Shown here piece by piece: positions 1-41,192 of a stretch of DNA of 41,192 nucleotides (positions are counted from its first letter, which is position 1; every line of letters begins with the position of its first letter). The stretch is from a virus. The position numbers were made by a program, and so were the translations under genes. Under the pieces are notes generated by a model. That model saw nothing but the letters and a program-made list of their open reading frames with translations, did no database searches and was not told the origin of the DNA. Location: the IMG/VR virus record IMGVR_UViG_3300024323_000005, positions 1 to 41,192 of that record, one strand, 5' to 3'.

Positions 1-107
1 CCGCGCCGTTTCGCGGTCTTGCGCTTTGCTTTCCGGGGCGCATTCTTCCGCTTGCCCTTTTTCATGTACTTCGCCCGCCATGCTTTGGAACCGAATTTTA
101 ACGCCAT
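1..107 (-). CDS. 5' part of small basic protein (duplicate of 40915-41172, cut by the contig end)
   Basis: This is the N-terminal 35 codons (MALKFGSKAWRAKYMKKG...) of the same gene annotated whole at 40915-41172. It is not a second gene; it appears here only because of the terminal overlap. The ATG at 107 overlaps the last ten bases of the membrane protein gene 98-478. Confidence 0.9.
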   Translation of the reverse strand, partial: MALKFGSKAWRAKYMKKGKRKNAPRKAKRKTAKRR

Positions 108-127
108 GTTGTTTTGGCCTCGTTCTG
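1..127. repeat. Left copy of 127-bp terminal direct repeat (circular closure)
   Basis: Identical to 41066-41192, read base by base. A perfect 127-base overlap at the two ends of a contig is what de Bruijn assemblers leave when a circle is closed at k=127 (inference), so the true circle is 41065 bp and this stretch should be counted once. It holds the first 107 bases of the basic-protein gene at 40915-41172 and the start of a dispersed repeat. Confidence 0.95.
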
Positions 128-478
128 TATCCCGCTTTGGACGGGCTCTGATTTCTCGACAGCCGAACTTTCTGTTTGCAGCAGCACAATTGCTGCGACT
201 GTAAACGCCAACGCTGCAATCTGCCGCGCGGATAACGTCTCTTTGAAGAAGAGCACGGCCACCAGTAACGCCAGCGATAGTGAAATCGCCTGCCACGCGA
301 TTGAGATTGACGCGAATGTCTCCATGCGAAGCGCGAACCACACCGGGCACGCAGTCAAGGCATAGCAGAGTACGCCAGCGATGAACTTTGGTGATCCCAA
401 CGCGAGGGCCGTCTTTAGAAAGACATCACCTAGGATTCCCATGGAGCAACTGAGCGCGATTAGACAAAAGACGATCAT
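98..478 (-). CDS. Small four-helix membrane protein, DMT/SMR-like
   Basis: 126 residues with four hydrophobic segments at about 1-20, 28-50, 60-80 and 85-103. The segment ending VLFFKETLSARQIAALAF resembles the last two helices of small multidrug-resistance and EamA-type transporters of the drug/metabolite superfamily. The usual SMR glutamate of helix 1 is absent (GILGD instead), so transport of drugs should not be assumed. The start ATG overlaps the stop of 475-1275 (ATGA). The last 20 or so residues (SAVEKSEPVQSGIQNEAKT) are encoded by the dispersed repeat at 112-162, whose GGCCAAAAC end also precedes the next gene. In a virus this could be a virion membrane or host-membrane protein. Confidence 0.7.
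   Translation of the reverse strand: MIVFCLIALSCSMGILGDVFLKTALALGSPKFIAGVLCYALTACPVWFALRMETFASISIAWQAISLSLALLVAVLFFKETLSARQIAALAFTVAAIVLLQTESSAVEKSEPVQSGIQNEAKTTWR
112..162 (-). repeat. Dispersed cassette-end repeat, copy 1
   Basis: Complement reads TGTCGAG...GAGGCCAAAAC followed by AACATG, the start of the basic protein gene. It encodes the C-terminal tail of the gene 98-478. Confidence 0.85.
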
Positions 479-1275
479 CGATCAATCCCCTCTGCCGGAA
501 TTTCGTACCCGCCGCCCTGAATGCTCAACAGCTTGTTGCGTACGTCGTAGCCCACCAGCGGCAAGCGTGAGCCCTTCTTTCCGAAGGCGTAGAACATTTC
601 GACAGTCTGCCGTTCGCCGCCGAACTTGTGCTTGTAGTTTGCCGTGCCGCCATCCTCAGGCATCAGGTGATCTTTGCGCGTGAAGTAGACCACGTTGACC
701 AGCGAGCCTAAGATTTCGTGCTCATGCGGGTTCTTGATCCCGAACGATTCGAGGCTCACAGCCTGATCCCCGCCAACGATGTAGAGCTGCTTGCCCTTCT
801 CATCCTGTGCGAGCAGTGCGCCTTTGAAGTGCTCGAGCTTCACCGTCCGATCCCCGGTGATCGAGAAGATTTCCAACTCCTTGAGCTTCCCGATGCCGCT
901 TAGAACCTTGTGCCGATGCACGTTGGTTTTGAAGGTGAACTCTTTTTCCGGTTGCCGCCCGTGAAAGATTTCGTACCGCGCCGCCGCCGCGTCCTCCGGG
1001 TTCTTGCGCGTTCCGAAGTTGACGACGAAGCGCTCTACTTTGCCGTTGCCCCGCGTGCCCGCCGCCGTACACACCGCGTAGGGGTTCGCCCCGCCGCGCT
1101 TCTTCACTTTCTTTACACATCGCTCGAACTTCGCCGGGTTGCCTTTGCGCAATACAAACCGCTCAACCGCACCCCCCGCATGCTTTAACACCGATCCGAC
1201 TCCAGGCAGGGTAGAAAAGGCGAGGTTACGACGTTTTGAAGTTGAGGAGCTTCGTTTTGTGAGTCGTTTCGCCAT
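475..1275 (-). CDS. Basic-N-terminus protein, probable virion or DNA-associated protein
   Basis: 266 residues. The first 17 are Lys/Arg/Ser-rich (MAKRLTKRSSSTSKRRN). Around 50-72 lies a cysteine pair in the context ERCVKKVKKRGGANPYAVC, a pattern I associate with conserved phage hypothetical proteins, though I cannot name a family. The remainder looks like mixed beta structure without membrane segments. ATG directly follows the upstream stop (TAG-ATG), and its own stop overlaps the next ATG, so it belongs to the minus-strand operon running from 6006. Binding of nucleic acid is only an inference from charge. Confidence 0.75.
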   Translation of the reverse strand: MAKRLTKRSSSTSKRRNLAFSTLPGVGSVLKHAGGAVERFVLRKGNPAKFERCVKKVKKRGGANPYAVCTAAGTRGNGKVERFVVNFGTRKNPEDAAAARYEIFHGRQPEKEFTFKTNVHRHKVLSGIGKLKELEIFSITGDRTVKLEHFKGALLAQDEKGKQLYIVGGDQAVSLESFGIKNPHEHEILGSLVNVVYFTRKDHLMPEDGGTANYKHKFGGERQTVEMFYAFGKKGSRLPLVGYDVRNKLLSIQGGGYEIPAEGIDR

Positions 1276-1692
1276 CTACCAGCCTGCCGGAATCCGAATC
1301 TGTGCCGAACAATTAGGGGCCACCAGAAGTTGGGGGTTTACAAAAGACTGCGCCTGATAATCGCCGAGGCCCCCGCCCGCCGTCGACTTCGACCACAGGT
1401 AATAAGCGCCGCCCGCGAGCGCCAATAGTCCGACAACGCCGATGCCGCCCACCGCGACTTTCTTCGACGCCCGCCGCTTGACCGCTTTCCCCACTCGCGC
1501 CGTGTCCTGAAACAAGGAAACCGCCAAATAAGAGCCGACGCCCGCAACGATGAACTCACCCGCGCCCCATGTGGTGGGATCCAACGAGTCAAAAAGACCC
1601 ATGCCGTGATCGTGCCCGCCGCAGGTTCCGCCGCAGTCGCAAGCACCGCCGCCGCATCCCAAGCCTTTCGAATTACCGCGTAAGTAGGGCAT
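1276..1692 (-). CDS. Membrane protein with Cys/Gly-rich start and GDYQAQS C-terminal motif
   Basis: 138 residues. Residues 10-30 are rich in Cys, Gly and His (CGGGACDCGGTCGGHDHG), possibly metal-binding. Two hydrophobic segments lie at about 45-62 and 80-100, with a basic cytoplasmic loop (KAVKRRASKK) between. The C-terminal motif LGDYQAQSFVNPQLL...IRIPAGW recurs in the larger basic membrane protein at 39702-40490, so the two share a terminal module. Start TAATG overlaps the upstream gene's... stop at 1692. Probable virion membrane protein; function unknown. Confidence 0.75.
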   Translation of the reverse strand: MPYLRGNSKGLGCGGGACDCGGTCGGHDHGMGLFDSLDPTTWGAGEFIVAGVGSYLAVSLFQDTARVGKAVKRRASKKVAVGGIGVVGLLALAGGAYYLWSKSTAGGGLGDYQAQSFVNPQLLVAPNCSAQIRIPAGW

Positions 1693-1985
1693 TATCGTCT
1701 CATCAAAAACATCACTGCCAGAATCCCCGCGCCAGCCAGTAGCAACGTACCTGAAAGGCTGGTCGCAACCGCATTTGAAACCGCGCCCGCCGTCGCATCG
1801 GCAATTCCACCGGCAACGGCCGCACCCGCCGATCCCACAACCCCGCCCATCTGACCGAGTGTGGACTCGGAGCCATATTTCGCCGCCGACTCCGTAGGCG
1901 TGTCGAGCCAGTACGGCAACCAGGACGGCCGGTTCGGATCGAAATATGAATCGTCGGGATATGCCCCAACGCCGCGCGTGTACAT
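1692..1985 (-). CDS. MYV-RGLG family small anchored protein (MYTRGVGAY)
   Basis: 97 residues beginning MYTRGVGAY, a variant of the N-terminal signature shared by six proteins of this element. The middle is Ala/Gly-rich (VGSAGAAVAGGIADATAGAVSNA), and the C-terminal 20 residues form a hydrophobic helix ending FLMRR. I choose the ATG at 1985 because it overlaps the upstream stop (TGATG) and gives the signature; an upstream in-frame ATG would only add translated repeat sequence. Likely a minor virion membrane protein. Confidence 0.75.
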   Translation of the reverse strand: MYTRGVGAYPDDSYFDPNRPSWLPYWLDTPTESAAKYGSESTLGQMGGVVGSAGAAVAGGIADATAGAVSNAVATSLSGTLLLAGAGILAVMFLMRR

Positions 1986-2227
1986 CAACGCCGCCCGCCT
2001 TTGAGGAGTATCAGCGCCAGAATCCCAACCGCCGCATAGCCGAACATTGGGGACATCGGGGCACACGCGAAGTTGGTCGAAGAATCGCCCGTAGTCCCGA
2101 CAAACGGAAACGAACTCGACATGCAAAACGATCCAGCGGTAAACGTCTCGTTCGATTCGCACACGCTGCTTGCCGGGTTGAATGTGTAGCCGGGATCGCA
2201 CGCTTGACCGAGCCCTTTAACGTACAT
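1985..2227 (-). CDS. MYV-RGLG family small anchored protein (MYVKGLGQ)
   Basis: 80 residues: MYVKGLGQ signature, a Cys/Ser-rich extracytoplasmic-looking middle (three Cys), then a hydrophobic helix and a basic end (LALILLKGGRR). The ATG is preceded by GAGGCCAAAACAA from the dispersed repeat at 2231-2281, which supplies the GAGG as a probable Shine-Dalgarno. Same architecture as 1692-1985 and 2388-2594. Confidence 0.75.
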   Translation of the reverse strand: MYVKGLGQACDPGYTFNPASSVCESNETFTAGSFCMSSSFPFVGTTGDSSTNFACAPMSPMFGYAAVGILALILLKGGRR

Positions 2228-2315
2228 TTGTTTTGGCCTCCATCGGCGTAGCGTGCGCCACACCTTGAATAGTCCCGACAGCCGAACTCTTGTTGGCGCG
2301 AAGGGCAAAAGCCAT
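2217..2315 (-). CDS. Vestigial 32-residue reading frame made mostly of repeat
   Basis: ATG at 2315 to TAA at 2217. The last residues (PMEAKTNVR) are the repeat-encoded tail form, and SSAVG resembles the tail start in gene 98-478. It lies between two facing repeat copies only 35 bp apart, so I read it as the remains of a cassette whose cargo was lost. It may not be translated. Confidence 0.3.
   Translation of the reverse strand: MAFALRANKSSAVGTIQGVAHATPMEAKTNVR
2231..2281 (-). repeat. Dispersed cassette-end repeat, copy 2
   Basis: Its GGCCAAAAC end touches the start of the gene 1985-2227. Forms a nearly empty inverted pair with the copy at 2317-2377. Confidence 0.85.
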
Positions 2316-2316
2316 T

Positions 2317-2377
2317 CCTGGTCGAACGAGATCCCGGAAGGGCGAAGCATTCAGGCCGCCTGAGGCTAAAGCAAAAA
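2317..2377 (+). repeat. Dispersed cassette-end repeat, copy 3 (diverged end)
   Basis: Reads CCTGGTCGAACGAG...GAGGCTAAAGCAAAAAC. The GGCC core has become GGCT, suggesting decay. No plus-strand gene follows. Confidence 0.7.
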
Positions 2378-2387
2378 CACCGAACAT

Positions 2388-2594
2388 TTAGGAATCACCC
2401 CCAAATGCGGAATAAAGTAGAATGCCACCGACGAGCAACCCCGCCCATGTTAAAGCCGACGAGCTACCCGAAGACGTTCCATCCGCGCTGATCATCGAGC
2501 CATCAGGAGCCGAGCACTTGGAGCCGACGTAGCCCCAGCTTGAAAAAGGAACCTTGACCACATCGCCCACGCCGCGTTTTCCGGGAACGTACAT
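2388..2594 (-). CDS. MYV-RGLG family small anchored protein (MYVPGKRGVGD)
   Basis: 68 residues: MYVPGKRGVGD start, a short polar segment with one Cys, a Ser-rich linker, and a C-terminal hydrophobic helix (TWAGLLVGGILLYSAFG). ATG at 2594 overlaps the upstream stop (TGATG). Longer upstream frames exist but would overlap most of the gene 2594-3127. Confidence 0.75.
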   Translation of the reverse strand: MYVPGKRGVGDVVKVPFSSWGYVGSKCSAPDGSMISADGTSSGSSSALTWAGLLVGGILLYSAFGGDS

Positions 2595-3127
2595 CAGTAC
2601 CGCCCTCCAGCTCGCCGGAAGTCCGCAAGCCCATAGCCGCCGAATCCGCGCCCGCCGCGAACGAACACCGGACGGGGTAAACCGCCCAAACCAGAAAGCC
2701 CCATGCCGCCCGCATCCGCCGCGACCACGAATTGAATCGGCGTGTACTTCGTATAGTTGGCGGTGTTCGCCGGCCGACCGTTCGGGAAGAAAGTCGCATC
2801 GAAGTTGTTGTTCGGCGTGAACCCCAACTGATTCCAATAATAGTTCCACTGATCCGCATTCAAAGGATTCGCCGAGCCCGCCGCGCCCGCCAATCGGAAC
2901 CCGGAAGCCGCCTGCGCCGCAGTTGCTTTGCTGGCATCGGGAGCCGGGGGAGTCGTGATCACCGGAGCGGATCCGCCACCGCTCGAACCGCCGCTGCCGC
3001 CGGATGTACCGCCGCCCGTGGTGGTGGGAGATGGAACCAGCGTCACAGGAGTTGTGAAGTACTTGTACGCCACATAAGCCGCGCCGCCCAGCAGTACGTA
3101 CGTCAACACGTTTGAGGAGCCCGCCAT
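2594..3127 (-). CDS. N-terminally anchored Gly-rich protein, probable virion protein
   Basis: 177 residues. A hydrophobic helix at about 6-20 (VLTYVLLGGAAYVAYKYF) is followed by a Gly/Ser-rich flexible linker, a polar domain with Asn/Tyr-rich segments (NYYWNQLGF, NNNFDATFF), and a C-terminal Gly/Arg-rich end that contains LSGLGGLPRPVFVRGG, reminiscent of the RGLG signature. ATG at 3127 lies one base after the upstream TAA. A longer start would lie inside the gene 3129-4130. Confidence 0.7.
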   Translation of the reverse strand: MAGSSNVLTYVLLGGAAYVAYKYFTTPVTLVPSPTTTGGGTSGGSGGSSGGGSAPVITTPPAPDASKATAAQAASGFRLAGAAGSANPLNADQWNYYWNQLGFTPNNNFDATFFPNGRPANTANYTKYTPIQFVVAADAGGMGLSGLGGLPRPVFVRGGRGFGGYGLADFRRAGGRY

Positions 3128-3128
3128 C

Positions 3129-4130
3129 TTAGTGCCGCCCTCCCAGAAAGAACACAGCGCCAACACCCGCCGCGATCAAAGCCCACGTTGGAAAGCTGGA
3201 GCCGCCCACGCTTACGGTGCTACTCAGGAATGAACCCCCGGAGCCAGAACCAGCACCGGCACCCGCGCCGCTGCCAGCTCCAGCACCCGCGGCTACCGAG
3301 AAAGAAAGAGAGCCCGCGGTTACGCCCCCCACTTTCCAGGATTCTGCCCACGTGCCCACCTGCCCCGCTCCGAATGTTCCGGTAAGCGTGAGTGAGCCGT
3401 TGGACCCTATCGTCCCCATCGGCGAGGTACCCAAGGAAGTGCCGTTTTGAGTTGCCGAGGCGGTTACCTGCGCATTGGGCGGACCCGTAACAACGATCTG
3501 CCATCCGTCACCTACGGCAAATGAGGAGTTGGACCCGCCCGAACTGTTGACCAGGCGAACCGTGGGAGTAACCGCCGATCCGCCGCCGCCCGTGTCGCGC
3601 ACGGCTGGAGTTGGACCCCAACCCGTAATCGGAGCATTGCCGGGGAGCTGGGGAGCCGCCGCGCCATATTTCGCGTAGAGCATCGCCGCCAACTGTTGCA
3701 CGGTGTAGTTGGACCAGTACGCGCCGCTCAAGTCCTGGTGACCGCCCGCAGGACATTGCATCGGTTGCCCGGAAATAGGATCGCTGTACACGCCGCCCGG
3801 ATGATTCGAGCAATACACCGCAGCATCGCCGATATTGATGGGGACTCCAGCGAGCGCCGCCGCCGCTGAGTTGGGACCGAGTACCGCGATGTCCTCCGCG
3901 ACTGCTGTATTTTGCGCCGCTATGAAGTCGGGGTTGTTCAGGATCGAGCATGGATCTGACGCCGGATCGGTGCCGATGGGAGCGCAGCAACGCGAGAGCC
4001 CGCCATTCCAATAATTGGGAGACGTGCAGGTATCGGCCGTCGAGCCCGTTGCACCGAAGCCGCGGCGACGACGAAAGACCGGCATCGGAAAAGGCACACG
4101 CCCAGGAGCCGCGCCGCGAGAGACGTACAT
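3129..4130 (-). CDS. MYV-RGLG family protein with Ig-like region and C-terminal anchor
   Basis: 333 residues. It starts MYVSRGAAPGRVPF and has a basic patch (FRRRRGFG) near 20. A Cys-containing domain spans about 30-130, and a Thr/Ser/Gly-rich beta-type region about 185-285 (AQVTASATQNGTSLG...) looks like an Ig-type fold. An Ala/Gly/Ser repeat linker follows, then a final membrane helix (FPTWALIAAGVGAVFFLGG). ATG overlaps the upstream stop (TGATG). A surface-exposed virion protein anchored at its C terminus is the simplest reading (inference). Confidence 0.7.
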   Translation of the reverse strand: MYVSRGAAPGRVPFPMPVFRRRRGFGATGSTADTCTSPNYWNGGLSRCCAPIGTDPASDPCSILNNPDFIAAQNTAVAEDIAVLGPNSAAAALAGVPINIGDAAVYCSNHPGGVYSDPISGQPMQCPAGGHQDLSGAYWSNYTVQQLAAMLYAKYGAAAPQLPGNAPITGWGPTPAVRDTGGGGSAVTPTVRLVNSSGGSNSSFAVGDGWQIVVTGPPNAQVTASATQNGTSLGTSPMGTIGSNGSLTLTGTFGAGQVGTWAESWKVGGVTAGSLSFSVAAGAGAGSGAGAGAGSGSGGSFLSSTVSVGGSSFPTWALIAAGVGAVFFLGGRH

Positions 4131-4837
4131 CAGTCGCCCCCCATCAGAACCGCCGCTGCGACCAGGCCGCCCGCTACAAGCAACGGCGTGGGGATTCCTG
4201 ATACCGCCGAAGTAAACGATTGGCTTGAGCTACCAGCGCTCGAGCCCGCATCAGTCGGGACTGGATCAGGTTGCACAAACGGATCGTTTGCGATGGGGTC
4301 GCGCATCCCGATAAACCAGTTCCAGCAATCCGTGCCCGAGCCCGCCGCGCCCCACTTCGTATACGTCCCATCTGCGTTCCATCCTCCGGGAGAAGCTTTC
4401 CACGTGCAGGCCCCGCGCTGCCGATCCGTGATGCAACGCTGACCGGCCGCCTGAAGTTGGGGATTACCGCACGCCTTTTGCAGAGCTGCCCACGTCGTAT
4501 CGAACGTGTTGAGCGCCGCCGCCTGCATCGACGCGTAGCGGATGGGCGACGAGGTATAGGCGTTGACGTTCTGGGAAAGCAGCGTGTCGCACTGATTGGC
4601 GATCTGCGTAGCCGCGATGCATGTCTGCCCGCATCCCTTAAATACGTTAGCAAGTGCAATGCCGATGCCGACCAATGCTGCGATTGCCGCACCGACGATA
4701 GGTACCGTTGCGCTGACCATGCCGAGTTGAAACAGAATTGATGCCGTAGTAGCAAAGCCCGCTGATGCAGTGCTCGCAATCGTTGAAACCGTCGGCGGAA
4801 CAACTTGCCCAAGGCCCCGTGAGGACACGTACATCAT
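4130..4837 (-). CDS. MYV-RGLG family protein with three hydrophobic regions and Cys-rich domain
   Basis: 235 residues. It starts MMYVSSRGLGQ, followed by a long hydrophobic stretch (about 15-68) that could form two helices. A domain with several cysteines follows (GCGQTCIAATQ, RCITDRQRGACTW, DCWNWFIGMRDP), and the protein ends in a C-terminal membrane helix (PLLVAGGLVAAAVLMGG). The Cys pairs suggest disulfides outside the cytoplasm. The start region reads ATGATG and overlaps the TGA of 4834-6006, so either Met could be used. I do not recognise a named family. Confidence 0.7.
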   Translation of the reverse strand: MMYVSSRGLGQVVPPTVSTIASTASAGFATTASILFQLGMVSATVPIVGAAIAALVGIGIALANVFKGCGQTCIAATQIANQCDTLLSQNVNAYTSSPIRYASMQAAALNTFDTTWAALQKACGNPQLQAAGQRCITDRQRGACTWKASPGGWNADGTYTKWGAAGSGTDCWNWFIGMRDPIANDPFVQPDPVPTDAGSSAGSSSQSFTSAVSGIPTPLLVAGGLVAAAVLMGGD

Positions 4838-6006
4838 TTCCGCCCCGTTAAAGAACGAAGAACCAGAATGAGAAGCAACGCGCCGCCGATCAAAGGCAGG
4901 TTGTTCATGATCGACGTGGTGAGCGCCGATGAATTGATCGGGTTGAGATTGCCCGCGCCGCTCAACAGGCCGGTTGCCGGGTTGTAAATCAAGTTCGTGC
5001 CTGCGACCTGGTACGGGCCGCCGCTTGCCGTGCGGATCAGGCTCACAGCCGCATTGCCACCTTGAGCGATGATGGCCGCGAGTTGCGCGGGGGTGAACTG
5101 AGCTTGATTCGGCGTGCCCGCGATCGGCGTTATCGTCGCCGGCAACGTGGGTATCAGATTCGGCTGAACTGGCAGGCCCGTTTCCGGGTCGATGATCTGC
5201 GTTGTGGTTGCTGGCGTGGAACTGAAGAGATTACCCAACGGCTGATCAATGTTCGTTTCAAACCAGGAGCCCGCCTCGTCGACAAACGTATCGCCGCTAT
5301 CTTGCCCCATCCCGCGCCGTCGACCGCGAGCAACCGCGCCCAGTCCGATGTACCCGTGCAGTCCTTGAAAGTTCGGAATCTTCACATCGGCCGGCCGGCC
5401 GTCGAGCGTCCACGTTTGGAAACGGTTAATACGATCGCGCGGAACCATCCAGCCAGGCGCTTTGCCGTGCGACGTGTCGAGCGGGATGATTCGCCCGTTC
5501 ACATTGGCGCACAAGAACACATGCGACCAGCGCCGGGGATCATCGAGATCCGTTGCGACCGTCGTAATATAGACCGGCACGCCGAGTATCGTGAGCATCG
5601 CCGCGCCCAGCATCGTGAACCCGTCGCAATCCTCAGACGGCTTATCCATTCTGACGAGGACTGCCGGCGCAATCAGAAGATCCTGCGAACCCGTTTCGCC
5701 CACCTGGAGCATCGTGCCTTCGTCGCTTCTGAACTTCACACAGTGCTTGATGTACCAGAACACGCCCCACAGAATTGCGGCCGGGTCCGAGCTGCCACGC
5801 GCGAAATGTTTCTTTGCGTAGGCCGCGCACGCTTGCACTACAGGATCTTTCACCGACTCCGCGATTAGATCGCACATCTTTCGTACGGTCTGCTGAGTTG
5901 CTCCGTCCGTGTCATCGGCCGCCCGCGTTCGATTCAGCGAGAGAGGCGGGAGCGATGGGCGGTAGGAGCGTGTGGCGGGCATCTGCAAGTGAGCCCTATT
6001 GTGCAA
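4834..6006 (-). CDS. Transglutaminase-like (papain-fold) protein with C-terminal membrane anchor
   Basis: 390 residues counted from a TTG at 6006; an ATG eight codons later (MPATRSYRP) is an equal candidate, and neither has a strong Shine-Dalgarno. Residues 75-185 carry the Cys-His-Asp arrangement of the transglutaminase-like superfamily: Cys127 in EDCDGF, His162 in WSHVFL and Asp177 in PLDTSHG. A basic segment with RGLG-like sequence (GLGAVARGRRRGMG) follows near 220, then a low-complexity linker and a final hydrophobic helix (NLPLIGGALLLILVL). Members of this superfamily cleave or cross-link proteins or peptidoglycan peptides. It is the first gene of the minus-strand arm. A virion-borne protease, cross-linker or wall-degrading entry enzyme are all possible. 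Confidence 0.75.
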   Translation of the reverse strand: MHNRAHLQMPATRSYRPSLPPLSLNRTRAADDTDGATQQTVRKMCDLIAESVKDPVVQACAAYAKKHFARGSSDPAAILWGVFWYIKHCVKFRSDEGTMLQVGETGSQDLLIAPAVLVRMDKPSEDCDGFTMLGAAMLTILGVPVYITTVATDLDDPRRWSHVFLCANVNGRIIPLDTSHGKAPGWMVPRDRINRFQTWTLDGRPADVKIPNFQGLHGYIGLGAVARGRRRGMGQDSGDTFVDEAGSWFETNIDQPLGNLFSSTPATTTQIIDPETGLPVQPNLIPTLPATITPIAGTPNQAQFTPAQLAAIIAQGGNAAVSLIRTASGGPYQVAGTNLIYNPATGLLSGAGNLNPINSSALTTSIMNNLPLIGGALLLILVLRSLTGRK

Positions 6007-6092
6007 CGCCGGGATTTTTGCTGTCCAATGAAGGTTAGACTAGACTAGTCTAGTTACGGAAATTCAAAGAATTACAAAAACAGGGGGTTCCG
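6007..6092. promoter_or_regulatory. Divergent control region between the two arms
   Basis: The gap between the divergent genes 4834-6006 and 6093-7604. On the plus strand TTGCTG (6018-6023), 17 bp, TAGACT (6041-6046) fits a sigma70-type promoter, with GGGGG shortly before the ATG at 6093. The perfect palindrome at 6039-6054 overlaps the -10, so a repressor there would block transcription. I see no equally good minus-strand promoter. Confidence 0.5.
6039..6054. promoter_or_regulatory. 16-bp perfect palindrome, candidate operator
   Basis: ACTAGACTAGTCTAGT equals its own reverse complement and contains a nested CTAG repeat. Its position over the putative -10 box between two divergent arms suggests a dimeric repressor site. 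No obvious repressor gene was found on the element. Confidence 0.5.
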
Positions 6093-7604
6093 ATGGCTGA
6101 AGTGACCGAAATGAGCAGTGTTTCTCCGACAATCCCGCCCGGAAACGGAACCGTGCCGCCCAAAAGACGCGTTGGACGGCCGCGGAAGGAAGAAAAGGCC
6201 GCCGAAGCCGACATCGAGCCGCCCGATGCGGAAATATCCGGGGATGAGGATTTCTGGCTGCAAATCTCAAACTACAGCCTTGACGAATGGAATCACCTAA
6301 CGGCCTATCTGTATCGAGTTGCCCCGCGCATCGACCGCAAATCAAACGGGAAGCCGATCAACCTCGGAGCGTATTCCATCCCGTTCACGCGCGAGGACAT
6401 CATGAAGGAACACGGATCAGGCGTGTACCGGATCGACCTGTGCGCCATGGAGCCAGCGGGCAGCAAGTCGCATCGGATCGCCCGAGAAGTGTTCACGATC
6501 ATCAATCCCAAGTTTCCGCCCGTTGTTCCCGTTGGTGACTGGGTAGACGACAGAATTAACGACATGTGGAAGTGGGGAATACCAGGAGCGCAGACACAAA
6601 TGAACGGCAACTATCCGCCCGGCTTCGACATGGACAAGATGTATAACAAGGCTTTCGAGTTCGCCGAGAAGCTCGCGCCGAAGCCGGCAGACAATACCGG
6701 CCAGAATGAACTCCTCATCAAATTGATCGACGTGGCCACTAAGCAGCCAACACCGCCGCCACCGCCCCCGCCACCGGACACATCAGGTATTGACCGGCTC
6801 TTGAATATGCTGCTTGAGGATCGCAAGGCCGACCGCGAGCGACTGGACCGAATGCAGGAACGCCTGAACGCGCCCGTTGCGCCTCAGAAGAGCATCATTG
6901 AGCAATTCATTGAGATCCGCCCGCAGATCAAAGAACTGGTGGATGCCTTTGCAACGAAGACCGGCAAGACGGACATTTGGGCGGAACTCGCCAAGGAGGG
7001 CATTGGACAAATTCCCGATCTGATCGAGTTGGGCCGCGACTTCGTAAAACGTGGCGACAAGCCCGCCGCACCAGGGTTTCAACCCCGGCCCCAGATTGCC
7101 GCGCCACCAACCGCCGCAACTCCGAACGCCGGCCAGGCCGCACCCGCCGACATGCCTATCAAGTCAGTCGACCAGATGACGGAAGAGGAGAAGCGGCAAT
7201 ACGTCGATCACCTGTGGAACAAGTACGGCCCTCACCTGCTGGGAATATCTTCGAAGCTGGTTGAAGAGTACAAGGTTCAGGACCAAGGATATTCGTTCCG
7301 CGATTGGTATTGCGAAATGTACGGAAAGCTGCGATGGGCCGACCTGAAACGCGATCTGCCGCCCGAGTTGATCACCAACATGTACCACGCGCACCCGCAG
7401 TTGCGAGAGGAACTCACGCCGCCCGCCCGCCTGACGTTGTTCCTCGTTCAATTCTTCACGCCATTCGGAGAGGAAGGCGATGATCTGCCGCCCGCTGCCG
7501 ATCTATCCGAAGACGCCCCGCCACATGTCGAGCACACCAACGGAGTGAGCGCCGTATTGCAGCCCGAGGCCAAAACAAAAGCCACACCCAAGGGAGCCCA
7601 CTAA
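6093..7604 (+). CDS. Large conserved-type hypothetical with AT-hook-like start, first gene of plus arm
   Basis: 503 residues. An AT-hook-like KRRVGRPRKEE lies near 25-36. A folded domain (about 52-190) contains FWLQISNYSLDEWNHLTAYLYR and IMKEHGSGVYRIDL, a domain type I have a sense of from other unassigned bacterial and viral proteins but cannot name. A Pro-rich run near 219-228, a helical segment, a second Pro/Ala linker and an acidic helical C-terminal domain follow. The tail HVEHTNG...LQPEAKTK is encoded by a dispersed repeat. GKT occurs at FATKTGKTD but lacks the upstream Gly of a Walker A loop. Start: GGGGG nine bases upstream. A DNA-binding or structural role is only suggested by the AT-hook. 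Confidence 0.75.
   Translation: MAEVTEMSSVSPTIPPGNGTVPPKRRVGRPRKEEKAAEADIEPPDAEISGDEDFWLQISNYSLDEWNHLTAYLYRVAPRIDRKSNGKPINLGAYSIPFTREDIMKEHGSGVYRIDLCAMEPAGSKSHRIAREVFTIINPKFPPVVPVGDWVDDRINDMWKWGIPGAQTQMNGNYPPGFDMDKMYNKAFEFAEKLAPKPADNTGQNELLIKLIDVATKQPTPPPPPPPPDTSGIDRLLNMLLEDRKADRERLDRMQERLNAPVAPQKSIIEQFIEIRPQIKELVDAFATKTGKTDIWAELAKEGIGQIPDLIELGRDFVKRGDKPAAPGFQPRPQIAAPPTAATPNAGQAAPADMPIKSVDQMTEEEKRQYVDHLWNKYGPHLLGISSKLVEEYKVQDQGYSFRDWYCEMYGKLRWADLKRDLPPELITNMYHAHPQLREELTPPARLTLFLVQFFTPFGEEGDDLPPAADLSEDAPPHVEHTNGVSAVLQPEAKTKATPKGAH
7526..7576 (+). repeat. Dispersed cassette-end repeat, copy in 3' end of 6093-7604
   Basis: TGTCGAGCAC...GAGGCCAAAAC, translated as VEHTNG...LQPEAK in the same frame as other tails. 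The next start codon is 32 bases further on. Confidence 0.85.
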
Positions 7605-7607
7605 TTT

Positions 7608-7988
7608 ATGTCGCAGGATTTAGCCGATCATATTCTAGCCTCAGGCAGCGTGCCGTCTTCGACCGAACCTGGAAGCGTTCGACCAGGACCAGCAGCAGTA
7701 GATTTGGCCAAACATAATTTCAACCCCGTTGGAAAGCTTGAATGGAAAAGATATGGAGAGGCCCGCTTCGGACTTCGGGGATCGCAGGTAATGGCGATGA
7801 TCCGGGCGAGCGACAACACCTACCCCATTAAGGTCTATGACGTTATTTACCCGGAACGAATGTTCCTCACTCCACAGGCCGCGCAAGAAGCAGCCGAGAA
7901 GCACACTCGATGCGACTTCCACGGTATTGAGTCCTGCCAACTCTGCTGGATTAATGTCGTCCCTTCTGACGAAGAGGGAGCCCACTAA
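7608..7988 (+). CDS. Hypothetical protein with repeat-encoded N terminus
   Basis: 126 residues. Residues 6-26 (LADHILASGSVPSSTEPGSVR) are encoded by the dispersed repeat at 7631-7686. The rest is a small domain with a C-terminal DFHGIESCQLCW containing a CxxC that may bind metal. The gene is preceded by AAGGGAGCCCACTAA and followed by the near-identical GAGGGAGCCCACTAA, each giving a Shine-Dalgarno before the next ATG; the upstream gene and this one both end in GAH. Function unknown. Confidence 0.7.
   Translation: MSQDLADHILASGSVPSSTEPGSVRPGPAAVDLAKHNFNPVGKLEWKRYGEARFGLRGSQVMAMIRASDNTYPIKVYDVIYPERMFLTPQAAQEAAEKHTRCDFHGIESCQLCWINVVPSDEEGAH
7631..7686 (-). repeat. Dispersed cassette-end repeat, copy in 5' end of 7608-7988
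   Basis: GGCCT is changed to AGCCT, but the rest (CAGGCAGC...CTTCG...GCGTTCGACCAG) matches. Translated on the plus strand as LASGS...GSVRPG. Confidence 0.8.
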
Positions 7989-7990
7989 CA

Positions 7991-8482
7991 ATGCCCGCAA
8001 TCACCCAATGCTTACACTGTGGGGAAACCTTTGAAGGTGGAGTGGTCATCGTAGGACGCCCCAACGCGCGATTGCAAGCCCTTCTGATAAAACTCGCCTC
8101 ACATATGAACCAGAAGCACCCGGACTTCGCGCAAGGAATGAATCTGGACGGTGTAACGTTCATGGGATGGCGATACCTCACCAACTTCAAATCTGACGAT
8201 GAGGACCTGAACGCGGAATCCGATAAGCAACGGTGGATGATTCACCAGCAGACGCTGCCCTATCGAATGGATGACGCTGTATTGAAGAAGCAGGCCGGGG
8301 AGACAGCAACCGCCCTACGGCAAGTGGAAGAACAGTTGACGCGGAACAACGTCATCATGAACGACGAGCGCAATGAAGCGTTCGAAATGATCATCCTCGA
8401 CAAATTCAAAGAACTCCGAGACGCCCTCGAAGAGCCCAACAAGTACGAGCTTCCCAAGGTAGGGCAGTTGGTTACGCACTAG
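7991..8482 (+). CDS. C2H2-like zinc-finger protein with helical C terminus
   Basis: 163 residues. The start has CLHCGETF...LIKLASHMNQKH, spaced like a single C2H2-type finger at residues 7-38. The C-terminal half (about 100-150) is predicted helical with heptad-like repeats (TALRQVEEQLTRNNVIMNDERNEAFEM). Shine-Dalgarno GAGGGAG precedes the ATG. The stop overlaps by four bases the convergent stop of 8479-8928. Probable nucleic-acid-binding accessory protein. Confidence 0.7.
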   Translation: MPAITQCLHCGETFEGGVVIVGRPNARLQALLIKLASHMNQKHPDFAQGMNLDGVTFMGWRYLTNFKSDDEDLNAESDKQRWMIHQQTLPYRMDDAVLKKQAGETATALRQVEEQLTRNNVIMNDERNEAFEMIILDKFKELRDALEEPNKYELPKVGQLVTH

Positions 8483-8928
8483 GCTTTTCGCGGCTGACCC
8501 GTTTCCAGTCGGGTTGTTCCGTAGTCTGTGTACTCGAATACCTCATGGGTGTGATCGTCAAATTGGCCTCGGGCAGTAACCATCTTCGCCCGTAGCTCTG
8601 CGACCTCGACAGCCAACCGCTTCAACTCGGATTCGCGGTGAGTATCCCGCAATCTGATCAGCGACATTTCCCCGATCAGTTCTTTCCGCAACGCCGCGTA
8701 CTTCTTATCAATCGCTTTGTGTAGTCCCGTCTTTAATGGGCCGTACGAGCTGCCGTAACGGTGGAACTCTTTGCGGCAAGTCTCAGAACAAAACTTTTGC
8801 TTTGGGCGTTGGGGGTTTCGCCGGTAAAGAGCGTGGCAGTTTTCGCACCGGGCGCGTTTCTTGGAAGCGGTTTTAGATATTAGGGTAGACACGCCACATA
8901 GTCTACGCTCTCCGTCCACGCGAAGCAA
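8479..8928 (-). CDS. Cys-finger protein with coiled coil
   Basis: 149 residues from a TTG at 8928; a GTG 12 codons later (VSTLISK) is also possible. A treble-clef-like CENC...KFCSETC (Cys-x2-Cys, about 16 residues, Cys-x3-Cys) at residues 28-51 is followed by a helical RLRDTHRESELKRLAVEVAELRAKM typical of a short coiled coil. It is the last gene of the minus-strand replication block. A DNA-binding regulator is plausible. The candidate start lies inside the inverted repeat at 8913-8945. Confidence 0.65.
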   Translation of the reverse strand: MLRVDGERRLCGVSTLISKTASKKRARCENCHALYRRNPQRPKQKFCSETCRKEFHRYGSSYGPLKTGLHKAIDKKYAALRKELIGEMSLIRLRDTHRESELKRLAVEVAELRAKMVTARGQFDDHTHEVFEYTDYGTTRLETGQPRKA

Positions 8929-8945
8929 TAGTACGTGTGGACGGG
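8913..8945. promoter_or_regulatory. Inverted repeat at the start of the Cys-finger gene
   Basis: CCGTCCAC and GTGGACGG, 8-bp arms about 17 bases apart, lie between the HNH gene and the start of 8479-8928. It could be an operator or an mRNA hairpin controlling the TTG start. Confidence 0.4.
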
Positions 8946-8948
8946 GAA

Positions 8949-9365
8949 CTATGGAGCGACGAGCGACGAAAGTAGGGGCCGGGAGGAATCTTTACGGATT
9001 GAGCGGGTTTCCGCGTGGTGCGTTTTGTCAAAGTCTAAATGGCACCATTGACAGAGCGCTTTTAGGTTCTCGGGTCTGTCGTCGCCAGATACGTGGTTCA
9101 GATGCGCGATGGTCAGGACGATGCGAACTTTATGTTCGTCCATCGGTTCGAACGTCGTCACGTTGCCGTTGTTCCGATGCCACGGAGCCCCCGGCCCCGT
9201 CATCCGCCAGAATCCGCCGCCGCCGCGAAACACTTCGACGCCATTCCACACGCGGCATTGTTCACAGCGATTGTTCGCACGCTTGAGAATCGCCGGCCGG
9301 ATTACTTCGGACCACTCGCGCCCGTAGAACTTTTGCAACTCTGGTTTGATCGGCAACTGGATCAC
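8949..9365 (-). CDS. HNH endonuclease
   Basis: 138 residues with a complete HNH-type core: RCEQCRVWNG (first Cys pair), LTIAHLNHVSGDDRPENLKALC (His, Asn and His catalytic region) and CQWCHLDFDKTHH (second Cys pair and last His). HNH enzymes nick or cut DNA; in phages they may be free-standing homing nucleases or packaging nucleases. The ATG overlaps the stop of the unknown gene 9362-9814. Located beside the initiator-like gene rather than beside any packaging gene. Confidence 0.85.
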   Translation of the reverse strand: MIQLPIKPELQKFYGREWSEVIRPAILKRANNRCEQCRVWNGVEVFRGGGGFWRMTGPGAPWHRNNGNVTTFEPMDEHKVRIVLTIAHLNHVSGDDRPENLKALCQWCHLDFDKTHHAETRSIRKDSSRPLLSSLVAP

Positions 9366-9814
9366 TGAGCCTTTGGAGTGGGAAGTGCCTTGAATTGGGA
9401 TTCCATCATCGTATCAAACAGCCTTTGGTTGGTTCCGGGGTTCAAAACGATGTATGGCATGAAGACCTCAGCGGTCTGCGCCATTCCGCAATCAATGAAC
9501 GCCAGTTGCGCCTGGACCCAGCGGAGTAATTGCCGCCATGCGATGCGCTCAGCCTTTTCGTCCACAAGACGCCGAGCATTGCCGGTTGTTTCGCGAAGGA
9601 GTAGTTTCCGCACCGCATCAACGCGGGCGGGCATATCGAAAAGCACATCGTTGCCGGATACCCGCATCACCCAGCGGAGCCCGACGACGCGCCCATCGTC
9701 GTAATCAGTATTGATCGACCTCGCCCCGTGTGCTACCAACTCGCGCACAATCTCAGCCGCGCTCTGATCCGCGCCGATTTTCGTCGTTTCCATGAAAAGC
9801 CGATTCTTGGCCAT
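9362..9814 (-). CDS. Conserved-looking hypothetical of the replication block
   Basis: 150 residues, starting at the ATG at 9814, two bases after the stop of 9817-10974. A longer frame exists but would lie inside the upstream gene. A mixed alpha/beta first half (ARSINTDYDDGRVVGLRWVM) is followed by a long helical segment (DAVRKLLLRETTGNARRLVDEKAERIAWRQLLRWVQAQLAFID) and a C-terminal YIVLNPGTNQRLFDTMMES. No motif I can name. Its tight linkage suggests work with the initiator-like protein. Confidence 0.7.
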   Translation of the reverse strand: MAKNRLFMETTKIGADQSAAEIVRELVAHGARSINTDYDDGRVVGLRWVMRVSGNDVLFDMPARVDAVRKLLLRETTGNARRLVDEKAERIAWRQLLRWVQAQLAFIDCGMAQTAEVFMPYIVLNPGTNQRLFDTMMESQFKALPTPKAQ

Positions 9815-9816
9815 GC

Positions 9817-10974
9817 TCAATACTCCATCAGTGAAATACGCGGCAACTTCAGGAGCGCCCGCGCATGACGCGCAAAAAACTTCGCCCTCAACTCCCCGGC
9901 TTGATCCTGTGTAAACTTCCCCGCCCCGCCCATACACGCCAGATCGTTAGCCGCCGCTTCCCGGATCTGCGCCCGCTGATCGTCCGTCAACGTCGCCACC
10001 ATTGCCCGGAGCGTACGCGATTCGATGCCCTCTAGCGCCACTTCGATTTCAAGGTGATTCCCGGAGAGCGCCGCTATTTGTTCCGCCACATCGTGAAGCC
10101 CGCGCTTTCGGATGGCCGAGGCGCACCGCGTGAGAGCGTCATCAGGCGCGGATGGTTCGAACTTGGCCGGATGATCGCCAGGAGGCCCGCGCCGGATCAG
10201 CCGCAACGCGCTTATCACCCGCGTCGAGTGAGACGGTAAAAACAAACCCTCACTGCGCTGGTTTGGAATGTGAGCCATACGCACGGCTTGCGCGAGTTCT
10301 AAATCTGTCACATCGGGGAAAATCGCCCGAACCATCGAGAGGAACCGAACAAGGAAGTTGACCGCCACCAGCGGGAAGAAAGAGCAGAGCGCCGCCATAG
10401 TAGCCGCCCATGCTTTTTCAGTCGCCTGTTCGACGGTTTGCGCAGTGGACTGCGCAATCTTTGTTAGAAACAGACCACTTGCCGGTTTTGACCCCGTTAC
10501 CGCTTGCGCAGTGGACTGCGCTGCATCGCCTGGACATTGCCCCTCGCGGAGCATCTTACAACCGTGATCGTGACATTCTTCGTGAACCTTCGCGCCGACT
10601 TTGGCGGTACGCTCTTTGCGTTTTGGGTCCGCGTTGGGCGAGACGATGGTTTCGCGATTTCTAAGCGCCTCGTTCCATCGGGTCCAGTCCCATGAGAATT
10701 TCGCCGTGTCTCCGCGCCCGGTGACCATCAGACCCTTTTCCCTCAGGCCCTTAATCGCGTATTCTTTCTGCCGTGGCGCAAGGCCCGTCCAGGATTCCCA
10801 CACGCGGTCTGAAATCGTCGCTTCGCCGTTCAGGTCGCCAGCTCGCCGTAGGATGATCAGCGCAAGCGCACGTTCGGCGGGTATGAGGGCGGTTTGATTT
10901 TCGGCGAAAGAGTTCGGGACTTTGAAATATCCGGCTGTAATCTGGCGGGTCGGTTGAAGTGCGGCAGTTGCCAC
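9817..10974 (-). CDS. Winged-helix replication-initiator-like protein
   Basis: 385 residues. The N-terminal 100 residues (YFKVPNSFAENQTALIPAERALALIILRRAG... and VWESWTGLAPRQKEYAIKGLREKGLM) have the pattern of a winged helix-turn-helix as in plasmid and phage initiators. A Cys/His patch (HEECHDHGC) lies near 131-139. Residues about 150-180 contain two copies of AQSTAQ[AT]V, because two palindromic 18-20 bp repeats lie in the coding DNA. The C-terminal half is helical without ATPase motifs. GTG start with AAGGAG eight bases upstream, in a leader that can hide it. The iteron-like sites in and before the gene support an initiator, but the family assignment is by pattern only. Confidence 0.6.
   Translation of the reverse strand: MATAALQPTRQITAGYFKVPNSFAENQTALIPAERALALIILRRAGDLNGEATISDRVWESWTGLAPRQKEYAIKGLREKGLMVTGRGDTAKFSWDWTRWNEALRNRETIVSPNADPKRKERTAKVGAKVHEECHDHGCKMLREGQCPGDAAQSTAQAVTGSKPASGLFLTKIAQSTAQTVEQATEKAWAATMAALCSFFPLVAVNFLVRFLSMVRAIFPDVTDLELAQAVRMAHIPNQRSEGLFLPSHSTRVISALRLIRRGPPGDHPAKFEPSAPDDALTRCASAIRKRGLHDVAEQIAALSGNHLEIEVALEGIESRTLRAMVATLTDDQRAQIREAAANDLACMGGAGKFTQDQAGELRAKFFARHARALLKLPRISLMEY
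10438..10457. repeat. Candidate iteron, copy A
   Basis: TTGCGCAGTGGACTGCGCAA, palindromic except for its two central bases. Lies inside the initiator-like gene. Confidence 0.6.
10504..10521. repeat. Candidate iteron, copy B
   Basis: TTGCGCAGTGGACTGCGC, identical to copy A over 18 bases and 66 bp from it (22 codons). Confidence 0.6.
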
Positions 10975-10977
10975 GTT

Positions 10978-11025
10978 GTCAGCTCCTTAAAATTTTAAAG
11001 CGCTGAGAAGAAAGCGGGAGCTGAC
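10978..11025 (-). promoter_or_regulatory. Inverted repeat that can hide the initiator ribosome binding site
   Basis: GTCAGCTCC (10978-10986) and GGAGCTGAC (11017-11025) are perfect 9-bp complements. In the minus-strand mRNA the second arm includes the GGAG of AAGGAG before the GTG start at 10974, so folding would block initiation. An autoregulatory leader is the likely meaning. Confidence 0.5.
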
Positions 11026-11203
11026 TCCACTTCGCATCCCAGCGCTATTTCCATTCCTACCCCTGCGGGCTTCGGTTTGGTGGCCTAGAAAAAGCGTACC
11101 ACAAAAATATCCGACCGCAACAGCCCCTCTGTCAACCGTGAACCGTTCTAGCTGCTGTTGGTTTTAGTTTCTTTCAGATAGAGCTTTCCATGTAAGGATA
11201 CAA

Positions 11204-11267
11204 ACGCAGTGGTCTGCGCGTTTTCGCGCATTAAACTGCGCAGTGTAGTGCGTATTTTCTGCGCAGG
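11204..11267. repeat. Cluster of degenerate iteron-like sites
   Basis: Contains ACGCAGTGGTCTGCGCG, AACTGCGCAGTGTAGTGCG and CTGCGCAG within 64 bp, all related to the palindrome TTGCGCAGT..ACTGCGCAA found twice in the downstream initiator-like gene. Confidence 0.55.
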
Positions 11268-11354
11268 GGGGTGCGTGAAATTATTTTCCGGGTGCCGGAA
11301 ATTGGTAGATGGAGGACTTTTGGGGGATTGTTTTGGGGTGTGAGGGTGATAATA

Positions 11355-11405
11355 TTTTGGCCTCGGGCGGTGTTGCGGTGCTGACTGACATCATGCGCTC
11401 GACAG
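11355..11405 (-). repeat. Dispersed cassette-end repeat, left end of cassette 11355-11712
   Basis: TTTTGGCCTCGGGCGG...GCTCGACAG, immediately followed by GGAGG and nine bases later the ATG at 11421, so its TCGACAG end abuts the ribosome binding site. Confidence 0.9.
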
Positions 11406-11420
11406 GGAGGATTACTTTTC

Positions 11421-11651
11421 ATGTGGGCAGAGTTCGAGGGAATGAAGACGAAACCGGGCTACCCGATCATCAAGGGTCCGTTTCTTATCGAGGTCTACGA
11501 GCTGCGCCGTTCGCGCGGACTTCCCCGCTTTGGGGCGAGACTCTTACAGACCCAGCAGCGTTTCACGGAGATCAGCGAAGCCACGGAGGAATCGGCACAG
11601 GACAAAGTAGCCGCGATTTTTGAAAAGCAGTTGAAGCCGTGGACGAAGTAA
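11421..11651 (+). CDS. Small hypothetical protein, cargo of first plus-arm cassette
   Basis: 76 residues, basic (MWAEFEGMKTKPGYPIIKG...), with a helical C-terminal half (ATEESAQDKVAAIFEKQLKPW). GGGAGG lies nine bases before the ATG. Bracketed by outward-facing repeats at 11355-11405 and 11652-11712. No family recognised. Confidence 0.65.
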   Translation: MWAEFEGMKTKPGYPIIKGPFLIEVYELRRSRGLPRFGARLLQTQQRFTEISEATEESAQDKVAAIFEKQLKPWTK

Positions 11652-11712
11652 AACCTGTGAATGTCGCCCGCTCACAAGATGTGAGGACCGAAATCCGTGG
11701 CAAGGCCAAACC
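11652..11712 (+). repeat. Dispersed cassette-end repeat, right end
   Basis: GTGAATGTCGCCCGCTCA...CGTGGCAAGGCCAAACC starts directly after the stop of 11421-11651. The next gene is 88 bp away, with its own AGGAGG. Confidence 0.9.
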
Positions 11713-11800
11713 AAAGTACTAGGTGTCGAACTAAGGCAATCGGTCTATTGATTCAAACAAACCCACACCGCAATATAGCTCAGGAGGGAAAAGCAGCAAA

Positions 11801-12163
11801 ATGAAACTGTCTCTAGCATTCTTAACCGGGGTTCTGACGATGGCGGCCGTGGTCTACTCGACGGGCGCTCACTTCGCAGCTCCGATGTTTTTCGCCGGCA
11901 TCGTGGCCGTGGTTGCGCCGGGGGTTGCATACCTGTGTAGTGTGAAGCGCATCAGGACCGCCGCGCGTTTCCTGTATTCTTTCGCCGATGCGTGGGAGGG
12001 AACGCAGGCGGGGCCGGTGGCGGTTCGATCCGTCGAGGCGTCGGGGTACCGCAAGCCATCAAGGAAGCAGGCCGAGCAGATCACCAGGGATTCTGCCGCT
12101 GAGTACTTAGGGGATGATGCGGATGAGTTGTTTGGTGTGTCGCCGAGTAGGAGGGTGGGATGA
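11801..12163 (+). CDS. Two-helix membrane protein with acidic tail
   Basis: 120 residues. Hydrophobic segments at 3-22 and 27-48, then a basic stop-transfer region (SVKRIRTAARFLYSFADAW) and a cytoplasmic helical tail ending QITRDSAAEYLGDDADELFG. AGGAGG stands 13 bases before the ATG, a long spacing. The stop overlaps the next start (ATGA). Function unknown. Confidence 0.7.
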   Translation: MKLSLAFLTGVLTMAAVVYSTGAHFAAPMFFAGIVAVVAPGVAYLCSVKRIRTAARFLYSFADAWEGTQAGPVAVRSVEASGYRKPSRKQAEQITRDSAAEYLGDDADELFGVSPSRRVG

Positions 12164-12684
12164 GCGATTTGAAGGATAATATTTTGGCCTCTGGCGGCAT
12201 CCCGGCTTCGCCCGAACCTGAGAGCGTTCGACAGCCGAATGTTTTCGCCATCGAACACCTAGCCCAATGGGATCGCGGGGAATCAGTGTGGACCATCGAA
12301 ATGGGCGGACTGGGACCCGGTTACGAACAAGCCCTTCAGATTCTGGCCGTAGAAATCGTCCGCGATGAACTAAACAACCCCTTACCCCAGAAAGAGTATG
12401 GGAAATGGGGAGACGCTACCGTCGAGCGGATCGACCAACGGGACCCAGTGACCGGCAAGTACGCTTGTGGTGGTTTCTCTGGCGCTCAGGTTGGAGCCGC
12501 CAAGCAGATCGCATATCGTCTACTGAGGGATGGTCAAGAGTGGCTAAAGGCCGCGCCGGACGGTCGAAAGATTCAAGTGTCCCGCTTTTTCCCAGCAGCA
12601 CCCAAACCCGTGAATGTCGCCCGCTCAGAGCAAATCCAAGTCGCCGACCGTGGCAAGGCCAAAACAAAAGAAGGTGCCAAGTGA
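12160..12684 (+). CDS. Phage-type hypothetical with repeat-encoded head and tail
   Basis: 174 residues. Residues 7-25 (ILASGGIPASPEPESVRQP) come from the repeat at 12182-12234 and the last 25 (VNVARSEQIQ...GKAKTK) from the repeat at 12607-12665. The central domain (VWTIEMGGLGPGYEQALQILAVEIVRD and GFSGAQVGAAKQIAYRLLRDG) resembles conserved phage hypotheticals of unknown role. The start overlaps the previous stop (ATGA), and its stop overlaps the GTG of the next gene. The cassette boundaries fall inside the reading frame at both ends. Confidence 0.75.
   Translation: MSDLKDNILASGGIPASPEPESVRQPNVFAIEHLAQWDRGESVWTIEMGGLGPGYEQALQILAVEIVRDELNNPLPQKEYGKWGDATVERIDQRDPVTGKYACGGFSGAQVGAAKQIAYRLLRDGQEWLKAAPDGRKIQVSRFFPAAPKPVNVARSEQIQVADRGKAKTKEGAK
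12182..12234 (-). repeat. Dispersed cassette-end repeat, left end of cassette 12182-12665
   Basis: TTTTGGCCTCTGGCGG...GCGTTCGACAG, translated as LASGGIPASPEPESVRQP. Confidence 0.9.
12607..12665 (+). repeat. Dispersed cassette-end repeat, right end
   Basis: GTGAATGTCGCCCGCTCA...CCGTGGCAAGGCCAAAAC, translated as VNVARSEQIQVADRGKAK. Confidence 0.9.
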
Positions 12685-12866
12685 TTATCGCCGCAGGAAT
12701 TATAGCCGGGTCCGTCACCTTCGCTTTATTCTGGATTACGGAGCGTGCTTTCAAAGCAAATGTAGAGGAATCCTTTGAGCGCGATCGGTTGAGAGTGCTG
12801 GGGCCTTCGGGTTTAAGACGGGTTATCCGGCAAGAGGATGGAAAGGCTTTGATGTATGAAGACTGA
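12681..12866 (+). CDS. Small single-helix membrane protein
   Basis: 61 residues from a GTG that overlaps the preceding TGA (GTGA). An N-terminal hydrophobic helix (IIAAGIIAGSVTFALFWI) is followed by a charged tail. The 3' end overlaps the next start by 11 bases in another frame. Small membrane proteins of this type occur near phage lysis or superinfection genes, but nothing here decides. Confidence 0.6.
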   Translation: MIIAAGIIAGSVTFALFWITERAFKANVEESFERDRLRVLGPSGLRRVIRQEDGKALMYED

Positions 12867-13056
12867 TTTCGATGGTTTGGCCTCTGGCAGCGCTTTGGCT
12901 TCGGCCAACCCGGAGAGCGTACGACAGCCGAACACTGACCGTTGCGCCGTTTGCGGGAAAGCCTGTTGCGCCTGCGACAAGTGCCGAGCGATCAAGGGGC
13001 ATCGGGCGGATATCTGTTCGGGATGCTTTTACAAGACGAAGGCGGTTGCGAAGTGA
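12856..13056 (+). CDS. Zinc-ribbon protein with repeat-encoded N terminus
   Basis: 66 residues. LASGSALASANPESVRQP (8-25) is encoded by the repeat at 12875-12927. The rest is Cys-rich: CAVCGKACCACDKC...CSGC, enough for one or two zinc sites. It may be a small DNA- or RNA-binding protein. The stop overlaps the GTG of the next gene. Confidence 0.65.
   Translation: MKTDFDGLASGSALASANPESVRQPNTDRCAVCGKACCACDKCRAIKGHRADICSGCFYKTKAVAK
12875..12927 (-). repeat. Dispersed cassette-end repeat, left end of cassette 12875-13275
   Basis: GTTTGGCCTCTGGCAGC...GCGTACGACAG. In this copy TTGGCC and GGCCAA can pair around the centre. Confidence 0.85.
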
Positions 13057-13307
13057 GCGAAGAGAAGATGATTCAGATGGCCAGCATTAAGACCGATGGG
13101 CCAGCCGGGAAGCGTTCGTTCACTATAATCCAACCGCCGTTTCCACAAGTCGGTGAATGGATAAACGGTATCGGGATTGTAAAGTCCGTCAAGTTGACCA
13201 TGGGATGTCTCTTAGCCCGTCCTGGTCGGGCGCAAGAAAGCCACGCGAAGAAAAGCAAGTCGACGGAGGCCAAAAGAAAAACAACATCCCACAAGGCCAA
13301 ACCATGA
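13053..13307 (+). CDS. Small hypothetical with long basic repeat-encoded tail
   Basis: 84 residues from GTG at 13053 (overlapping the previous TGA); ATG five codons later is an alternative. A short beta-type domain (FTIIQPPFPQVGEWINGIGIVKSVKL) is followed by about 35 residues translated from repeat DNA (RPGRAQESHAKKSKSTEAKR...HKAKP). The stop overlaps the next ATG (ATGA). Confidence 0.6.
   Translation: MSEEKMIQMASIKTDGPAGKRSFTIIQPPFPQVGEWINGIGIVKSVKLTMGCLLARPGRAQESHAKKSKSTEAKRKTTSHKAKP
13221..13275 (+). repeat. Dispersed cassette-end repeat, right end, with short extra GGCCAAACC downstream
   Basis: CCTGGTCGGGCG...GGAGGCCAAAAG. A second CAAGGCCAAACC at 13292-13303 lies directly before the ATG at 13304, as if two copies had been joined and one cut short. 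Confidence 0.75.
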
Positions 13308-13870
13308 AAAGAACCCCGCTCAAGCGCCACACCCCCCTAAAACGATCCGCCGTAGATAGACGAAAACCAAAGAGGACTCGGGGACTGCGAGTAGTGAACC
13401 CGTCCAAGATAAAAAGGGCACGCCAGCTAAAAAGAACGCGCCTCAAGCGATCAAAGCCCCCCGCCCTGCCTCAATGGGTTCTGGACTGGTGGGAGTGGGT
13501 TAGAGCGCAGCCGTGTGTGATTTGCGAGCAAACGCGCGAAGACATCAGGCACGCCCTAGGAGACGATCCCGCCGATCAATGGGCGCAACTAACTAAAACC
13601 GAAGTCGCCCACGTCGGACCACGGGGTCTTCGTCAGAAGTGCGACCCGAGAGAAGTGGTACCGCTCTGTGGGGTTTTGCATCATAGGTTGGGGGCGTATT
13701 CGGCGCATCGACGGGGGAAAGAGTTTTGGAAGTTCCACGGGTTAATACGGAAGCAGGTAGTCAGAGAGTTGCAGGAACGGTATCAACGTGACACTGGTAT
13801 TGATTTGGCCTCATTCGGCAAGCGCCTTCGACCGGACTTTACAGCGTTCGACCAGGAAGGGCACCGATGA
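13304..13870 (+). CDS. DUF968/YbcO-like HNH-type nuclease
   Basis: 188 residues. A very basic start with MKRTPLKR-HTPLKR repeats leads to a domain with CVICEQT, VAHVGPRG and VVPLCGVLHHRLGAYSAHRRGKEFW, matching the pattern of phage DUF968/YbcO-type nucleases (Cys pair, AHxxxRG, PLC..HH). Such proteins sit among lambdoid recombination-associated genes. The end (IDLASFGKRLRPDFTAFDQEG) is translated from a repeat copy at 13804-13855. ATG directly follows GGCCAAACC. Confidence 0.75.
   Translation: MKRTPLKRHTPLKRSAVDRRKPKRTRGLRVVNPSKIKRARQLKRTRLKRSKPPALPQWVLDWWEWVRAQPCVICEQTREDIRHALGDDPADQWAQLTKTEVAHVGPRGLRQKCDPREVVPLCGVLHHRLGAYSAHRRGKEFWKFHGLIRKQVVRELQERYQRDTGIDLASFGKRLRPDFTAFDQEGHR
13804..13855 (-). 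repeat. Dispersed cassette-end repeat inside the 3' end of the DUF968-like gene
   Basis: TTTGGCCTCATTCGGC...GCGTTCGACCAG. Read on the plus strand in the LAS frame, followed by GGAAGG before the next ATG. Confidence 0.8.
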
Positions 13871-14097
13871 GCGGGCCGGGGAAAGACGGAACCGCGTTCA
13901 ACCTTGACCGTTGGGTATCGTGGGCCACGTCGCCAAAGACCAGCTCCAGCGTTGGCTTGCGTTCCGGCAACATGCCCGGAGCAAGGAAGAAAGGTACTAA
14001 GGCGTTCAGCCGCTCCGGTGGACCGCGCCGCGCCTGCGTCTGTGGGCGGATGAATCACGTGAAGCTGAAGGTGTGCAGGTGTGGGAGGGTTCTTTGA
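13867..14097 (+). CDS. Small basic protein with C-terminal zinc ribbon
   Basis: 76 residues. The first half is Ser/Gly/Lys-rich; the end has CVCGRMNHVKLKVCRCG, a two-pair zinc ribbon. The start overlaps the previous stop (ATGA). Confidence 0.65.
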   Translation: MSGPGKDGTAFNLDRWVSWATSPKTSSSVGLRSGNMPGARKKGTKAFSRSGGPRRACVCGRMNHVKLKVCRCGRVL

Positions 14098-14105
14098 TGC
14101 TTATG

Positions 14106-14158
14106 GTTTGGCCTCAGGCGGCATGTAGTCGCGGACAGGCTTTGAATCGTTCGACCAG
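14106..14158 (-). repeat. Dispersed cassette-end repeat, left end of cassette 14106-14676
   Basis: GTTTGGCCTCAGGCGG...TCGTTCGACCAG, directly followed by GAGGGG and the TTG start at 14168. Confidence 0.85.
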
Positions 14159-14167
14159 GAGGGGCTT

Positions 14168-14680
14168 TTGAGGATATACGTAGCAAGTTCATGGCGGAAC
14201 ACATTCCAGCCGGGAGTAGTTGAAGCACTTCGCGCGATTGGGCATGAAGTCTATGATTTCAAGGGCGCGGGCGATGGCTGGGGCGCGGGCGATGGCCCCG
14301 GTGGCTTCGCATGGTCGGAGGTAGATCGGGCATGGCAGGATTGGCCGACTAACGTACCGAGCTATCTCGCGGGCCTTGAGCATCCCCGGGCGATTGAGGG
14401 ATTCCGCCGCGACATGGATGCCCTAGAGCGCTCAGACGCATGTGTAATGGTGATGCCCTGTGGGCCCAGTGCGTCGATGGAAATGGGTTGGGCTTGCGGA
14501 CGCGGCATGAAGGTAATCGTCTATATTCCGGCGATGCGCGAACCAGACCTAATGGTGAAAATGGCTGGACTAGTGACGGACAATCTGGCGGAAGTTCTTG
14601 CCGCATTGAAACCGCAACCCATGAATGTCGCCCGCACAGAGTCAGTCCAAGCCGCAACCTGTGGCAAGGCCAAACCATGA
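14168..14680 (+). CDS. Nucleoside 2-deoxyribosyltransferase-like protein
   Basis: 170 residues from TTG at 14168, chosen because AGGAGGGG lies just upstream and it gives MRIYVASSWRN, the expected first strand. GHEVYDF, the DMDALERSDACVMVMPCG strand-loop and SMEMGWACGRGMKVIVY helix follow the pattern of the 2-deoxyribosyltransferase superfamily, which transfers or hydrolyses bases on nucleosides or nucleotides. A predicted catalytic Glu lies in SMEMGW. The final 20 or so residues (MNVARTESVQ...GKAKP) are repeat-encoded. Role could be nucleotide salvage, DNA modification supply or defence-signal handling. Confidence 0.75.
   Translation: MRIYVASSWRNTFQPGVVEALRAIGHEVYDFKGAGDGWGAGDGPGGFAWSEVDRAWQDWPTNVPSYLAGLEHPRAIEGFRRDMDALERSDACVMVMPCGPSASMEMGWACGRGMKVIVYIPAMREPDLMVKMAGLVTDNLAEVLAALKPQPMNVARTESVQAATCGKAKP
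14612..14676 (+). repeat. Dispersed cassette-end repeat, right end
   Basis: CATGAATGTCGCCCGC...CTGTGGCAAGGCCAAACC, touching the ATG at 14677. Confidence 0.9.
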
Positions 14681-14976
14681 AAACCTACCCGGTCACCCCC
14701 ACCCAGCTAAACCAGCTCAGAACCAGATTATTAGAACTAGGAGTCACACTCCCCGATGGACAGGAAGGAGTCTTGATCCATGGAGGGATTCAGTTGAAGT
14801 ACTTTTACTCTCCAGAAACCACGCAACTGCTGGGACCGAATCAACCAGGCGTGTTGACGTTGAGCATTTTGAAGAAGCCGATGGTTGTGCCGGCCGCCGC
14901 GATTTGGGCGCAGGTAGGCGGATGGATTGACGACGCGATTAGTGGGGCATCCCCGGCAAGCCAGAACCCCGCGTAA
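14677..14976 (+). CDS. Small phage-type hypothetical
   Basis: 99 residues starting MKTYPVTPTQLNQLRTRL. A beta-rich middle (IQLKYFYSPETTQLL, GVLTLSILKKPMVVPAAAIW) leads to a terminal helix (WAQVGGWIDDAISG). The pattern recurs in hypothetical proteins of soil bacteria and phages as far as I recall. Start by ATGA overlap with the preceding repeat-tailed gene. Its 3' end overlaps the convergent gene 14939-15115 by 38 bp. Confidence 0.65.
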   Translation: MKTYPVTPTQLNQLRTRLLELGVTLPDGQEGVLIHGGIQLKYFYSPETTQLLGPNQPGVLTLSILKKPMVVPAAAIWAQVGGWIDDAISGASPASQNPA

Positions 14977-15115
14977 GAATCTCAGCGAGAATCCATGCAG
15001 CCAGTCCATAGCATACGAATCTCCAACGCGGTGTTTCCGGTGGGGTGGGAGGCCAAGCGGCTACGATGAAGAATACGAAGCCGAAGACGAGCAGGATGAG
15101 AATAACGAAGGGCAT
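14939..15115 (-). CDS. Two-helix small membrane protein on opposite strand
   Basis: 58 residues: MPFVILILLVFGFVFFIVAAW, a Pro-rich turn, and a second helix (FVCYGLAAWILAEIL). CTGAGG lies six bases before the ATG. It sits just inside the repeat at 15154-15219, whose GGCC end points toward it. Isolated minus-strand gene in a plus-strand arm, consistent with insertion as a module. Confidence 0.55.
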   Translation of the reverse strand: MPFVILILLVFGFVFFIVAAWPPTPPETPRWRFVCYGLAAWILAEILTRGSGLPGMPH

Positions 15116-15153
15116 GTGTACCTCAGGAGTTAGAGCGTTGGATGGTGTTTTTG

Positions 15154-15219
15154 TTTCGGCCTTGCCACGGGGTGTGGCTTCGGAAGGGCTTGTGAGCGTG
15201 CGACATTCACGGATTGCGG
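15154..15219 (-). repeat. Dispersed cassette-end repeat, long form, left end of cassette 15154-16075
   Basis: Subtype with CCTTGCCACGG...GTGCGACATTCACGGATTGCGG. The next plus-strand ATG is at 15221, immediately after it. Confidence 0.85.
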
Positions 15220-15220
15220 C

Positions 15221-16000
15221 ATGAGAGACGACCTGACGGACGTGTGGGCTTGCGGGGGAGGTACCCAATCCGGGGCCATCGCTGCCCTTATCAAAGCCGG
15301 AAGGCTACCGAGGCCGGACTTTGCGTTCATGACGGATACCGGGCGGGAGCGCTCCGCAACGTGGCCATTCGTTCACGAGTTCATTCGCCCGTGTCTGGCA
15401 TCTGTAGGCGTCGAGTTGACAATCATCAAATCGGAGGACTATGGAGCCAGTCTTGACGTGGTGTATATCTCGGAAACAGGCGCACAGACTGTGCTCTTGC
15501 CTGGATACACAAATCAGTCAGGTGAACCGGGAAAACTGTCGCCCTTTTGTTCGGGTAAGTGGAAACGGGATGTTGGGGAACGGTGGATGCGTTCCGTTGG
15601 AATTGAAAAGGCTCGAAACTGGATCGGGATTTCCCGCGACGAAGCCCGCCGAATAAGGGCGCAACACCGCAATTGGCTGGAGTTGTGGTACCCGCTGATT
15701 TTCTCCGTGCCCATGACGCGCCCGCGATGCGTCGAGTTGATCCGAAATAGCGGATGGCATGGACCGATCCCGCATTCGGCCTGCTACATGTGCCCGAACC
15801 ATTCAGATTCAGAGTGGATCGATATGCAGATGAACCAACCCGAGGACTTCAACGCCGCTTGCGCACTGGAAGCCCAGACGCGACTACTGGACCCCCACTT
15901 TTATTTACACCCGTCCTGCGTCCCGTTGGCGTCGGTGGATTTTCACGCACAAACGACTATGTTCGCGGATCGTGGCTGCACAACAGGGTGTTTCACGTGA
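15221..16000 (+). CDS. PP-loop protein, PAPS-reductase-like phage family
   Basis: 259 residues. The start CGGGTQSGAIAALIKAG is a variant PP-loop (ATP pyrophosphatase) motif, followed by DFAFMTDTGRERSATW, PFCSGKWKRDVGERWMR, WIGISRDEARRIR and HSACYMCPNHSDSEW with a Cys pair that may bind metal. This set of blocks recurs in phage proteins annotated as phosphoadenosine phosphosulfate reductase-like. Activation of a substrate by adenylation is expected; the true substrate is unknown. A sulfotransferase is encoded nearby (18556-20109), so a link to PAPS chemistry is conceivable. No good Shine-Dalgarno; the ATG abuts the repeat. Confidence 0.75.
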   Translation: MRDDLTDVWACGGGTQSGAIAALIKAGRLPRPDFAFMTDTGRERSATWPFVHEFIRPCLASVGVELTIIKSEDYGASLDVVYISETGAQTVLLPGYTNQSGEPGKLSPFCSGKWKRDVGERWMRSVGIEKARNWIGISRDEARRIRAQHRNWLELWYPLIFSVPMTRPRCVELIRNSGWHGPIPHSACYMCPNHSDSEWIDMQMNQPEDFNAACALEAQTRLLDPHFYLHPSCVPLASVDFHAQTTMFADRGCTTGCFT

Positions 16001-16010
16001 CCGAAAGTGT

Positions 16011-16075
16011 TCAATCCGGTCCTGGTCGAACGGGAGCAAGGGAGGGCGAGTACCAATGCTGAATGAGGCCAAAAC
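16011..16075 (+). repeat. Dispersed cassette-end repeat, right end
   Basis: TTCAATCCGGTCCTGGTCGAACG...ATGAGGCCAAAAC. Includes GGGAGG and an ATG (16056) that opens a 43-codon frame of repeat sequence, probably not a gene. Confidence 0.85.
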
Positions 16076-16093
16076 ATCGATGTTGTCTTTTTA

Positions 16094-16159
16094 TTCGGCC
16101 TTGCCACGGGGTACCGCTTCGGAAGGGCTTGTGAGCGTGCGACATTCACGGATTGCGGA
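16094..16159 (-). repeat. Dispersed cassette-end repeat, long form, left end of cassette 16094-16464
   Basis: Nearly the same as 15154-15219 (CCTTGCCACGGGG...GTGCGACATTCACGGATTGCGG), followed by AGGGG and the ATG at 16168. Confidence 0.85.
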
Positions 16160-16167
16160 GGGGTGTC

Positions 16168-16455
16168 ATGGTGCGAGGACGGCCTGAAGTTATTGCTATA
16201 GAGACGGAAGAGGGCGTGCGAGTTCATTGCACTAGCGACGGCGGAAATTACGCCACGCTATGCGGCATGGACGGTGATGATTCTGAAGTGGGTCAACGCC
16301 CAGCTAACCTTCCAAGGAGTCATAAGATCACCTGCGATCAATGCTTTGCTATTTTCATGAAGGCCCGCAAATATCGCTTGTCAGATTTCGCGAAAGTGTT
16401 CAAGCCCGTCCTGGTCGAACGAGACAAAGGGAGGGCGAGTACTAATGCTGAATGA
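16168..16455 (+). CDS. Small Cys-containing hypothetical with repeat-encoded tail
   Basis: 95 residues. I use ATG at 16168 with GGAGGGG seven bases upstream. VHCTSDGG...TLCGMDGDD...ITCDQCFAIF holds four Cys. The end (VFKPVLVERDKG) is read from the repeat at 16399-16464 and matches the tail of 22906-23295 (EFKPILVEREQG). Unknown function. Confidence 0.65.
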   Translation: MVRGRPEVIAIETEEGVRVHCTSDGGNYATLCGMDGDDSEVGQRPANLPRSHKITCDQCFAIFMKARKYRLSDFAKVFKPVLVERDKGRASTNAE

Positions 16456-16464
16456 GGCCAAACC
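16399..16464 (+). repeat. Dispersed cassette-end repeat, right end
   Basis: TTCAAGCCCGTCCTGGTCGAACG...GAATGAGGCCAAACC. Contains GGGAGG and the ATG (16445) of the next gene. Confidence 0.85.
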
Positions 16465-16747
16465 ATCGTTACGTTCTAAGGCGTTTCCCCTTCTCTTTCA
16501 GTACCAAAGATCCATTCCCTCAAAACCACAAAACCCGCACAATAAACCCATGAAAGAACCCTTCAATATCGAATCCCCCGAACTAAACGAAGCACCGGAG
16601 CCCACACCGGAACAATCCCTCCAGCTCCGAATCATCTACCTCGAATCCGACTTGCAAAGAGCGCACCAGGATAACCGGCAACTACGCAAGCGCCTCGCCC
16701 GCGCTGAAGCCGTGTTGGGCATCGCGGATGGGGAGCGTGCCGCATGA
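16445..16747 (+). CDS. Short coiled-coil protein
   Basis: 100 residues from the ATG inside the repeat, which has GGGAGG ten bases upstream; ATG at 16550 (MKEPFNIE) would give 65 residues but lacks a ribosome site. The core QSLQLRIIYLESDLQRAHQDNRQLRKRLARAEAVL is a plain coiled coil. The stop overlaps the next ATG (ATGA). Confidence 0.55.
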   Translation: MLNEAKPSLRSKAFPLLFQYQRSIPSKPQNPHNKPMKEPFNIESPELNEAPEPTPEQSLQLRIIYLESDLQRAHQDNRQLRKRLARAEAVLGIADGERAA

Positions 16748-17004
16748 GCGCCCCATTGTTCGGGCCGTGGGAACGTCGATTCTGGGAGATTTACGACTCC
16801 AAAGGTAACCGGGTCTGCGATGTGATGCAGCACGGCAATCTCGACGAGCGCTGCGATCTGATCGCCGCCGCGCCAGAGCTGCTGGAGGCGTGCAAGCAGT
16901 TCGTCTCTTGGTGGGAGCATTCCGGCAAGCACAACTTCACAGGCGCACCACATAGCTTATTCGACGCTAACGCCGCCATCGCCAAAGCGGAGGGACGCCA
17001 ATGA
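16744..17004 (+). CDS. Common phage hypothetical (LIAAAPELLEA family)
   Basis: 86 residues. RCDLIAAAPELLEACKQFV followed by AIAKAEGRQ is a pattern seen in many phage genomes in proteins of unknown role. ATGA overlaps at both ends. Good support that the element is viral or has exchanged genes with phages. Confidence 0.75.
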   Translation: MSAPLFGPWERRFWEIYDSKGNRVCDVMQHGNLDERCDLIAAAPELLEACKQFVSWWEHSGKHNFTGAPHSLFDANAAIAKAEGRQ

Positions 17005-17468
17005 ACCCCCAGCACAAACCCACCACCCTCAAACTAGAGCCCAACGTGCCCACAGAACTCGCGCTCCACCACGTCAACGGGCTAGAAGTGCAAGGCAACT
17101 ACGGGCCGCAAGTCCTGTTCACACTCACCGGCTACCGTAAACTGTACGTGCCGCTTGAAGTGGGGAAGGAAATCCGCTCCCTGAGTCTCGCCCCCGGCCA
17201 GCCGTTCATCGTCACAAAGGTTCAGCGGGAAGGGAGCCGCTCTTTCAATTGGGTTGTCGAGCGCAAGCCCGCGCACCAGAACGAAGCGTTGCACGATCCT
17301 GCCATCCAATCCTTCACCCAGATCGAACAAGCCTTAAAAACCGCCATCGCCGCCGCGTGTGCTGCTGAGAAGTTCGGGAAGGAGATCGGGTATGACATCC
17401 GGTTTTCTGAGCACTCGATAAAGTCTCTGGCGTGTACCGCGATGATCGGGCAGGGGAGGGCCGCGTGA
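17001..17468 (+). CDS. OB-fold-like hypothetical, possible ssDNA-associated protein
   Basis: 155 residues. A beta-rich N-terminal half (VNGLEVQGNYGPQVLFTLTGYRKLYVPLEVGKEI...GQPFIVTKVQ) looks like a small barrel, followed by a linker and two helices (QIEQALKTAIAAACAAEKFGKEIG and SEHSIKSLACTAMIG). Similar two-part proteins occur in other uncharacterised viruses in my memory, but no family name can be given. Start by ATGA overlap. Confidence 0.6.
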   Translation: MNPQHKPTTLKLEPNVPTELALHHVNGLEVQGNYGPQVLFTLTGYRKLYVPLEVGKEIRSLSLAPGQPFIVTKVQREGSRSFNWVVERKPAHQNEALHDPAIQSFTQIEQALKTAIAAACAAEKFGKEIGYDIRFSEHSIKSLACTAMIGQGRAA

Positions 17469-17749
17469 CTGCGCTTCTACCGTGGCTGATAATCGCCGTT
17501 CTCGCCTACGTGTTCCTGATTCCTGGAGGGTTTCTACTTATCTGTTTGATGGATCGGGCGGTGGGAAAAGATCACGAGAACTCTTGGGATGCGGCTCAGG
17601 TGTGGCCCGCTATGGTCCTCGCCGCCATCCTTTTGCTTATTGTGATGGTCCTATATGCGCCCTTTAAGATGATGGCCGTGGGGCGTGATGGCTTTATCCG
17701 ATGGATAGACGAAGGTCTGAGTTTAAGCCCGCCTGAGGCCAAACCATGA
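17465..17749 (+). CDS. Two-helix membrane protein with short repeat tail
   Basis: 94 residues from GTG at 17465 (GTGA overlap). Membrane segments at about 5-27 and 45-67, and a C-terminal SLSPPEAKP from the truncated repeat at 17717-17745. The stop overlaps the next ATG. Confidence 0.65.
   Translation: MTALLPWLIIAVLAYVFLIPGGFLLICLMDRAVGKDHENSWDAAQVWPAMVLAAILLLIVMVLYAPFKMMAVGRDGFIRWIDEGLSLSPPEAKP
17717..17745 (+). repeat. Truncated dispersed repeat (right half only)
   Basis: Only CTGAGTTTAAGCCCGCCTGAGGCCAAACC remains, directly before the ATG at 17746, which keeps the SD-like GAGG and the PEAK codons. Confidence 0.7.
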
Positions 17750-18210
17750 AAACCCTCCTAATCCTCACGCTCACACCCTTCGTCATCGCCCAACCAAAAT
17801 CAATAGCCTACACAGGCACAGAGTGTATAGCCTCCACCACCCCACACTGCGGAGGCTTCGCCGCGATCGCCGTCCCCGTTGCACAAAGCGATACCTACTG
17901 GTGGAGTAAAGCCTTTCAAGGTGCCCCGTCCAAATCCGGCCTCCCCGCCTCCGTCACCACCACGGGACTCGCAAAGCGCCTGTGGACCCTGCCACTCGGA
18001 AACGTCAAGCTGAACGTTATGGGCCTCGGAGCCGTGGGCGCATCCCAGACCGCTACGGCGACCACAGCCGCATTCAACGCGGGCGGGGGAGTGGACGTGT
18101 CGGGACTCTCGAAGCGATGGCCCTGGTTGCGTGCGTGGATCGGCGGGCTACAGGAGAAAGCGGGCAGTAGCCAGACGCGGGTTACTTTGGGGATTGGGGG
18201 TTCGTGGTGA
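17746..18210 (+). CDS. Secreted or periplasmic hypothetical protein
   Basis: 154 residues. MKTLLILTLTPFVIAQPK is a Sec signal peptide with likely cleavage after VIA. The mature part has two Cys (GTECIASTTPHCGG), then alternating Gly/Thr/Val segments ending RVTLGIGGSW, compatible with a short beta-structure, perhaps of outer-membrane type. No named family. ATG directly follows GGCCAAACC. Confidence 0.65.
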   Translation: MKTLLILTLTPFVIAQPKSIAYTGTECIASTTPHCGGFAAIAVPVAQSDTYWWSKAFQGAPSKSGLPASVTTTGLAKRLWTLPLGNVKLNVMGLGAVGASQTATATTAAFNAGGGVDVSGLSKRWPWLRAWIGGLQEKAGSSQTRVTLGIGGSW

Positions 18211-18464
18211 AAGTCACGACGATGCGCCGCCGCTATATTAAGACAGTTCGGTATATGTTGCCTACGCAGCGCGATGGCCAGATTCTCATCGAAGCTTTGG
18301 ACCTGTATGCTCTCACCGGAGAATTTAAAGAAACCCGCAAGCTAGAGATTTATAAAATCCGTGAGGCGTTGATTGAAGTCACGTACGGTTCCCAGCCGCA
18401 ATCCGTGAATGTCGAACGCTCAGAAGCGATCCAAGACGGGAAGCCGCCAGAGGCCAAACCATAA
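18207..18464 (+). CDS. Small hypothetical with repeat-encoded tail
   Basis: 85 residues from GTG at 18207 (GTGA overlap, GGGGG six bases upstream). The basic helical body (MRRRYIKTVRYML...) ends in VNVERSEAIQ...PPEAKP from the repeat. Last plus-strand gene before the terminator. Confidence 0.6.
   Translation: MKVTTMRRRYIKTVRYMLPTQRDGQILIEALDLYALTGEFKETRKLEIYKIREALIEVTYGSQPQSVNVERSEAIQDGKPPEAKP
18394..18460 (+). repeat. Dispersed cassette-end repeat in the 3' end of 18207-18464
   Basis: AGCCGCAATCCGTGAATGTCGAACGCTCAG...AGAGGCCAAACC, close to the family consensus. No gene follows it; a terminator does. Confidence 0.9.
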
Positions 18465-18502
18465 AAGAACTACCAGTTTGCCCTACCCTCCGAAAGGGCC
18501 TC

Positions 18503-18540
18503 AGCCCCCAATCTGTGGACAGCAGAGCGGGGGCTTTTTT
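18503..18540 (+). terminator. Rho-independent terminator
   Basis: AGCCCCC (18503-18509) pairs with GGGGGCT (18529-18535), followed by a run of T to 18540. It ends the plus-strand run before the convergent gene 18556-20109. Confidence 0.85.
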
Positions 18541-18555
18541 GTGGCCGAAGAAAAA

Positions 18556-20109
18556 CTACTTGGGAATGGACTGCTTGAGCTGCGCAAGTTTCTGCGCAAC
18601 CGGGTGATTGGCTTCACTCTGCGATGCCGGCAGAGCGTTCCAGATTGCCTCAAGGGTTTCGATGAGCGTTACGTACCAGGGTTGTTGCTGCCCCGCCGCA
18701 ACCGGAGCCGGGGTAGTTCCCGCTTTCCGTTGCTGTTGTTTCTGCCAGTTGGTCTTAGGCATTAGAGGTACCTCGCCCGTAATCATATCAGCCTTGGACC
18801 GCGTTCTGAACTCGCGCGGATAAGGAACTTCAGGCGGATGGACGCCGAGAAAGCCGCACAGCTCCGACCAGCCGGCCGACTCCATATCCATCACAAGCAG
18901 ATCCCCCGGCCGATCCCGGAAGTATTCGAGCACTTCGGCGTTGTGTCGGCGAAACCGCGCCAGGAACAACTCACGGTCAAACCCCTTCTGCCCATAGAGC
19001 AGCTTATGCGCTTTGTGAGTGAAGGCGTCATCATTCCAGGTGTGCCGGTACGGGTTGTATTCGTGGCTCCAGTGCCGCCGCACGCTTTCAATCCACTTCG
19101 ATTCATCCCGCGTTGTCAGAATGAATTTCGAGCCGGGATACGCGCGATCGAGTTCCCGATAGAGCAGCGGAAACGGCAGATCGCTCATGGTGTAGTGTTT
19201 TTCGAGTGTGACCGAGCGCCCCACCGTCGTCATCTCGCGCCACACCGCCTTTGCCCACCGCGCGGTTTTCCAGTGCGCCCCGTCGAAGCCGAGCAGCTCT
19301 AGGGCAGTGTGCAACGAAGTCGTAGCCGTCTTGTGCATTCCAATCCCGAACACGCGGGTAGGAAGCGGGTTCAGCTCGATCGGTTGGGTGAAATCGAAGT
19401 TGCGGTAAACCGTGCCGCATCCGAAGTTGCCGCCGTTGACGATGGTCGACGTGTCGCAGTCCAAGACTTCTTCAACGTCGTAACAGCCGGCCGACGTCCA
19501 GACGTGCTTGTATTCCCGAAAGCGCATTTTATCGGTGTGCATGATGGCGTTCAGGAACCGGGGTTCAATCTCCCGAGCCTCATAACCCAGCCGGCGCAAC
19601 CGCGCCGCAAAATCTTTATCGTCGGGACTCCAGGTGTCGAAGCGTTCATCGTAGCCGCCCGCGTTCAGGAATGCCGTGGTGGAAACGGCGATGCGCCCGG
19701 AAATTCCCTTGGGTAACCGGCCCTCACCATCTTTAATCATCCGCGCCCACATGAACGAGCCGGGGAACTGGCTGAACTGGGTTTCAAGATACGCCGCGAA
19801 TCCCGGCCCCGTGAAGTTGTCCGCGTCGACATTGACGAGGACGGATCCGCCCTCGAGCATTCCGCAGCGGTGCGCCATGTTTTTCGCGTGCGCCATGCGG
19901 AACGGGTGATCCCCACGGTAAGAGTAAACCACTAGGCGGCCGGCGCGGAAATCCTCAGTGTGGTGGGTGAGAAGATATTCGGCCAGGTGATCCTGCGAAT
20001 TGTAATCGATCACAACGAACGTCGCATCCGGGTTGTCGAGCAGATTCGCCGGAAGCGTTCTTTCTAGGTGCTGCGTTCGCCCTTTACACGTGGTGCAAAA
20101 GACAATCAT
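18556..20109 (-). CDS. Glycosyltransferase-sulfotransferase fusion
   Basis: 517 residues in two enzymes. Residues 1-240 are a GT-A type glycosyltransferase: strand start MIVFCTTCKGR, metal-binding DAD at 95-97 (VNVDADNF), and GGYDERFDTWSPDDKDFAARL near 151-171, the galactosyltransferase C-terminal acid motif. Residues 250-450 are a sulfotransferase: RVFGIGMHKTATTSL (5'-phosphosulfate loop) at 252-266 and FILTTRDESKWIESVRRHW (3'-phosphate region). A Gln/Ala-rich linker and a helical end follow. Predicted action is to add a sugar and then sulfate from PAPS to a glycan or protein in the cytoplasm. It has its own promoter region at 20110-20254, an opposite strand to its neighbours, and looks like an acquired gene. 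Confidence 0.85.
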   Translation of the reverse strand: MIVFCTTCKGRTQHLERTLPANLLDNPDATFVVIDYNSQDHLAEYLLTHHTEDFRAGRLVVYSYRGDHPFRMAHAKNMAHRCGMLEGGSVLVNVDADNFTGPGFAAYLETQFSQFPGSFMWARMIKDGEGRLPKGISGRIAVSTTAFLNAGGYDERFDTWSPDDKDFAARLRRLGYEAREIEPRFLNAIMHTDKMRFREYKHVWTSAGCYDVEEVLDCDTSTIVNGGNFGCGTVYRNFDFTQPIELNPLPTRVFGIGMHKTATTSLHTALELLGFDGAHWKTARWAKAVWREMTTVGRSVTLEKHYTMSDLPFPLLYRELDRAYPGSKFILTTRDESKWIESVRRHWSHEYNPYRHTWNDDAFTHKAHKLLYGQKGFDRELFLARFRRHNAEVLEYFRDRPGDLLVMDMESAGWSELCGFLGVHPPEVPYPREFRTRSKADMITGEVPLMPKTNWQKQQQRKAGTTPAPVAAGQQQPWYVTLIETLEAIWNALPASQSEANHPVAQKLAQLKQSIPK

Positions 20110-20254
20110 GTGATTTGACCCCTTTCTATTCTCTGTGCCCCCGGCGCACTCGGAACGGGTTTCCCCTTCGTCGCTAAAGGGGTCAATCTAAAACGACGCC
20201 GGTTACGCTGGGAGCCCTTCGAAGGTATCATTTGTCTGGGGGTTTTGTGAAGTT
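20110..20254. promoter_or_regulatory. Divergent intergenic region with spaced inverted repeat
   Basis: TTGACCCCTTT (20115-20125) and AAAGGGGTCAA (20176-20186) are perfect 11-bp complements separated by 50 bases, between divergent genes. A related AAAGAGGTCAATCATG precedes 21117. It may be paired operator sites, or a stem in the leader of the fusion gene. Confidence 0.5.
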
Positions 20255-21088
20255 ATGAAGATTTCGATGTGTTGGCCTCGGGCGGTACTGCTTTGCACCC
20301 TTCCATTGTGGACTCGACACGTTGCCGCTCAGACGTTCACGCCGGCAGTCTCAACCCCCTTCTCATACCCCGGTTCCACTTTCATTCTCACGCTGGCTTT
20401 TGCCGACGCAGCGCCGACGCTGAACGCGGCCGGGTTTCAATGGACCCTCTCTATCCCCACCGGCATGAACGTGGGCACTCCGGTTGACGGGGCCGCATCC
20501 GTGGCCTCTAACAAACAGATCACATGCAACGGGCTCACCTGTATCGCAGTGGGGCTCGACGCCAGCGTCTACCAATCGGGCATCGTCGCCACCATCCCGA
20601 TATTCATCACGCCATCAACTCCCAAGGGAAACCAACCGATAACCATCACAAGCGTCGTCGCCAGCTCGCAAGGAAACCAGATCCCCGTACCGTCGCCCGC
20701 TACCGTGTTTCTCAACATCCGCCCGAACACCGGCACAACGCCATGGTTCACAGCAACCGTAGGTTCAAACACCTGCCAGGGGTTCAAAGTGGCGCAGACG
20801 CCCATCAAGGTTTCCTGGACGTGTGCAGACCTCTACGGGGCAAGTTCCGGCAGCTACATCGCGGACATGACCAACGCGGGCGGGGGAACGTCGTACTTCT
20901 ACATCGGAGTAAACTCCATCGCCGGGTTGCCGCCCGTGCCCAGTTCGAACATTTCGTGCCTGATCCAAGTAAACGCCACCGGAGTCGCCGCGAACATGTT
21001 GAATGGGGTTGCGGTGCCCGGTAATTCGGCCGCGTATTCCTGCCAGGGGTACACGACGACGGGGCAAGGGGTGATCAGTTGGCCGTGA
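20255..21088 (+). CDS. Secreted cohesin-like protein whose signal peptide is encoded by the repeat
   Basis: 277 residues. The N terminus MKISMCWPRAVLLCTLPLW...HVAAQ acts as a Sec signal peptide (cleavage likely after VAA), and codons 5-22 are the dispersed repeat at 20269-20320. Residues 28-155 have the strand pattern of cohesin-type beta sandwiches (AGFQWTLSIPTGMNVG, SGIVATIPIFI, ITITSVVASSQGNQI). A second Cys-containing beta domain completes it (GSNTCQGFKV, SWTCADLY, ISCLIQV, YSCQGY). Possible surface or adhesin-like protein. Alternative start codons would remove the signal. Confidence 0.65.
   Translation: MKISMCWPRAVLLCTLPLWTRHVAAQTFTPAVSTPFSYPGSTFILTLAFADAAPTLNAAGFQWTLSIPTGMNVGTPVDGAASVASNKQITCNGLTCIAVGLDASVYQSGIVATIPIFITPSTPKGNQPITITSVVASSQGNQIPVPSPATVFLNIRPNTGTTPWFTATVGSNTCQGFKVAQTPIKVSWTCADLYGASSGSYIADMTNAGGGTSYFYIGVNSIAGLPPVPSSNISCLIQVNATGVAANMLNGVAVPGNSAAYSCQGYTTTGQGVISWP
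20269..20320 (-). repeat. Dispersed cassette-end repeat inside a signal-peptide coding region
   Basis: TGTTGGCCTCGGGCGG...TGGACTCGACAC, read on the plus strand as CWPRAVLLCTLPLWTRH, a different frame from the LASGS reading used by other genes. Confidence 0.8.
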
Positions 21089-21116
21089 TACGCTCTTAGG
21101 TGAAAAGAGGTCAATC

Positions 21117-21869
21117 ATGTTCCATTCCGTCGCCACCGAACTGCACCCGAAATCCTACCCGTGCAGCGTCAACGAAGCGCTACCGCTCTTCAAAGCCTTC
21201 AACCGCATCAGCTACAAAGCCATCAGGGGGCGCGAGGCCGGCCCCTACGATCCAAACCGCGATATCAAGTTGTGGGAGGATGACAACGCGCCCAAAGGCC
21301 ACGCCGCCGCCTACTCGACTTGGACCCAGAACGAAGCGCCCGCCTATGTTCACTTTTCATTGCCGGGATGGATCGCCCGCAGCGTGAACCTGCCCCCCGA
21401 TCTAACGCACTACCAGCCATGGAATCCATTGCCCTCCGATGCGGTTGTGATGTCGGGAGGCGTGGCCGTTTCACCGATCAACCCGGATTATCTTGCCACC
21501 GAAACCGAAGCCGACGATCTGTATGCAGCGCTAGGAGGGATCGGGGGCGTGCAGTTGTGGACGCCCGACCCCGGACCCGGAGACATTCACGTCCAGTACG
21601 GAGAAGATCCGCGCCGGGAGTTTCAATTCTACTGGGGAGCAGCGAAGCAGGTTGTCATCGTGGGGCTTCTGTTGAAGCAGATGTACATCAACGGAGTGGG
21701 AGCGCCGGGAGAGTGGAATATCACCGGGGCCGAGCCGCGTTGGATTCCCGCGCCGCCTCCGGTGTTGCCGCCGACGTACAAGGTGGTTCCTATGCCGATG
21801 CGGAATTTGTACCCGTTCGAGCAGTGGGATATTTTGCCGGTAGGTGCACCGATGATTTCACGGAAATAG
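21117..21869 (+). CDS. Hypothetical protein, possible structural role
   Basis: 250 residues, soluble, Pro- and Trp-rich (DIHVQYGEDPRREFQFYWGAAKQVVIVGLLLKQMYINGVGAPGEWNI). The strand near 185-200 (QVVIVGLLLKQMYING) resembles the I-x-L-x-G-x-K terminal strands of the virion-type family on the other arm. AGAGG six bases before the ATG. No domain named. Confidence 0.6.
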   Translation: MFHSVATELHPKSYPCSVNEALPLFKAFNRISYKAIRGREAGPYDPNRDIKLWEDDNAPKGHAAAYSTWTQNEAPAYVHFSLPGWIARSVNLPPDLTHYQPWNPLPSDAVVMSGGVAVSPINPDYLATETEADDLYAALGGIGGVQLWTPDPGPGDIHVQYGEDPRREFQFYWGAAKQVVIVGLLLKQMYINGVGAPGEWNITGAEPRWIPAPPPVLPPTYKVVPMPMRNLYPFEQWDILPVGAPMISRK

Positions 21870-21874
21870 CCGCC

Positions 21875-22048
21875 ATGAAGTTCAAAGCGCGGTGTCACGT
21901 AGTCACAGATACGGGGCTGTTTCGGGAACTTCGTCAACGCGGAGTTATCAACGGCCCTCAATCTGGAGATGAAATAGCGCGATCACAAAGGCCTTGGACA
22001 ATTGCCGGGGCCTTGGATCGGTTTTATGATTTGATTTTGGGAAGGTGA
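21875..22048 (+). CDS. Small hypothetical protein
   Basis: 57 residues (MKFKARCHVVTDTGLFRELRQRG...LDRFYDLILGR), starting six bases after the preceding stop. Weak ribosome site, normal-looking amino acid composition. Ends just before a repeat. Confidence 0.45.
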   Translation: MKFKARCHVVTDTGLFRELRQRGVINGPQSGDEIARSQRPWTIAGALDRFYDLILGR

Positions 22049-22050
22049 TA

Positions 22051-22107
22051 TTTTGGCCTTTCCGCGCATCCCGCTTCGCAAAACCTTGAACAGAACGACA
22101 TTGCGGC
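22051..22107 (-). repeat. Dispersed cassette-end repeat, left end of non-coding cassette
   Basis: TTTTGGCCTTTCCGC...GAACAGAACGACATTGCGGC, of the long subtype also seen at 24543-24600. Pairs with 22313-22380. Confidence 0.75.
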
Positions 22108-22312
22108 TTGCTCCCGCGCCCGTCCGGTGATAATCTTGAACCTGCTAGAGTCGCCGGGGTGGGGATCAATCCTCCGAAACCCACCCTGCCCCGGTTCCAA
22201 CTCTGGCACCAGATAACCCTACACACGATGGTCTAGTAGGTGGAGAGACGCCCAGCCGGTGAAGGCCGAAGAAGGGCGGAACAAAAGTGAAATCCCACCG
22301 AACGACAAATCC
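22108..22312. other. Cassette interior without a gene
   Basis: 205 bp bracketed by outward-facing repeats. No reading frame with a plausible start and composition on either strand. It contains the strong stem-loop at 22144-22211 and is otherwise plain. Confidence 0.5.
22144..22211 (+). ncRNA. Candidate structured RNA or DNA stem-loop with ACCA end
   Basis: GCTAGAGT (22144-22151) pairs with ACTCTGGC (22200-22207, one G-U pair) and is followed by ACCA. Inside, CCGGGG (22154-22159) pairs with CCCCGG (22189-22194) and TGGG (22160-22163) with CCCA (22180-22183). The outer helix plus ACCA is tRNA-like, but a canonical T arm is missing. It could be a small RNA or a replication-related hairpin. Confidence 0.35.
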
Positions 22313-22380
22313 AAGCCGCAATCCGTGAATGTCGCCCGCTCATAGGCCATCCAAGCCGCACTCCATGGCAAGGCCAGAAC
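22313..22380 (+). repeat. Dispersed cassette-end repeat, right end of non-coding cassette
   Basis: AGCCGCAATCCGTGAATGTCGCCCGCTCA...CATGGCAAGGCCAGAAC. No start codon close behind. Confidence 0.85.
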
Positions 22381-22498
22381 AAAAGTACCATCCCACTCAC
22401 AAAAACCCCGTGATACACTTCCCTCCGTGGGGCCAATAAGACGAAACCCTGTAGGTCCGAAGAGCATGGGATTCGCAGGCCCCCATAAAACACACCAC

Positions 22499-22906
22499 AT
22501 GGTCACCCTCCGAATCACGAACCCCACCCGCAACTCAGTTTTAGCCACCTACGCGAACATCGCCAACACGCCGAACCTGAGGCGCATGGGCCTAATCGGA
22601 GCCCCACCGCCGCAACCAGGCGAAGGGCTTTTCTTTCCCGAATGCAACGCCATCCACACGGTAGAGATGTCGTTTCCGATTGATGTGGTGTTTGTGGACA
22701 TGTTGACTAAGCGGGTGAAAAAGACCGTGCAGCAAGCGCAGCCGGGGTGTCACTTCAATGCCCTGATACCCAAGGAACTGTGCGCGGTGATCGAGTTGCC
22801 ATCGGGGACGGTGCAGAAAACGGGGACGCAACCGGGGGATGTGGTTATGATACTGAGTTCAGGACACGCGAGCCAGAGCGATTTGAACTATGTGGCGGGG
22901 TTGTAA
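22499..22906 (+). CDS. DUF192 family protein
   Basis: 135 residues from ATG at 22499 (MVTLRIT); an upstream in-frame ATG at 22427 would add 24 residues of unlikely sequence. The order LRRMGLIGA, GLFFPECNAIHTVEMSFPIDVVFVD, ALIPKELCAVIELPSGTV and GDVVMI matches the DUF192 fold (small beta barrel, exported in many bacteria, role unknown). No signal peptide is present here. The stop overlaps the next ATG (TAATG). Confidence 0.75.
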   Translation: MVTLRITNPTRNSVLATYANIANTPNLRRMGLIGAPPPQPGEGLFFPECNAIHTVEMSFPIDVVFVDMLTKRVKKTVQQAQPGCHFNALIPKELCAVIELPSGTVQKTGTQPGDVVMILSSGHASQSDLNYVAGL

Positions 22907-23295
22907 TGCGCAGCATTTACGATGATCCATGGTGTACAACGTGTGGGAGTTATCATCGCCGTCTTGGCCCATGCCTCCCGAGAAATCCGCCGTTCTATCC
23001 AGAGCCAAAGGATGATGATTTAGCCTCAGGCAGCATCGCCGCTGCGCCCTCCCCTGAAAGCGTTCGGCCAGGAATGGCTGAGTGCTGCGAGAACTGCAAA
23101 TACTGGCTGTACGTTCCACGAATGACGATGGATGTACCATCAGGCCCCCAAGGGATGTGCCGACGCTACGCGCCTCGTTCTGGGTCACATTGGCCTTTGA
23201 CCTTCCATGGGGATTTTTGCGGAGAGTTCAAGCCCATCCTGGTCGAACGCGAGCAAGGCGGGCAAGCCGAGAAGCCGAATGAGGCCAAAATATGA
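22906..23295 (+). CDS. Two zinc-binding segments joined through a repeat
   Basis: 129 residues. Residues 1-35 have WCTTCGSYHRRLGPC. Residues 39-55 (LASGSIAAAPSPESVRP) are translated repeat. Residues 57-115 (CCENCKYW...GMCRRYAP...HWPLTFHGDFCGEF) match a small Cys-rich protein type common in phages. The end FKPILVEREQG...NEAKI is the repeat at 23227-23290. A likely origin is insertion of a cassette carrying the CENCKYW gene in frame behind another small gene; an internal ATG (MAECCENC) might also be used. Confidence 0.65.
   Translation: MRSIYDDPWCTTCGSYHRRLGPCLPRNPPFYPEPKDDDLASGSIAAAPSPESVRPGMAECCENCKYWLYVPRMTMDVPSGPQGMCRRYAPRSGSHWPLTFHGDFCGEFKPILVEREQGGQAEKPNEAKI
23019..23071 (-). repeat. Dispersed cassette-end repeat, left end of cassette 23019-23290
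   Basis: TTTAGCCTCAGGCAGC...GCGTTCGGCCAG, with GGCC changed to AGCC as in 7631-7686. Confidence 0.8.
23227..23290 (+). repeat. Dispersed cassette-end repeat, right end
   Basis: TTCAAGCCCATCCTGGTCGAACGCGAG...GAATGAGGCCAAAA, touching the ATG at 23292. Confidence 0.9.
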
Positions 23296-23594
23296 AAAGT
23301 ATGATCCTTTTGATGATCGCTGGATTCCTGATCGGTGACTTCGGATACTTCATGGTCCATGGGCACTCGATCATATGGGGCAACATCTTTCGCACTGTCA
23401 AAGCTTCAACGACGCCACGGGAGTACACCATCATAGTCACCCGCACCCCGGCCCCAGCTCAGATAATCGGCCGCATCCAAGTAGGCTTAACCAAAGCCGA
23501 AGCCGAGGGAGCCGCGTTCCAGCTCAACGAATTGTTCAGCAAAGAAAAGCTGGAGTGGAAAGCTGTGGCAACGCTCCCGGAGGCCATCAAATGA
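23292..23594 (+). CDS. Small membrane-anchored or secreted protein
   Basis: 100 residues. MKSMILLMIAGFLIGDFGYFMV is an N-terminal signal or anchor. The rest (EYTIIVTRTPAPAQIIGRIQVGLTKAEAEGAAFQLN) is a small alpha/beta segment of SPOR-like look, without proof. ATGA overlap with the next gene. Confidence 0.55.
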   Translation: MKSMILLMIAGFLIGDFGYFMVHGHSIIWGNIFRTVKASTTPREYTIIVTRTPAPAQIIGRIQVGLTKAEAEGAAFQLNELFSKEKLEWKAVATLPEAIK

Positions 23595-23992
23595 GCCGCG
23601 TTGTCAAAGCGCTGACCCGTTCCTATCGCGGTGTCGATTCCTCGATATCCGCCCCGGAGTGGGAACAAGACCGGCATTCGGAGCCGCAATCCGTGAATGT
23701 CGTACGCTCAGAAGCCGACGCAAAGCGCGAGACGATAGAAGGCCAAAACAAAATGAACACCCCGAACACACCGCAACCCCGCATATTAGGAGAAGGCCGC
23801 ATCACATTCGAAGCCTACGTAAAACAGCACTTCCCGCAAGAAGTAGGCAGAACAGGCTGGGAGTGGAACAGCTTGCCCGCGAGCACCGTAAAACGATGGG
23901 CAGCAATCGAGCAAGCCGTGATCGACGCCTACCAGGGTGAACCCTCAAGAACCGCCGTGTTGCCCGTTCAAGAGCCTCACAAAGCCGAATAA
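23591..23992 (+). CDS. Two short segments fused through a translated repeat
   Basis: 133 residues. Residues 1-30 form a small basic N-terminal part, 31-53 (EPQSVNVVRSEADAKRETIEGQN) are translated repeat, and 54-133 (MNTPNTPQPRILGEG...GWEWNSLPASTVKRWAAIEQAVIDAY) are a second domain. The ATG at 23752, three bases after GGCCAAAAC, fits the usual repeat-start arrangement and may be the real start of that domain. Last gene of the plus arm; overlaps the convergent M23 gene by 16 bp. Confidence 0.6.
   Translation: MSRVVKALTRSYRGVDSSISAPEWEQDRHSEPQSVNVVRSEADAKRETIEGQNKMNTPNTPQPRILGEGRITFEAYVKQHFPQEVGRTGWEWNSLPASTVKRWAAIEQAVIDAYQGEPSRTAVLPVQEPHKAE
23683..23749 (+). repeat. Dispersed cassette-end repeat in the middle of 23591-23992
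   Basis: GCCGCAATCCGTGAATGTCGTACGCTCAG...AAGGCCAAAAC followed by AAAATG. Open in the VNVVRSE frame, so it links the two parts. Confidence 0.9.
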
Positions 23993-24519
23993 GCGAGCAA
24001 CCCCAAAGCCAACGCTGCCGCCCCCAGCATCACAGGATCAGCAGTAGCGGAGGGATCGCCAAAGACCGTCGAAAGGTCCAAGCTGGCATCCGTCGAGTCG
24101 ATGAGATCAGGCGCGAGCTGCATTTCAGGATCGACCGCGGAACCGTTCTCATAAACCCCGAAGTGCAGGTTAGGCCCCGACACCGTGCCCGTGGCGCCGC
24201 TTAGCGCGATCTGCTGACCGTCCCCGACGCTTTGCCCCACCGATACCCCGATTTGAGAGAGATGCCCGTAGAGCGTCGTTACGCCGCCGCCATGGTCGAT
24301 CACAACCGTGTTGCCGAATCCCGATTGGACACCCGCGAAGATAACCGTTCCATCGCCAGCCGCTTCAACTGGAGTTCCCACAGGTACCGCGTAGTCGATG
24401 CCCTGGTGATTCCTGGAGGCCCCGGCAACGGGTTGAGTACGGGGGCCGAACAAGGAAGAAATAATGGGCGTGCCTGAGATCGGTGGGGTGAGTGCTCCGA
24501 GGCCGCGCCGCACGTACAT
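23977..24519 (-). CDS. M23 (LytM-type) endopeptidase, anchored, MYV-RGLG family start
   Basis: 180 residues. It begins MYVRRGLGAL, the signature of the anchored proteins at the other end of this arm. The peptidase domain has His38 and Asp42 (NHQGID), His86 (LYGHLS) and His119 (NLHFGV). The HxH motif reads N-L-H, so the usual first His is Asn and activity may be altered. It ends in a C-terminal helix (VMLGAAALALGLLAYSAL). M23 enzymes cut peptidoglycan cross-bridges. A virion-borne wall-opening enzyme for entry fits the shared signature and anchor better than a soluble endolysin. Confidence 0.85.
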   Translation of the reverse strand: MYVRRGLGALTPPISGTPIISSLFGPRTQPVAGASRNHQGIDYAVPVGTPVEAAGDGTVIFAGVQSGFGNTVVIDHGGGVTTLYGHLSQIGVSVGQSVGDGQQIALSGATGTVSGPNLHFGVYENGSAVDPEMQLAPDLIDSTDASLDLSTVFGDPSATADPVMLGAAALALGLLAYSAL

Positions 24520-24542
24520 GCCTCAGAGTATAACTATTTTTG

Positions 24543-24600
24543 GTTTGGCCTTGCCGACCATCCCAGCTTGGGACGGGCCTGAACAGAACGACATTGCGGC
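24543..24600 (-). repeat. Dispersed cassette-end repeat, left end of cassette 24543-25085
   Basis: GTTTGGCCTTGCCGACC...GAACAGAACGACATTGCGGC. Its GGCC end points at the M23 gene, 24 bases from the ATG. Confidence 0.8.
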
Positions 24601-24614
24601 GCTTGTTCAGGCCC
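24575..24614. promoter_or_regulatory. 11-bp perfect stem-loop
   Basis: GGGCCTGAACA (24575-24585) and TGTTCAGGCCC (24604-24614) with an 18-base loop, between the Ig-like gene and the M23 gene. There is no T-run on either side, so it is not an ordinary terminator. Could moderate read-through or mRNA stability. Confidence 0.5.
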
Positions 24615-24621
24615 TTCCAGG

Positions 24622-24984
24622 TTATTGCGAAACGATAGAACCGGGCGTGATGATGAAGTGCGTGGCCGGTCCAGGTACGTTAGGGTTTTGCACCACCGTT
24701 ACGGTCACCTGTTGCGAAAAGCTGGTGCTATTGTCGTTGCTGACTGCATTCGCCGTAATCGTGATGGTCGCCAACCCGACCGAAACTGCTACGACGTCGA
24801 AGGAGACGACGGGCGGCGCGGAGTTGGGAACGATGGCGATATTTTGCACCGTGACGATGCCCGAATCCACGCTGATAGACGTGTTGAAGTAGGGGACGGG
24901 GTTCCCGTTTGCGTCTTGACCGGCGAGTGTGACGCCGACCATTTTCTGAGAGGTGTTGATAGTTCCTAAGGATTGTAACGACAT
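24622..24984 (-). CDS. Ig-like small protein, probable virion or surface protein
   Basis: 120 residues from ATG at 24984 (GAGGAG five bases upstream). Alternating strands (VGVTLAGQDANGNPVPYFNTSISVDSGIVTVQNI and ATITITANAV...SQQVTVTVVQ) resemble a bacterial Ig-like domain. No signal peptide. Cargo of a cassette bracketed by 24543-24600 and 25019-25085. Confidence 0.6.
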   Translation of the reverse strand: MSLQSLGTINTSQKMVGVTLAGQDANGNPVPYFNTSISVDSGIVTVQNIAIVPNSAPPVVSFDVVAVSVGLATITITANAVSNDNSTSFSQQVTVTVVQNPNVPGPATHFIITPGSIVSQ

Positions 24985-25018
24985 GAGTGCTCCTCGGAAA
25001 AGGATAGCACGCGGAGGG

Positions 25019-25085
25019 TTCAAGCCCTTCCTGGTCGAACGAGAGCAAGGCCCCGGCGAAGGACGCAAGCCGCCTGAGGCCAAAT
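25019..25085 (+). repeat. Dispersed cassette-end repeat, right end
   Basis: TTCAAGCCCTTCCTGGTCGAACGAGAG...CTGAGGCCAAATC. Nearest gene behind it is on the opposite strand. Confidence 0.85.
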
Positions 25086-25091
25086 CATCGT

Positions 25092-26576
25092 CTACTGAAT
25101 AATCGGAAAGCCCACCGCTGCCCCACCTGAAGCAGCCGCTAAAGCGCCAATCGTTGCAAACCCGGTTCCGCCCACCAGAAGCGATCCCGGAAACCCTAAA
25201 GCCCTCAGGAGAGCCCCACCGCCCGCCGTGTTGTTTGGCGCGAAGTTGTTGCCGGCCGAATTAACGAAGGGATTCGCTGTCAAGATTTGATCGTTTGCCC
25301 CTGCCGTGATCAGATTGAGGTTGGCCGTCACGTTAGCCCCATAGGCGTTGTAGTTCATGAAAGCGCCGATCTGCGCATTGGTGCAGCCGGAACAACCCAT
25401 CCCATACCGGCCGTTTCCATAAAACACACTGTTTAGGACGATGACCGATTGCGCCCCGATCTGAGTTTTTAGGCCATCCTCCCCATTGTTCACAGCAACC
25501 GAATTGAGGATGATCGCGGTGCCCTGCGCAGATCCGATGTTGAAGCCATCGACGGTACTACTGCCCGTGTTGTTTGCAGCAATGCAGACATTGCAGGTGC
25601 CCCGAGGGTTACCTAGGTTAAAGATTCCCGACGCGGTAGTCGTCGTGTTGCTGTACGCCGCACAGACGATGCAGCTCGACTGCGCGTTATTATTCCAAAA
25701 GAAAGCGTTTCCCGCACCTGACTGAGTTGTCACCGAACAGTTGAAACAAAAGTTATCGATGTCGAAAAAGCCGATGCCGTAGGTGCCCGAGCAGCCCTTG
25801 ACCGAGATGTTAGCCGCAGAATTGCCGGGACCGTCGATTGCGAGACCTATGGAACTCGATTGACCATTACAGTCGATAATCACGTTTCGGAGCTGTGCTC
25901 CTCGATTCGCGCCGCCGCCGATATCCAAGAAGATGCTGCCCGCCGTTTCCTGGAAAGTGACTTGCAGATTGTCCCCGCGCGTCGATCCATACCCGCTGAT
26001 CACCGGCAGCAGGTTCGTGGACCCCGCCGAGGGCGTAAAGGAAAACGTGCTCGAGAACGTAATCGTCGCGGTGGCTTTGATCCATGCTTGATTTCCTGCC
26101 ACCAGTTGCATATTGGTGTTCAGTTGCGTGGGAGTGAGCAGCGCCCCGCCTATGTTCATCGTCATTCCAGTGCTGGCTGCGATGCTCGCGTCGATGGTCA
26201 TGCTGGTAGCACTGACGAACGTCGCCCGCCGCCACTGCGCCGTGATCGACCCCGTGCCCCCGGAGAAGAAAACGATGTTGCCGGTGATCGCCGCAGAAAA
26301 GTTACCCGTGGCACTAGTTACAGTCGTCGTGCCGTTGGCCACCGCATCCGTTGTCGAAATGTTGACCGTCGCGCTTTGGCAAGAGGAACAGGCCGCCGCG
26401 TTCTTATTGTTGAACTGACTCAGGTCAGTCCCGGAGCCGGTGGAGTCGAAGCCGCCGCCGTTGGTGTCCGAGCCTACGCTGGGGCGCATTTCCCAGACGG
26501 TGGTTGCTGGGATGGTTCCGAATGCGGGGAGAAGAAGGAAAAGGATCAGAAGAGTGGTCAGGAATCGGGTTTTCAT
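25092..26576 (-). CDS. Secreted right-handed beta-helix protein (pectin-lyase-like fold), fibre candidate
   Basis: 494 residues from ATG at 26576, directly behind GGCCAAAACAAA. MKTRFLTTLLILFLLLPAFGTIPA is a Sec signal peptide. The mature part has repeated turns of about 20-25 residues rich in Asn, Gly, Ser and Cys (NVIIDCNGQSS, NISVKGCSGTYG, NSVAVNNGEDGL, NSVFYGNGRYG), typical of parallel beta-helices used by polysaccharide-binding or cutting spikes. A signal peptide on such a protein is unusual for a tailed-phage spike. Host surface binding is likely; enzymatic activity cannot be read. Confidence 0.7.
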   Translation of the reverse strand: MKTRFLTTLLILFLLLPAFGTIPATTVWEMRPSVGSDTNGGGFDSTGSGTDLSQFNNKNAAACSSCQSATVNISTTDAVANGTTTVTSATGNFSAAITGNIVFFSGGTGSITAQWRRATFVSATSMTIDASIAASTGMTMNIGGALLTPTQLNTNMQLVAGNQAWIKATATITFSSTFSFTPSAGSTNLLPVISGYGSTRGDNLQVTFQETAGSIFLDIGGGANRGAQLRNVIIDCNGQSSSIGLAIDGPGNSAANISVKGCSGTYGIGFFDIDNFCFNCSVTTQSGAGNAFFWNNNAQSSCIVCAAYSNTTTTASGIFNLGNPRGTCNVCIAANNTGSSTVDGFNIGSAQGTAIILNSVAVNNGEDGLKTQIGAQSVIVLNSVFYGNGRYGMGCSGCTNAQIGAFMNYNAYGANVTANLNLITAGANDQILTANPFVNSAGNNFAPNNTAGGGALLRALGFPGSLLVGGTGFATIGALAAASGGAAVGFPIIQ

Positions 26577-26579
26577 TTT

Positions 26580-26644
26580 GTTTTGGCCTTGCCAGAGTTT
26601 CGGGCTTGGAAGGGAACTGAACGGGCGACACTCACGGATTGCGG
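26580..26644 (-). repeat. Dispersed cassette-end repeat, long form
   Basis: TTTTGGCCTTGCCAGAG...GGCGACACTCACGGATTGCGGC fills the gap between the fibre gene and its upstream neighbour and ends one base before the latter's stop. Confidence 0.85.
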
Positions 26645-28516
26645 CTAGGAGGCTGTACATTGAAGCACCAGACTGGCTTTCGTGGCCGATGCGACCGTGT
26701 TGATATTGACGCCGAAGATGTCGTTAGCCGTAACGCTAGTCGTCCATGCCGTCAACGTGGTCGAGTGTACCGCCGTGCCGCTGGAGATGGCAGGGAGCGC
26801 CGCCGCCGTGATCGTGTTGGCGATTGTCGGGATTGCGGAGCCCGTGGCGATTTTCCACACGTCGAAAGTGATCGTACCCGTGTCAACCGTGATGTTCCAC
26901 GCCGCGATGGTGCAAGCAAATGGCACAGTAAAATAAGTGGTCTGCCCCGCCGTCAACGCCGATCCGCCGCCGTCGAAGCCACCGCCGATGGAGCGTATGT
27001 TCTGGTTGGCCGTTCCGCCGCTTGGGGGCGTCTGCCAGGTGGGGTCCGCTCCGGTATTCCCTCCAAGGAACTGCCCCGTGTTACCCACTGCCGTAAAGTT
27101 AACCGCTTGCCCAGTGCTGCCGACGCCCACGCCGTGATTGGTAGGCGTGCCAGTCAAACACGTTGCGCACGTGGCCGCCGCAACCGCGGCTTGCACAAAC
27201 GCCGTGGTAGCCAGCTCCGTTGTGTTCGTCCCCGGTGCGGCCGTTGCCCCCAAAATCCGGTTGCCGATCAGTTGCAAATCCCTCAGCGTTCCCGTGCCGC
27301 CCTTTTCAACACCGATCTGCGCCACATTTGAAGACCACTGCCCATAGATGATCCGCTCAAAGTTGGCGGCGCCCGCCACGTACTTTGTGAACTGAGGATT
27401 GTAAACCGCGCAAATCACCTGCCCGACGCTGTTGAAGGTGTTATCGTCCCGGCATCGCCCGACGCCACGCGAGTCGAACCAAGAATAGTACGGGTTTGTG
27501 ATGGTGCCAGTGCGCCCGGTTCGTAAATCCTCCGCGTAGTAGGTGACGAAGTTCGAAATGGTTGCCGTCGCATCGAGAAACGGCTGGACCCCGTAGAAGT
27601 ACCACATGTTGTTTGCCGTGGTGTTGGGGTCCATGTTCGATTGCACAAACTGCCCGTAGAGGTCGAGCGAATGCGCTGAGTTCGTTGCCCCGATGGTTTG
27701 GGCGATTGCGTAGGCGTTTCCGGCCCCAGTGGAAGTTGAGTTGAGTTGCATCCCATAGGAAAGCGTGGGGCTTGACGCCGCGCCAAGATAAGCCGTTCCC
27801 AGCGCCCCGGCTTGAATAGCCGCGTGTGCCGCGCTGGAGCTGGTTGCCTCCAGATTGGTGGGGCTCATAAAGTTCGTAACTGCCGTGGGCAGGGTAGACC
27901 GGGCAGGACCGAACCGAACCAACGCATTAGCCGCCGCCGCGTCGAACGCGCTTTGCACGATCCCACACAACACCGTGGCCGACTGGTACACGGTAACCTG
28001 CCCCGCGATCGCGCCGCCGCACGTGGTGACCGAGCCAGGCGCACTGGACCCGGCCCGCGCAATGGTCGAGTTCAAGTAGCCGTAGAGGTTCCCCTTCACC
28101 CGCCCCGTGCCCGTCACACTCGAAAGCGTTACCCGCATCCACGGGTAGTAACCGGCGAAGCCCGTAAATGCGCTAGTAATCGCCGTGTTGGGATTGATGC
28201 CGCTCGACCCCGGCAGCGCCGTACTTGAGAGCACCGTGCCGGCGAAGGTTCCCCAGGTTCCCGGTGATCCGTTGTTATCCGGTGCGCTTTGCACAACCAA
28301 GGAAAGAACTGAATATCCCGTGCTTTCGTAGACCAGGAGCCAGCTCGCTATTCCAGGGGAGTTCGGCGAAGCGTTGGGAGCGCCGCAGGTAAGGTTTGAA
28401 GTGGAGCCCGTTGCCGTGAAGTTGAAGGGGATTACGCAGTCCGGTACTACTTTGGTTGATTGTGCACAGAGGGGTATGCACAGTAGGGAGAGAGCGAACA
28501 GAAGCTTTTTGAACAT
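26645..28516 (-). CDS. Large secreted fibre-like protein
   Basis: 623 residues. MFKKLLFALSLLCIPLCAQSTK is a signal peptide. A first beta-type domain (about 25-150) resembles small Ala/Ser/Thr-rich sandwich domains. A middle region with ATSSSAAHAAIQAGALGTAYLG resembles phage fibre shaft and knob sequences. A segment ELATTAFVQAAVAAA is a fibre-type trimerisation-like motif, and the end (TYFTVPFACTIAAWNITVDTGTITFDVWKIATG...) is a repeat-type beta domain I associate with phage fibres. The signal peptide implies export before assembly or display on the cell. Start: ATG at 28516 after an AT-rich leader. Confidence 0.65.
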   Translation of the reverse strand: MFKKLLFALSLLCIPLCAQSTKVVPDCVIPFNFTATGSTSNLTCGAPNASPNSPGIASWLLVYESTGYSVLSLVVQSAPDNNGSPGTWGTFAGTVLSSTALPGSSGINPNTAITSAFTGFAGYYPWMRVTLSSVTGTGRVKGNLYGYLNSTIARAGSSAPGSVTTCGGAIAGQVTVYQSATVLCGIVQSAFDAAAANALVRFGPARSTLPTAVTNFMSPTNLEATSSSAAHAAIQAGALGTAYLGAASSPTLSYGMQLNSTSTGAGNAYAIAQTIGATNSAHSLDLYGQFVQSNMDPNTTANNMWYFYGVQPFLDATATISNFVTYYAEDLRTGRTGTITNPYYSWFDSRGVGRCRDDNTFNSVGQVICAVYNPQFTKYVAGAANFERIIYGQWSSNVAQIGVEKGGTGTLRDLQLIGNRILGATAAPGTNTTELATTAFVQAAVAAATCATCLTGTPTNHGVGVGSTGQAVNFTAVGNTGQFLGGNTGADPTWQTPPSGGTANQNIRSIGGGFDGGGSALTAGQTTYFTVPFACTIAAWNITVDTGTITFDVWKIATGSAIPTIANTITAAALPAISSGTAVHSTTLTAWTTSVTANDIFGVNINTVASATKASLVLQCTAS

Positions 28517-28535
28517 GGGATAAGTATATTCGATG

Positions 28536-28586
28536 TTTTGGCTCGCACGCCATTTCTGGTGCTGAGATATTCTGGAGGCTCGACAG
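28536..28586 (-). repeat. Dispersed cassette-end repeat, left end of cassette 28536-29249
   Basis: TTTTGGCTCGCACGCC...GAGGCTCGACAG followed by GGGAGGG and the ATG at 28600. GGCC has become GGCT. Confidence 0.75.
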
Positions 28587-28599
28587 GGGAGGGTATCGA

Positions 28600-29196
28600 A
28601 TGAGCAAGATGGACACGTGGTTTCGGAAGCATGATCCGAGGACGAAAGCCGCCCGCACCGCCGAAAAGACGAACAATTTATTCCTGTTCAAAGACGGTAG
28701 GGTTATGGCGATTCTCAGGCCCGAAAACGCCGCGCTGAAGATTGCGCAATTTGAGCAGATAAAGAACAACATCATCCCGGCGGAGTTCGATGCCATGCTG
28801 AACGAACAGCCCCACCAGTTCATCGGCTATGCAGCAAAGGGAAGTCCTAAAATCCTCGATGGTTTCGGCAAGCCGATAGACGAACTCAAGCCAGGGGATT
28901 CCTTTGTCGGATGCGGTCACGGTACGCCATTCGAGCCCCCGGCATTCATGCGAACTGGGAAGATGCACGTTGAGTTGTGGGGTGAGGATGAGGTTGTCGT
29001 TATGCCGACGCCCGACCTCGACGGGGATTCCAACACGGGCGTAGTGGTCAAATCACCCAAAGAGGAAAACCGGGGTGCGGTAGTTTTGCGTGGGGGCGCG
29101 AAAGAAGTAGATTGCCACCTTCCCACCCTGAACCGCATAATCACGGGTGACCCGGAACGGCATTATACCCGTCCTCCGAAGATCGACACCCCGTGA
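28600..29196 (+). CDS. Hypothetical protein, lone plus-strand cassette gene in the structural arm
   Basis: 198 residues, soluble. A helical N-terminal part (IAQFEQIKNNIIPAEFDAMLNE) is followed by beta-type segments (GKMHVELWGEDEVVVMPTPDLDGDSNTGVVV). GGGAGGG six bases before the ATG. Bracketed by repeats and opposite in strand to all neighbours for several kb, so it looks like an inserted module. No family recognised. Confidence 0.65.
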   Translation: MSKMDTWFRKHDPRTKAARTAEKTNNLFLFKDGRVMAILRPENAALKIAQFEQIKNNIIPAEFDAMLNEQPHQFIGYAAKGSPKILDGFGKPIDELKPGDSFVGCGHGTPFEPPAFMRTGKMHVELWGEDEVVVMPTPDLDGDSNTGVVVKSPKEENRGAVVLRGGAKEVDCHLPTLNRIITGDPERHYTRPPKIDTP

Positions 29197-29249
29197 ATTG
29201 TCGCCCGCTCACAAGGCGTGAGCGCCGCAACCCGTGGCAAGGCCAAAAC
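29190..29249 (+). repeat. Dispersed cassette-end repeat, right end
   Basis: CCGTGAATTGTCGCCCGCTCAC...CCGTGGCAAGGCCAAAAC overlaps the stop of 28600-29196. One extra T breaks the VNVAR frame. Confidence 0.9.
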
Positions 29250-29296
29250 ATCAAAAACGTCAGGCACTTAGGTATCGGGAGGCCGCTACAAATCGC

Positions 29297-29785
29297 TCAC
29301 AGCGCGTCGTGTGAGATGCGTTCCACGTCTTTTAAGGCCGCAACCTGCTTTTTCTGCGTTCGCGTCATCCCCTGCGCTCTTTCGAGCCAGGAAACCAACT
29401 GAGGCGGAATCGGGGCCACCGTCGAGCAGTTCAAGGTAATTTCTACCAACTCCCCGAACACGTAGAACAGAGCAACCGCCGTGCCCAACTCGAAACCCAC
29501 ATTGAACCCTGAAAGGTCTTTTGCCGTCGCATAGACGACGTGTACGGCGCCGCACAGCAAAAGGGTGACGGATACTCGCCGAAGTGTCTCCCGGAGCCCG
29601 GAGCGATGCGTAAGGAGGCAGGAAAGGAGGTCAAAACCGCAGAGGATGACGAGAAGCTTAACCGCAGCCGGAAGACCGATCCAGAATACCAGCATCCAAG
29701 CAAGGCACCACTTAACAAAGGCCAATGCCCAATGATCGCTCACAAGGCGCGGAGGTTCAACGAAGCGTTGGCGTACAACTGGCAT
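29297..29785 (-). CDS. Phage holin (toxin-secretion/lysis holin type)
   Basis: 162 residues with helices at about 25-60, 73-90 and 97-118. The pattern GLPAAVKLLVILCGFDLLSCLLT followed by LYVFGELVEITLNCSTVAPIPPQLVSWLERAQG agrees with the phage holin 4 family (L.ILD...G hydrophobic core, then ELxSIxENxxxxGxxxP). Holins form membrane lesions at lysis. The likely partner is the M23 enzyme or the transglutaminase-like protein. Weak ribosome site; the start could also be a few codons later. Confidence 0.75.
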   Translation of the reverse strand: MPVVRQRFVEPPRLVSDHWALAFVKWCLAWMLVFWIGLPAAVKLLVILCGFDLLSCLLTHRSGLRETLRRVSVTLLLCGAVHVVYATAKDLSGFNVGFELGTAVALFYVFGELVEITLNCSTVAPIPPQLVSWLERAQGMTRTQKKQVAALKDVERISHDAL

Positions 29786-29815
29786 GTCTGAGAGATGCGG
29801 TTAGGGGCCATAGTG

Positions 29816-30127
29816 TTACGGTTCCGTCCTTTTGCGTGAGCCGCTGGGTTCGTCGTCGTGGGCTTTGTGGTCCTGCCCGTCGGCGTTTTCTTCTTTCAAC
29901 TCCGCGCGTCCCTCCACGTTGCCTTGTGCCCGGGAAGCGCTTGCGGTTGCCTGAGTCAGCTTTTCAACCAGGCCGTTGGTGTTGTGCTCCGTCCGTGTCG
30001 CAACTTCGAGAGTCTTTTTAGAATGACCCGAAGACTTATAGGAGAACCACGCCGCCGCCACTGCTCCGAAGGCAGCGGCGATGCCTGGAATGGTGTGGAT
30101 CAATTCGATCTGAACGGCGTCGGTCAT
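29816..30127 (-). CDS. Single-pass membrane protein with coiled tail, lysis-linked
   Basis: 103 residues: hydrophobic segment at 12-28 (TIPGIAAAFGAVAAAWFSY), then a charged helical tail (TLEVATRTEHNTNGLVEKLTQATASASRAQG). Small proteins of this type lie beside holins in many phages and may be inner-membrane spanins or holin regulators. ATG overlaps the upstream stop (ATGA) and follows GGCCAAAACAAA. Confidence 0.65.
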   Translation of the reverse strand: MTDAVQIELIHTIPGIAAAFGAVAAAWFSYKSSGHSKKTLEVATRTEHNTNGLVEKLTQATASASRAQGNVEGRAELKEENADGQDHKAHDDEPSGSRKRTEP

Positions 30128-30360
30128 TTTGTTTTGGCCTCGGGCGGTGCTGTGGCTTCGTCGGGGTTTGCACGCTCGACATCCGACAATTCTTCGCTTA
30201 CGACCGGCGTTCGCCTATCTTCATGAACAACACGGGCGAAGATTTTAAACCGCCTAGCTCCGTAATGGCGTCCGAAGAAAACACCGTCTTCGTTTTCAAT
30301 AAAGCGTAGTTGGCCACTGCTATCGCCGATAAGGGATGCCCGCGCATTGCTGAGTGTCAT
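30124..30360 (-). CDS. Small basic protein with repeat-encoded tail
   Basis: 78 residues from ATG at 30360. A beta-type start (LIGDSSGQLRFIENEDGVFFGRHYGARRFKIFARVV) is followed by a tail from DVERANPDEATAPPEAKTK, which is the repeat at 30132-30181. A longer frame upstream would run through another repeat and is unlikely. Cargo of an inverted pair. Confidence 0.6.
   Translation of the reverse strand: MTLSNARASLIGDSSGQLRFIENEDGVFFGRHYGARRFKIFARVVHEDRRTPVVSEELSDVERANPDEATAPPEAKTK
30132..30181 (-). repeat. Dispersed cassette-end repeat, left end of cassette 30132-30444
   Basis: Almost identical to the copy at 35615-35665, differing at only a few bases over 50, which points to recent duplication. 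Confidence 0.9.
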
Positions 30361-30382
30361 GATCGGCTCGTGCGGATTGAGA

Positions 30383-30444
30383 ACCCGTGATTGTCGCACG
30401 CTCACTACTTCACGCGAAGCTTTCGACCGTGGCAAGGCCAAACC
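30383..30444 (+). repeat. Dispersed cassette-end repeat, right end
   Basis: ACCCGTGATTGTCGCACGCTCAC...CCGTGGCAAGGCCAAACC, facing away from the cargo toward the 3' end of 30459-30992. Confidence 0.9.
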
Positions 30445-30458
30445 ATCCATGAAACCCC

Positions 30459-30992
30459 TTACCGCTCCCATCCCATCGAAGGCCACTGAAAACCGATCAG
30501 AGCCCCGAACAAGAAATTCCCCGCGCCCGTTGCTACTCCGGAAACCGTCTGCCCCTTGATTCTCACCGTTTCCCCTTCGTCGTGAACAAACTCAACCGGC
30601 CAGGGATCACCGGGAACGAAGGAACCCAACTGAAACGGCACCAGCGAGTAATCCTTTTCCGCATATCCCACTCCGGGGACTGGTACCGCCGTAGGGCTAT
30701 CGACATCGACCGTATAGAGCACTTGACCGGGAAGCGCCGAGCCGCCGCCGCCGTTGTAGCCGAGCACCAGACCGCACAGAAGCGCCGTCATTTTCACCGG
30801 CACCTGATAAGTCGCTACGATGACCTGAGCCGCCGCGCCGAACGCGGGAGCGACAACGAAGCCCGAAGCAAAGACCGGCCGCGCGTTCCAAGGAACAGGA
30901 GTGCCCCAAACAGTCCTTTTGTTTTCCGCCGCCTTCTGGAGCGCGACGAGAACATCTGTGAGGTCTTGTGCGGTGGTTTCAACGGCTGGCAT
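30459..30992 (-). CDS. Virion-type beta protein (short member)
   Basis: 177 residues from ATG at 30992, with GGGAG six bases upstream. A helical start (TAQDLTDVLVALQKAAENKRTVWG) leads to a beta-rich body (ASGFVVAPAFGAAAQVIVATYQVPVKMTALLCGLVLGY...) ending FLFGALIGFQWPSMGWER. The strand order and the terminal hydrophobic strand resemble the other proteins of this block. Low-confidence structural protein. Confidence 0.55.
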   Translation of the reverse strand: MPAVETTAQDLTDVLVALQKAAENKRTVWGTPVPWNARPVFASGFVVAPAFGAAAQVIVATYQVPVKMTALLCGLVLGYNGGGGSALPGQVLYTVDVDSPTAVPVPGVGYAEKDYSLVPFQLGSFVPGDPWPVEFVHDEGETVRIKGQTVSGVATGAGNFLFGALIGFQWPSMGWER

Positions 30993-31206
30993 TTGTGTCT
31001 CCCGGCATCCGAGGTACTCGCCGCTCCGCGATCCGCTTGCCGACGTTTGCAAGGAAAGGCAAACCGTCAGAGAGCAGCTTTTGAACGTTGGGCGGTTGCT
31101 TTGCTGCCCATTCTGCTACTGCTTTCGTTCGTTCGTCCGGGTCCAGGTAGCGAGCTGCGTTCTGACATACTTCGTAGAATTGGGCGAGGTCGTGGAGGGC
31201 TTTCAT
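30979..31206 (-). CDS. Small helical protein
   Basis: 75 residues, mostly helical (LAQFYEVCQNAARYLDPDERTKAVAEWAAKQPPNVQKLLSDGLPFLANVGKRIAERR). ATG overlaps the upstream stop and follows GGCCAAAACAAA. Overlaps the next gene by 14 bases. Confidence 0.6.
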   Translation of the reverse strand: MKALHDLAQFYEVCQNAARYLDPDERTKAVAEWAAKQPPNVQKLLSDGLPFLANVGKRIAERRVPRMPGDTNASR

Positions 31207-31601
31207 TTTGTTTTGGCCTCGGGCTGCACTTCATTGCACGCTTCCGTTGGGGGCTCGACAGGGTAGTCTGAATCCTTCGGAATAAAATGAGCACCGACCC
31301 ACTGGATAAAGCAGCCCATCCAATATTGACACTTGTACCACCGCGTCATTCTGAATGATCGCGAATCCATTGGTCCGTTCCGCCAGTCTTCATATAAGAC
31401 CCGCTGCGAGTTCGAACAGGTGAGACACGCCACGCAGGACGTGATAAAGCGGGCAGGAAAACGAAAGCTTCCGAAGTGCGTACACTGCCCGCATTCATGG
31501 CAGTAACAACCCGGAAGCCAGAGCTTCAGCCAGTTCAAGCCCTTCCTGGTCGAACGCGAGCAAGCCCGCGCGAAGACGTGTGCTGCCTGAGGCCAAAACA
31601 T
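31203..31601 (-). CDS. Cys-rich protein with repeat-encoded head and tail
   Basis: 132 residues. The head MFWPQAAHVFARACSRSTRKG is the repeat at 31534-31599, in the same frame as the CWPRA reading at 20269. The middle is Cys-rich (CYCHECGQCTHF, CVACLTCSN, YKCQYWMGC). The tail TEACNEVQPEAKTK is the repeat at 31211-31261. The original gene probably began later. Metal binding likely; function unknown. Confidence 0.6.
   Translation of the reverse strand: MFWPQAAHVFARACSRSTRKGLNWLKLWLPGCYCHECGQCTHFGSFRFPARFITSCVACLTCSNSQRVLYEDWRNGPMDSRSFRMTRWYKCQYWMGCFIQWVGAHFIPKDSDYPVEPPTEACNEVQPEAKTK
31211..31261 (-). repeat. Dispersed cassette-end repeat, left end of cassette 31211-31599
   Basis: TTTTGGCCTCGGGCTGC...GGGGGCTCGACA, touching the ATG of 30979-31206. 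Confidence 0.85.
31534..31599 (+). repeat. Dispersed cassette-end repeat, right end
   Basis: TTCAAGCCCTTCCTGGTCGAACGCGAG...CTGAGGCCAAAAC; its complement supplies the ATG and first 21 codons of the cargo gene. Confidence 0.9.
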
Positions 31602-31602
31602 A

Positions 31603-32238
31603 CTACGCCTTGACCCCTTCCCCTGTCGGAACCATCACCAGGAAAGTAAGCTGAATAGCTTTATTCAATTGAGGCTCTTCTTCACTTCCCGGCCCCAACT
31701 GATTCCAGAATTCAACCATAAGTTGCCCCGGAGGAACAATCGGATACGGAACCGGCAAGAGGCGCGGAGTCACCGGAGACACGAACCCGTTGGTTGATCC
31801 CGCGTACGGAGGATTCGCGTTCGACGGCTGTAACCAGTCGTTCAAAAAGTAAGCCTCAGGAACCGGCTTCGTAAAAAGCTGGTGATCAATTGCCAAGTCT
31901 GTAATCTGGCAAACGTAGCCCGAGGGCGCCGGGGGACTGATCGGGTTCGCTGGAGCGCCCCCGGCAACGCTGACGGTCGAGTGTAACCACCCGAGCAGGA
32001 AAGAACCTATGGGCAGGGTGAGCAGATATTCGAGATAGCCGCCCGCCGCGACACCCGCGGCTTCCGTTGTCGAATCGGGCGCATGGTAGAACCGGGGAGC
32101 GTAGCAGCCGAGCCGCGCGAACACGTCTGTACGCTCCGTGAAACGCGCCATCCAGTCACCCCAGTAATCGGTGAAGAGCGGGGAGAGTCGTAGCGGGTTC
32201 TCTGTGATTGTCGGAACGCAGACGCCGGAAGAGTTCAT
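31603..32238 (-). CDS. Virion-type beta protein
   Basis: 211 residues. The end of the chain (VPYPIVPPGQLMVEFWNQLG...LNKAIQLTFLVMVPTGEG) has the 'P-x-x-I-x-x-P-x-G-x-L-x-V-x-x-x-N' then 'V-x-L-x-F-x-G' order shared with 34801-35610 and 35962-36960, which I take as one beta-sandwich module. ATGA overlap with 32235-33497. Confidence 0.55.
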   Translation of the reverse strand: MNSSGVCVPTITENPLRLSPLFTDYWGDWMARFTERTDVFARLGCYAPRFYHAPDSTTEAAGVAAGGYLEYLLTLPIGSFLLGWLHSTVSVAGGAPANPISPPAPSGYVCQITDLAIDHQLFTKPVPEAYFLNDWLQPSNANPPYAGSTNGFVSPVTPRLLPVPYPIVPPGQLMVEFWNQLGPGSEEEPQLNKAIQLTFLVMVPTGEGVKA

Positions 32239-33497
32239 TGTGGATAGACCTTCATCCCTTTCAATCCTAGAACAATGTTGACAGCCGGTGGAGCTGCCGC
32301 CGCTGACCTAAGAAAGTATGCCGCATTCTGTGTGCCGATCACCGGAAAAGTATGATTCAAGTGCAACACCATCATTACGATCGTGCTTCCCGTGATCAGG
32401 AGCACGCCCAGCATTTCGACATCGTAAGGAAACGGGCTGACCGGCACTCCATCGACGCGCGAATCCCAGAATGTCTGCTGCGCCGCGCCGTTTCTCGAAT
32501 AGGCGATAGTCGCGCCGATGTTCGCATGGATATTGTTGTCAACGATGATGGTCTGAACGAACAGATAGAAATCCCCGCCGAACTGAACCAAAAAAGCAAA
32601 GTCATTCACGTTGATCGAGTCGACACCCACATCCACGCTCTGAATCCACGGAGCCGAAATAGACCACACCGGAGCCGCCGAGGGAGTACCCGAGACAACG
32701 GCCGCGTAGTTATCAGCCGTAGAGGAGGGTTGCACAAACGCCGGATTCTGCCCGATGATGACGCCGAACCGGATCGTGTCATCGGACGCCGTGTAGATGC
32801 CGGAAGTGTGGGAGCCGGAATTTTCGACAGCGCTGAATGAAGGGAGCGCGACATCAGCCGACACCACCACGCCGCCCGCGATCAGATCGGCAACCATGAC
32901 GCCGTTTGAAACTTGCCGCATCAGGTGTAAGCGGTCGTGCGAATCCACCACGTTGCCCAGAATGCCTTGAGTTTGGAAGTCATCCTGGAACGGAGCTGCC
33001 GCGCCGATGGGGAGTTCCCCGGCCCATACCCCGCCTGAAAGCACATCGAACAAGCACTGAGTGCCCTTGAAGTAGACGACGACACAATCACCGTTTGAGA
33101 GCACGCCGCCGCTCAGATACCCGTTGACGGATTCGCCGGCGGCCGACAACACCGTAAACAGCTTGGTCACCAGGTCGAACGTGGTAACCGTGATCGGTGC
33201 CGTGGTGTTGCTGCCCGTCGAGAAAAACCAGACCGTGGAACCCGAGCCCGGATAGTAGGCGTACGACGACAGGAAAAGAAGTGGGATGCCCGCCAGGTGC
33301 TTCGTGTGAGTAGCGAAGTCATCAGTGCTTTCATAGACCGCGATATCCGCTATGTTCGTCGCCGTCGTCAATTCTTGAGTGCAGGCAAAGGTTACGCCGC
33401 CGAACACAATCGGCCCGCAGTTCGAACGGCACAGATTGCCCTGCCCTACTTGTGCGACCGTTGCGGCCGTGGCGTCGATGAGTTGGGGCGTGGGCAT
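32235..33497 (-). CDS. Beta-propeller-like virion protein, paralogue 1
   Basis: 420 residues. Repeated blade-like segments with Asp-box-like pieces (VYESTDDFATHTKH, SGGVLSNGDCVVVYFKGTQ). The C-terminal NIVLGLKGMKVYPQ is identical to the end of the next gene 33498-34793, so the pair arose by duplication. Sialidase-type propellers bind or cut glycans, but no catalytic Arg triad can be assigned by eye. Starts directly after the preceding TAA. Confidence 0.6.
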   Translation of the reverse strand: MPTPQLIDATAATVAQVGQGNLCRSNCGPIVFGGVTFACTQELTTATNIADIAVYESTDDFATHTKHLAGIPLLFLSSYAYYPGSGSTVWFFSTGSNTTAPITVTTFDLVTKLFTVLSAAGESVNGYLSGGVLSNGDCVVVYFKGTQCLFDVLSGGVWAGELPIGAAAPFQDDFQTQGILGNVVDSHDRLHLMRQVSNGVMVADLIAGGVVVSADVALPSFSAVENSGSHTSGIYTASDDTIRFGVIIGQNPAFVQPSSTADNYAAVVSGTPSAAPVWSISAPWIQSVDVGVDSINVNDFAFLVQFGGDFYLFVQTIIVDNNIHANIGATIAYSRNGAAQQTFWDSRVDGVPVSPFPYDVEMLGVLLITGSTIVMMVLHLNHTFPVIGTQNAAYFLRSAAAAPPAVNIVLGLKGMKVYPQ

Positions 33498-34793
33498 TTA
33501 AGTTGCTTGCGGATACACTTTCATGCCCTTCAGGCCGAGCACAATGTTGGTCGTCGGAGTGGCAGGCGGTGCCGCAGCCGATCGCAGGAAATACGCGAGT
33601 GGCTTTGTCCCGGCCGCATCGCGTACGGTGAACAGGACGCCCAACGAAGCAATTTGCGCCGCACTGAATGCGAACAACCCTTGAGAGCCAAGCGCGAGAG
33701 CGTTCGGCGGATTGGTCGCGAGGTCGTAAAACAGATTGATTGCGCCCCATCCCGAGCCGGTATTGATTGAGCGCCGAATCTGAATTGTCGCGTGATCCGG
33801 CCAGTTGAGCCAGAGCGCCCAGAGCGTGGTGCCGTCGACGGCGAGTTGACCGACCGCTAAATCCGTAAAGTTCGTAGTTGCGCCGCTGTCGATATCTGTG
33901 AAGGTGAACACCGGAGCGGGCAGAGGTCCGCCCAGATACACGCGCATCGTGAACGTGTTTGCGCCCAACGGGGTATCATACGCAGCAAGCGCTACTTGGT
34001 TCTGCCAGAACGCCGGCCGCCCGTAGCTGGGGCGATAGTTTGCAACCGAGGGAGAAATCGCCACCGGAACACTGGGGACATTCCCCGGCCCCGCCGTGAT
34101 CTGATAGGCGTAATCGGCCGCAAACGCCACTCCCGTGATGAGCTGCTGCCGTTGAACAAACCCGTACGTGATGCCGGAACCCGGATCGTAGAGCAAGGAA
34201 GGTATGGACCAGCCTACCTGCGTGGCATCGTCGCCCGCGGCAAAGCTGGAAAACGCGCTCCAGACGCCGGCCGACAGGACCGAGAAACCTAGATCCGCCT
34301 CACTCACATTCGGAGCAACCACCAACGGATACACGATCAGGATATCGAGGCCCGTTGAGCGTACAACCCAATCGCAATCCTCCATCCCCAAGCCAGCTAC
34401 GCTGAGATCCGGGATGCTTCCAGCCGTGAAGGTATCGGTGAGGGCGCTAAAGGTGATCCATGAAAGAGTGATCGGCGCAACGCTAGTTGTGTTGTATGAA
34501 ATCGTGATCGTATGCCCGTCAGGATTGAGCCGCGCCGTCATTCTGCAAATCCCGGTGTAGCTGGGAGAGTTGGCCGCGTCCTGCTGTGCCCACGTCGCGC
34601 CGCCGTCGACGCTCTTGAAGACTACCACGAGGGTAGATCCATCGGTAGTCAGCAAAACGACATAGAGCGCGTTGTTGGCGACAAACGGCCCTTTGAAAAA
34701 GGCATCGTGCAACCCAATCGGTAAAACATTGAGTTGTGCGCTTTCTTGTGGCGAACTGTCGATTAATGCTGGGGGTAGGGTTACATCCGGCAT
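33498..34793 (-). CDS. Beta-propeller-like virion protein, paralogue 2
   Basis: 431 residues. A clear Asp-box (SVDGGATWAQQ) near 66-76 supports a sialidase-type propeller, and the end repeats AYFLRSAA...NIVLGLKGMKVYPQ of its neighbour. No signal peptide, so it is assembled or used inside the cell, unlike the fibres at 25092-28516. Likely binds host glycans on the virion surface (inference). Confidence 0.6.
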   Translation of the reverse strand: MPDVTLPPALIDSSPQESAQLNVLPIGLHDAFFKGPFVANNALYVVLLTTDGSTLVVVFKSVDGGATWAQQDAANSPSYTGICRMTARLNPDGHTITISYNTTSVAPITLSWITFSALTDTFTAGSIPDLSVAGLGMEDCDWVVRSTGLDILIVYPLVVAPNVSEADLGFSVLSAGVWSAFSSFAAGDDATQVGWSIPSLLYDPGSGITYGFVQRQQLITGVAFAADYAYQITAGPGNVPSVPVAISPSVANYRPSYGRPAFWQNQVALAAYDTPLGANTFTMRVYLGGPLPAPVFTFTDIDSGATTNFTDLAVGQLAVDGTTLWALWLNWPDHATIQIRRSINTGSGWGAINLFYDLATNPPNALALGSQGLFAFSAAQIASLGVLFTVRDAAGTKPLAYFLRSAAAPPATPTTNIVLGLKGMKVYPQAT

Positions 34794-34800
34794 TGTTCGC

Positions 34801-35610
34801 TTACGTCCAGAGGTACTTGAAATCGAAGAGCAACAACTGGCTTGCCGGAACGTAAATCTCGGGGTACACGAAACCCGGCAAGGCCGCGTTCATGAACGGA
34901 AACAATAGCGCGATCGGCACGTAGTCGTTTGAGTAGCCCTTGCCGAACGCATCCCGCATTCTGAAGCCCAGATCGGCGAGCGACATGGGGAGCCCGCCCG
35001 TGGTCGAGTCGGAATCGGCATACGCGCCCATTTGAAAAACGAAATCCGCGTCTTTTTCAACAATGAACGGTTGGTTGAGAATCGGCCCGCTGGTAATCGT
35101 CACGTTGGGGACGATCAGGCTATTGGTGTAGGGTCGCGCGGTCCATTTCTCGGGATAAGTGGGTTGCCAGATGTCGCCCGGTTTGTAAATCTTCGTGCCG
35201 ACGAACACGATAACCGCACTGGGGGTTTTGGTCGCCGGGTTCAGCGTTTGCAAGTCGACCGTTATAACCGATTGTGGCGGGAAAATGATGTTGGGCGTGA
35301 TCGGCGAAATCAGAGCTTGATTGGGATTCGCGCCCGTGGGCGTCGGGGTTCCTGCGTAGGAGTTACCGGGCGCAAGCGAGTTCGCCGGGGTGAAGATTCT
35401 TTGGATGAGTCGCCCATCGGGGCGCATGAAGCGCAAGGACATTTGACCATCGAAAGCCCCGCCCGCTACGTTGTTCGTCCAGACTGCGATGCCGTACAGC
35501 CTGAAGGGCGCGTCGTCGTCGGTTTGGAGGTTGAGCCCTTCCTGGATCGAGCCGGCCGGGTTTACTGTGGTTACCGGGAATACGTAGTGCTGCATGCGCT
35601 CGATGATCAT
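34801..35610 (-). CDS. Two-module beta-sandwich protein, capsid candidate
   Basis: 269 residues from ATG at 35610 (after GGCCAAAACAAA). Two similar halves: a first with NLQTDDDAPFRLYGIAVW...IIFPPQSVITVDLQTLNPAT...SAVIVFVGTKIY, a second with IVEKDADFVFQMGAYA...GFVYPEIYVPASQLLLFDFKYLW. The duplicated 'D-x-DA-x-F ... P-x-x-I-x-x-P ... G-x-K-x-Y' order is also in 35962-36960. A tandem beta-sandwich would suit a double-jelly-roll type capsid protein, but this is a hypothesis from pattern alone. Confidence 0.5.
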   Translation of the reverse strand: MIIERMQHYVFPVTTVNPAGSIQEGLNLQTDDDAPFRLYGIAVWTNNVAGGAFDGQMSLRFMRPDGRLIQRIFTPANSLAPGNSYAGTPTPTGANPNQALISPITPNIIFPPQSVITVDLQTLNPATKTPSAVIVFVGTKIYKPGDIWQPTYPEKWTARPYTNSLIVPNVTITSGPILNQPFIVEKDADFVFQMGAYADSDSTTGGLPMSLADLGFRMRDAFGKGYSNDYVPIALLFPFMNAALPGFVYPEIYVPASQLLLFDFKYLWT

Positions 35611-35882
35611 TTTGTTTTGGCCTCGGGCGGTGCTGTGGCTTCGTCGGGGTTTGTGCGCTCGACAGTTGGCATTTCTACATCCACACCAAATAAAACCTTG
35701 GCTCTCCCCTTCTCCATTTCGCTCAGCGCCTCTTCGGAAGCCCCGATCGAACGCAAATGACGTATCCACCAGCCCCAACAGCGCTCAGACTTAACCGCTA
35801 TCTTGGCTAGCGGCCGCACAAAGAACCAGATTGCTCCAAATATCAATCGAAACAACAATGCGATGGGATTTGGAATGGTCAC
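35607..35882 (-). CDS. Small membrane-associated protein with repeat-encoded tail
   Basis: 91 residues from GTG at 35882 with GGAGG seven bases upstream. A hydrophobic start (IALLFRLIFGAIWFFV) is followed by a basic helical middle and the tail TVERTNPDEATAPPEAKTK, nearly identical to that of 30124-30360. Cargo of an inverted repeat pair. Confidence 0.65.
   Translation of the reverse strand: MTIPNPIALLFRLIFGAIWFFVRPLAKIAVKSERCWGWWIRHLRSIGASEEALSEMEKGRAKVLFGVDVEMPTVERTNPDEATAPPEAKTK
35615..35665 (-). repeat. Dispersed cassette-end repeat, left end of cassette 35615-35948
   Basis: TTTTGGCCTCGGGCGG...GCGCTCGACAG; near-twin of 30132-30181. Confidence 0.9.
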
Positions 35883-35896
35883 GCGATATCCTCCCC

Positions 35897-35948
35897 TGTC
35901 GAGCGCTCACAAGCCGACGCGAAGACGGATACAGCCCGAGGCCAAAAT
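35897..35948 (+). repeat. Dispersed cassette-end repeat, right end
   Basis: TGTCGAGCGCTCAC...CCGAGGCCAAAAT. Its other end abuts the GGGGAGG used by the cargo gene's GTG. Confidence 0.9.
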
Positions 35949-35961
35949 AATAACACCCCGC

Positions 35962-36960
35962 TCACGTGCAAAACTCCTCACCATAGACCTTCACCCCGCG
36001 CAAGGAAAACTGAACGCTCACAGTTGCGGGAGTCAGCAAAGCGTTATCGACCGACACCACCGCGCCCCGTGGAATGTAAATCTCAGGCCAGTGGGGAGCC
36101 ATCCGGCCGCCGCCGTTTGATAACACCATCTCCGCACCCGGCCCCGCGATGTTCGGCATGAGCCCAACGCGCGGAATCTGTCTTGCCAGCGGAACAATCG
36201 CGTTGTCGTAGAACGTCAAGAACCATTCTCCCGGAATGGGGGCGGGGCCACCTTTGCTCATGATCATTCCCGAAGTGCCGCGCCACAGGAAAGAAGCATC
36301 GTCATCGGTGCGCAGGGCGAACTGTTGAAACACATTGTTGGGCGTCTGGGGTTGCAGATTCACCGCCCACGGGGGAGCCGTTGCGAGCGTGCCGTTGACG
36401 AACTCGAAAAAGTATTCGTACTCTTCAAACCAGATCGCCGGATGCCATGGCTTGCAGAATCGCCGCGACTGGGGGCGGAACTCCGGGATATCACCTTGCT
36501 TCGTGTCGCATTTGACGCGCTTCCAGCCTTTGAACCCGACGATAACAACGGCGGTTTCGGTTGCGCTTTGGTTCCAAATGTCAACGTAGGGTTGAGAGCC
36601 TTTGCGGAACGGGAGAACGGCGGGGCCTACCGGCCCGTTGATATCGTTCAGCGTTACCCAGTCCGACGTAATAAATTGCCCGTCGCCGTCGACCAGGCGG
36701 AACTTCAAATCTTGCGGGTTGAGCGTGCCCGTGGTGCCTACGATTGGTTGCGCGAAGATTTCACGCGCCAGATAATCCGCGTCATTGTCGACTTGCAATT
36801 GATTTTTGAGCGACTGGATTCCCGGAGCGATGGTTACCGTGATGGGGTCAAAGTCGAACTCGACATCACACCAGCCGGGGAGCTGGGGGGTGAAGCCTGC
36901 CCACTTGGGGGCGTACATGTTTCCTGACCAGGGGTTGACGGAAAAGCCGTTGGGGGTCAT
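35962..36960 (-). CDS. Two-module beta-sandwich protein, capsid candidate
   Basis: 332 residues with two alike halves. First: LQVDNDADYLAREIFAQPI...DLKFRLVDGDGQFITSDWV...YVDIWNQSATETAVVIVGFKGWKRV. Second: FALRTDDDASFLWRGTSGM...WFLTFYDN...HWPEIYIPRGAVVSVDNALLTPATVSVQFSLRGVKVYG. Both start with a D-x-DA-x-[YF]-L strand and finish with V-x-[VL]-x-[GR]-x-K. Same design as 34801-35610. The best large capsid-type candidate together with 38989-39669. ATGA overlap with the repeat-tailed lipoprotein-like gene. Confidence 0.5.
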   Translation of the reverse strand: MTPNGFSVNPWSGNMYAPKWAGFTPQLPGWCDVEFDFDPITVTIAPGIQSLKNQLQVDNDADYLAREIFAQPIVGTTGTLNPQDLKFRLVDGDGQFITSDWVTLNDINGPVGPAVLPFRKGSQPYVDIWNQSATETAVVIVGFKGWKRVKCDTKQGDIPEFRPQSRRFCKPWHPAIWFEEYEYFFEFVNGTLATAPPWAVNLQPQTPNNVFQQFALRTDDDASFLWRGTSGMIMSKGGPAPIPGEWFLTFYDNAIVPLARQIPRVGLMPNIAGPGAEMVLSNGGGRMAPHWPEIYIPRGAVVSVDNALLTPATVSVQFSLRGVKVYGEEFCT

Positions 36961-37121
36961 TTGTTTTTGGCCTCGGTCAGTATCCCGGCTTGGATCGCCT
37001 TTGAACGCTCGACAGCCGCCTTCACTTCTTCGAACACAGAACGCTTTGAACCGTCATGGGCGCAGCAGCCGAGGCCGAGCACCAGAGCGAAGAACAACCA
37101 CGTTGGAGAAAGGCGCGTCAT
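36957..37121 (-). CDS. Small lipoprotein-like protein with repeat-encoded tail
   Basis: 54 residues from ATG at 37121 (ATGA overlap with 37118-37576). MTRLSPTWLFFALVLGLGCC ends in a possible but weak lipobox (LGLG-C). The rest is AAVERSKAIQAGILTEAKNK, the repeat at 36965-37015. Might be an outer-membrane spanin-type lipoprotein; too short to judge. Confidence 0.55.
   Translation of the reverse strand: MTRLSPTWLFFALVLGLGCCAHDGSKRSVFEEVKAAVERSKAIQAGILTEAKNK
36965..37015 (-). repeat. Dispersed cassette-end repeat, copy before 35962-36960
   Basis: TTTTGGCCTCGGTCAG...GAACGCTCGACAG, translated on the minus strand as VERSKAIQAGILTEAK, one of the cleanest tails. Confidence 0.9.
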
Positions 37122-37576
37122 TGGGGGATCAGGATACACCCTTCGAAAAAGAGTTGTATGGTCGACTGCGCTTGCTGCGTTCCCACTTCGAGCCGCACGA
37201 TTTCACCCTTGGGAATGAACACGCCGCCCTTCGATGGAGTCTTACCCTGCCCGCCCATCAGCAAACGCCCATTGCGGCCGGTGCCGCCCATGTTCCACAG
37301 ATCCACGGGAACCTGCGAAAGAAACCGGCCCGTGGGCCACTGGATTCGGACATAGGTGTAAGGCAACGAAACAATGGAGCTGATCCCATGCACCAGAAAA
37401 TCGTACGCGGGCGGAAAGCCTTGCTCAAGGCCGGGAACCGCGAGATACGCGCCCGTGCCGTTGACGATGGTGTACTGAAACACCGGAGTGCAAGGAACCT
37501 GTAGAAACTTGCCGGCATCGCATTCGTAGGGAGTGCAGGCCCGGAGCTTCGCCGCTGTGAGTTTGCCGTCGTTCAT
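37118..37576 (-). CDS. Virion-type beta protein (single module)
   Basis: 152 residues, no signal peptide. GVFIPKGEIVRLEVGTQQAQSTIQLFFEGCILIPQ at the end matches the 'IP-x-G-x-x-V ... V-x-L-x-F-x-G' finish of the two-module proteins. ATGA overlaps at both ends. Possibly a single-jelly-roll partner. Confidence 0.55.
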   Translation of the reverse strand: MNDGKLTAAKLRACTPYECDAGKFLQVPCTPVFQYTIVNGTGAYLAVPGLEQGFPPAYDFLVHGISSIVSLPYTYVRIQWPTGRFLSQVPVDLWNMGGTGRNGRLLMGGQGKTPSKGGVFIPKGEIVRLEVGTQQAQSTIQLFFEGCILIPQ

Positions 37577-37878
37577 TGGATCGCCGGAGCCGCCGCCTTT
37601 TTCTTTGCCACACGAACAGGAGCGAACCGCCGCCGCAATCGCCGCCGATAGGCCCGGAATGGTTCGTAGTTGCGCTCTGCCTGATCTGCCGCTTCGAGTG
37701 CTGGGAGCAAGTCACGCTCCACTCGATCTAGTACGCGCCGGATTCGTTTGGTGGGTTCGCAGCAATCGCGGTCCTGAAGGACTTTTGCAATCCCATGCGT
37801 CAGAATATCAACCCATACTTCAGCGCGGTCTCGTTCTTCCCGTGCCGCCGCTTCCTTTTCGTCGTCTCGCCGCTTCAT
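37573..37878 (-). CDS. Basic helical protein
   Basis: 101 residues, strongly charged. A helical body (KEAAAREERDRAEVWVDILTHGIAKVLQDRD, RRVLDRVERDLLPALEAADQAERNYE) and a very basic end (RRRLRRRFAPVRVAKKKAAAP) could bind nucleic acid. GGGAGGG five bases before the ATG. Confidence 0.65.
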   Translation of the reverse strand: MKRRDDEKEAAAREERDRAEVWVDILTHGIAKVLQDRDCCEPTKRIRRVLDRVERDLLPALEAADQAERNYEPFRAYRRRLRRRFAPVRVAKKKAAAPAIQ

Positions 37879-38045
37879 ACAGACCCTCCCGCCGAGATCA
37901 GCCGCTTTTCACATTCCCAGTCTTCGATGCCGAGAGTGACGAGAAAGGCCGGTTTGTCGGTCTGACCGGACATTTCGCAAATCTCGCGGTCGCACCGCTC
38001 TAAAGCGCTTGCGCAGTGTGTTGCGCGACTGGTTTTATCGTTCAT
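37875..38045 (-). CDS. Small Cys-containing protein between two ATGA overlaps
   Basis: 56 residues (MNDKTSRATHCASALERCDREICEM...DWECEKRLISAGGSV). Its ATG overlaps the TGA of 38042-38728, and its TGA overlaps the ATG of 37573-37878, so it is fitted exactly into the operon. Four Cys may bind metal. Its coding DNA includes an iteron-like site. Confidence 0.65.
   Translation of the reverse strand: MNDKTSRATHCASALERCDREICEMSGQTDKPAFLVTLGIEDWECEKRLISAGGSV
38009..38026. repeat. Distant iteron-like site
   Basis: TTGCGCAGTGTGTTGCGC matches the initiator-gene palindrome in its left half and most of its right half, about 27 kb away. Possibly chance. Confidence 0.3.
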
Positions 38046-38728
38046 TTTCGATTAGCCCAGACGAGTATACCAGCCGCCGCGACAACCGCAAGCAGGCCCC
38101 CAACTCCCGACAACGGGTTGGAATCCTGCCCCAGTCCCGAAAGGCCCGCACGCCACGCCGCGAGCCGCGCCCGTTCAGAGGCTACCGTTTCATGTGGCGC
38201 GGGAGTATTCATCACGACCGGAGCCGCCAGCGGAATCGGAGCCGGGGCGTTACACGGGCAGGGAGGAACCAGACCGCGAACTTCAACACCCGCCTCTGTG
38301 TAATTCGGGTATGCGGCAACCAGCGCTTTCCAGTTGCGCCGTGGAAGCCGGGGACGTGGCCATGGCCGGCCGTCCCGTCGGATCGGGAAACCATAAGACC
38401 CCGTGAGAATGTCGACCGGGGTTAAAGCGTAGGGCACTCCCGGAGTCGGAAGTACGGAGAGCGGATCGTATCCCGCAGGAACCGGGAATCCGTAAGCGCC
38501 AGCGGGGATAGTGCCGGGGCTACCGTCGCCGTTCGGATCATAGAAGCCTTGACCCGCAAAAGCCGGATCGGAGCAACAATCCGCAACCAGGCCGCCCATT
38601 ACCCGATTTCCCCCGACGACAATATCGTTGACTCGCGACTGTTCGGCCGTACGCCGCGCCAGCTCGTTCGCCACGTATGCCGGGGTACGCAAGCCTGAGT
38701 AATCGTTTGTGAATGGCGTGTAGCCCAT
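38042..38728 (-). CDS. Pro-rich protein with C-terminal membrane anchor
   Basis: 228 residues. A Pro/Gly/Tyr-rich middle (GAYGFPVPAGYDPLSVLPTPG) has a Cys pair (PPCPCN) and the end LSGLGQDSNPLSGVGGLLAVVAAAGILVWANRK has a LSGLGQ element like the RGLGQ signature plus a membrane helix. Probably a virion membrane protein. ATG lies behind GGCCAAAATAAAAACC of the repeat. Confidence 0.65.
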   Translation of the reverse strand: MGYTPFTNDYSGLRTPAYVANELARRTAEQSRVNDIVVGGNRVMGGLVADCCSDPAFAGQGFYDPNGDGSPGTIPAGAYGFPVPAGYDPLSVLPTPGVPYALTPVDILTGSYGFPIRRDGRPWPRPRLPRRNWKALVAAYPNYTEAGVEVRGLVPPCPCNAPAPIPLAAPVVMNTPAPHETVASERARLAAWRAGLSGLGQDSNPLSGVGGLLAVVAAAGILVWANRK

Positions 38729-38736
38729 GGTTTTTA

Positions 38737-38789
38737 TTTTGGCCTCGTCAGATCATCCCGGCCCGGATTAACATGTGAGCGCTCGACAG
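38737..38789 (-). repeat. Dispersed cassette-end repeat, left end of nearly empty cassette
   Basis: ATTTTGGCCTCGTCAG...GCGCTCGACAG; only 40 bases separate it from the facing copy. Confidence 0.85.
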
Positions 38790-38930
38790 CCGATCAATCC
38801 GCCTTCGGAGGTAGACGAACAAATCTTGGATGTCGAGCGCACTTGAGCCACCATCGAAGCGCGAACGCCCGACGAGGCCAACCCAAAAAAGAAGTTGAAA
38901 GAGGCGGTGCAGCCCACATAAGAAAACCAC
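38748..38930 (-). CDS. Possible short reading frame made largely of repeats
   Basis: 60 residues from GTG at 38930 with AAGGGCG nearby. MVFLCGLHRLFQLLFWVGLVG could be a membrane segment, but more than half of the frame is repeat DNA. Another frame in the same place is equally open. Probably not a real gene. Confidence 0.25.
   Translation of the reverse strand: MVFLCGLHRLFQLLFWVGLVGRSRFDGGSSALDIQDLFVYLRRRIDRLSSAHMLIRAGMI
38830..38884 (+). repeat. Dispersed cassette-end repeat, right end of nearly empty cassette
   Basis: ATGTCGAGCGCACTTGAGCC...GACGAGGCCAACCC. Confidence 0.85.
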
Positions 38931-38988
38931 ACCGCCCTTGCCGCCCAGAGGATGTAAGACACCGAGCGGCCCTTGAGTACTTCTCAGT

Positions 38989-39669
38989 CTACTGAACCGG
39001 CAAGTCGGAAATGCCGTCGAGCAGAATGCGCATGTACAGGCCCGCAGGACCCGTCATGGTCGGAGGCGCAACCGTTCCACCCGCGCCCAGGTTGTTCGAC
39101 CCGTTGAAAAACAGGTTCAAGCTGAAGCGCGTATTCGGCGGAATGTACTTCGACCAGCTCCCAAAGGACCGCTGATAGACAGGAGCCGGCACACCGTTGT
39201 TCACGATGTCCAGTCCGCTGTTGGTGGTCGAGCCCGCAATGCCCGCCCCGGCCGGGAAGTCTCGGATGTAGCCTTCGTGGAAGATCTTGTCCGAGATTTT
39301 GAACTCAAGGAAGCAGGAATCCTCAACCGCTTGGATGTCGGCGAAGGTCATGCGCGGTGAGTACTGAATGCAGATCGAGCCGAGCAGCAGGCAACGAGGC
39401 GGGGGAAACTCGTTGGGCTTCTGCATGTTGGTTTGCAACTTCGTGTTGGCCGCGTTGCCGACCAAGAATTGATTTTGCTGCCCGATTGCGGTGGCGAAGC
39501 AGAAATACACGGGTTGCAGAACTTGACTGCCGCCCGTAAGCGTCTGGACGGTATCCCAGTAGCGAGCCGGTTCCCGATCCACCATATCCGCAACGAAGGC
39601 GTTGGTGTTGCGACCGGGCATGTTGACTGCCGTGTAGCCGGTAAAGCGTGTCGAAGGTGTTGGTGTCAT
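38989..39669 (-). CDS. Candidate major capsid protein
   Basis: 226 residues, no signal peptide, no anchor. It is beta-rich with turns and long loops: LLLGSICIQYSPRMTFADIQAVEDSCFLEFKISDKIFHEGYIRDFPAGAGI, then YIPPNTRFSLNLFFNG and LYMRILLDGISDLPVQ, an order I would expect of a jelly-roll virion protein. It lies in the middle of the virion-type block, has a good AAGGA before its ATG, and is not linked to any repeat. Capsid role is inference from context and strand pattern; structure prediction would decide. Confidence 0.45.
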   Translation of the reverse strand: MTPTPSTRFTGYTAVNMPGRNTNAFVADMVDREPARYWDTVQTLTGGSQVLQPVYFCFATAIGQQNQFLVGNAANTKLQTNMQKPNEFPPPRCLLLGSICIQYSPRMTFADIQAVEDSCFLEFKISDKIFHEGYIRDFPAGAGIAGSTTNSGLDIVNNGVPAPVYQRSFGSWSKYIPPNTRFSLNLFFNGSNNLGAGGTVAPPTMTGPAGLYMRILLDGISDLPVQ

Positions 39670-39701
39670 ATTGGTGTTGTCCTTTGGTTTTCTCGGGGGC
39701 C

Positions 39702-40490
39702 TTAGTACGACGCTGCCCCTCCGATGTCATACGGGCTAAACCCGTTCATTCCCTTCCCGGCCGCCATCGGCGGTGCCGCAATTGCGGTTGCACCCCAACC
39801 GCTGGGGATTCGAATATCGGCCGAGGCGATCGGATCGAGCAGGATCTGAGGCGACACGTACGACTGCGCCTGATAATCCCCCATCCCCAGATTGGCCACG
39901 TAGGAACCGAACGGGGTGTAATCGTTGAGTGCCCGCAGGATCACCTGGATAACCGTTCCGATCAGGATGCCGTGAGCCGCGTTCCGGTTTTTCATCACCT
40001 TATCGGCAAGGAACCAGAGGACACCGCCCGCCGCCACGTTGCCGGCGTACCCGATAACTCCGCTGTTGTTCGAGCCGAGCACCAGTTGAGCGCCCAACTT
40101 CGAGCCCAACGCGCCGACTACCGCGAATGTGCCGGTTGTGACCAGGCCGCCGACCGAGCCGACCGTGCCCGTGTTGCGCCGGTACTTGCGCCCGGTGTTG
40201 CGACGGTGAGAAACCCCGCCGTAGTGTCGTTTTGCGTGCCCGGTGTTCTTTTTGTAGCTGCGTTTCGACCCCGGCCGCCGTTTGTAAGACTTCTTTCGTT
40301 TTGATGTTGCCATACTTCCCTTTCTAGCGCCGGGGTTGCCGGTGCTCAGACTGTACGCGAGAATTTCACCACCTGCGTTCGAGCGGGTAGCGTGGTGCGA
40401 GCTTTTCCGCTTATAGCTCTTCCGTGAAGGAGAGCCGAACGCGCGTCCGCGATTGCCTACGACACGCGTGATTTCTGTGGTTCTTGCCAT
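39702..40490 (-). CDS. Basic membrane protein with GDYQAQS motif, virion DNA-binding candidate
   Basis: 262 residues. Residues 1-105 are extremely basic with repeated RKSYKRKSS, KRKKSYKRRPGSKRSYKKN and RRNTGRKYRRNTG. Two to three hydrophobic segments follow at about 110-195 (GLVTTGTFAVVGALGSKLG, VAAGGVLWFLADKV, GILIGTVIQVILRAL). The end MGDYQAQSYVSPQILL...IRIPSGW matches the C terminus of 1276-1692. AGGAGGG lies 12 bases before the ATG at 40490; an ATG at 40313 (MATSKRKKS) with GGGAAG could begin a shorter form. A membrane protein with a histone-like arm could tie genome DNA to an internal membrane (inference). Confidence 0.65.
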   Translation of the reverse strand: MARTTEITRVVGNRGRAFGSPSRKSYKRKSSHHATRSNAGGEILAYSLSTGNPGARKGSMATSKRKKSYKRRPGSKRSYKKNTGHAKRHYGGVSHRRNTGRKYRRNTGTVGSVGGLVTTGTFAVVGALGSKLGAQLVLGSNNSGVIGYAGNVAAGGVLWFLADKVMKNRNAAHGILIGTVIQVILRALNDYTPFGSYVANLGMGDYQAQSYVSPQILLDPIASADIRIPSGWGATAIAAPPMAAGKGMNGFSPYDIGGAASY

Positions 40491-40518
40491 TTTCGTTTCA
40501 AACCCTCCTTCTTTTGTC

Positions 40519-40568
40519 TTTGGCCTCGGTCAGCATTTCTGCTTCGGAGGCCACTGAAGGCTCGACAG
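40519..40568 (-). repeat. Dispersed cassette-end repeat, copy before 39702-40490
   Basis: TTTGGCCTCGGTCAGC...GAAGGCTCGACAG, 28 bases upstream of the ATG at 40490, with a separate AAGGAGGG in between. Confidence 0.85.
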
Positions 40569-40575
40569 GTTGCCG

Positions 40576-40908
40576 TTACCTCGTTGGACTGAACGGGCGC
40601 TTGATCCGAACCCGCACGCCAGCGCCGGTGAACGCCACGTTCGTGAGGGTTACGTTGTTCGCCGTCTTCGTGGTCACGAGCGTAGCCGCCGTGTTTCCGG
40701 CCGCGAGGAGGTTTTCAAACTCCACTTCGGGATAACCCAAGGTGAGATCCGCCGCCGAGATATTCATGTTGTGGACGATGACGGTGGTGAGTGTCGCGCC
40801 GTCGCCCGTGATGATCGCGGACATCTGTTGATGCGCCCGCATGACTTGCGCAGTAGGAGGGGTGGCCCCGCCCGCGCTCGGATTTTCGTAATTGATGGTG
40901 TTTGCCAT
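40576..40908 (-). CDS. Small beta-type protein, virion candidate
   Basis: 110 residues. A helical QVMRAHQQMSAIITGDGA element is followed by strands (TTVIVHNMNISAADLTLGYPEVEFENLLAAGNTAATLVTTKTANNVTLTNVAFTGAGVRVRIKRPF). AGGAGAAC lies right before the ATG. No family recognised; composition and place suggest a structural component. Confidence 0.6.
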   Translation of the reverse strand: MANTINYENPSAGGATPPTAQVMRAHQQMSAIITGDGATLTTVIVHNMNISAADLTLGYPEVEFENLLAAGNTAATLVTTKTANNVTLTNVAFTGAGVRVRIKRPFSPTR

Positions 40909-40914
40909 GTTCTC

Positions 40915-41172
40915 CTACTTTCTGATTTCCAAAATGTCACGCCCGCCTTTGCGGACAACTCGAACCGATTTCACCTTGGTCCACTTGCGCGGGGGGTTCG
41001 ACCGGATCATCTCTTTCAACCGCTTGCGCTTCGCCGCCGCGCCCGCTTTGGTGTAGGTGTTTGCGCCGCGCCGTTTCGCGGTCTTGCGCTTTGCTTTCCG
41101 GGGCGCATTCTTCCGCTTGCCCTTTTTCATGTACTTCGCCCGCCATGCTTTGGAACCGAATTTTAACGCCAT
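40915..41172 (-). CDS. Small histone-like basic protein
   Basis: 85 residues, about a third Lys/Arg (KKGKRKNAPRKAKRKTAKRRG, KRKRLKEMIRSNPPRKW), no Cys and no hydrophobic segment. Likely binds DNA in the virion or nucleoid. Its ATG follows GGCCAAAACAAC and overlaps the end of 98-478 across the circle junction. Its first 35 codons appear again at 1-107. Confidence 0.75.
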   Translation of the reverse strand: MALKFGSKAWRAKYMKKGKRKNAPRKAKRKTAKRRGANTYTKAGAAAKRKRLKEMIRSNPPRKWTKVKSVRVVRKGGRDILEIRK

Positions 41173-41192
41173 GTTGTTTTGGCCTCGTTCTG
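41066..41192. repeat. Right copy of 127-bp terminal direct repeat
   Basis: Identical to 1-127. Marks circular closure; see the left copy. Confidence 0.95.

Follow-up and report, generated by a model that had tools for sequence, protein, structure and literature searches.

A G-h-G tag on membrane-anchored proteins of a circular virus and a transglutaminase-fold enzyme that may cleave at it

The virus record IMGVR_UViG_3300024323_000005 is a single virus record of 41192 bases and was analysed over its whole length, which we refer to as the window. Its first 127 bases (1–127, a direct terminal repeat with no strand assigned) are identical to positions 41066–41192, so that the record closes into a circle of about 41065 bases. 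The virus of the window is complete, a circle of about 41 kb, and lacks recognised hallmark genes. When ten of its proteins were scanned against PHROGs, no terminase, portal or capsid protein (HK97 included) was found, and one weak tape-measure match (E 0.007) was obtained for the protein at 4130–4834, which has no match in annotated phage collections. What we call the structural block consists of minus-strand genes running from 6006 down to 98 and then across the join from 41172 down to 23977. Genes were called with a simple script of our own, and some gene starts may therefore be wrong. Word searches of open-licence PMC papers returned no description of this lineage, an absence that is weak evidence.

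Many proteins of the block, all encoded on the minus strand, share a short tag whose core is G-[LMVFI]-G (GhG), often as [RK]G[LMV]G with Q, D or A next to it on the C-terminal side. The 234-aa protein at 4130–4834 has the head MYVSS-RGLG-Q, with GhG at 4808–4816, and a C-terminal helix, and its family is found in 19 contigs including the window. The 333-aa protein at 3129–4130, of a family found in 10 contigs (window included), begins MYVSRGAAPG and carries its GhG (4053–4061) only later, in FRRRRGFGA at residue 24, the full head being MYVSRGAAPGRVPFPMPVFRRR-RGFG-A; it ends in FPTW, a helix and GGRH. The protein at 2594–3127 is N-anchored, with its helix at the start and three GhG near its C terminus (residues 141, 146 and 161). 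Three small proteins with a C-terminal helix lie at 2388–2594 (68 aa, head MYVPGK-RGVG-D), 1985–2227 (80 aa, head MYV-KGLG-Q, GGRR end) and 1692–1985 (97 aa, head MYT-RGVG-A), and at 1276–1692 a protein has KGLG and then a Cys/Gly-rich stretch closed by HGMG. The C-terminal GLGDYQAQ peptide of the latter is common to the basic protein at 39702–40490, which has helices and LGMG-DYQAQ near its C terminus. A further protein, at 38042–38728, carries GLSGLG-Q directly ahead of its C-terminal helix, and the gene at 23977–24519 encodes an M23 peptidase with the head MYVR-RGLG-A and a C-terminal helix.

The original prediction had listed six heads, each on a protein ending in a hydrophobic helix; all six are present, on the minus strand, and such a helix ends all six proteins. 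The M23 peptidase said to carry the head MYVRRGLGA does match Peptidase_M23 (PF01551, E 9.2e-34), and the RGLG/GLGQ pieces reported inside two other proteins are found as YIGLGA (residue 213) and RRRGMGQ (residue 224) in the protein of 4834–5982 and as GLSGLGQ (residue 198) in that of 38042–38728. The bodies behind the heads had been called unrelated, which holds for most of them but not wholly, body-versus-body BLAST having given weak matches (best E 0.006 and 0.012), every one of which involves the low-complexity protein at 3129–4130. In two relatives, L026 and L028, an SLT transglycosylase (PF01464, E 4e-22 and 5e-23) has the heads MYRRTLRRRGLGA and MYWRTVRRGLGA, respectively, plus an end helix; M23 in the window and SLT in these contigs are unrelated enzymes with the same kind of tag head and end helix.

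Scanning with the enzyme of gene 4834–5982 yielded 19 viral contigs and 2 contigs from metagenome-assembled genomes, and two extra contigs (L026 and L028) came from a scan with a candidate major capsid protein encoded at 38989–39669 on the minus strand. This protein, which lacks GhG, is labelled a capsid protein because it is conserved (14/14 records of the lineage) and placed in the structural block. Seven of the 14 records (L009, L011, L013, L014, L016, L017 and L018) contributed no sequence to its model, and none of those seven was originally found through it. Scans with a single sequence found nothing and scans with an alignment found relatives; sequence searches of Pfam, PHROGs and the PDB gave no family, and annotated phage collections gave no match. 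Its structure model is beta-rich and of low confidence (mean pLDDT 58.9), with no structural match at E 0.001 or better and a probability of only 0.63 against the SPV1 entry 6oj0. Six PDB matches at E 0.15, to CoA-transferases or hydrolases, were taken as chance.

The tag usually lies within 40 residues of the start in proteins with a C-terminal membrane helix. GhG occurs in residues 1–40 of 78/136 block proteins with a C-terminal helix versus 6/259 soluble proteins outside the block, and then falls off with position, to 24/122 in residues 41–80, 7/86 in 81–120 and 0/66 in 121–160 (counts over proteins lacking the string DCD, which marks mostly the enzyme). The enrichment at N termini that was proposed as a check on the original prediction is thus found, and the motif, rather than vanishing in homologues, is kept in related contigs. 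The narrower [RK]GhG is present in 37 of the 136 and in one of the 259. When 13 loci were compared, 72 of the 94 proteins with a C-terminal helix in their downstream block carried GhG outside the helix, where composition-keeping local shuffles predict 30.4, and in the same comparison genes outside the block show no excess (25/198 versus about 32 expected). Across 109 unique sites of C-anchored proteins, R precedes GhG in 38%, the middle residue is mostly L (46%), M (23%) or V (16%), and the commonest residues to follow are Q (27%), D (18%) and A (14%). A weaker trend, separate from GhG, is a start with MY (29/419 block genes versus 5/334 others); the genes of the heads at 4130, 3129, 2388 and 1692 start with ATGTAC directly after TG, overlapping the upstream stop by 1 nt. 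No GhG was called in 45 C-helix genes; in seven of them the in-frame sequence shortly before the called start contains one, in some cases probably by chance. A second sorting signal, [ILVFM]P(x)W at the membrane helix, was considered and dropped, its frequencies (24/97 headed versus 7/57 head-less C-helix proteins) being too weak.

In families with orthologues the motif stands ahead of the body at a changing distance from the start: of 138 orthologous pairs below 75% identity, only 9 have heads of equal length, and the median difference is 10 residues. In N-anchored proteins the motif can lie at the other end, with GhG in the last 40 residues of 7/26 versus 0/20 outside the block, and in some of them the C-terminal tail past the motif is conserved. 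The proposal that the heads are a sorting, cleavage or docking signal for assembly therefore stands as regards a shared signal on different bodies, but the signal is not an N-terminal head as such, because its distance from the start varies, it occurs inside fusions, and it can lie near the C terminus where the protein is N-anchored.

The gene at 4834–5982 (also given as 4834–6006) encodes at 5368–5925, on the minus strand, a domain of transglutaminase-like cysteine-protease fold (residues ~20–205). Judged by its structure model, which is confident at residues ~20–205 with pLDDT >90 over most of the domain, the enzyme belongs to the transglutaminase-like superfamily. First among the matches come two putative cysteine proteases, 3kd4 (Z 14.4, Foldseek E 2e-5) and 3isr (Z 11.3, E 3.7e-5), and matches as a whole span Z 14.4 to 9.8 over 139–169 residues (Foldseek and VIA). 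In an alignment of 22 members, invariant positions fall in D118, C119, H154 and D169-x-S-H-G, and C119 (5626–5628), H154 (5521–5523) and D169 (5476–5478), each invariant in 22/22 enzymes, make up the candidate Cys-His-Asp triad, assigned from residue order and fold rather than from residue superposition. The enzymes of related contigs are 27–53% identical to that of the window. By sequence, Pfam Transglut_core matches weakly in 3/11 members (best E 0.03); beyond that, searches of Pfam, PHROGs and the PDB gave no other family, and no match to it came up in annotated collections of phages or plasmids. The enzyme is present in all 14 related records; 12 of them had been found through it, and the other two, L026 and L028, were found solely through the capsid candidate and carry it as well. 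In L008–L012, RG[MVL]G stands directly ahead of the active-site Cys, an arrangement absent from other members and given no meaning here.

In nine members of the alignment the enzyme is joined to a cargo protein with an end helix of its own, which in the window occupies 4837–5304 (minus strand, C-terminal membrane helix) and in distant relatives is a separate gene. The junction of the window (5305–5346, minus strand) holds two sites, GLG at 5338–5346 and GMG at 5305–5313, the latter within RRR-GMG-Q; the model has pLDDT <50 and is disordered over residues 209–262, where RRRGMGQ lies. Eight of the nine fused forms (the window, L002, L003, L004, L005, L007, L013 and L014) have GhG at the junction, with two sites each in the window, L002 and L003, and L006 has none. 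In L008–L012 and L015 the cargo is its own gene just downstream of the enzyme (in L009 with one gene between), and when cargo sequences are aligned the second Gly of the motif is in register in 8/8 with differing upstream parts. Between split and fused cargo, everything upstream of the motif is swapped for a 200-residue enzyme, and a site that stays fixed although such an enzyme has been placed ahead of it meets the need of a cleavage junction. Among the remaining loci, the next C-helix gene has G-h-G in L017, L018, L020 and L021 and lacks it as called in L016, while L019 and L022 have no clear cargo counterpart.

Of sorting, cleavage and docking, cleavage is the best supported because a cysteine-protease candidate of transglutaminase fold is encoded alongside in every record tested, and we hold it probable that this co-encoded putative protease cleaves at the tag and would thereby mature the membrane-anchored virion proteins. 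These proteins would be made with a short disposable head bordering [RK]-G-[LMV]-G, or with a short disposable tail where they are N-anchored, and the protease, tethered to the membrane through its own helix or its fused cargo, would cut at the tag during or after assembly, most likely after the second Gly (G/Q, G/D or G/A). The analysis shows the motif and its distribution, the fold and triad of the enzyme, the co-occurrence of the two, and the fused and split forms; from these we infer proteolytic activity, cut position, timing and virion location. The cut would release the enzyme from its cargo, with excision of a linker at junctions that have two sites, and would trim the membrane-distal ends of anchored proteins, including the M23 or SLT enzymes presumably used at entry or exit. 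Variable head length fits a disposable leader, and in L017 and L018 several heads have changed to [RHN]-L-G-[AS], a shift that would follow if the protease diverged and its preference changed with it. We also count in favour the invariant triad with the structural matches to cysteine proteases, the head and end helix on the unrelated M23 and SLT enzymes, the tandem units described below, and the likeness of the site to that of the adenovirus protease.

Several observations speak against cleavage. The predicted fold is also found in enzymes that cross-link or deamidate, in PNGase and in endoisopeptidases; conservation differs little between residues just upstream (identity 0.14) and just downstream (0.17) of the site, so there is no clear disposable side; and one fusion junction and 45 C-helix genes, as noted above, have no called GhG. 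The conserved tails past the motif in N-anchored proteins would suit a functional peptide as well, and they favour the main rival, in which the tag is for docking: the membrane-distal GhG end would stay uncut and attach each membrane protein to a shared partner, for example the capsid shell. GhG does lie opposite the anchor in both topologies, and the repeats described below could allow multivalent binding. As a binding motif, however, GhG is very small and degenerate, and docking leaves unexplained both the motif between enzyme and cargo and the neighbouring invariant protease candidate, so that we regard it as possible but unlikely.

Cross-linking, in which a true transglutaminase would join the Gln after GhG to Lys of neighbouring proteins and so staple the particle, draws on the presence of FXIII and TG2/TG3 among the fold matches and on Q being the commonest residue after the motif; it is improbable, because Gln follows at only about a quarter of sites and 73% have none. 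Marginally less probable still is a virion enzyme directed at the cell wall or the host and unconnected with the motif, which would then serve membrane insertion or other sorting: PeiW/PeiP are among the fold matches and the L017 enzyme weakly matches the pseudomurein-binding protein of Methanobacterium virus Drs3, but M23 or SLT already provides cell-wall activity, and the enzyme and a motif-bearing cargo are fused or near neighbours in the loci compared. That the heads are left over from recent duplication, Gly-rich sequence and start-codon overlaps is very improbable and largely refuted, for although MY starts are seen where genes are tightly packed and overlap by 1 nt, and high Gly content yields the expected 30.4 matches, the observed number is more than double, the bodies are mostly unrelated and the motif persists across contigs with enzymes only 27–53% identical to that of the window.

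Cleavage at the tag, the reading we prefer, has partial counterparts in known systems. The adenovirus maturation protease is of another fold family than the transglutaminase type, to which the fold of the window enzyme belongs rather than to the adenain family, and no adenain-family Pfam match is among those listed for the enzyme members. In adenovirus one viral cysteine protease acts at a Gly-based site on several proteins, as the candidate here would. The adenovirus site is given in PMC3386624 as (M/I/L)XGX-G or (M/I/L)XGG-X and occurs in a number of minor capsid and core proteins. GhG is similar in kind to this site; it is looser and sits on membrane-anchored proteins. LapG/BTLCP resembles the window enzyme in fold (Z 10.3) and in its Cys-His-Asp triad. 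LapG, a proven site-specific protease, acts in the periplasm on the adhesin LapA under LapD control. It cuts this large protein at small residues not far from the N terminus (before A109; PMC3032545), and the cut proposed here would be similar. The window enzyme differs in being viral and membrane-linked, with its site on many proteins, and when 11 members were searched against Pfam, the LapG-family model was not among the five families that came up at E 5 or below. The structural block of the window resembles that of PRD1-type tectiviruses in holding numerous small membrane proteins together with a lytic enzyme, which in the PRD1 and Bam35-Toil groups is a lytic transglycosylase (PMC5894146); the window differs in that its called proteins contain no Walker A string, a HerA-like ATPase being present in one relative, L035. 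By term counts, 'protease' and 'transglutaminase' are absent from that tectivirus paper, and 'protease' and 'proteolytic' from the review PMC6356626.

That the virus is tailless and membrane-containing is a guess, made because of its many membrane proteins. More broadly, we tentatively hypothesize that prokaryotic viruses of an undescribed lineage, with circular dsDNA and probably without a tail and with a membrane, use a transglutaminase-fold protease and a portable G-h-G site to mature all their membrane-anchored virion proteins as well as a tandem-peptide precursor. This would be the prokaryotic-virus counterpart of adenovirus or poxvirus maturation, with another protease fold at its base. 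If right, this would bring dedicated-protease maturation at a widely spread site to probably membrane-containing prokaryotic viruses, a short tag would reveal particle proteins in a group almost without known relatives, and a simple enzyme–substrate test would be available.

Ten contigs encode a member of the tandem-peptide family, which combines a membrane helix with several G-h-G or related steps. Units of 20–24 residues, closed by GMG or GVG, stand ahead of one anchor; they are clearest in L008, L009 and L012, where a unit such as DFVGAQFAVPENPIM-RGMG recurs at intervals of 22–24 residues. Cutting at each step would turn such a protein into several short peptides. After the units comes a Cys/Gly-rich stretch that again ends in GMG, and in the window the protein at 1276–1692 likewise has a Cys/Gly-rich stretch between GLG and GMG.

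Comparison of the window's ends revealed an exact 127-base direct terminal repeat (1-127 is identical to 41066-41192), and the record is therefore a complete circle in which both structural arms, the sets of structural genes at the two ends of the linear record, are a single block. In the related record L028, the gene for the candidate transglutaminase-fold cysteine protease is itself divided between both record ends. The divergent neighbour of the protease gene in the window (6093-7604) encodes a 503-aa protein without family assignment, and its family is found in 20 of the 22 contigs compared, the window counted. A small multi-helix protein encoded at 98-478, with a weak match to YhhN, resembles a protein of the related contig L008 (17487-17852).

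The proteins encoded at 1276-1692 and 39702-40490 are paralogues; common to both is a conserved C-terminal peptide starting G[LM]GDYQAQS. Within the structural block of L008 lies a gene (15668-16069) for a protein with a DnaJ domain (PF00226, E 4e-14), and a DnaJ-like family is present in 6 contigs. L035, one larger relative, encodes a HerA-like ATPase (16070-17611), which may act in genome packaging; no ATPase of this type was seen in the window.

Gene junctions in the window, for example 104-162, 11347-11405, 26573-26631, 30124-30182, 35607-35665, 36957-37015 and 40510-40568, carry interspersed repeats of about 60-90 bases that fall into several families and occur in both orientations (TTTTGGCCTC ... 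GCTCGACA and its complement). They may represent a promoter or a recombination element present in many copies. On the minus strand amid plus-strand genes, 18556-20109 encodes a glycosyltransferase-like N-terminal part joined to a sulfotransferase (Sulfotransfer_4, E 1e-33).

Follow-up and report, generated by a model that had tools for sequence, protein, structure and literature searches.

Many proteins in this soil phage have C-terminal tails encoded by repeats. These repeats are most probably arms of an insertion unit with inverted ends, present throughout a group of soil phages by spreading, and the tails would be a by-product of it. The window, by which we mean the whole stretch of DNA analysed, is a virus record of 41,192 bases; its first and last 127 bases are identical, and it was accordingly handled as a circle of 41,065. 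Genes were called with our own simple codon-usage caller, so that individual small genes are uncertain.

A repeat family in the window and in related viruses

The 12-mer AAGGCCAAAACA, with up to two mismatches allowed, matches the window 37 times against 3.4 expected, and a profile built from the window recovers ~41 copies there at E < 1e-3. When other viral contigs were searched by profile, the element was found in at least eight further records, including G001 (58 kb), G003 (63 kb), G004 (60 kb) and G008 (41.5 kb). The window phage thus holds ~40 copies on both strands and the large relatives 60-80 each, with a maximum of 79 in a 63 kb virus. One arm is ~65-70 nt long and carries an inner box, GTCG, and an outer box, AGGCCAAA; both are nearly invariant among 307 well anchored elements, and their spacing is 38-42 nt, mostly 39-41.

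No known RNA family matched the element, no relatives of the conserved protein encoded at 4130-4837 were found among annotated phages, and the search for close relatives of the 30-37 kb region of the window (30132-37015) returned none. The bacterial and archaeal genome collection (GTDB) gave 59 pattern matches, a chance-level yield, of which none passed the profile; spread of the element in bacterial genomes was rejected on this ground.

Protein tails and their frame

A preliminary description of the window had listed repeat-encoded C-terminal tails at 13 coordinates, all in one frame. All 13 tails were found, and the common frame holds for 12 of them, in which the right box, GAGGCCAAA or AAGGCCAAA, lies in codon phase 0 (binomial p = 1.7e-5 against 1/3) and is read as GAG GCC AAA (...EAK) or AAG GCC AAA. 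The exception is the protein ending at 16455, where the frame is shifted and translation terminates at a TGA just within the right box. A left box is present in 12 tails; 11 of these read it in phase 0 and one, 13307, in phase 1, whereas the tail at 17749 comprises only the right half of the repeat. Two features escaped the earlier description. Copies in the opposite orientation and outside genes are equally common, and where a gene start reads the repeat backwards, N-terminal extensions of the form LASG..ESVRP result (7608 and 12160); in related phages, moreover, all three frames are used for the left half of the tail. Elements and arms of the window include the following:

106-162, minus strand: element; tail VEKSEPVQSGIQNEAKT of ORF 98-478
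2227-2290, minus strand: sense arm of minimal unit 2227-2377
2308-2377, plus strand: partner arm of minimal unit 2227-2377
7525-7581, plus strand: element; tail VEHTNG..QPEAKTK of 6093-7604
7627-7689, minus strand: element read in reverse (E=5e-10); N-terminal extension LASGSVPSSTEPGSVRPG of ORF 7608-7988
12176-12244, minus strand: antisense arm (E=3e-12); N-terminal LASGGIPASPEPESVRQPN of ORF 12160-12684
12604-12669, plus strand: sense arm; tail VNVARSEQIQ..GKAKTK of ORF 12160-12684; bridged unit with cargo
12870-12937, minus strand: antisense arm of unit 12870-13278
13215-13278, plus strand: sense arm; tail of ORF 12942-13307; left box in phase 1
14618-14681, plus strand: element; tail of 14168-14680, closing in the ATGA of 14677-14976
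16402-16468, plus strand: element; tail of 16153-16455, the sole one with an out-of-phase right box
17701-17747, plus strand: right half-element (model positions 22-68); tail ..SPPEAKP
18400-18465, plus strand: element; tail VNVERSEAIQDGKPPEAKP
23012-23077, minus strand: antisense arm of unit 23012-23296
23231-23296, plus strand: sense arm; tail FKPILVEREQG..NEAKI, closing in the ATGA of 23292-23594
30126-30182, minus strand: sense (gene-ward) arm (HMM E=7e-7); right box in phase 0; tail VERANPDEATAPPEAKTK of ORF 30124-30486; terminates at the ATG of gene 29816-30127
30381-30446, plus strand: partner arm of unit 30126-30446, whose right boxes point outward; immediately follows the stop of gene 30459-30992
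31208-31265, minus strand: sense arm; tail ..VQPEAKTK of ORF 31203-31601; terminates at the ATG of 30979-31206
31537-31602, plus strand: partner arm (E=1e-12); N-terminus MFWPQAA.. of bridging ORF 31203-31601; adjoins the stop of gene 31603-32238
35609-35664, minus strand: sense arm; tail VERTNPDEATAPPEAKTK; terminates at the ATG of 34801-35610
35888-35953, plus strand: partner arm of unit 35609-35953; follows the stop of gene 35962-36960
36961-37014, minus strand: element; tail VERSKAIQAGILTEAKNK; terminates at the ATG of 35962-36960
38731-38788, minus strand: sense arm of minimal unit 38731-38888
38824-38888, plus strand: partner arm of minimal unit 38731-38888

The outer box stands before the next start codon at a fixed distance, as GAGGCCAAANNATG. 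With the right box 11 or 14 nt ahead of the next ATG, the tail closes in ATGA, and hence its frame is constant: phase 0 closes in the TGA of ATGA, phase 2 continues out of frame, and phase 1 either coincides with the frame of the downstream gene or halts at TGAGG, as at 16455. The constant tail frame is a consequence of placement, not of selection on the peptide. Two explanations had been put forward initially. One, an insertion rule tied to the ATGA overlap, is backed by the ATGA-closing frame, by a box distance of 11 or 14 nt in 59 of 90 cases and by the filled and empty orthologous junctions described below. The other, a C-terminal peptide tag (for sorting, packaging or stability) selected at the protein level, found no support, and we regard it as hardly credible. 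It would account for the right-box frame shared by 12 of the 13 tails and for the ending EAK, apart from variants such as KAK, but in 243 of the 307 elements neither box lies within a called gene. Moreover, the left box of tail-coding elements in the relatives is read in all three frames, as V-E-R, S-W-S-G or S-P-G-R at box distances of 39, 40 or 41, which already contradicts the tag in its general form. Coding and non-coding copies are equally conserved, the invariant boxes being identical in both. The tag was rejected on the three-frame reading and on the elements outside genes.

Pairing of the repeats into units

Among 257 elements, the outer box lies at the start of a same-direction gene in 75 and at the stop of an opposite-direction gene in 66, and in 204 of 252 cases an element and its neighbour lie on opposite strands, indicating that the elements are mostly paired, with their outer boxes facing away from each other. 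Defining a unit as what lies between the outer boxes of a divergent pair, we obtained 97 units shorter than 900 bp. In some 20 minimal units, which measure ~150 bp as a whole, the outer boxes are 116-128 nt apart; the minimal units belong to one family with a consensus and a mean identity of ~60%. Two arms from the same unit resemble each other no more than arms paired at random, so that no unit looks recently copied. Units sit between genes, from a stop to the next start, and not inside genes. The outer box, which carries a Shine-Dalgarno-like GAGG or GGAGG, is 11 nt from the start codon in 47 of 90 cases and 14 nt in 12 of 90, and its most frequent distance to a stop is 12 nt (27/90). The class of the start-side element stays with orthologous genes (59 of 76 concordant, versus 25.3 expected).

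Reading frames across the units and their cargo

We scored as bridging a single ORF that begins at the first arm of a unit and terminates past the second. Bridging ORFs in the gene direction are present in 18 of 23 units below 200 bp, 19 of 35 units of 200-400 bp and 5 of 24 units of 400-900 bp, compared with 7.3, 0.9 and 0, respectively, expected from shuffled interiors, whereas only 3 of the 35 units of 200-400 bp are bridged in the opposite direction. Of 42 bridging ORFs, 34 read the second arm's outer box in phase 0. For the window alone, a strict criterion identified only 4 bridged units out of the 12 assayed, which weighs against the bridging model.

Proteins of the longer units follow the pattern M(S/L)AS..ESVRPG - core - LLVERS..EAKP, in which both ends derive from the repeat and the cores vary, and whole small genes are enclosed within units. 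One cargo core is a RyR domain (PF02026, E 3e-9); others gave weak matches to NinG and to a ribbon-helix-helix family. No transposase or recombinase domain was detected with Pfam in eight cargo ORFs, and the minimal units are too short to encode one.

Filled and empty junctions

Junctions were compared at orthologous positions with homologous protein ends right up to the junction. The unit at 22666-22789 of G003 corresponds to a gap of 1 in G001, of -4 (ATGA) in both G004 and G009, and of -1 (TGATG) in G002. Similarly, the units at 21252 of G001 and 53362 of G004 (gaps of 151 and 148) correspond to a gap of -4 in G010, and the former also to a gap of -1 in G011; the stretch 27217-27696 of G003 corresponds to a gap of 0 in G004 and of 10 in G002, and units filled in both G003 and G004 to a gap of 11 in G001. 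No element was found in G010 (51.7 kb) or G011 (18 kb), the best profile match having E = 5. These two relatives carry the same conserved structural genes as the carriers, and their median intergenic gaps are 18 and 13 nt, respectively, versus 64-109 in carriers.

Because genes abut at the junctions of relatives (gaps of -4, -1, 0 and 1), the units have been either inserted or precisely lost. Gain by insertion is the simpler reading, its direction resting on parsimony. Some orthologous slots are filled in several genomes, some of them in four, so that many units are of long standing and may have been retained for a function. As nothing in the relatives was found to correspond to the 30-37 kb region of the window, the empty sites described here lie at other junctions within the family. 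ATGA often occurs on both sides of a unit, yet not above shuffled partners, and no target duplication could be separated from the required stop and start codons.

Hairpin folds and coupled dinucleotides

All six minimal units examined fold in silico as long hairpins, with RNA z-scores of -5.0 to -6.2, and DNA folding of three of the six gave z-scores of -3.9 to -5.6. The outer boxes close the outer stem, and the inner boxes form a central stem of ~20 bp. Single arms yield no fold signal (z ~ -0.4), and a single arm as a structured RNA was rejected, since only paired arms fold. The predicted fold pairs the GGAGG ahead of the downstream start, which suggests that translation of the bridging frame may open the hairpin.

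In each arm, the dinucleotide following GTCG predicts the one at the edge of the outer box: AA goes with TG in 167 of 174 arms, AG with CG in 52 of 57, GG or GA with GG in 51 of 51, and CC or CA with CA in 9 of 9. The coupling survives permutation within genome and flank classes. In 227 of the 235 arms whose first base is A, the base next to it and the one preceding the box form an A-T, G-C or G-T pair; tandem G.A pairs with a closing Watson-Crick pair would be consistent with this, but not with the GG class. Pairing between arms was rejected as the cause, because partner arms are unmatched. In kind, the coupling can be likened to the matched end sequences of single-strand transposons, a likeness that serves as a lead only.

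A mechanism for the units and the rival explanations

In the insertion mechanism that we favour, the unit, ~150 bp in its minimal form and longer when it carries a small gene, occupies the space between consecutive co-directional genes, right after one stop codon and right ahead of the next start codon, often at sites that in relatives are ATGA or TGATG overlaps. Many units are a single ORF in the gene direction, which begins in the first arm, often with an ATG overlapping the upstream TGA, and runs into the second arm, where the TGA of the downstream ATGA terminates it; the set distance of the outer box from the downstream start codon fixes the frame of the tail end, the peptide itself being unconserved. 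The units would be gained by insertion rather than precisely lost, ribosomes would translate through them, keeping both genes coupled and opening the hairpin, and an enzyme would presumably mobilise the units in trans. We tentatively go further, giving somewhat less than even weight to the idea that the units are mobile small-gene cassettes with protein-coding inverted ends, which would capture diverse ORFs, insert at stop/start overlaps while keeping translational coupling, and be moved by an enzyme requiring matched arm-end dinucleotides (AA/TG, AG/CG, GG/GG, CC/CA).

A transposase or recombinase common to all carriers was not found: a serine recombinase is present only in G001, G003 and G004, and G003 alone has an IS1595 transposase. 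No integron integrase was seen when selected genes were scanned against PHROG and Pfam. A gene-sized transposon with the inner boxes outward (in the order +, gene, -) was rejected, as it showed neither target duplication nor similarity between partners.

Could the element instead be a vertically kept regulatory leader akin to the start-associated sequences (SAS) of cluster K mycobacteriophages, a Shine-Dalgarno sequence with a hairpin that sets the expression of the next gene and into which upstream genes run, producing tails? The GAGG or GGAGG in the outer box, 11 or 14 nt ahead of the start codon, the concordance of the start-side class with orthologous genes and the slots filled in four genomes would all suit such a leader. 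Nevertheless, nearly as many elements lie reversed behind stop codons, two relatives of the same group are devoid of the element, orthologous junctions are empty with plain ATGA overlaps, and units enclose whole small genes, all of which makes the leader unlikely in our estimate. Still less probable are gene-border linkers for cassette shuffling by homologous or site-specific recombination, integron-like in effect. The diverse cargo ORFs inside units and the coupled bases at both ends of each arm are compatible with linkers, and the element is present at 63% of broken gene adjacencies compared with 28% of conserved ones (pairwise p 5e-13); this association, however, is weak when gap-matched junctions are counted once (p 0.02 to 0.17). 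Homology does not end preferentially at elements either, homologous segments terminating at 41% of element borders and 39% of element-free borders, and recombination break points at elements were rejected for want of an excess over other gene borders. The carriers, in addition, have no recombinase in common.

Relation to known elements

In the open-access literature, the nearest counterparts are Rickettsia palindromic elements (RPEs), MPMEs, SAS and the HF2 repeats, and nothing with bridging reading frames in phages was found there. Like the units, RPEs are palindromic, ~150 bp long, present in many copies and often translated in frame and fused to genes (PMC10969869), and the in-frame ORF through the repeat has its equivalent in the bridging ORFs and the tails. 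RPEs, however, reside in bacterial chromosomes, often inside genes (PMC10969869), whereas the units are phage-borne and intergenic, bridge from stop to start and carry whole small genes; insertion inside protein genes was not seen, and no bacterial genome passed the profile. MITEs are likewise short, with inverted repeats, a hairpin, many copies and no transposase (PMC10969869), and the units share with them terminal inverted repeats (outward AGGCCAAA), small size, the lack of a transposase of their own and insertion polymorphism. They differ from MITEs in that their arms are only about half identical, up to 79 copies occur in a 63 kb virus, no target duplication is seen beyond what the stop and start codons need, and no autonomous element with the same ends was found in carriers or GTDB genomes.

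The mycobacteriophage elements MPME1 and MPME2 are ultra-small phage mobile elements that were also recognised through the empty sites of relatives; MPME1 is 439 bp long, has identical copies in BPs and Hope and comes with a 6-bp addition at the target (PMC3029335). In contrast, the units are diverged, abundant and open to translation. The SAS of cluster K mycobacteriophages (13 bp, 11-19 copies, nearly all in one orientation) are repeats before start codons with a Shine-Dalgarno core, extended in ESAS by inverted repeats and a spacer (PMC3203893), whereas the units occur in both orientations (66 elements at opposite-direction stops and 75 at starts), reach 60-80 copies in the large relatives and enclose small genes. 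In the archaeal halovirus HF2, a class of 58 bp intergenic repeats has been tested as promoters; the abstract mentions neither inverted pairing nor a bridging frame (PMC8707807). Nor do the units resemble attC cassettes, which have a single recombination site per cassette in one orientation, as each unit is flanked by inverted arms. Thus, the units work like a translated MITE and are a MITE-like variant; with a target duplication unproven and the search for an autonomous partner negative, they are not placed in any named family.

Implications

The units indicate that a parasite-like DNA element can reach 60-80 copies in a phage of ~60 kb. The route to such numbers lies between touching genes, with the frame kept open and both stop and start preserved, so that the operon may still be read. 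For annotation, shared protein tails in such genomes should be taken as read-through of a repeat and not as tags. The units also supply many small genes with ready-made ends, and they open to experiment the question whether insertions into compact viral operons are tolerated only at sites that ribosomes can bridge.

Repeat elements in the window and in related phages

Two pairs of elements in the window are nearly identical, and in both the partners lie close together:

15148-15215 and 16088-16154, near-identical element pair (93%)
16015-16078 and 16402-16468, near-identical element pair (91%)

These pairs are the clearest sign in the window of what may be recent local copying. In all elements (for example, 30126-30182 and 14618-14681), the dinucleotide following GTCG is coupled to that at the AGGCC edge, the matched classes (GTCG side first) being AA-TG, AG-CG, GG-GG, CC-CA and TA-AA.

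Related phages G003 and G010 share one metagenome number (IMGVR 3300050821_013320 and 3300050821_014117); 79 elements were counted in G003 and none in G010. In three relatives that carry elements, a reverse-read element encodes the C-terminus of a serine recombinase (PF00239, E 4e-39), which in G003 reads GSVRPGDGL:

L029:4487-5155 (outside the window, in G003), serine recombinase
G001, 41.2-41.9 kb, serine recombinase
G004, 31.9-32.5 kb, serine recombinase

Proteins with RGLG or GLG motifs

One protein of the window combines an N-terminal MYVRRGLG motif with a C-terminal hydrophobic segment:

23977-24519, peptidase/endolysin-like protein, with hits in PHROGs for metallo-endopeptidase and for endolysin

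Positions 475-6006 of the window, and L028:1-7000, a stretch outside it, encode a series of small proteins that is conserved across the virus group; these proteins have RGLG or GLG as their N-terminal motif, and their C-terminal part contains a hydrophobic segment. Within this series, no match was found in Pfam for 475-1191 and 4834-5982, in PHROGs for 4834-6006, or among annotated phages for 4130-4837. The small proteins are probably virion proteins from an undescribed virus group.
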